Assembly: GCA_019310865.1 (NCBI GenBank)
Contig: JAFDDL010000016.1
Span: 1-29,164 of the forward strand
DNA from: Deltaproteobacteria bacterium
Lineage (GTDB): Bacteria; Desulfobacterota; Desulfobacteria; Desulfobacterales; JAFDDL01
Direction: 5' to 3'
DNA: 29,164 bases
Below, piece after piece: positions 1 through 29,164 of this stretch. A model generated the notes under the pieces. It was given only the letters and a program-made list of their open reading frames with translations, searched no databases and had not been told where the DNA came from. Within the stretch, counting starts at the first letter, position 1; every line of letters begins with the position of its first letter. The translations under genes were made by a program, and so were the position numbers.

Positions 1-40
1 CCACAAGTCCGGTTCTGTGAGGGGCATTGAAGCTTCTTAC
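1..40 (+). ncRNA. possible 3' end of a group II intron (partial)
   Basis: The first bases (GTCCGGTTCTGTGAGGGGC at 7-25) resemble the 3' strand of group II intron domain V, which typically ends in xxCGGTTC followed by a short joiner. Positions 18-38 can then fold as a domain VI-like hairpin: GAGGGGC (18-24) pairs with GCTTCTT (32-38), with G-U wobbles, around the loop ATTGAA. Most of the intron and any reverse transcriptase would lie left of the window. No clear bulged branch-point adenosine is visible, so this is a recognition from memory of the family rather than a proven structure. Confidence 0.35.
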
Positions 41-86
41 ATGATAACTTAAGGTAAATTTAAGAAATATGAAAAGGAGCCATATT

Positions 87-293
87 ATGTCTACTCGACA
101 ACCAAATAAACTGTTAATAATGGTTCTGCTTATAGGCTCTTCCTTTCTTATGGGTTGCATGCCTGGGGTAATTGACTATTATCGTCCTGAGGCTGATTCG
201 CCTTTTTCCGGCTCAGCTTCTCTCAGCTTTGAATCATCCAGTTCAGGGGTGATTCCCGCCAGGTACCGGGCCAGGTTTTTCTTGTCTTCGTAA
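87..293 (+). pseudogene. 5' remnant of a lipoprotein gene
   Basis: A good ribosome binding site (AAGGAG, 74-79) precedes an ATG at 87. The product begins with a textbook lipoprotein signal peptide: a short basic n-region, a hydrophobic core and the lipobox LMGC with the lipidated Cys near residue 24. After about 31 residues the frame enters sequence that is antisense to the end of the dehydratase-like gene, and it reads out to a stop at 291-293 without recognisable domain content. I read this as a lipoprotein gene cut off by recombination just after its signal peptide. A genuine 68-residue lipoprotein overlapping its convergent neighbour by about 115 bp is the alternative. Confidence 0.5.
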
Positions 294-1675
294 TCATACT
301 CAAGATTTAGCGCGATGGTCTCCATAATGGGAGAGCCGCCGCCATGCACGCCGGCGACCTTATACCAGGAGGCCATGCTGGAGGTGCCCAGATCCTCGAT
401 GAACTTCCAGATCTTCAACGACTCTTCCGGTGACAGCTTGGGGTTTCGTACAATGAATTTCTTCAAATGCTCCACATTGTCACCCTTCTTGAAGTCTTCG
501 TGAAAGGGCATGGTTGCCGAGATGCCGCCGGCGATTTCGGTCAGGATGTTGTACTCATGGTAGATAAGCTCCCCGGTGAGCCTCCGGCCTACATTGGCGT
601 AAATGGTGTCCGGAAAAAACACGCCGCTGGCGGTTTTTTTGCCGAATACCGCCGCAGCCACGCCCGCAGCATAAGCCAGGGTTGCCGCAGCGGCGAACTC
701 GGATACCTTCTCCTTCACGTGAGAGGCCTTCTGGATATTATTGGCTTCGGCCGCGAGAAGGGTGGCGCCGCACAGGATGTCCGATACGCCCGGCTTGCAT
801 CCGCTGTAGCTGTGCCGGTGCGAATCGGCAAAGAGCAGGGCCAGCCGGCGACCGAATTGCCACTCGCCGCACATGAAGACGCGTTCTTTGGGGATGAACA
901 CGTTGTCAAACACCACCACACAATCCGAGACCCCGTATTTGCAGAATGGCGATGCGTCCTTTTCATCCTTGTCCCGCATCCAGACCGGGCGGGTAATGAG
1001 TCTTACCCCCTCGGCATCGGCTGGAACCGCAAATGCCACCGCATAATCCCGGTCGTCCTCCATGAGCGCCCGGGTGGGGATGACAAAAATCTCATCGGCA
1101 TAGGGCGCTTGGGTAATGGACATTTTGTACCCGCTGACCACAATGCCGTCTTTTCGCTCTTCCACGATGTGCACGTACGCATCCGGGTTTTCCTGTTGGC
1201 TGGGCCGCTTCATCCGGTCGCCCTTGCTGTCTGTCTGAGCGCAGCAGCCGTCCAGGTCGTTTTCATGGTAGTTCTTCATGAACGTGATAAACCGCTCATG
1301 GTGGTCGGTGCCGTTCGCCTCATCCATTTCCTTGGTGCAGATGGCAAGGGCATTGACGGCATCATGGCCCATACAGCGCTGGATACACCCGCCCACACGC
1401 CGTGCGGCCAGGCGGATGAGTTTCTGCTTCTGCATTAGATCATGGGAATTCTGGGGCAGATGGGCCCACCGGTTAATTTCCTTTCCCGTGATGGAGGATG
1501 TGGCCGTCACCAGCCCTTTCCACTCCGGGTCGTGCGCAAGGTCGTATGTGACATCCAGCACATTGATACCCGGCCGAAGCCGGTGATCGTCCCTGCCGAC
1601 CTTTTCGCCGCCGATGTAGATATTGTGCCGCATTTGAAAGAGCTTTTCGTGATATTGTTCCTTGGTTCGCAGCAT
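179..1675 (-). CDS. 4-hydroxybutyryl-CoA dehydratase / vinylacetyl-CoA isomerase family flavo-Fe-S protein
   Basis: This is a 498-residue member of the HpaB/AbfD family, which uses FAD and, in the AbfD branch, a [4Fe-4S] cluster for radical dehydration of 4-hydroxybutyryl-CoA to crotonyl-CoA. The cluster ligands of the Clostridium aminobutyricum enzyme appear present: C97 and C101 in GGCIQRC (with the intervening Gln), then H286 and C293 in HRHSYSGCK, with Tyr290 and Lys294 in the expected spacing and Thr188 upstream. The C-terminal HGGGSP motif (444-449) is also there, but the residues before it read YKVAGV where I recall a glutamate (E455) in the known enzyme, so the substrate may differ. 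The second ATG at 1675 is chosen because GGAGGG lies 8 nt before it; the upstream in-frame ATG overlaps that site. The gene is separated from the upstream amidohydrolase by 307 bp holding a palindromic element, so it may have its own promoter. Confidence 0.85.
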   Translation of the reverse strand: MLRTKEQYHEKLFQMRHNIYIGGEKVGRDDHRLRPGINVLDVTYDLAHDPEWKGLVTATSSITGKEINRWAHLPQNSHDLMQKQKLIRLAARRVGGCIQRCMGHDAVNALAICTKEMDEANGTDHHERFITFMKNYHENDLDGCCAQTDSKGDRMKRPSQQENPDAYVHIVEERKDGIVVSGYKMSITQAPYADEIFVIPTRALMEDDRDYAVAFAVPADAEGVRLITRPVWMRDKDEKDASPFCKYGVSDCVVVFDNVFIPKERVFMCGEWQFGRRLALLFADSHRHSYSGCKPGVSDILCGATLLAAEANNIQKASHVKEKVSEFAAAATLAYAAGVAAAVFGKKTASGVFFPDTIYANVGRRLTGELIYHEYNILTEIAGGISATMPFHEDFKKGDNVEHLKKFIVRNPKLSPEESLKIWKFIEDLGTSSMASWYKVAGVHGGGSPIMETIALNLEYDYEDKKNLARYLAGITPELDDSKLREAEPEKGESASGR

Positions 1676-1982
1676 GGTGTGACCCTCCATTTGATCTTTA
1701 AGTTGTTAGCAATCAGCTTAGCATCGTACAACGCTTTCCGGCAACACTTAATTAGTGCCCATCCACAAATGGCCAATTTGCTCGATATCTGCGTTACGCG
1801 AAAAGTTTTATCCTCGGAGGTAAGCGAAGACTCCGATATCAACCATATGCCTGCGGTAAAATTTTTCGCAAGCCTTGATCTCAACCAGATAAGCGCAGAC
1901 ATCGAATTTGCCTATTTCTGGATGGGCACTAATTGAAGGATAGGTCCTTTATTCGAAACAAGGTTGTGGGGATCAGGTGTGG
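1676..1982. other. intergenic region with a palindromic element
   Basis: This 307-bp gap separates the amidohydrolase from the dehydratase-like gene, both on the minus strand. Most of it (1750-1934) is the miniature inverted-repeat element described separately. The remaining 74 bp next to the dehydratase start hold its ribosome binding site. I could not find a convincing promoter there; weak TTG-containing boxes only. Confidence 0.6.
1750..1934. repeat. MITE-like palindromic element, long form (185 bp)
   Basis: The ends are perfect 16-bp inverted repeats: AATTAGTGCCCATCCA at 1750-1765 and its complement at 1919-1934. Complementarity continues inward with small gaps (for example GCGAAAAGTTTTA near the left centre against its counterpart near 1850-1870), so the whole element could fold into one long hairpin. 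If the core ends at AGTG/CACT, an AATT duplication flanks it, consistent with insertion. It encodes no credible protein. A shorter relative with the same ends is at 13748-13802, which argues for a mobile family rather than a local hairpin. Confidence 0.75.
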
Positions 1983-3329
1983 TTATTGGCCGTCGCCTGC
2001 ATCCGGCTTGCTGGGTACTTGCCCTTTTTCCTCTGCTTCATCGTCCAGAAAGCGATCGAGCCCGAACAGACGCTTTGGATTGTCGACAAACAGCCATGTT
2101 GCCACTTCCCTGGCACGCGACAAACTGATAGACCCGTCTGTAACCTTCTGCGCGAGTGACGCTGCAACGTTCCGGCGGGCCAGAAACTGGTGGCCATAGA
2201 CGCCATCCACAAAGCAGTAATCCCCTCCGAACGCGCTGATCTTGTTGGCGGGCACAGCATCCAGCCACTCGACAAGTGCGCGCCGAGCCGCTTCCGGACT
2301 GATGATGTGGCCCCAGCACATGTTGATGAAAACATTTCGAAAATTCTTAGCCAAGGTGCCGAGTTCCATCACGTAGGGGTAGCCCATGTGGAACACGTCA
2401 AATCGCGCGTTGCGATACTCCAGAAAGAGGTTTGTCAGGAGTGTTGGATTGGCGTCATAGATAACGTTGCCATAGCCTTCCTGTATACCCGTATGTATTT
2501 GACATACGAGTTTGTTGTCGTCGGCCACACGGCATACAAAATGCATCATCCAGTCAGACAGCACCTTTGCAACCTTGATCGGCGGACGTCGCTCCGGTAG
2601 ATTACAGTCGTTGAACAGTTCATTGAAAGCGTGCTCGGCGTTCGCATATGTGACCTTGTCGAAACGAAGACTTCGGTGATAAGCCAAGTCAACCTTCAGG
2701 CATACGACGCGTGTTCGTCCGTTTACATTCTTTTCAATGTGCCGACGTGTGACCGCCATCCAGTCGTCAAGGGTATGCACTTCAATCCCCACTTCTGATC
2801 CAGCGGTGCGCATTTGGCTGTAGTGGGCAGGGCAGACAAAACCGTCAATTTTCATGGCGAAGACGAATGAGTCGTCTGTCTCTTGATTCGGGATAGGCGT
2901 TAAATCGGATATCGACACCGCGATGTCTGATTTGTCTCTCAATACGAATCGGTAATGTCCGCCGCGCCTCCGGGCCTCCTTGAACAGTCCGTCCAGCCGC
3001 TCGATCGTTTGGCCGTTGATGGACTCGATCCCATATATGTCTCTGGCTGTAAAGGCGAGGGCCCGCCCGTAACCAGTGCTCTCGGCCGCACGCCAATAGG
3101 GTTCGACAATCTTCCACCGCCGCGTGATGTCTTGCCGACTATCTCGAACTGTTGAGAGGTCGTTGTCGGTCAAACCCGCGGACACGAGATCGCACGAAAA
3201 ATAGTGTAGCAGCCACTCGGCAAGGACATCCGTGTCTTTCGGACGTTCTGACTCGAGCGGCAAATGCTCGTGTGTATCGACTATTTTCAGCGATTGCGTG
3301 TGATCAAGCAAACTGTTGTACGCGTCCAT
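1983..3329 (-). CDS. metal-dependent amidohydrolase superfamily protein
   Basis: This 448-residue TIM-barrel hydrolase resembles the Amidohydro_2 / uronate-isomerase-like branch. Visible metal-site candidates are H20 and H22 (VDTHEH), H279 (QIHTG), H314 (FHMGYP) and D370 (GGDYCF), with K212 (LKVD) a possible additional ligand. The C-terminus carries the frequent DNPKRLFGL signature. The second in-frame ATG (3329) is chosen because AAGGAG sits 6 nt upstream; the first ATG overlaps that site. It lies 111 bp downstream of the TonB-dependent receptor gene and is probably co-transcribed with it. The family covers hydrolases, decarboxylases and isomerases, so the reaction cannot be assigned; hydrolysis of an amide or ring bond of the imported substrate would fit the neighbours. 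Confidence 0.8.
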   Translation of the reverse strand: MDAYNSLLDHTQSLKIVDTHEHLPLESERPKDTDVLAEWLLHYFSCDLVSAGLTDNDLSTVRDSRQDITRRWKIVEPYWRAAESTGYGRALAFTARDIYGIESINGQTIERLDGLFKEARRRGGHYRFVLRDKSDIAVSISDLTPIPNQETDDSFVFAMKIDGFVCPAHYSQMRTAGSEVGIEVHTLDDWMAVTRRHIEKNVNGRTRVVCLKVDLAYHRSLRFDKVTYANAEHAFNELFNDCNLPERRPPIKVAKVLSDWMMHFVCRVADDNKLVCQIHTGIQEGYGNVIYDANPTLLTNLFLEYRNARFDVFHMGYPYVMELGTLAKNFRNVFINMCWGHIISPEAARRALVEWLDAVPANKISAFGGDYCFVDGVYGHQFLARRNVAASLAQKVTDGSISLSRAREVATWLFVDNPKRLFGLDRFLDDEAEEKGQVPSKPDAGDGQ

Positions 3330-3440
3330 GCAGTTCTCCTTCATGATGTAACGGATACCGGGTTAAGGGCTAGCGCAGGAAAGCGAACCCTACCGCTGCT
3401 GCAAGGCTTATTGCGTTCGTTCAGTGGTGTCAATAAAAAG

Positions 3441-5762
3441 TTAAAAGTTAAACTTGAGGCTCACCCCTATAGTTCTGGGGTAACCGTAAACATTAATCGA
3501 ATCTCCACTAAACAAATCCGTGGTCCCCGTCACATTACCAAGATTGATTTGTTCATCGAGCGCGTTGTCGACAAACACAGTCAACTGCCAATTCTCTCGT
3601 TCAACACCGGCACGAAAGTTGACGATTTCATATGCCGGTATTTCAACGTCACTCCCTAAACCATTAGCAGCAGTCCCTGTATAGGAATAGCTGGCGCGGG
3701 CAAAACCCCACAGATTCTCTGTAAGAAGGAAATTATATTGCAAAGCTGTATTGAACATGACTTCAGCGCTTTTCGGAACCTTAGTGCCGGATGGCACCGT
3801 TGAACCGGCAATTATATAATCATCGTCAGTTTCCGCTTCAAGGCTGGTCCCTCCAATAGTCCATGTAAGACCGTTGACGGGTCTGAGAAAAAATTCAACA
3901 TCAATCCCTGTCGAATGCGCGTCACCTACATTGTCTATAGCGTTCATAGTTGCCACCCCTATCCCTAGGTCGGCCTGCAAGTCGTTCCATGCCATGTGAT
4001 AGACAGCAACATTCAACCTGGCACGACCATCCCAGAAGGTGCTCTTGAGGCCGATCTCATAGTTGGTCAACGTCTCCGGATCATAAGAAACAGGGACGTT
4101 GGCCACTGGAAAGACGTTTTGACCACCGCTGCGAAATCCTTCTGAATATTGAGCATAGCACATCAAATCGTTAGTGAATTTATAGCGAATCAGCAGTTTT
4201 GGATTAAAGACAGTAGACTCGCCACTTGAGTTTAAAGTACCGGGCATCATACCATTTGCCGTTAAAAAAAACCCATCACTTGTTAGCGAGGTATCCCGTT
4301 CTTCTTTAAAAGCACGTCCACCTACTGTTATGGTAAATTTTTCAGAAAAATCATAAGACAGCTCACCAAATCCGGCATATTGCTCATAGTTTCCATTTGA
4401 ATCACTCAAGAATGCAATATCGCTTCCAAACACCATTGCCAGTGTCGCAAGATAGCCCGGATCCATGGCTGGTTTGGTGTTGGCATCAAGTAGGAAATGT
4501 TGTTTCTGTTTTTTGTAAAAAGCGCCCACAACCCACTGCCATGGTCCGTCGCCTTTTGATACCAGCCGCAGTTCCTGGGAGATGGCTTCAGATTCGAGAA
4601 TTTGATCATAATACACACCGTCCGGCGTGATCCAGGTTGGCAGCCCGAACCCGGGAGGTCCCGTCATGCCGGGGACTCCCGTGAGGAAGAAGGAGACCAT
4701 GGTATTCAAGAGTGTAACGTCACCAATTGTGAACCAGACGTCCATAGGGCCTTTGAACTCACGGTCAAAAAAGGATGTGGACGAGATCAGATCGGCAAAA
4801 GACAAATCATATTGTATCGTCAAATTTAGCCCCAGAAGATCATCGTCATGAAAGTCTGGCACAGTAACGTGAGAGGAAAAGGTCATTGCGTCAGTTGCTA
4901 CATTCCTCCGGCCGGCTTCGATTTTTGAATACAATACGGCCGCGTCCATAGTCAACTTGTCCGATGGCGTAAAACGCAGTGCCATGCGCCCGCCAAGTGA
5001 TTCAGAGTCATTGATGTTTTCTGCAATCACTGCACCGGTTGAAGGATCTGTCTGATCAATAAATCCCCCATTATCATTGGCGATGGCGACCAGTCGAACA
5101 GCCATCTTGTCTTTGATCAATGGCAGATTTACCATGGCATTGGCAGCGTAATTGTCTGCCCCGTTTTCTGTGTCTGAATATGAAAGTTCCACATAATTGT
5201 CAAATCCCGTGGAATCCGGTTTATTGGCAATCATTCGAATGGTTCCGGCCATGGATCCCTCACCGAATAAGGTACCCTGAGGACCGCGCATCACCTCGAC
5301 TCGTGCCATATCAAAACTCGCCACATCCGGGAAAAAGCCGGCCATGGTCAACGGCAATTCATCCAGGTAATAACCCACTGATGCGCCAGGTCCCCCATTA
5401 ACGACAGACATCTCCGAGACCCCCCGCATGGTTACCTGGCCCTGCCCAGCTTGAGTATTCCGTAACTCCACACCCGGAACGGAGTCTACCATGTCGTTGA
5501 AATTTTGCGCACCCATAAAACTCAGATCGTCTGCAGAAAAAGTGGTAATTGATTGTGGAATATCTTGTGCTCTCTCCGCCCGTTTGGTCGCGGTAACCAC
5601 GGTGTCTTCAAGGATAAAATCATCATAAGCCTCGCTGTCCGTTTCCGCGCACAAGGCGGGGCCGTTCGTGCCGATGACAAGCAGCGCACTGAGCAAAAGC
5701 AAGCTGCTGAACCGACGGAATCTTGTCAAACGTGCGGGTGGGTCTGTGTGTGTGTGTTTCAT
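3441..5762 (-). CDS. TonB-dependent outer-membrane receptor
   Basis: This 773-residue protein takes up large or scarce substrates across the outer membrane using TonB energy. It starts with a Sec signal peptide (basic n-region, Leu-rich core, cleavage likely after ALCA near residue 39), then a TonB-box-like stretch (DTVVTATKR, about 53-61) and a plug domain containing the MRGPQGTLFGEG signature. A long beta barrel follows, ending in the aromatic FNF typical of outer-membrane insertion. The style resembles receptors abundant in sphingomonads and marine gammaproteobacteria. AGGAG precedes the ATG. The gene begins 22 bp after the aminopeptidase stop, so the two are surely in one transcript. No TonB/ExbBD genes are in the window. 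A (CA)6 tract occupies codons 3-6. The substrate is unknown; the neighbours suggest a peptide or amide compound. Confidence 0.93.
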   Translation of the reverse strand: MKHTHTDPPARLTRFRRFSSLLLLSALLVIGTNGPALCAETDSEAYDDFILEDTVVTATKRAERAQDIPQSITTFSADDLSFMGAQNFNDMVDSVPGVELRNTQAGQGQVTMRGVSEMSVVNGGPGASVGYYLDELPLTMAGFFPDVASFDMARVEVMRGPQGTLFGEGSMAGTIRMIANKPDSTGFDNYVELSYSDTENGADNYAANAMVNLPLIKDKMAVRLVAIANDNGGFIDQTDPSTGAVIAENINDSESLGGRMALRFTPSDKLTMDAAVLYSKIEAGRRNVATDAMTFSSHVTVPDFHDDDLLGLNLTIQYDLSFADLISSTSFFDREFKGPMDVWFTIGDVTLLNTMVSFFLTGVPGMTGPPGFGLPTWITPDGVYYDQILESEAISQELRLVSKGDGPWQWVVGAFYKKQKQHFLLDANTKPAMDPGYLATLAMVFGSDIAFLSDSNGNYEQYAGFGELSYDFSEKFTITVGGRAFKEERDTSLTSDGFFLTANGMMPGTLNSSGESTVFNPKLLIRYKFTNDLMCYAQYSEGFRSGGQNVFPVANVPVSYDPETLTNYEIGLKSTFWDGRARLNVAVYHMAWNDLQADLGIGVATMNAIDNVGDAHSTGIDVEFFLRPVNGLTWTIGGTSLEAETDDDYIIAGSTVPSGTKVPKSAEVMFNTALQYNFLLTENLWGFARASYSYTGTAANGLGSDVEIPAYEIVNFRAGVERENWQLTVFVDNALDEQINLGNVTGTTDLFSGDSINVYGYPRTIGVSLKFNF

Positions 5763-5784
5763 TGGCTTTCTCCTGGGTTAAGGT

Positions 5785-8442
5785 TTATGTTAGCGTTCTT
5801 GTCACCAATTCATGTAATCCTTTTGAAAGTGTTGAGGATTCCAGAAAACGGTCTAATTGTTTTTGTATGAGGTGTTGTCTTTCCGAATCAAATTTGCGCC
5901 ATCGGACGAAGTCACTTTTTCTAAAAAACCAGGCGGATCCCACGGGATTAAAGGAATCGAAAAGCAGGATCACATCGGTGAAGTATTGATAAGCATTCCC
6001 ACTTTTATGGTGAAAGTTCCTGAAGTTAAGCATGAAAAACCAGGCCATAAGAGAGCGGACCCGATCCACTCTGGTAATATCAAACGCCGGGTGTTCGGCC
6101 AAAGCTTTTACTTGTTCCAGCGCGTTGGGCAACCGGGTTGAGGCCTGTACCTGAAACCATTTATCAATTGCCAGGGGATCCGATTCCCAACGCCTGTAAT
6201 AGGCCGTTAAGGCTTTTTCCCGTTCAGGGACATCAAAATTATTTAGAATCGTCAAGGCGGCCATCATATCCGTCATATTTTTACCGTTGACGGCTTGATC
6301 AAAACACAGATCGACGATTTTTGGGTCCTTGAGCGCCATCAAGTATCCCAGGCAGACGTTTTTCAGATGTCGACGCGCCCTGGAAATCCGATCCGGAGCG
6401 TATTCTCCGGTTTCATCGTTCTCTTCGTAACACGTTAAAAGGTCTTTCTTGAGATGCGAAGCGAGCTGCTGGATAACAAAATCGCGTGCACGGCAAATTC
6501 CCTCCACGTCAATGATATCCATCTGCTCGGACAGGTCCTTTTCAGAGGGAAACGTCAGCATCTCGGCAACGAAGTAGGGATCCTGCTCCCTGCTGTTGAT
6601 GAGGTTTCGCATCACTTCGATATACTGCTGGTCCAATCCCATGTTGCGTCCCCGGGCATGCTGCGCCATCCGTTTCATAATGAAACGGGATATATAACAT
6701 TGGGCTGCATCCCACCGGGAAACCAGGTCCGAATCATGTGCCATCAGGAAAATAAGTTCTTCGTCGCTATAGTTATATTCCAATCGGACCGGGGCAGAAA
6801 ACCCCCTGAGGAAAGAGGGTACAGGCTTTTCGTCAATGTTTTTAAAGCGAAAGGTCGTTATGTCGTTACGGATCTCCAATGTTTTTGATGTGGGGTATTC
6901 TCCGGGAGGTTCGTTTTCCAACTGCAACGCCAGCTCCCGGCCGCTTTTGTCCAGCAACCCCATCCGGAAAGGTATGTGAAGCGGCTTTTTCAGACCTGTA
7001 TTCGCCGACTGTGGATAATACTGTTTAATGGTCACCGAATATGTTTTATCGGCTGCGTCGTATTCCGTTGTTACCTTCAAATGGGGTGTGCCCGGCTGAT
7101 GATACCAAAGGCGGAATTGTTTAAGATCTTTGCCGGAAACTTCTTCCATTACCGGAAGAAACGCTTCGATGGTGACCGCCTGACCGTCATGCCGCTCAAA
7201 GAACAGATCCGATCCCTTTTTGAAATTGTCTTCTCCTATTAGAAGATGAAGCATACGAACCAGCTCGCAGCCCTTGTCGTAAACGGTTAACGTATAAAAA
7301 TTGCTGACCTCCCGGTAGGACTTTGGTTGAACCGGGTGTGCGCTGGTTCCTTCATCCTCCGAGAACTGCTTTTCCCGTATAATTCTCATTCTGCCGATTC
7401 TTGAAACCGAAGTGCCGTATAAATCCTCCTCAAATTGGCTATGCCGAAAGGTCGTAAATCCTTCCTTTAGACATAATTGAAACCAATCTCGACAGGTCAC
7501 GCGGTTTCCGCTCCAGTGATGAAAATATTCGTGCGCAATATTGATACGGATTTGTTTGTAGTCATCATCGGTGGCCGGGGCACTGCCTTGCGCAACCACA
7601 TTGACGGGATTGAAAATATTCAATCCCTGGCTCTCCATTGCGCCAAAATTATGGTCCGAAACAACGGCAATATTGTAAAGATCCAGAAAATACTCTCTGT
7701 TATAAGCTTCTTCATCCCATTTCATGGCCACTTTCAGCGATTCCATCGCCCATTGTGTTTTGTTTATTATCGTGGCATCGGCAAAGATATTGAGTGTTAT
7801 TTGACGACCGGACCGGGTCGTGAAAAAATCCGTCAGCCGTTCGAATTTTCCGGCCACCAGCGCAAAAAGATAGCTGGGTTTTGGTATTGGATCTTCCCAT
7901 CGGACCCAATGGCGCCCATCTCCCAATGATCCCTTCTCAACCCGGTTTCCGTTTGACAACAAAACCGGATAGGCGTCAAGATCCGCATCGATCGTGACCG
8001 TATAGACGGCGAGGATGTCCGGCCTGTCCGGAAAGTAGGTCATTTTGCTGAATCCATCCGGCTCACAATGGGTACACAAATTTCCTTCGGTTTGGTATAA
8101 TCCGAAGTTGGATGTGTTTTCGCTTGGCCGGACGACCGTTTTTATCTCCACCTTAAACTCATTCGGTACATCATTGATCACCAGCGTTTCTTTATCCAGT
8201 TGGTAGTCGCCGGATTCAAGCCGGTGCCCATTGAGTTCGATCCACTTCAAATCCAACTGCCTGCCGTTGAGCACGAAAGCATTATCGTTATCCATTCGTC
8301 CCGGATTCGCAGCCCCTCGGAGGGTTGATGTTATTTCCGTTACTTCAGCGTCCAGGTCAAACGTGAGATCAACGGATCTGATCAGAAACGCCGGGGGTTT
8401 ATAATCTTCTAAACGGGTTATCGTTTTATCTTGTTCGGTCAT
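5785..8442 (-). CDS. pepN: M1 family aminopeptidase N
   Basis: This 885-residue zinc aminopeptidase removes N-terminal residues from peptides. The zinc site is complete: HEYFH at 304-308 and the third ligand Glu327 exactly 18 residues later. The exopeptidase motif reads GAMES (267-271) instead of the usual GAMEN, and the TVYDKG stretch contains the expected catalytic Tyr. The length matches E. coli PepN (870 residues). The start at 8442 is chosen because CGGAG lies about 7 nt upstream and the protein then begins at the N-terminal beta domain; an upstream start would add 27 unrelated residues. It lies 98 bp after the S9 peptidase gene and 22 bp before the TonB receptor gene. No signal peptide is visible, so it is probably cytoplasmic. 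Confidence 0.93.
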   Translation of the reverse strand: MTEQDKTITRLEDYKPPAFLIRSVDLTFDLDAEVTEITSTLRGAANPGRMDNDNAFVLNGRQLDLKWIELNGHRLESGDYQLDKETLVINDVPNEFKVEIKTVVRPSENTSNFGLYQTEGNLCTHCEPDGFSKMTYFPDRPDILAVYTVTIDADLDAYPVLLSNGNRVEKGSLGDGRHWVRWEDPIPKPSYLFALVAGKFERLTDFFTTRSGRQITLNIFADATIINKTQWAMESLKVAMKWDEEAYNREYFLDLYNIAVVSDHNFGAMESQGLNIFNPVNVVAQGSAPATDDDYKQIRINIAHEYFHHWSGNRVTCRDWFQLCLKEGFTTFRHSQFEEDLYGTSVSRIGRMRIIREKQFSEDEGTSAHPVQPKSYREVSNFYTLTVYDKGCELVRMLHLLIGEDNFKKGSDLFFERHDGQAVTIEAFLPVMEEVSGKDLKQFRLWYHQPGTPHLKVTTEYDAADKTYSVTIKQYYPQSANTGLKKPLHIPFRMGLLDKSGRELALQLENEPPGEYPTSKTLEIRNDITTFRFKNIDEKPVPSFLRGFSAPVRLEYNYSDEELIFLMAHDSDLVSRWDAAQCYISRFIMKRMAQHARGRNMGLDQQYIEVMRNLINSREQDPYFVAEMLTFPSEKDLSEQMDIIDVEGICRARDFVIQQLASHLKKDLLTCYEENDETGEYAPDRISRARRHLKNVCLGYLMALKDPKIVDLCFDQAVNGKNMTDMMAALTILNNFDVPEREKALTAYYRRWESDPLAIDKWFQVQASTRLPNALEQVKALAEHPAFDITRVDRVRSLMAWFFMLNFRNFHHKSGNAYQYFTDVILLFDSFNPVGSAWFFRKSDFVRWRKFDSERQHLIQKQLDRFLESSTLSKGLHELVTRTLT

Positions 8443-8540
8443 AATTTGCTCCGGTTTTTTAACCCTGAACGTTGTACCGTGTCGAAGATCCCGCTGTGCA
8501 GGGAACCTGTGAACGGTTACCACTTAAACAAAGCCTTGGT

Positions 8541-10886
8541 TTACGAAAGCGGAGACCAGAAATTATATTCTTTGGGCGGAATTTTTCCAATCAGGTTTTT
8601 TACAAGAAAATCCAACATTTTACGAATAAAATACCCGTGGCCGACGATGGTATGATCGGCATTGGGAATGATCAACAGTTCAAAATCCTTGTTTGCTTTA
8701 ATCAACTTATCAACCAGGGCCAAAGAGGATGCCGGATGTACATTTTCATCCATATCGCCGGCTATGATCATCAATGCGCCCTTCAGTTTACCTGCCACCG
8801 TTATATTGGAATTTTCTGAATATGTTTCCTTGTCGTATAATCCGAGGAATTGCTCGACAAATGAATTCAGGTAGCAGGAAACATCATGATTTCCGGAGGA
8901 AGATATCGCCATTTTATAGAAGTCGCCATGATCGAGGATGGCGCGAGCCGCGCCATACCCGCCGGATGAATGCCCATAAATACCAACCTGTTCGATATCA
9001 AGATAGGGTCTTTCCGTCGCCAGCCTGCGAATACCGGCGATACGGTCGGGTATCCCGGCATCTTTCATGTTTTTATAGGCAACATCCTGAAAGGCTTTGG
9101 ACCTGAAGGGGGTTCCCATGCCATCGAGTATGACGACCGCCATTCCCAATTCCGCCAAAACGGAGCCCAGCATGAAATAACCTAGTTCGGCCAACTCGGT
9201 GCCGAATGAGTTTTTTGGGGTAAAAATGGCGTGAGGCCCCGGGTAAGTCCAGTCAAGAATCGGATATTTCCGGGTCGCATCAAAATCCGTCGGCAGGTAA
9301 AGCATCCCATAAATATCGGTTTCCCCATCACGGCCCTTTGTTTTAAATGGCTCCGGCCACCGCCAACCCGTCTCGAGGAGTTGGCTGACATCGGCTTCTT
9401 CCAGAACGCAGATCTGCTCCCCGTTGGTGTTTCTTACAACCGTCACCGGTGCCTTATCCACCCGGGAATAGGTGTCGATGAAGTACTGTCCCGATGGTGA
9501 AAATCCCGCATCCGAAGCTTCCGGGCTGAAGGGGCTGATACTGACGCTTAGGGGGTTTTGTTCCCTTAAGATCATGTGCTCGGCATCCTCGGGTGTCAGC
9601 AGCTTCAATCCGGTTCCGTCCAGGTTAATTCGATACATATGTCTGTAGTAGGGATCACGTTCCGCCTCCCGCCCACAGGCTGTAAAGTACAAGACCCGGG
9701 ATGTTTCATCGATGTGATGAATGTCTCTGACAACCAATTGTCCTGAAGTGATTTGATTTTTCAATTCACCCGTGTTCAAGTCATAAAGATAAAAATGCCC
9801 CCACCCATCCCGCTCGGAAAACCAGATGAATTCCCGGCTGCTTTCAATGGTGGCGACCGACCGGGAAATGTATTGTGCCCCGGCCTGGACAAACGTCTCT
9901 CCCCGTTCTTCCAGAAGTTCTCTTGTTTTTCCCGTTTTCGTCTCCGTGACCTTGAAATGAAGCGCTTTTTCCGCGCGTTCCCTATGAATCGCGTAAATGG
10001 ACCCCCCGTCCTCACGCCACCATATGAGGTCCTGCTCAATGGGGGAGGTATTTGTGGCAAGCATCGGTTCTGTGTCAAACCAGGTCTGCCGGCCATTTTC
10101 AATATCGATAACGAGATGTTCGGCCACCGTTAACTGTTCATCGCCTGGGAACGCCATGCGGACGGTAAACAACTCCGGCCGTGGATTTCCGTTATCCGGG
10201 ACATGTTGAACCAGGGGGAAACTTTTTACGCTGCGTTCATCGAGTTTATATGTCAGGATTTTTTCGGAATCGGGTGACCAGATAGCCTTCGGCAGCTGCT
10301 TTCTGCCTTCTCTTTTGGATGTTATTGTAATCAGATTGGCATCCGGTGATTTCGCATACGCGTAATGGGGTTCGCCATCACGGGTCAGTTGGTTGACTTC
10401 ACCGGTTTCGATCTGTTTAACAAAAAGATTGTTGTCCCGGGCAAAGGCGGCGTATTTTCCGTCGGGAGATAACAATTCATCCGGTTGGGGGATATATTCC
10501 GAACTTTTTGTGCAAACTTCCGTTGAAAAATCATATCTGTATCGGTAATCTCCCAGATCGAATGTCATGGCGGTTTCATCATCCGCTATCGGCAGGTTTG
10601 CTATCGGCAGGTTCTCCTCACTTATTTTTTCACCGGTTAATTCCGATAGGACACCGGCCAGCTTTTTATGGTCGAAAGCGGGTTTTTTCATCCCGGTCGC
10701 GGCATCGACAATGACAAATTCAACGCCGGTTTTTGTTTGTCTGCGATAATGAAATCGATCCGTATTCCCAATCCAGTGGGGACGAACATCGAGATTTTTC
10801 AAGTATCCGAAAATATTCCAGGCGGCATATCTTTCGGCTTTCTTGTAGTCTTCCGGCGTCAATTGTTCGGTGGGTGAAGGTGACAT
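8541..10886 (-). CDS. S9 family serine peptidase (DPP IV-like beta propeller plus alpha/beta hydrolase)
   Basis: This is a 781-residue prolyl-oligopeptidase-clan peptidase. The N-terminal two-thirds is a propeller with repeats such as LSPDGKYAAFARDNNLFV and IWFSERDGWGHFYLYDL; the C-terminal hydrolase carries the catalytic triad Ser640 (GHSSGG), Asp713 (GDMDENVH) and His745 (NADHTI). The Asp-His spacing of 32 equals that of human DPP IV. I do not see the paired glutamates that give DPP IV its dipeptidyl specificity, so 'dipeptidyl peptidase' should not be assumed. The ATG at 10886 is preferred over a TTG four codons earlier because TTGGAG sits 6 nt upstream. There is no signal peptide. It lies 31 bp after the amidase gene. 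An in-frame 15-bp tandem duplication near residues 91-100 gives the doubled tract NLPIANLPIA. Confidence 0.9.
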   Translation of the reverse strand: MSPSPTEQLTPEDYKKAERYAAWNIFGYLKNLDVRPHWIGNTDRFHYRRQTKTGVEFVIVDAATGMKKPAFDHKKLAGVLSELTGEKISEENLPIANLPIADDETAMTFDLGDYRYRYDFSTEVCTKSSEYIPQPDELLSPDGKYAAFARDNNLFVKQIETGEVNQLTRDGEPHYAYAKSPDANLITITSKREGRKQLPKAIWSPDSEKILTYKLDERSVKSFPLVQHVPDNGNPRPELFTVRMAFPGDEQLTVAEHLVIDIENGRQTWFDTEPMLATNTSPIEQDLIWWREDGGSIYAIHRERAEKALHFKVTETKTGKTRELLEERGETFVQAGAQYISRSVATIESSREFIWFSERDGWGHFYLYDLNTGELKNQITSGQLVVRDIHHIDETSRVLYFTACGREAERDPYYRHMYRINLDGTGLKLLTPEDAEHMILREQNPLSVSISPFSPEASDAGFSPSGQYFIDTYSRVDKAPVTVVRNTNGEQICVLEEADVSQLLETGWRWPEPFKTKGRDGETDIYGMLYLPTDFDATRKYPILDWTYPGPHAIFTPKNSFGTELAELGYFMLGSVLAELGMAVVILDGMGTPFRSKAFQDVAYKNMKDAGIPDRIAGIRRLATERPYLDIEQVGIYGHSSGGYGAARAILDHGDFYKMAISSSGNHDVSCYLNSFVEQFLGLYDKETYSENSNITVAGKLKGALMIIAGDMDENVHPASSLALVDKLIKANKDFELLIIPNADHTIVGHGYFIRKMLDFLVKNLIGKIPPKEYNFWSPLS

Positions 10887-10917
10887 TTGCAGCTCCAATA
10901 AAAATTTAGTTAAAAAG

Positions 10918-12324
10918 TCAGTACCCCGGTGCCGTTCTCGGCCAGGGACTTATCTGTTCCAGAATACGGGCCAGTCGTAACGGAATCTCATCCTGGTGGC
11001 GACGCGCGGTAATCATCAGCCCGACCGGAAGGCCGTCCGAAGTAAGGCCGGCCGGTACGGAGATGGACGGATTCCAGCATGCGTTTGCCACCAGACCGAA
11101 CGGTTCGGCAGGGGCCTCATTCCCATTTATGGTTGTCAGCATCGTCGCATCGGCATCATATGCCCGACAAGCTGTCGTGGGTGAGAGAAGAATATCCGTT
11201 TCACGAAACAGCTCGGCCACCGGCGCTTCGATGGTCTGAAATACCTTATTTGCGGTGTAAATATCTTCATCCGATATATCTGTTTCACGATCCAATAAAA
11301 ACTGAATATTGGGACTCAATTTATCCATATTGTCCGGTAAAACCCCCATTAAGTGAAAACCGATTTTAATTTTATGCACAATTGTTTTCATCCAATGGCG
11401 GGTTATATTCGGCGGATTAAAACCGGTGTCCAACCGGATCAGCCCGGCAGCGGAAATCAGTTTATCCGCAGCGGCCCCGGCAATCTCCGCGACCTCATCT
11501 TCCACGGAGGCATAACCGTAATCGGCTGACCACACCGCACGCAACCCTTTCACATCAAGATTTTCGATGGCATCTTCATATCGGATATTGGGTTTGGGCA
11601 GCGTTCTGCGGTCACGAGGATCAGGGCCTGCCATGATGTCCAGCAACCGCGCAGTATCCGCAACCGTCGATGTTATCACACCGTTACAGTCCAAGTCGTC
11701 AAAACCGCTTTCACTGGGAATTCGGCCGGTACTTGGTTTTAGACCCACCAACCCGGTGAAGGCGGCCGGAGATCGAATGGAGCCGGCGGCATCCCCCCCT
11801 GTACAGAAAGGGACCATGCCGGCGGATACGGCAGCCGAAGACCCGCCGCTGCTTCCACCGGGAGTCTTGTTCAGGTTCCATGGGTTTCGCGTCACGCCCC
11901 ATAGCGTCGTATGGGTTGCCGAGTCCAACCCGAATTCCGAAGCCGCCACCATCCCCACCGGAATAGCCCCGTGCGTTCTTAGTCGGGCAATAAACAAATC
12001 ATCGTTTTTCGACGGGGGCGCATCCTTGTAAAAATAAGATCCATAAGTGCTCGGCATGCCGCTGCAATGGTTGAGGTCCTTTACGCCGAAAGGAACGCCG
12101 GCCAATGGGCCCGGATCTTCCCCTTTTTCAACCCGTTTGTCGATTTTATCGGCGATGCGATACGCTTCTTTTTCATTCAGAAAAATAAAGGCATTAATCT
12201 CTTTATTCTTCTTCTTTATCTGCTTGAAGCATTCTTCCACAATGTCTTTTGCCTTCCGTTGACCGCTCCGAACAGCTTCGGCGATGTCAATAACGGTATC
12301 CATGGGAACTGGTAAATTTTTCAT
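10918..12324 (-). CDS. amidase signature family hydrolase
   Basis: This 468-residue protein belongs to the amidase signature family (GatA, FAAH and nitrile-pathway amidases), which hydrolyses carboxamides with a Ser-Ser-Lys triad. The lysine lies in GVPFGVKDL, the bridging serine in GGSSGGSSAAV and the nucleophile in GGDAAGSIRSPAA. The length is typical for a stand-alone amidase, and no gatB or gatC is nearby, so it is unlikely to be the tRNA amidotransferase subunit. The ATG at 12324 has only a weak, distant ribosome binding site. The gene is followed after 31 bp by the S9 peptidase gene and preceded by the disrupted transporter, consistent with a role in opening amide bonds of a transported substrate. 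Confidence 0.9.
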   Translation of the reverse strand: MKNLPVPMDTVIDIAEAVRSGQRKAKDIVEECFKQIKKKNKEINAFIFLNEKEAYRIADKIDKRVEKGEDPGPLAGVPFGVKDLNHCSGMPSTYGSYFYKDAPPSKNDDLFIARLRTHGAIPVGMVAASEFGLDSATHTTLWGVTRNPWNLNKTPGGSSGGSSAAVSAGMVPFCTGGDAAGSIRSPAAFTGLVGLKPSTGRIPSESGFDDLDCNGVITSTVADTARLLDIMAGPDPRDRRTLPKPNIRYEDAIENLDVKGLRAVWSADYGYASVEDEVAEIAGAAADKLISAAGLIRLDTGFNPPNITRHWMKTIVHKIKIGFHLMGVLPDNMDKLSPNIQFLLDRETDISDEDIYTANKVFQTIEAPVAELFRETDILLSPTTACRAYDADATMLTTINGNEAPAEPFGLVANACWNPSISVPAGLTSDGLPVGLMITARRHQDEIPLRLARILEQISPWPRTAPGY

Positions 12325-12421
12325 AATAGCGTATCTTTATATCCTTAGATTAAGCCTTTTATCAGAAACATCCACGCAAAAGCATGTATGTTGTCATCAG
12401 GTCATTATTCATTTTTTACTA

Positions 12422-13679
12422 TCAGCCTTCAAACTTCCCCGCAAAGCGGGGCTCAGGTTCTTTGGATTGCCCAGTCAGCTGTTCAAGGATTTCTGCATGG
12501 CGCTTCTTGGTTAAAGGGAAAAACCATAAAATAATCCCGCCGATCACGCTCAGGATGGTCGGGAAGATAAGCACGGTGAACAGAAGCCCCGAAATAGCTG
12601 TCTGACTATTCTCAACATGAAACCGATACCCAAAAATATTAATCACATAAAACCCAATCGATCCTCCCAATGCGAAGTTCGCTTTAACCATCAATGCGGA
12701 AAGGGCCGAATACTTACCCGCCCGATTGATACCGCTTTTCAACCGGTCTTCATCGACAATATCCCCCATAATCGTTATGGGTAGCAGGGTGGTGGCACCC
12801 GATAGAAGGCCAAAAATGAAGGCCGAAAAAAGTACGGGTATGAAAGCCCCCGGTCCCGGTGGCCACAAAAGCAGTCGCTAAAACAGTGGAGAATTTACTG
12901 CCGATTTTTAAGTACCCATCTATCCAGATATACAGCGTCGACATCATCGCGCCCTGACCGATTCCCAACATCAAGTACCCGATGGTGAAATGCCAGAACG
13001 TTCTGTTTTTCTGAATTGATTTTAATGAGGAAATCAGTGTCGCTGCTTTTCCTGAGGCATATATTCCTTTTGGAACCGTCGTGACCGTTAATAGCGTGAA
13101 CAGGGGCAATGTAACGGCAATCATAATTCCAATCGCTTTTAGCACGTCAGCATTGTATTCACTTGTTTTAAAAATCGGGTACATGATCAGTGGAAACAAC
13201 ATAAATACCATGTTTCCAAACTGTCCGGCGATTTGGTAAAAAGAAAAAATCTTTGATCTTTCTTTGTAATCACTGGAAAGTTCGATTCCCCAAGCGTTGT
13301 AAGGAACAAGCTGGATTGTCATCATGAAATAAACCAGTAGCAGACAGGATAAAAAATAAAAAAATCCAGCGTCCGGCGACGGTGTAAAGATCAGGTACAC
13401 AGGGACCACCATCCCGAACGATCCCAGTATCATCCAGGGTTTTCGATGTCCCAGGGGCGTCTTGATCTTATCGGACAGATACCCGATAGTCGGGTCGGTC
13501 ACGGCATCAAACAGACGACCGATAAACAGGGCTGTACCAATGGCGGCCATACTGACCGTGGAATGCTTGGCATAGTAGCCGGGCAATACGGAAAGAAGCG
13601 GCATCATCAACATGGAAACCCAAAAAAACGGCAGGGAGAACGATATTAATGTGATTATGGAATGTTGATTCTCTTTCAT
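12422..13679 (-). pseudogene. GPH-family (MelB-like) MFS cation symporter with a frameshift
   Basis: Two overlapping frames encode the two halves of one glycoside-pentoside-hexuronide:cation symporter. The first (from ATG 13679) holds transmembrane helices and the GPH signature DPTIGYLSDKIKTPLGHRKPW. The second, up to the stop at 12422, holds the later helices and the diagnostic GDIVDEDRLKSG stretch. The break maps to a run of five C (12847-12851, five G in the coding strand): removing one G joins the halves as ATGTGAFIPVLF, giving about 419 residues. This could be an inactivating mutation, a slippage variant or a sequencing error. Related transporters carry sugars or other organic solutes with Na+ or H+. 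Its position between regulator and amidase suggests inner-membrane uptake of the locus's substrate. Confidence 0.85.
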
Positions 13680-13866
13680 GTAATAGACTATAGCTTTTCA
13701 AAGACGGGATTGCATCTATCGATAGGTATATTTTAGGATATATTTACTTAGTGCCCATCCACAATTGGCTAATTTTTTCGATTTCTGGATGGACACTACT
13801 AAGGGTTCGCGCAAAGTCGGTCTATCTGAGAGGTCAAACTGCGGTTTTGCATACAGCTCCGGGGTG
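13680..13866. other. gap between regulator and transporter genes
   Basis: This 187-bp gap lies downstream of the regulator gene and upstream of the transporter gene, both on the minus strand. It contains the short palindromic element at 13748-13802. The rest is AT-rich near the transporter start, but I see no convincing promoter boxes and only a poor ribosome binding site. The palindrome could attenuate or terminate transcription between the two genes. Confidence 0.5.
13748..13802. repeat. MITE-like palindromic element, short form (55 bp)
   Basis: AGTGCCCATCCA (13750-13761) and TGGATGGACACT (13786-13797) form a 12-bp inverted repeat with one mismatch. The inner left arm (CACAATTGGCTAATTTT) closely matches the long element at 1750 (CACAAATGGCCAATTTG), and the right arm matches its right end, so this copy looks like the long form with about 130 bp lost from the middle. 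A near-match ACTT/ACTA flanks the core and may be a degenerate target duplication. Confidence 0.7.
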
Positions 13867-16614
13867 TTATTGTTCACCCGAAAGCAATCCCAGTTCCCTG
13901 GAAATGGAAACAGCCTTCATACGCCCACTGACATCAAGTTTTCCGTAAATATTGTGCAAATGGACTTTCACCGTTCCAATTGAAATATACAGTTCCTGGG
14001 CGATTTCTTTATTGGATAGGCCCCGGTCGATGAGCCTCAGAACTTCCAGCTCTCTTCGGCTGAGTTGTTCCGGTATTTCGGGGTGAGACTTTTGACGTTT
14101 AGGGTCTGCGTCGGATTTGTCTTTGAGAAATGCAGTTAGCAATGTTTTTACATGTTCCGGAACGATATTCCTTGTTTTTGCTTTTAATAACAAAAGCTTC
14201 ATCTGGGTTCCTTCGTTAAGGAACAGTCGGGAATATCCTTCGGGGCTTGCCAATGATAGGGCTTTTTTGAGCGATTGGAGGGATTTTTCCGTCGATCCCC
14301 GGCTATCATAAGCCATCGATTCAAGAATGAGCAGCTCGAGGAGACGTCCTATCCACCCCCCTTCCCGGTAAACCCGTTTCCAATTGGAAATCAGTTCAAA
14401 AACAGGGGTTAGATCGATATCCTTTCCGTGACGATGGTGTGCAACCATTGTTCGCGCGATAACGATCATATTAAAATATGCGAATTCGTCACCAATGCCA
14501 AGTCCCGGAGCTTCGAGAGAAGGATCCAGTTTCTTAAGACCGGACCATCGTGTGGTCGCCTCAATGTCTCCAGCCAACAATCTCACCTGCGCTCGGACAG
14601 CTTCTGAATAACGGGTTGCTTTCTTACCCTTTTCGGTATTTTCAATACTGTTTTCAATCTCTTTTTCATTCGTTCCCAACAGGGTTTGAAGCTGTGAAAA
14701 AGTCCCAAAACCGGTAATTTTCTGTGCAGTATCGATCGTTAATGCAATTCGTTCAAGCCCTTTTTTTATAAATAATGACGCCGCTTCAAGCTCATTCCGT
14801 TCCATCAATATATATCCGAGATTTAGATAAATCGGCCCTGAGGCGGGTAACATTCGGTCTTTTTCAGCCGGCATGACGGTTGCGTTCAATACGTTTCGGC
14901 ACTCCCGTTCGGCTTCGCTCAGGTTGCCTTGCAGCCGCGTTACTCTCACTTTTAAACCCAACGAATCCAATTCAATATAAAGTCGTTGCTTTTCACGGGC
15001 GACCTTACTGGCTTCATCGAAAGCCTGCCAGGCACGGTTCCCCTCCCCCAATTCAAGGTATGCCTCGCCGATCAGGTTGAAAAAAACACCCCGATAAAAA
15101 TTGGAAATAGGGGTATCCTCCGTGCCGTCCATTTCGCCTCTGATCAGTTCGATGATTTTTCGAGGATCTCGTAAACGCAATCTTTCCAAAAGTATTCTAA
15201 GGGGGGATAACATTTTCCTGGCGGTCCCCACCGCCTGAAGCCCGTTTTCTCCAATAGGGTTGTCGTTCAACCGGTTCTCTATTTCCGTCAGCTTCTCTTT
15301 TAATTGATCCAGGGGACTTAATCCCTGCCAGAAAAGTGAATAGACATGAAGCGCATCGATAACGGGATGTGACGTCACCAGTTGCTCCGGTAAGGATTCA
15401 AACCATTCGGTAGGACTCCAAAACCCGCGCTTGAAAAACATATCCATGGCATGCTGTTCTATGAGACGTGCGGCTGCTTCGTAGTCGGGTGCTTTTAAAA
15501 AATTCCGAACGGCCTCCTCGAAGTATCCGTTCCGTTCAAACCAGTGTCCGGCGCGAATATAGAGTTCCGGTATAATTTGAGGCAGCCTCAACTTCAGTTG
15601 ATGAATGAGCAGATCGGAAAATAACGAATGATAGCGATACCAATGCCGCCGGTTGTCCAGAGGGACAACAAACAGATTGGTTTTGTCAAGATACTCCAGG
15701 ATGCCATAGCTTATTCCGGTGTTTTCATAATCAAACACCACCGCATCGCACAAGGCGGCGTTAAACCGCTCCAGAACAGCCGTCTTCATCAGGAACATCT
15801 GTCTTTCTTTCGTCTGTTTGGAAAAGATCTCATCCGTCAGGTAATCAATGATGTAACGGTGGTCCCCGGCAAACTGACGGATAAATTCGTCGGGATTCGG
15901 CTCATTTTTAATGGAGACCGCAGCCAACCGAAGACCGGCAATCCATCCTTCCGTACGCTCCGCCAATGTCGCGATTTGTTTCTCCGAGAGCTGCCGGTCA
16001 ATGGTTTCGTTCATTAACGTTTCAGTCTCTTTTAATGTAAAGCGCAAGTCCTGCATGCCGATATCCGTGATCAGCCCCCCGGCACGAAACCTTGCCAGGG
16101 TCAGGGGCGGTTCCTCGCGACTGATCAGTACCAGGTGCAATTGATGCGGTTGGTTGTCTATGAGAAACTGAAGTGCATCATTGATTGCGGCGTTTTTGAC
16201 GGCCTGATAGTCATCGAGCACCAATACGAACGGATCCGGCAATGTGGACATATCGTTGATAAGCGTTGTCATCAGATCTTGAATCGGCGGTAATCTCGGG
16301 GCTTCCATTGCCGCTTGAATGGTCATCCCAATTTTTTTTTCAATCCGCTGTAAAGCGGCCACCAAATAATCCAGAAATCGCTGAAGGATATTGTCATTGT
16401 CATCCAGGGAGAGCCAGGAACAAGGGATTTCCATCTTTTTTAGCCAGACGCCCACGACAGTGGTCTTGCCGAATCCTGCAGGCGCTGTCACCAGCGAAAC
16501 GGATCGTTCCCTTTTATATCCTTCATCAAGTTTCGCTAAAAGCCGAGGCAGTGGTACCAGGTTCGGTACCTGGGGGGGCAGTGTTAATTTGGTCGATAAT
16601 ATCGAAGTGGTCAT
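13867..16614 (-). CDS. MalT/LAL-type LuxR family ATP-dependent transcriptional regulator
   Basis: This 915-residue regulator has the layout of MalT: an N-terminal NTPase with Walker A APAGFGKTT (residues 44-52) and Walker B FVLVLDDYQ (about 130), a long helical repeat (TPR/SUPR-like) sensor region, and a C-terminal LuxR helix-turn-helix (about 850-910; RRELEVLRLIDRGLSNKEIA). Such proteins bind an inducer and ATP, then activate nearby catabolic operons. The ATG at 16614 lies 7 bp beyond the stop of the acyl-CoA ligase gene, so the two are co-transcribed and probably translationally coupled. A run of nine A in the coding strand (16332-16340) is a possible slippage site. It most likely controls this left block; its ligand is unknown. 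Confidence 0.92.
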   Translation of the reverse strand: MTTSILSTKLTLPPQVPNLVPLPRLLAKLDEGYKRERSVSLVTAPAGFGKTTVVGVWLKKMEIPCSWLSLDDNDNILQRFLDYLVAALQRIEKKIGMTIQAAMEAPRLPPIQDLMTTLINDMSTLPDPFVLVLDDYQAVKNAAINDALQFLIDNQPHQLHLVLISREEPPLTLARFRAGGLITDIGMQDLRFTLKETETLMNETIDRQLSEKQIATLAERTEGWIAGLRLAAVSIKNEPNPDEFIRQFAGDHRYIIDYLTDEIFSKQTKERQMFLMKTAVLERFNAALCDAVVFDYENTGISYGILEYLDKTNLFVVPLDNRRHWYRYHSLFSDLLIHQLKLRLPQIIPELYIRAGHWFERNGYFEEAVRNFLKAPDYEAAARLIEQHAMDMFFKRGFWSPTEWFESLPEQLVTSHPVIDALHVYSLFWQGLSPLDQLKEKLTEIENRLNDNPIGENGLQAVGTARKMLSPLRILLERLRLRDPRKIIELIRGEMDGTEDTPISNFYRGVFFNLIGEAYLELGEGNRAWQAFDEASKVAREKQRLYIELDSLGLKVRVTRLQGNLSEAERECRNVLNATVMPAEKDRMLPASGPIYLNLGYILMERNELEAASLFIKKGLERIALTIDTAQKITGFGTFSQLQTLLGTNEKEIENSIENTEKGKKATRYSEAVRAQVRLLAGDIEATTRWSGLKKLDPSLEAPGLGIGDEFAYFNMIVIARTMVAHHRHGKDIDLTPVFELISNWKRVYREGGWIGRLLELLILESMAYDSRGSTEKSLQSLKKALSLASPEGYSRLFLNEGTQMKLLLLKAKTRNIVPEHVKTLLTAFLKDKSDADPKRQKSHPEIPEQLSRRELEVLRLIDRGLSNKEIAQELYISIGTVKVHLHNIYGKLDVSGRMKAVSISRELGLLSGEQ

Positions 16615-16621
16615 GGACTAA

Positions 16622-18208
16622 TCATATCTCCGGCAACCGTTTCCGAAGATCGACTTTTGAAATCTTTTCAAGCGTCGATCTGGGAAACTCATCCACGATA
16701 TAAACAGCTGTCGGCACTTTGAAATCGGCCAGATCCTTCCTGCACGCAGAAAGGATGATCTCTTCGATATTTTCCGGTGCGTGAGGGAGGGGGATGACAA
16801 ACGCCACCGGCACCTCGTCGAGCATTCGATGCTTCTGGCCGACCACGGCCACCTCGTTCACAACACCCGTTGCATTAATTACCCCTTCGATTTCAGCTGT
16901 CGCAACATTTTCCGCTCCCACCTTCAACATATCCTTATCACGATCAGCGAAGAGAAAGTGGCCTTCCTTGGTTACCGTCACCAGGTCCCCCGTGTGAAAC
17001 CACCCCGCCTCATCAAAGCTATCCCGGGTGGCTTCGGGATTTTTGAAATATTCCAGGAAGAGGGAAATTCCCCGTACACCCCGGATCAGCAGATGTCCGG
17101 TCTCTCCCGACTCCACAGGGGAACCGTCATCGTCGACCACGGCAATATCATATTCCGGTGCCGGATAACCTATGGACATCAGCGGTTCCTTTTGATGGAG
17201 GTTCCCCACCACCCCGTGGGTTATGGTTTCCGTCATGCCCCAAAACCCAAGTGTCTTTACACCGAAAGCCTCCTCAACCTGCGGTAAGGATACAGCAACC
17301 CCCCAAAAGCGATAATGGTGCCTGGCGGGAATTTCCACCGTCATGAGCGCCTTGACCGAAAAGGGAATCATGGATGCCCATGTGCATTTGTGACGAAGGG
17401 ATACTTCCCAAAATCGACTGACTGAGAATTTCGGCAGAAGAACCACGGTGGCCCCAACCCATAAACTGGCAAGTACGGAATATGCCTGGGCATTGGTGTG
17501 AAAGAGGGGGTTGAAACACAACGTGATATCGTCGGATCTTAACATAAAATGGCATGCATTGACCTGGGCACCCCAAAGTGCATTGGCATGCGTCCAAAGC
17601 ACGGCTTTCGGTCGGGATGTGGTGCCGGATGTGTATTGGATCCCAACAGGGCTCATGGGATCGTGGGCTCGATCCGGAGCCTTTTCAGGATCGCCGTATA
17701 GGCTGGAAAAGGGCTCATATCCGCCACGTCGTTTTTCCTCCGGAGCCTTTGCCGTCGGATTTGTTTCGATAACAACCATCCAACTGATATTTTCGGCATT
17801 TGCCGCCACAAGGTCCGCCAAGGCGGGCTGGGTGATGGCACCGACAATTTCGGAATGCTCTGCAAAATAGGCCAGATCGTTTCCCACCGAGCGCGTGTTT
17901 GTCGTCACTGCCACCGCTCCGATTCTGGCGCATGCATACCAGGCTAAAATGAGCTCAGGACAATTATCCAGGTGAATAAGGACCCGATCTCCGGCGCAAA
18001 CCCCCCGCGCGATCAATCCGGCGGCAATGCTTGATACGTCATCCGCAAATGTCTTATAAGTCCAGGAGCGCGAGGGACCCTGAAAAGGTTCCCAGATGAG
18101 AAAGACATGGTCCGCATGGTGCGTTGCATGATGTTCCACCAACCACGGCACATCCCGCCCTGAATAGGATAAACCCTTACCTGTCATCATCGTATTATTT
18201 GCGACCAT
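16622..18208 (-). CDS. CaiC-like AMP-forming acyl-CoA ligase
   Basis: This 528-residue class I adenylate-forming enzyme activates a carboxylic acid to its CoA thioester using ATP. The P-loop motif reads YTSGTTSRPKAV (192-203). The Ser in place of the usual Gly is, as I recall, also found in crotonobetaine/carnitine-CoA ligase CaiC, but the final Gly-to-Ala change is less usual. The hinge and AMP motifs GWFHTGDL and DRDKDMLKVGAENV are intact, and the C-terminal catalytic lysine is probably Lys515 in STLEKISK. The ATG at 18208 is chosen because AAGGAG sits about 8 nt upstream; a start 10 codons earlier has none. It is the first gene of the left block, directly ahead of the regulator. The acid is unknown; the dehydratase-family enzyme downstream suggests further CoA-ester chemistry. 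Confidence 0.9.
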   Translation of the reverse strand: MVANNTMMTGKGLSYSGRDVPWLVEHHATHHADHVFLIWEPFQGPSRSWTYKTFADDVSSIAAGLIARGVCAGDRVLIHLDNCPELILAWYACARIGAVAVTTNTRSVGNDLAYFAEHSEIVGAITQPALADLVAANAENISWMVVIETNPTAKAPEEKRRGGYEPFSSLYGDPEKAPDRAHDPMSPVGIQYTSGTTSRPKAVLWTHANALWGAQVNACHFMLRSDDITLCFNPLFHTNAQAYSVLASLWVGATVVLLPKFSVSRFWEVSLRHKCTWASMIPFSVKALMTVEIPARHHYRFWGVAVSLPQVEEAFGVKTLGFWGMTETITHGVVGNLHQKEPLMSIGYPAPEYDIAVVDDDGSPVESGETGHLLIRGVRGISLFLEYFKNPEATRDSFDEAGWFHTGDLVTVTKEGHFLFADRDKDMLKVGAENVATAEIEGVINATGVVNEVAVVGQKHRMLDEVPVAFVIPLPHAPENIEEIILSACRKDLADFKVPTAVYIVDEFPRSTLEKISKVDLRKRLPEI

Positions 18209-18380
18209 TTTGTCTCTCCTTTGATGCAAACCACTCACCGTTTAAAAAGTTTCTTCCATCTTTGATTCTTTCTCAGCTTGCAAGAATCGATGGGAGTTCT
18301 TCGATAATAAGAAGCACATCGCCCAATCGGTGTCCCATGTTTTCCTTTTTTTTTCAACCCTGACGCCTGAACATAATGAA

Positions 18381-18402
18381 GGCCCCAACCAGGGTTGGGG
18401 CC
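18381..18402. repeat. perfect GC-rich inverted repeat
   Basis: GGCCCCAACC and its exact complement GGTTGGGGCC are separated by only AG, giving a 10-bp perfect palindromic stem (an RNA loop would use four bases). No T tract follows on either strand, so a simple intrinsic terminator is doubtful. Lying between divergent genes, it could be an operator, a bidirectional insulator hairpin or a remnant repeat. Confidence 0.6.
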
Positions 18403-18471
18403 ACGCTCTCAAGAATCCGGTTTCATGCTTGGCATTATGAGGAATGACGGCACCATGCATACGCATTAAAC

Positions 18472-18500
18472 TTGCACATGAATTTAATATGTATTAAAAT
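18472..18500 (+). promoter_or_regulatory. sigma70-like promoter for the metallophosphoesterase gene
   Basis: TTGCAC (18472-18477) and TAAAAT (18495-18500) are separated by exactly 17 bp and lie 28 bp before the first start codon. The boxes match the consensus at four and five of six positions. The ribosome binding site GGGAGGT follows at 18512-18518. Confidence 0.55.
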
Positions 18501-18527
18501 ACCATAGTTAAGGGAGGTAGCGCCTAT

Positions 18528-20552
18528 ATGAAACAAGATCGCGAATACACTGATTATCTGGAGAGAATTATGCACAAAGTTAGCAAAACTTGGCGTCGTA
18601 ATGGTCTGCAAACATTTGTTGCTCTTATCTTGTTACTGACCGGGGGCTTCTGGCTCACCCCGTCGACGCTGCACGCAGATCCGTTCCTCTTTGTCTCACT
18701 GCCGGACACGCAGGTCTACTCTGAGAATCGATTCCCGGGTGACGGACGTTTTCCGGCTGTAACCGATCCGCGAGGAACAGGTGCAATCTTCTTTGACCAA
18801 ACCCAATGGATAGTCGACAACGCCGATGATTGGGGTATTCGGTATGTTGTCCACCTCGGGGACATCGTTGAAAACGGGGACAACCTCGACGAGTGGGCAC
18901 GGGCCAAAGCAGCCATGGACATCCTGCTCCAGAACGACATTGCGCATGGAACCGTCATGGGAAACCACGACAGCAATCACGGCCCCGACTATCAACAAAA
19001 TTATCTGGACAACTTCGGCCCGTCGGTGTTTGAGGGACGCTCATGGTACCGGGCCTCCTCACCGGGAGGCGGGGCCAATTTTCAGTTGCTCGAGCACGAA
19101 GGGGAAAAGATTGGGTTTCTCAACCTCAGCATCGATCAGCCGCAGTCGGAAGTGGATTGGGCGGACGAAATTATCAAGAACAACCCGGATACAATCTTCA
19201 TCCTCGGCACCCATCGTTACCTTTACGACTTCAAACTCGCCGGCGGCCGCTACGGCGAAACCGTCGACAGCCCCTTGGGTCCATTGGTCATCCAGGACGA
19301 CTTCGAGGATGGCGTGGTTGCTCCCAACACGGGTGAGGCGCTTTTCAACAAACTTGTCAGCCGGCATCCCAACATTCTGATGATTCACGCCGGTCACTTC
19401 CATAGCGAATGGGTGCGTCTTGACGGCCGGAATAATGCCGAACAGACTGTCATTCAGATCCTCACCGACTACCAGAGTACCCGTAACGGTGGCGACGGCT
19501 GGCTACGCATTTACGAGATGGATTTTGACAATAACACTTTCAAATTCGAGACCTATTCCCCGACGCTCGACCGCTATCGCACGACTATTGACCATTTTGT
19601 AGAGGCTATCTATATCGCCTATGGGGGGCGCGAGGAAATCATTGCCGCGCTGGGCATCACGGAGGCGACGTATTTCGTTCTCCTCGAGAGGCTGAAGGAC
19701 GTGCCCGAGGCACAAGACGGATTCCTCTACCAGCACCCGGATTTCGACGAACCTGACGAGCAGGCGTATTACAACCAGTATCTAAGCGATCTATTCCATG
19801 GCCAAATCCCCCCGGAAGTCGGTGACATTGCCGACTGGGAAGGCTTATGGCTGGAAGCCTTTGCCGCCAATCCGCAAAACCCCCAGGATTTCAGTGACTG
19901 GGTTCGCTCTCCGAGCGGAATCATGGAAATTGACTACTCTGCTTATGCAAACGATGCTGGGGGCGGTGATGACATAAAGGTAACAGCACCCAATGGTGGT
20001 GAAAACTGGAAGACGGGCGAAAAATACACAATCAGCTGGGACCCCGGTCAGCTGCAGGAAGATGTACAGCTTTTCTTATTTAAAGATGGAAAATATTATG
20101 CATTCATTAAAAAAATGTCCAATGACGGCACCTACGAATGGACCATTGCTGATTCTATAGAAACAGGTGATGATTACCAAATCCTTATCAGAACGGTTTC
20201 CAATTCGGAAAGGGATTTTAGCGATGCCGATTTTTCTATCAATAACGAAGGCGGAATAATCGAAGATGGAATAAAGGTAACAGCACCCAATGGTGGTGAA
20301 AACTGGACGACGGGCGAAAAATACACAATCAGCTGGGACCCCGGCCAGCTGCAGGAAGATGTACAGCTTTTCTTATTTAAAGATGGAAAATATTATGCAT
20401 TCATTAGAAAAATGCCCAATGACGGCACATATGAATGGACCATTGCTGAATCTATAGAAACAGGTGATGATTACCAAATCCTTATAAAAACGGTTTCCAA
20501 TTCAGAAAGGGATTTTAGCGATACCGATTTTTCTATCGATGTGTTTCAGTGA
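18528..20552 (+). CDS. secreted calcineurin-like metallophosphoesterase with two KNH-type domains
   Basis: This 674-residue protein is probably exported and hydrolyses phosphoesters with a two-metal centre. A signal peptide spans about residues 15-50 (core TFVALILLLTGG, cleavage likely after LHA). Metal motifs follow: PDTQ (59-62, Gln where the classical DxH has His), GD (111-112), GNHD (145-148), GTH (227-229) and GHFH (289-292). The C-terminus has two copies (about 483-572 and 582-671) of a beta domain beginning VTAPNGGENW, matching the Kre9/KNH pattern seen in bacterial surface proteins, where it may bind or present the enzyme at the cell envelope. Two starts are possible: 18528 with GGGAGGT, and an in-frame ATG at 18570 with GGAG 6 nt upstream, which gives a more normal signal peptide. 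It stands alone on the plus strand with its own promoter; its substrate is unknown. Confidence 0.87.
   Translation: MKQDREYTDYLERIMHKVSKTWRRNGLQTFVALILLLTGGFWLTPSTLHADPFLFVSLPDTQVYSENRFPGDGRFPAVTDPRGTGAIFFDQTQWIVDNADDWGIRYVVHLGDIVENGDNLDEWARAKAAMDILLQNDIAHGTVMGNHDSNHGPDYQQNYLDNFGPSVFEGRSWYRASSPGGGANFQLLEHEGEKIGFLNLSIDQPQSEVDWADEIIKNNPDTIFILGTHRYLYDFKLAGGRYGETVDSPLGPLVIQDDFEDGVVAPNTGEALFNKLVSRHPNILMIHAGHFHSEWVRLDGRNNAEQTVIQILTDYQSTRNGGDGWLRIYEMDFDNNTFKFETYSPTLDRYRTTIDHFVEAIYIAYGGREEIIAALGITEATYFVLLERLKDVPEAQDGFLYQHPDFDEPDEQAYYNQYLSDLFHGQIPPEVGDIADWEGLWLEAFAANPQNPQDFSDWVRSPSGIMEIDYSAYANDAGGGDDIKVTAPNGGENWKTGEKYTISWDPGQLQEDVQLFLFKDGKYYAFIKKMSNDGTYEWTIADSIETGDDYQILIRTVSNSERDFSDADFSINNEGGIIEDGIKVTAPNGGENWTTGEKYTISWDPGQLQEDVQLFLFKDGKYYAFIRKMPNDGTYEWTIAESIETGDDYQILIKTVSNSERDFSDTDFSIDVFQ
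19974..20540 (+). repeat. in-frame tandem duplication of a KNH-type domain
   Basis: Two 270-bp units, 19974-20243 and 20271-20540, repeat with a 297-bp period (99 codons). I count 12 differences, about 96 percent identity, with a 27-bp linker between them. Such high DNA identity indicates a recent duplication or ongoing gene conversion. Confidence 0.93.
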
Positions 20553-20559
20553 AATATTG

Positions 20560-20582
20560 CCTTGTATAACGCGATATACAGG
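20560..20582. terminator. weak hairpin between convergent genes
   Basis: CTTGTATA and TATACAGG flank ACGCGA and can pair with one bulged T. It sits 8 bp after the metallophosphoesterase stop and about 40 bp from the convergent methyltransferase stop. There is no T tract, so terminator function is only suggested by position. Confidence 0.25.
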
Positions 20583-20623
20583 TGGTTCCAATGGACGCCA
20601 ACGCCCCAGATCAACATGTGGGT

Positions 20624-21244
20624 TTACTGCACGCGACGTAAAAAACCCAGCGTTTCCACAATTTCGATCTCTTCAAACAGCCCGGACGCACAGGCCATTT
20701 TCCATATTTCATAGGGCGCTTGCCCGCCTTGGGAGGGATCCGGGAATATATCATGAATGGCAAGTATGCCGTTAACGACCATATGGCCCGCCCACGAGCG
20801 GTAGTCGCACAATGCCGCTTGATGGCTATGACCGCCATCTATAAATACCATTGCCAAAGGGGTGACCCAACCACGAGAGGCTACCGAAGTGGGGGCTACG
20901 ATTGGAATGACGGTATCCTCGAGTTTTGCCCGCCGAATGGTTTTTTTAAACTCTTTGAAACTGTCTAACCGCCCAATTTCCGGATCGTACAGATCGGGAT
21001 CATGATATTCTTCGCCCGGTTGATGTTCCTCGGATCCGAGATGGTGATCCACTGCGTATAACACCGATTGGTTTTGTTTACACGCCGTGCCCAGATAAAC
21101 GGTTGACTTGCCGCAATAGCTGCCAACTTCCAGGCAGGGCCCCAATCGAGAGGCGTCGGCAGCATGCCGATACAGCGCCTCGCCCTCTTTCTGATCCAGA
21201 AATCCTTTTACGGTTTCCATATCAATGGGTAATTCGATTGCCAT
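20624..21244 (-). CDS. class I SAM-dependent methyltransferase
   Basis: This roughly 206-residue protein has a Rossmann-type SAM fold of the Methyltransf_24 kind. LEVGSYCGKSTVYL is motif I, AVDHHLG follows strand 2, and MVFIDGGHSHQAALCDY is the acidic strand-4 motif found in this group. It ends within a fold-complete length. Two ATGs are possible: 21256 and 21244; the latter has GGGGAT just upstream and is preferred weakly. It is the last gene of the right operon, 45 bp after the LarA-like gene. The methyl acceptor is unknown; relatives act on small molecules or glycans. Confidence 0.75.
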   Translation of the reverse strand: MAIELPIDMETVKGFLDQKEGEALYRHAADASRLGPCLEVGSYCGKSTVYLGTACKQNQSVLYAVDHHLGSEEHQPGEEYHDPDLYDPEIGRLDSFKEFKKTIRRAKLEDTVIPIVAPTSVASRGWVTPLAMVFIDGGHSHQAALCDYRSWAGHMVVNGILAIHDIFPDPSQGGQAPYEIWKMACASGLFEEIEIVETLGFLRRVQ

Positions 21245-21289
21245 GATTATCCCCATTATCTTTTAGGGTTCGACCGGATTGATGTTATC

Positions 21290-22543
21290 TTATTCATCCG
21301 GAAAATACTGAATGGTGGCATCGGTAAATACATTTACATGGGTGCCGGAGCCGTTGTTGTTTTCAAGCAGGTCCATAACCGCTTCCCAATTATCCGCCCA
21401 TGACACACGGCCATATCCACCGAACCAGTCTTCATCGGCACGGCTCGGGTACGGGCTGTATATGATAATATTGCCAATGTCGTCCGTCATGCTTGTTCGA
21501 TCAGGACTCCAGAGCTTTCCGCCGATATATTTACCGAAACTGCCAATCAGGTAATGGGTAATCTGCCCCATGGGCGTATGAGAAACAACGACGATATCCC
21601 CTTTGGGTTTAAGGCTCTTGGATCCAAAAAGCAAGGCAATGGCGGCTTCGCAAGCTTTGAAATTCGCGTTGACCACCGCCACATCGGCGTTGGGGATCAG
21701 TCGGGTCCCGTTGAGTTTTTTGGCGATCTCCACCCCTGCATAATGAGCTTCGATGGGATGACCGACAAACAAATCGATGGTCTCACAACGACTGTTTACC
21801 AGGGCATCGACGACCAGGTCAAGACCGGCCATGGCACAGACTTCTTCCATTTCCAGGCGCATGATATTGCCGTCGAATCTGCCCAGACCGTCAACCGGAT
21901 TCAGCCCTTTCCCGAATAGGTCGGTAGCGGATAATAGGTGGTTGCCCAGAACGGTTTCTGCCGACGAAACACCTGGAAACAAGATTTTACCACCACCCCC
22001 GAAACCATTGAACGGGTGGGGAACGATGCTGCCCATTCCGATCTTCAGATCGCATTTCATTATTTCGGAGTTGACGGACACCTCGGTATTTCGACTGGTC
22101 TTGCCCAAATTGTCACAGTTTTCGTACGGATTGTGGTTGAACACCGGATATTTAGCAACGACCGCTTTTCCCAGTTTCTTTACAAAATCGACGCGGGTGT
22201 GGGCACCATGATTGCCAAGGGAGCAGATAAAGCGAATCCGGTCGTCTGTGACACCGGCCACTTTCAATTCTTTTAGCACAAATGGCACCAGTTCATACAA
22301 CCGGGTTCCCCGGCTGATGTCATCAAAGATGATGACAACATCCTGTTTACCTTTGGCCAGCTCTTGAATCCGGGAAGCACCGATGGGTTCTGCAAACGCT
22401 TTTTCCATCGCCGCTTTGGACATGGGTTCCATGGTATCGGCAGGGCTGTCGCAGACTTCCACCCGCCAATCGTCCGGAAAGCTGATTTCAATATCCTTCT
22501 CATCAAACCACATACCCTGGGCAAGACGAATACTATCGTGCAT
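21290..22543 (-). CDS. LarA-family (DUF2088) nickel-pincer racemase/epimerase homologue
   Basis: This 417-residue protein matches lactate racemase LarA, whose nickel-pincer nucleotide cofactor interconverts stereoisomers of 2-hydroxyacids by hydride transfer. Cofactor and catalytic residues align well with my recollection of the known enzyme: R78 (DDISRGT), H112 (GNHGAHT), H176 (VPHPFNG), K186 (GGGGK, the lysine carrying the cofactor) and H202 (GNHLL). The His176-Lys186-His202 spacing of 10 and 16 is identical to the LarA H174-K184-H200 spacing. GGAGGT lies 6 nt before the ATG. It follows iorB by 15 bp in the operon. No larB, larC or larE cofactor-synthesis genes are in the window. The substrate is probably not lactate but the 2-hydroxyacid feeding the oxidase and oxidoreductase next door. 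Confidence 0.85.
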   Translation of the reverse strand: MHDSIRLAQGMWFDEKDIEISFPDDWRVEVCDSPADTMEPMSKAAMEKAFAEPIGASRIQELAKGKQDVVIIFDDISRGTRLYELVPFVLKELKVAGVTDDRIRFICSLGNHGAHTRVDFVKKLGKAVVAKYPVFNHNPYENCDNLGKTSRNTEVSVNSEIMKCDLKIGMGSIVPHPFNGFGGGGKILFPGVSSAETVLGNHLLSATDLFGKGLNPVDGLGRFDGNIMRLEMEEVCAMAGLDLVVDALVNSRCETIDLFVGHPIEAHYAGVEIAKKLNGTRLIPNADVAVVNANFKACEAAIALLFGSKSLKPKGDIVVVSHTPMGQITHYLIGSFGKYIGGKLWSPDRTSMTDDIGNIIIYSPYPSRADEDWFGGYGRVSWADNWEAVMDLLENNNGSGTHVNVFTDATIQYFPDE

Positions 22544-22558
22544 AAATACACCTCCGTT

Positions 22559-23173
22559 TTAGTGAATCATCTGCATGCCTTTATCAAACGCTTTAAGATT
22601 TAATGCCACTTTATCTTCGCTCATCATAACCCCGAGCACCGCCTCAAGCAGCTCCCGTGTCAAGGGCAGCACACCGGTAGCTGCCATGGCCCCCACCATT
22701 ATCACGTTACTTAGAATTGAATGTCCCAGCTTCAGGGCTTCTTCCGTAGGATCGATAAACCAGGCAATCTCGGAAAGCGCCTCGATCCATTGCCGGATAT
22801 CTTCCGGCGACGGATACACCTGCTCTCCGCAGATAACGCCGAGCGGATGAATCGGCCGCGTATTGCACAGAACCTTGACGTTCGAGTTGCCGTAATCTTT
22901 CAGCACCCGAAGTGTTTCCACCGGTTCCAATGACACCACCATATGGGCGTTTCCTTTGGGAATTTGTGGAGAGAGGGAGGCCCCCGATGAGAGCCTCATA
23001 TGACTCATCACGGGACCACCTCGCTGGGAAGCACCAAAGGTTTCACCAATGGTAACGGAAACGCCCTGTTGAGAAAGCATATTTCCCACCAATCGGGAAG
23101 CCAGCACGTTCCCCTGGCCACCAATACCGGTAATAATCAGATTAAACGGGTCGGATGACAATTGACTTCTCAT
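22559..23173 (-). CDS. iorB: indolepyruvate ferredoxin oxidoreductase, beta subunit
   Basis: This 204-residue subunit of the 2-oxoacid:ferredoxin oxidoreductase gamma-domain family partners IorA in oxidative decarboxylation of aryl-pyruvates to aryl-acetyl-CoA. It contains the GIGGQGNVLASRL and FGASQRGGPVMSHMR signatures and has the family's usual length. Its start lies 3 bp beyond the iorA stop, and its ribosome binding site (AAAGGAGG) is inside the end of iorA, so the two are translationally coupled. The LarA-like gene follows 15 bp later. Confidence 0.93.
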   Translation of the reverse strand: MRSQLSSDPFNLIITGIGGQGNVLASRLVGNMLSQQGVSVTIGETFGASQRGGPVMSHMRLSSGASLSPQIPKGNAHMVVSLEPVETLRVLKDYGNSNVKVLCNTRPIHPLGVICGEQVYPSPEDIRQWIEALSEIAWFIDPTEEALKLGHSILSNVIMVGAMAATGVLPLTRELLEAVLGVMMSEDKVALNLKAFDKGMQMIH

Positions 23174-23176
23174 GAT

Positions 23177-25123
23177 CTATTGCGCCTCCTTTGTTTGAAT
23201 TGCCCCGGAAGGACAGACGGATGCACAGACGCCGCATCCGCTGCAGAGCACCTCATCGATATGGGCCTTTTGATCCACAGGATCCCATATGAGCCCGGGG
23301 CACTTGAACACACGCGTACACAGACGGTTACAACCACACGTTTCCCCAAGACATCGCGATTCATCCACGCTCACCTCATACTGTTTTTTACCTTTTTTTT
23401 CAGGACTCAGCGCGCATACCTGTCTCAGCACCAGCACGTTTACACCATCTGTTGCTTTCAGCAGAGACAAAAGCGTCTCCCGGGTGTCATCGATGTCAAA
23501 AGGATCGCAAATCTTCACCCGGGCACCGATGGCCTCGCAAACCGCCGGAATGTCTACGGCAGGCGCCGCCTCTTTCCTGACGTTCATGGGCAGGCCCGGA
23601 TGGGTCTGGAATCCGGTCATGGCCGTGCCGCTGTTGTCCAGCACCACAAGGGTTATGGGTGACTGGTTGTGCACCGCATTCACCAGTGCCGGGATCACCG
23701 AATGGAAAAAGGTACCGTCACCACAGACCGCCACGACCGGCTGATTCATCCCGAATTGCGTCAGCTTGGCAAACCCGCCGGCCACACCGGCACCGGAACC
23801 CATCGAATGATTGGTCTTCAGGGTAAAAAAGCCCGAAGGACCCAATCCCAAGGTATAACAGCCGATATCGCCACAGACGAAGCCCTTTCGGTTGTCCATG
23901 GCCATAGCGTTGTTGATGGACCAGAAAGAGGCCCGATGCGGGCAGCCGGGGCAAAAGGCCATATCCCGTTCCGGAATTCCCCCGAAGGGGATGGTGTCGT
24001 TCACCTTGCTTACGTAATCCGCCTGGCGCGTTACCAATTCACATCCGAGTATCTTTGCCAGGGAACTCGCCACGATATCCGGGTTCAGTTCCCCTATCGT
24101 CGGCAGGCTGCCATCAATTTTCCCATGAAATGTCTTCACCCCGATCCGTCCGGCCAATCCCATGGCCAGACTTCGCAGATTGTCTTCCATAAAGGAAAGG
24201 CCCTCTTCCACCACCAGTACCTTATTGGTTCGGCTTAAATATTTTTCCAATAATCCGGATGGCAGCGGCCAAGTGGTACCCAGTTTCAGCACACCCACCC
24301 GATCATTGGCCCCCAGCATCTGGATCGCTTCCCGGCTGTAGAGATTGCCGGCAGAGCTTGTAATCACCAGCAACTCGGGAGCATCCGGTCCATTATACGT
24401 GTTAAAGGGAGAGGTTTCGAATATCTCGGCCGCTTTTTTGAGCTTGCCCTGCTGGCGCTGATGCAAGAATTCGAGAAGCACCGGCACGGTGATCACCGGC
24501 CCCTCCATCTGCTCCAGAAACGACCCTTCATAATTGAAACGGGCCGATGCGGTGTCGGCCGGAAGATCTCCAAACACCACGTTGCCGCTGGCATGGGATA
24601 GGCGTGTGACACTGCGGACCATCACGACATTCCGGATCTCTTCGGAAAGCTCAAATGCCCATCGGGTCATATCTTTTGCTTCTTGAAAATCACCGGGCTC
24701 TATTAACGGGAACTCCATCATTTTGGCATAATGTCGTGCGTCGCCCTCATTGGAGCTCGACAATCCGCCGGGATCCTCACACATTACCAGAACCATCCCC
24801 CCCCGGGTTCCGTAGAGCGCCAGATGGAGGAGAAAGTCGGCCGCCACATTCACCCCCACCTGCTTCATAACGCACATGGACCGAAGCTCTGCAAACGATC
24901 CGGCGGCAGCCACTTCCAGGGCAACCTTTTCATTCACCGACCACTCCACATAGAGATTGCGCTTTTTTGCCACCTTGGCCAATTCCGTTATAATTTCAGA
25001 AGACGGTGTGCCCGGATACCCGGCCGCCACACTCACGCCGGCTTCCAGCGCCCCGCGGGTGATGGCCTCATTTCCCATTAACAGATGCCGTGCACCTATC
25101 TGTTGTTGTGCGATGACTGTCAT
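23177..25123 (-). CDS. iorA: indolepyruvate ferredoxin oxidoreductase, alpha subunit
   Basis: This 648-residue thiamine diphosphate enzyme oxidises aryl-2-oxoacids with CoA and ferredoxin. The N-terminal part holds the pyrimidine-binding domain (AAGYPGTPSSEI), the middle the FCPGCPHRASF stretch and the thiamine-binding CGDGTFFH...LDNSGTAMTG motif. The C-terminus has two [4Fe-4S] motifs: CSGCGVCASVCP is standard, and the other has the irregular CLGETCGCNRLC arrangement common in IorA. The length is normal for IorA. Its ATG overlaps the FrhB-like gene's stop in an ATGA. AGGAGG precedes the start. Arylpyruvate specificity comes from family assignment only. Confidence 0.95.
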   Translation of the reverse strand: MTVIAQQQIGARHLLMGNEAITRGALEAGVSVAAGYPGTPSSEIITELAKVAKKRNLYVEWSVNEKVALEVAAAGSFAELRSMCVMKQVGVNVAADFLLHLALYGTRGGMVLVMCEDPGGLSSSNEGDARHYAKMMEFPLIEPGDFQEAKDMTRWAFELSEEIRNVVMVRSVTRLSHASGNVVFGDLPADTASARFNYEGSFLEQMEGPVITVPVLLEFLHQRQQGKLKKAAEIFETSPFNTYNGPDAPELLVITSSAGNLYSREAIQMLGANDRVGVLKLGTTWPLPSGLLEKYLSRTNKVLVVEEGLSFMEDNLRSLAMGLAGRIGVKTFHGKIDGSLPTIGELNPDIVASSLAKILGCELVTRQADYVSKVNDTIPFGGIPERDMAFCPGCPHRASFWSINNAMAMDNRKGFVCGDIGCYTLGLGPSGFFTLKTNHSMGSGAGVAGGFAKLTQFGMNQPVVAVCGDGTFFHSVIPALVNAVHNQSPITLVVLDNSGTAMTGFQTHPGLPMNVRKEAAPAVDIPAVCEAIGARVKICDPFDIDDTRETLLSLLKATDGVNVLVLRQVCALSPEKKGKKQYEVSVDESRCLGETCGCNRLCTRVFKCPGLIWDPVDQKAHIDEVLCSGCGVCASVCPSGAIQTKEAQ

Positions 25124-26163
25124 TTTTCCTCCTGTTTGGCCTTTTCCAAAGCCCTCTTTTTCTTGTTGTCGGCTCCCAGTGTCAGATGTTCCAAACCGGC
25201 TGCCGGGAAATCACCCAATACCAGATATCCCTCTTTAACTGCTTTTTCCACCAGCTTTTCACCCCGTTGGGTTCTAATGATCAAGGTATTCCATTCCGCC
25301 TTACCTTCAAAAGCACCGACTGACAGATCCGCCCATTCGGCTGTCATATCCGGACAGGTGAAACATCCATTGGGAACCAGCGACCGGATTTCATCGAGGG
25401 GAACTTCTACTTCGGTATCCCCGGTTTTAATGATAAAAACCTCAGCCGGTGGTGGTGGCACGTCCATACCGGTAATAGCGTCGATGTCGATTTTCCCTGA
25501 AAGAAAATCGAGGAATTTTCGGGTATCCAGGGCCCAGGTACAAAAGAGCCCTATGGTCAGGGCCACAGGATCTTTGAAGTTTTCCTTTTCGAGCGGATTA
25601 TTTCGCATCTGCGCCACACCGGTCAATTGGCAGGCAGTGCCCACCACCCCCAGCTTTTCATGACCGTCCGCTGCGGCCTGGTTCAGGCAGGAAACCGTCG
25701 GTGCAGCCATGTACTTGGTAGATGCACAATTAACGACATCACCGGATTTGGTAACCAGTTTCGGCATGGGTATTAGCCCTTCATTGTCGGTCAAGACGGC
25801 GCCCTCTACCAGCCCGCTCTCAAGCGCCAGGGTCATCAACGCCGATACGGTCCCCCCGTTCTGAAATTTACCTGATCTCATTTTTTCGCCGGCTTTGGCG
25901 GCCGTAATTCGACGATATATTCCCAGGGCTTCACCGTTATAAGGCTTACCGAAATAGTTCCGGGCCAGTTGATCATAATCGACCCCGGTTTTCGGGCAAT
26001 GGGCGTAACAACGCCCTCTTTCAAGATCGCAATCAAACAGTTGGGCAACCTTCCCCTCATGGGCCTTGAAATAGGGACACACCCCCATACAGGCACCACA
26101 AACAGTGCAAAGGTCCTGGGCCAGGACCTGCTCGGAAAGTTCTTTGGAACCTAATATTTCCAT
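25120..26163 (-). CDS. FrhB-like coenzyme F420 hydrogenase/dehydrogenase beta-subunit family protein
   Basis: This 347-residue protein belongs to the FrhB family of flavin and Fe-S proteins that pass electrons between ferredoxin-type donors and a flavin or F420. An N-terminal ferredoxin-type cluster is visible (C19, C22, C25, C29 in CTVCGACMGVCP), with extra cysteines near 45, 52 and 56, and the family stretch VGTACQLTGV. The start at 26163 is supported by AAAGGAGG about 7 nt upstream; upstream in-frame residues look non-coding. Its stop overlaps the iorA start by 4 nt, so it is tightly coupled to IorAB, suggesting it handles their electrons. F420 use is not implied, since no F420 genes are present. 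Confidence 0.85.
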   Translation of the reverse strand: MEILGSKELSEQVLAQDLCTVCGACMGVCPYFKAHEGKVAQLFDCDLERGRCYAHCPKTGVDYDQLARNYFGKPYNGEALGIYRRITAAKAGEKMRSGKFQNGGTVSALMTLALESGLVEGAVLTDNEGLIPMPKLVTKSGDVVNCASTKYMAAPTVSCLNQAAADGHEKLGVVGTACQLTGVAQMRNNPLEKENFKDPVALTIGLFCTWALDTRKFLDFLSGKIDIDAITGMDVPPPPAEVFIIKTGDTEVEVPLDEIRSLVPNGCFTCPDMTAEWADLSVGAFEGKAEWNTLIIRTQRGEKLVEKAVKEGYLVLGDFPAAGLEHLTLGADNKKKRALEKAKQEEK

Positions 26164-26218
26164 TAAATAACCTCCTTTATTTTTCTGTGGAGAACCGGAT
26201 CCGGAGAGCCGGGATCCC

Positions 26219-27430
26219 CTACTCGCTTTTAAAACCATATGCCCGTGCCAGCATTGCCATGGGGTGGATCACATCAATGTCGGCCAGGGCTGAATTCAAA
26301 TAGGAGCGGCAAGAGGGACATTGGGTAACGACCGTCTTCACGCCGGTGTTTTGAATATCTTCGATCTTCGGATTTCGAATGGTTTCAGATAACGACTTAA
26401 ACTCAGTAAAAAAAGTCCCGCCGGCCCCGCAGCATTTCTCCGGTTCTTCCATTTCCACCATCCGGGCGTTTGGAATTTTCAGCAATATTTTCCGGGGGGC
26501 ATCGTTGAGGCCGGGTGTCCAGGCGCCGTGGCACGGAATATGATAGGTGAACGGCGCAATGGGTTCAGTTGGGTCGGTGGTAAGGCCAACTTCCACCAGG
26601 TAATCGGTCACCTCTTTTATTTTGGCGGAAACAGCCGTTGCCTTTTCGTACAGTGAATCGTCCCGGGGAAAGAGTTTCGATAATTTTTCCTTCAGGGTCA
26701 TACCACAGGAGGTGCAGTCTGTCAGAATAACATCCGATTCAATCGCCGCCAGAATGTTCAGATTGCTTTCCATCATTTGCCTGGCCGTTTTGATGTCACC
26801 TTCTGCCAGGGCGGGGATACCGCAGCAGACAAGACCGTCCGGGACCGTGACCGTAATTCCGTTTTGGGCCAAGACCTTCATAACGGCATCACCGGTATCC
26901 GGATAAAGGGTGTTGGTGGCACAGCCGACGAAATAGACCGCTTTGGCCCTGACTTCTCCGGTGGGTTCATAGGTGCCGGCATAACGATCTTCAAAGGCTT
27001 TTTTCGATGATGTCGGAATCTCTTTCGGTATTATCCCCGCTGTTCTGGCAAGGCCTTCCAGTTTTCGCATAGCACCTGTCACGCCCCGTTTTTCCATAAA
27101 CCGCTTGAGCAAGATGCGTTTGGGCAGTTGCATGCGTTTTCCGCCATATAACCGATAACGGGCGGCGATGACAATCTCGTCGACCGGTATGCTCGCCGGA
27201 CAGGTTTGCGTACAATTCGAACACAGCAGGCACCGGTTTATAATCTCATGAACGCGTTTGGACTGCGGCAATGTGTTGTTCAGCAACGATTCTCTGATCA
27301 CCATCATCCGGGATCGGGCAACATGGGTTTCCAGAAGGTCGGCCAGGTAGACGGGACAGGTGGCCTCACAGAAAGCGCAGTGAGAGCATTTATCCATCCA
27401 TTCCGTGTAGGTTTTCAAATCGCCCAACAT
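26219..27430 (-). CDS. GlcF/LutA-like Fe-S protein with CCG domains
   Basis: This 403-residue protein is the electron-accepting partner of a GlcD-type oxidase. Two [4Fe-4S] motifs are at the N-terminus (C15, C18, C21, C25 and C67, C70, C73, C77). Two CCG (heterodisulfide-reductase D-type) modules follow: GCATNTLYP...VCCGIPAL...CTSCGMTLKE, then PCHGAW...EKCCGAGGTFF...CPSCRSYLN. The start is the ATG at 27430, 2 bp after the GlcD-like stop; a TTG two codons earlier overlaps that stop. Together with its neighbour it should oxidise a 2-hydroxyacid and hand electrons to a membrane quinone or another Fe-S carrier. It lies 55 bp before the FrhB-like gene. Confidence 0.92.
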   Translation of the reverse strand: MLGDLKTYTEWMDKCSHCAFCEATCPVYLADLLETHVARSRMMVIRESLLNNTLPQSKRVHEIINRCLLCSNCTQTCPASIPVDEIVIAARYRLYGGKRMQLPKRILLKRFMEKRGVTGAMRKLEGLARTAGIIPKEIPTSSKKAFEDRYAGTYEPTGEVRAKAVYFVGCATNTLYPDTGDAVMKVLAQNGITVTVPDGLVCCGIPALAEGDIKTARQMMESNLNILAAIESDVILTDCTSCGMTLKEKLSKLFPRDDSLYEKATAVSAKIKEVTDYLVEVGLTTDPTEPIAPFTYHIPCHGAWTPGLNDAPRKILLKIPNARMVEMEEPEKCCGAGGTFFTEFKSLSETIRNPKIEDIQNTGVKTVVTQCPSCRSYLNSALADIDVIHPMAMLARAYGFKSE

Positions 27431-27432
27431 CG

Positions 27433-28818
27433 TCAATCACCCTGGACCCATATCTTGCCGGGATTCATGATACCCGCCGGATCAATCGTATTCTTAATCG
27501 CCTTAAGCAGCGCCACCTGCCGCTCCCCGAGCTCATCTTCTAGAAACGACGCTTTATGTAACCCAATGCCATGCTCACCGGAAATGCTGCCCCCGAGTCT
27601 CAAACCGGTATGAACGATTTCCCTGACGGCGGTCATGGCCTTTTGATACGTTGCCTCGTCGGTATCCGACATCAGGATAACGGGATGAACATTGCCGTCG
27701 CCGGCATGACCGGCAAATCCGATCATCAGGCCTATTTTGGCCGATAGATCTACCATGGCGCGAATAAACTCCGGAAAACGATCCCGCGGCACCGTGACAT
27801 CTTCGTTAATCACTTTTTTCATAACAGAAACCATCAGGGGATATAGCATCGAGCGTGCTTTCCAATAACTGTCCGCTTCTTTTTTGCCTGCAGCGACCCT
27901 GACGTCGATTGCCTTGAGGTGTGTGCAAACCGCTTCGACCCTCTTGGATTCTTCTGCAATTTGAACTTCCAAACCATCCAGCTTGATAAACAGGAAAGCG
28001 CCGCCCTCGGTGGATAGCGGCGGGGTCAGGTACTCGTTGATAAAACCGATTGCCGCCTGGGGGACATATTCGAGCATGGCGGGAACAATTCCGGCGGCGA
28101 TGATGGCGGATACCAGATCCGATGCCTGCTCCGGTGTTTCGCAGGTGACGATGATGGTTTGATCGGCCGGTGGTTTCGGCAACAACCGTGTGGTAACTTT
28201 GGTAATAACCCCCAGGGTCCCTTCCGATCCGGTCAACAGATGGGTCAGATCGTATCCCACAGCCTGCTTGACACAGGACCCGCCTGTATTGATGATGGAA
28301 CCATCGGGCAAAACAACTTCGAGTCCCAAAACATAGTTGGAAGTCGTTCCGTATTTCACGCCATGGGGCCCGCCGGCCCGGGTGGCCACGTTTCCGCCAA
28401 GGGTGCAGACGGTCATACTCTGGGGATCCGGCGGGTAAAAGAGATTCTGCTTTTCAACCGCCCGGTGATACCGCGACACCACGACGCCGCATTCCGCCTT
28501 ACCCGTCAGGTTTCCCGGGTTGATCTCAATAATTTTGTTCATTCGCTTTGTATCCAGCACGATGCCACCCTGGACGGGTGTACATCCGCCGGACAGCCCG
28601 CTGCCCGCTCCCCGAGGTGTTACCGGTATTCGGTTATTATATGCATAGGTTACCACCGTGGCGACATCGTCGGTGGTATTCGGCAAAACAATGGCCTCCG
28701 GCTTTCCCCTTGCATAATCATGGATTGCATCCGATTCGTACGCCATGAGATCCGCCGGATCCGTTTTAACCATGGCCTTTCCGACCAATCTTGCAAGATC
28801 TTTTTCTAATCCTTTCAT
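27433..28818 (-). CDS. GlcD-like FAD-linked 2-hydroxyacid dehydrogenase
   Basis: This 461-residue enzyme oxidises a D-2-hydroxyacid (lactate, glycolate or an aryl-lactate type) to the 2-oxoacid. The FAD-binding domain (PCMH type) occupies about residues 35-215, with PRGAGSGLSGGCTP, CTLGGNVATRAGGPHGVKYG and LTGSEGTLGVIT; the C-terminal cap carries the GFAGHAGDGNVHP and SGEHGIG motifs of this family. The length matches GlcD and bacterial D-lactate dehydrogenases. The ATG at 28818 is preferred over the TTG just before it; GAGGA lies close upstream. It overlaps or abuts the GlcF-like gene and starts 13 bp after the IclR gene, so it is the first enzyme gene of the operon. Confidence 0.94.
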   Translation of the reverse strand: MKGLEKDLARLVGKAMVKTDPADLMAYESDAIHDYARGKPEAIVLPNTTDDVATVVTYAYNNRIPVTPRGAGSGLSGGCTPVQGGIVLDTKRMNKIIEINPGNLTGKAECGVVVSRYHRAVEKQNLFYPPDPQSMTVCTLGGNVATRAGGPHGVKYGTTSNYVLGLEVVLPDGSIINTGGSCVKQAVGYDLTHLLTGSEGTLGVITKVTTRLLPKPPADQTIIVTCETPEQASDLVSAIIAAGIVPAMLEYVPQAAIGFINEYLTPPLSTEGGAFLFIKLDGLEVQIAEESKRVEAVCTHLKAIDVRVAAGKKEADSYWKARSMLYPLMVSVMKKVINEDVTVPRDRFPEFIRAMVDLSAKIGLMIGFAGHAGDGNVHPVILMSDTDEATYQKAMTAVREIVHTGLRLGGSISGEHGIGLHKASFLEDELGERQVALLKAIKNTIDPAGIMNPGKIWVQGD

Positions 28819-28831
28819 CAATTCCTCACAT

Positions 28832-29164
28832 TTACACTGCTTGCGCTTGCATCGCTTCGGGGCGATATCCCATCCGGCGGGATATTTCTATGCCGGTCTG
28901 AATCAGATTGGCCACAACCTCGGGCAGCAGTTTATTGACCAGGATGTCGGGGGTTCCGGACAAACTGATCGCCCCCATCGCTTTGCCCGTAAAATCAAAT
29001 ATGGGCACGGCAATACATCCAATGCCCATAATCAACTCGCCCCTCTCGGTGGCATACCCGTTCTCCTGTGCCTCCTTAAGACACTGACGCAATGTGTGCT
29101 TATCGGCAATGGTGTTGGGATTAATTGGGATCAGGGGTATTTTATCAAGATAATCTTCGATTTG
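28832..29164 (-). CDS. IclR family transcriptional regulator, C-terminal part (runs off window)
   Basis: The last 110 residues of an IclR effector-binding domain are visible; the frame stays open to the window edge, so the helix-turn-helix and start are outside. Recognisable features are ENGYATERGELIMGIGCIAVP, FDFTGKAMGAISLSG and the amphipathic C-terminal helix. IclR proteins usually bind aromatic or carboxylic-acid effectors and control adjacent catabolic genes, so this protein probably regulates the operon it heads, 13 bp before the GlcD-like gene. Confidence 0.9.
   Translation of the reverse strand, partial: QIEDYLDKIPLIPINPNTIADKHTLRQCLKEAQENGYATERGELIMGIGCIAVPIFDFTGKAMGAISLSGTPDILVNKLLPEVVANLIQTGIEISRRMGYRPEAMQAQAV

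Follow-up and report, generated by a model that had tools for sequence, protein, structure and literature searches.

The window (the whole stretch of 29,164 nucleotides that was analysed) ends in a row of genes on the minus strand. Read along that strand, it runs IclR, GlcD, GlcF, FrhB-like, IorA, IorB and LarA-like, with the IclR gene truncated at the window end and a methyltransferase gene behind the last member.

28832..29164, minus strand: IclR-type regulator, C-terminal part only (PF01614 IclR_C, 65 bits)
27433..28821, minus strand: GlcD-like FAD-linked 2-hydroxyacid dehydrogenase (PF01565 and PF02913; TIGR00387 glcD, 438.6 bits)
26219..27430, minus strand: GlcF-like iron-sulfur subunit with two CCG domains (PF02754 in two stretches, and PF13183)
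25120..26163, minus strand: putative FrhB-like flavo-iron-sulfur adaptor (FrhB_FdhB_N/C domains)
23177..25123, minus strand: IorA-like TPP-dependent 2-oxoacid oxidoreductase large subunit (POR_N, TPP_enzyme_C, C-terminal Fer4)
22559..23173, minus strand: IorB-like subunit (PF01558 POR; NF005323, 156.2 bits against a cut-off of 238)
21290..22543, minus strand: LarA-like protein of an uncharacterised subfamily (Lar_N domain, divergent C domain)
20624..21256, minus strand: Methyltransf_24 protein (PF13578, 73.9 bits)

An earlier sequence-only reading had named these gene families and their tight packing, and our domain searches confirm both domains and order. Its five spacings were all reproduced on recomputation (13 bp for IclR–GlcD, 2 bp for GlcD–GlcF, an overlap of 4 nt for FrhB–IorA, 3 bp for IorA–IorB and 15 bp for IorB–LarA), and it had omitted a 55-bp gap between GlcF and FrhB, the FrhB ATG being preceded by an AAGGAGG motif. 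These values were computed with GlcD starting from the ATG at 28818 (a TTG at 28821 is the alternative), GlcF from the ATG at 27430 and FrhB from the ATG at 26163. The span it had proposed, 20624..29164, holds the six-gene row and also takes in the methyltransferase gene, 33 bp after LarA. As no counterpart of this gene was seen at the other LarA or FrhB loci compared, we rejected it as a member of the module; it is probably a passenger. PADLOC, run on the LarA-like protein and the methyltransferase, gave no result, and plasmid records had zero matches at near identity. Counts of promoter-/terminator-like sites were 13, against a shuffled mean of 8.5 (sd 3.4), and 16, against a mean of 9.9 (sd 2.9).

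GlcD scores below the TIGR00387 cut-off of 567.9 bits, its nearest solved structures being a glycolate oxidase (9qgz) and LctD (7qh2). The best NCBIfam matches of GlcF are LdhH, TfrB, GlpC and GlcF, none of which reaches its cut-off. A plain glycolate oxidase was rejected, because of the GlcD score and because the row has no separate GlcE-like gene. IorA and IorB together have the complete domain set of the indolepyruvate:ferredoxin oxidoreductase IorAB (POR_N, TPP_enzyme_C, ferredoxin and POR gamma). However, both stay below the equivalog cut-offs (593.2 bits against 650.9 for TIGR03336 IOR_alpha, and 146.1 against 205.8 for IOR_beta), and IorA is accompanied by the FrhB-like gene.

The FrhB-like protein combines an N-terminal ferredoxin-like part with seven invariant cysteines and an FrhB domain with four, and has the FrhB fold with its FAD/4Fe-4S region. 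FrhB-type subunits serve archaeal enzymes as their F420 module. In searches of relatives' genomes, with positive controls detected, cofE was over its cut-off in none of 43 (0/27 and 0/16; one partial 25-bit match, in G004) and cofD in none of 28 (one partial 30-bit match, in G072). An F420-dependent enzyme was rejected on these grounds. The protein appears to be an adaptor that serves IorAB independently of F420. A subunit of the same build, ferredoxin part plus FrhB domain, is plugged onto low-potential CO2-forming enzymes in Ca. Ethanoperedens, namely the F420-reducing CODH and formylmethanofuran dehydrogenase (8RIU, 8RJA; PMC11493965); the neighbour in the window is IorAB instead, and the relatives searched have no F420 genes over cut-off.

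The LarA-like protein has a Lar_N domain and the LarA fold, and its predicted model is LarA-like along the full length. D75, R78, H112, H176, K186 and H202 are the equivalents of LarA D72, R75, H108, H174, K184 and H200. In an alignment of 93 LarAs these cofactor and catalytic residues are identical in 93/93; what these sequences have in common is partly an effect of selection, because they were chosen at 33% identity or more to the window LarA. The substrate site is different. In characterised LarA, Gln295 and Lys298 bind the carboxylate and Tyr294 binds the 2-OH group (PMC11851776). In the MAFFT alignment the columns of Tyr294 and Gln295 are empty in all 93 sequences, the Lys298 column has no lysine in any, and the helix stretch is 4–5 residues shorter throughout. 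We compared the substrate residues over pieces of LarA, Mar2 and Sar in sequence alignments that differ in gap placement: K298 faces I302 in both MAFFT and hhalign, and Y294 and Q295 either fall in a deletion (MAFFT) or face C298 and E299 (hhalign). The divergent C domain has its own conserved residues, N292, K296, E299 and H330. Since the equivalents of Tyr294, Gln295 and Lys298 are missing, the reaction of this subfamily may differ.

A known racemase activity cannot simply be assigned to this homologue, as it scores only 166–210 bits against the four main characterised models, whose cut-offs are 460–540 (210/500, 188/540, 168/460 and 166/462; two further equivalogs give 27/740 and 25/500). 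None of 10 relatives scanned reaches such a cut-off either, and in 10/10 subfamily members the matches to the four models stop at profile positions 276–317 of 415–426. As judged from the alignments, the window LarA is a member of a subfamily that keeps the cofactor and catalytic residues and is devoid of the Tyr/Gln/Lys substrate binders. LarC, which belongs to the synthesis of the nickel-pincer (NPN) cofactor, is encoded in 9/10 genomes that have LarA inside the cluster; over two sets of relatives' genomes it is present in 7/10 and 18/20. It had no match in L017 (which has the six-gene row), L003 and L076, all MAGs and maybe incomplete. Its presence discriminates little, because LarC is also found in genomes without a LarA match.

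The sequence-only reading would have been refuted by a gene order that is not conserved in related genomes, but the opposite was found. The six-gene set recurs in identical order in four other genomes: three of them (L145, L147 and L148) were taken from the phylum to which a Desulfobacteraceae MAG belongs, and the fourth, L017, is from Dehalococcoidales and has a contig that starts within an incomplete GlcD. With protein identities to the window of only 29–63%, the row is not a recent copy, and its conserved order is more than chance. To cover the FrhB–IorA pair at large we searched for FrhB at thresholds of 1e-40 (147 genomes), 1e-95 (395 and 389 genomes, overlapping) and 1e-60 (52 genomes) and fetched 80 places at length (the listed places G089, G016 and G578 were left out). 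Each gene took its label from the top BLASTP match (E 1e-12) among the window proteins and 19 proteins of relatives, some of the latter being named by eye. IorA adjoins FrhB on the same strand in 65/80 loci. An adjoining IorA is missing at 15, most of them away from contig ends and including L130, whose FrhB is 71% identical to that of the window. The 65 loci were gathered regardless of LarA; 10 of them have LarA, 9 GlcD, 5 LutB (another type of hydroxyacid oxidase) and 8 dehydratases. This supports the single operon that had been proposed to lead from a 2-hydroxyacid over the 2-oxoacid to an acyl-CoA. Within the stretch seen, which contig ends cut short at some loci (e.g., L117, L122, L142 and L170), LarA is absent from 55/65 and both oxidase types from 51/65. 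At nine of the 65, FrhB has an IclR gene in the same orientation no more than 10 kb away. In L129 and L130 an IclR gene immediately precedes FrhB (51–56% identity). LutABC takes the place of GlcDF beside LarA in L141, L155 and L107, in the last with LarA beyond TRAP genes.

Among 60 genomes with an FrhB–IorA pair, 10/21 window-type LarA genes lie within 10 kb of it, where chance would place about 0.1 (20 kb, mean genome 4.5 Mb; binomial P ~4e-18, or 3e-12 with the chance rate raised fourfold). None of the 16 remaining LarA matches lies in such a cluster; the two groups were divided at E 1e-70, and a weaker match, in G661 (E 5.7e-49), is also nearly full length. An IorA tree of 73 rows was built with a quick method and includes rows chosen for a nearby LarA rather than for FrhB. 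Along it, LarA presence switches 9 times, and well supported branches enforce 8 of these switches, so the association with LarA was gained or lost several times. Two very long, adjoining branches of the tree carry the IorAs of L064 and L005. When LarA was tested on it by independent pairs against the presence of an oxidase or dehydratase, the median p was 0.25, the sample being too small. The nearest LarA relatives of the window (L001–L003, 68–69%) stand among unrelated genes and, as judged by eye, without the partner genes. Thus, LarA is not bound to the hydroxyacid–IorAB pathway.

We favour a catabolic 2-hydroxyacid operon, with a probability of roughly 0.6. GlcD and GlcF would oxidise one enantiomer to the 2-oxoacid, assumed to be the D form by analogy with the GlcD/D-lactate dehydrogenase family. 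IorA–IorB, with thiamine diphosphate, iron-sulfur clusters and CoA, would then convert the 2-oxoacid to acyl-CoA and CO2 by oxidative decarboxylation. Low-potential electrons would pass from IorAB to the FrhB-like protein, acting as a built-in adaptor without use of F420, and quinone or NAD may be the final acceptor by way of GlcF or FrhB. The LarA-like protein would invert the remaining enantiomer (or epimer) at C2 through a nickel-pincer cofactor, making both forms usable.

The substrate would be a 2-hydroxyacid that yields a 2-oxoacid acceptable to an Ior-type enzyme. An aryl-lactate, as proposed earlier, is our tentative first guess; a hydroxyacid of branched or aliphatic type, or a dihydroxyacid, comes next. 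The aryl-lactate is plausible in light of Desulfococcus multivorans, in which IorA3B3 is formed during culture on phenylpyruvate and phenyllactate supports growth, neighbouring genes in strain DSM 2059 being assigned to the step from phenyllactate to phenylpyruvate (PMC5109826). It is one option only, given sister clusters with sugar-acid-type dehydratases. These raise the less likely alternative that the module serves sugar acids or dihydroxyacids: LarA would be a C2-epimerase of polyhydroxy acids, the substrate non-aromatic, and the 2-oxoacid for Ior would arise by dehydration in the sister clusters and through GlcDF here. LarA adjoins IlvD/Edd and galactarate/altronate-type dehydratases, plus IorAB, in L076 and L109, and occurs with IlvD and FrhB–IorAB in L005. 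An order of galactarate/altronate-type dehydratase, LarA, one further gene and IorA is found in L026, L033, L040, L043, L052 and L079 (IorB labelled in 4/6 or, in another labelling, 6/6), and IlvD-like genes also lie downstream of LarA in L145 and L147. However, no sugar-acid-type dehydratase is among the main genes of the window as far as it extends, nor is one labelled near L148 or L017 (its contig starting within GlcD), and the activity of Pyrococcus Ior is described on aryl-pyruvates (PMC5109826).

Somewhat less probable still is that the LarA-like protein has an activity other than racemisation, its nickel cofactor serving another hydride transfer, so that GlcDF and FrhB–IorAB would be linked with a separate reaction. 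The loss of Gln295, Lys298 and Tyr294 and the new conserved Lys/Glu pair fit this, and PMC7583248 suggests different hydride chemistry as a possibility for LarA groups without residues of this kind. Against it, both catalytic histidines and the equivalents of Asp72, Arg75, Lys184 and His200 are invariant, the predicted model resembles LarA from end to end, and the gene partners are hydroxyacid enzymes. The favoured catabolic reading also draws on the surroundings of the row in L145, L147 and L148, where it begins immediately behind a DctPQM (TRAP) uptake system and has genes resembling those for CoA ligase, thiolase and enoyl-CoA hydratase at its flanks. An operon run in reverse, with acyl-CoA reductively carboxylated to a 2-oxoacid for amino-acid synthesis and GlcDF/LarA handling overflow hydroxyacid, is very improbable: 2-oxoacid oxidoreductases are reversible in principle, but GlcD/LutB systems normally oxidise hydroxyacids, and these adjoining uptake, CoA-ligase-like and beta-oxidation-type genes argue for breakdown.

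The arrangement had been thought not to be a described system. This is partly wrong, in view of the D. multivorans IorA3B3 and phenyllactate genes, whose clusters include TRAP uptake, CoA ligase, dehydrogenase, hydratase and thiolase genes, much as around L145, L147 and L148 (PMC5109826). In contrast to those clusters, TRAP or beta-oxidation genes were not seen within the extent of the window, and the main text of that paper mentions neither F420 nor glcD nor lactate racemase. The open literature searched yielded no paper on lactate racemase together with indolepyruvate ferredoxin oxidoreductase, nor one on a combination with F420 hydrogenase and glycolate oxidase. The lactate racemase superfamily has the fold and the cofactor-binding and catalytic residues in common with the window LarA, but the latter reaches no characterised-group cut-off and has a C domain without Tyr294, Gln295 and Lys298; linkage of LarA homologues (LarAH) to FrhB–IorAB was not found in the available parts of the literature on these groups (PMC7583248, PMC11770544). 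COG0247 and COG0277, the GlcF and GlcD groups of oxidoreductases and dehydrogenases, are reported there as neighbours of some LarAH groups.

A bolder proposal, which we consider rather unlikely, is that an uncharacterised LarA branch with a rebuilt substrate site provides the stereochemical input to a modular FrhB–IorAB, to which GlcDF, LutABC or dehydratases can each deliver the 2-oxoacid, and that an F420-free FrhB merges the high-potential electrons from hydroxyacid oxidation with the low-potential ones from decarboxylation into a single outlet by flavin-based confurcation. On the favoured reading of a catabolic 2-hydroxyacid operon, a LarA subfamily for which no characterised member was found gains a testable pathway context, and an FrhB-type subunit is suggested to accompany IorAB commonly in bacteria where F420 genes were not found. 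Such anaerobes would be predicted to use hydroxyacids derived from amino acids, or similar ones, in both mirror-image forms.

The genes in question form a compact single row on the minus strand, which fills the final 8 kb of the window.

Members of the row in order, each with the gap to the following gene
IclR-type regulator, minus strand, end only; 13 bp
GlcD, minus strand; 2 bp
GlcF, minus strand; 55 bp
FrhB-like protein, minus strand; -4 bp
IorA, minus strand; 3 bp
IorB, minus strand; 15 bp
LarA-like protein, minus strand; 33 bp
methyltransferase, minus strand

Domain scans matched the gene names proposed in the sequence-only reading. Since GlcD, GlcF, IorA, IorB, FrhB and LarA each score under the curated cut-off of the matching characterised NCBIfam family, each assignment is at family level only. 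The FrhB of the window shares 72% and 71% identity with proteins from two of 52 genomes in the phylum of G003, recorded as a SAR324 cluster bacterium, and at most 62% with the best match among 389 genomes from the class to which the Desulfobacteraceae MAG G010 belongs.

Elsewhere in the window, an MFS_2 transporter gene (12422-13679, minus strand) is broken over two overlapping frames covering positions 2-271 and 313-427 of the PF13347 profile, which is a frameshift or an assembly slip. A metallophosphatase-like protein (18528-20552, plus strand) carries a C-terminal pair of near-identical Kre9/KNH-like repeats. A putative HpaB-family gene (179-1690, minus strand; TIGR02309, 154 bits versus a cut-off of 480) adjoins amidohydrolase and TonB-receptor genes.

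We searched genome contigs with a LarA alignment and found, among the best 80 of 225 relatives, one locus with the six-gene order of the window at 29-50% identity (L017, a Dehalococcoidales MAG, its GlcD truncated by the contig end). FrhB searches, which are blind to LarA, recovered three further complete cases (L145, L147 and L148; 38-63% identity), as well as six loci with GlcD–GlcF–FrhB–IorA–IorB and no LarA (L121, which has an additional ORF called between GlcF and FrhB, L123, L124, L125, L135 and L152). The gene order is thus conserved in relatives, a check the sequence-only reading had asked for, and the operon is real.

In 65 of the 80 FrhB loci examined at length, IorA is the same-strand neighbour of FrhB. 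Within 10 kb and on the same strand, these 65 loci contain GlcD (9) or LutB (5), that is, either oxidase in 14, LarA in 10, an IlvD or galactarate/altronate-type dehydratase in 8, IclR in 9 and DctM in 10; the 15 FrhB loci lacking an adjacent IorA have GlcD in two, LutB in one and LarA in none. FrhB–IorA–IorB is therefore a stable core, around which front ends able to yield a 2-oxoacid are swapped. Two loci (L141, L155) have LutABC as front end and retain LarA; in L155 an IlvD-like gene adjoining both lies across two overlapping frames (2587-3745). In L131, a protein with a nitrate-reductase-gamma-like part and Fer4 and CCG domains (5777-7804) directly precedes FrhB-IorAB and may let electrons out at the membrane; a putative EtfAB pair, alike by eye, lies on the opposite strand. 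A weaker relative of this protein is found near FrhB in L137.

The 65 FrhB–IorA loci belong to 60 genomes, 28 of which contain 37 LarA matches (E up to 1e-25). A cut at E below 1e-70 assigns 21 of these matches to the type found in the window; ten of the 21 are situated in the cluster (binomial P ~4e-18), and none of the remaining 16 is. On the IorA tree (73 sequences) the presence of LarA changes nine times, eight of them forced by starred branches, that of GlcD eight, LutB four and the dehydratase nine times; on the LarA tree (93 sequences) association with IorA changes 11 times. There, the LarA of the window clusters with those of L001-L004, which all lie away from IorA, rather than with those of L145-L148 or L017. 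Therefore, the six-gene set was probably assembled more than once, or its LarA replaced. Paired adjacent LarA genes of the window's subfamily occur in tandem in L010 and facing each other in L029 and L031.

A 2-hydroxyacid to 2-oxoacid to acyl-CoA route, as originally proposed, is still the best reading of the operon, with both the substrate and the exact reaction of LarA putative. Aryl-lactate is a tentative candidate, which we place somewhat below even odds. It is favoured by the Ior name, by the D. multivorans report and by the surroundings of L145, L147 and L148. Passages of that report state that phenylpyruvate leads to formation of IorA3B3, that nearby genes are assigned to conversion of phenyllactate to phenylpyruvate, and that phenyllactate supports growth (PMC5109826). 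The TRAP, CoA-ligase-, thiolase- and enoyl-CoA-hydratase-like genes surrounding the three loci resemble the cluster as described in those passages (PMC5109826). A different substrate is pointed to by LarA–IorAB clusters bearing sugar-acid-type dehydratases, which are found in L005, L076, L109 and Dehalococcoidia. Six Dehalococcoidia loci (L026, L033, L040, L043, L052, L079) share the row galactarate/altronate-type dehydratase-LarA-x-IorA-IorB, and in L026, L040 and L043 the product of x resembles, by eye, proteins of the 2-hydroxypentadienoate hydratase type.

The suggestion that the arrangement is not a described system holds in part. Passages of earlier work already report a phenyllactate–Ior cluster (PMC5109826), and others COG0247 and COG0277 as neighbours of LarA homologues, but the LarA subfamily together with its partners, and an FrhB–IorAB unit predicted to work without F420, look new.
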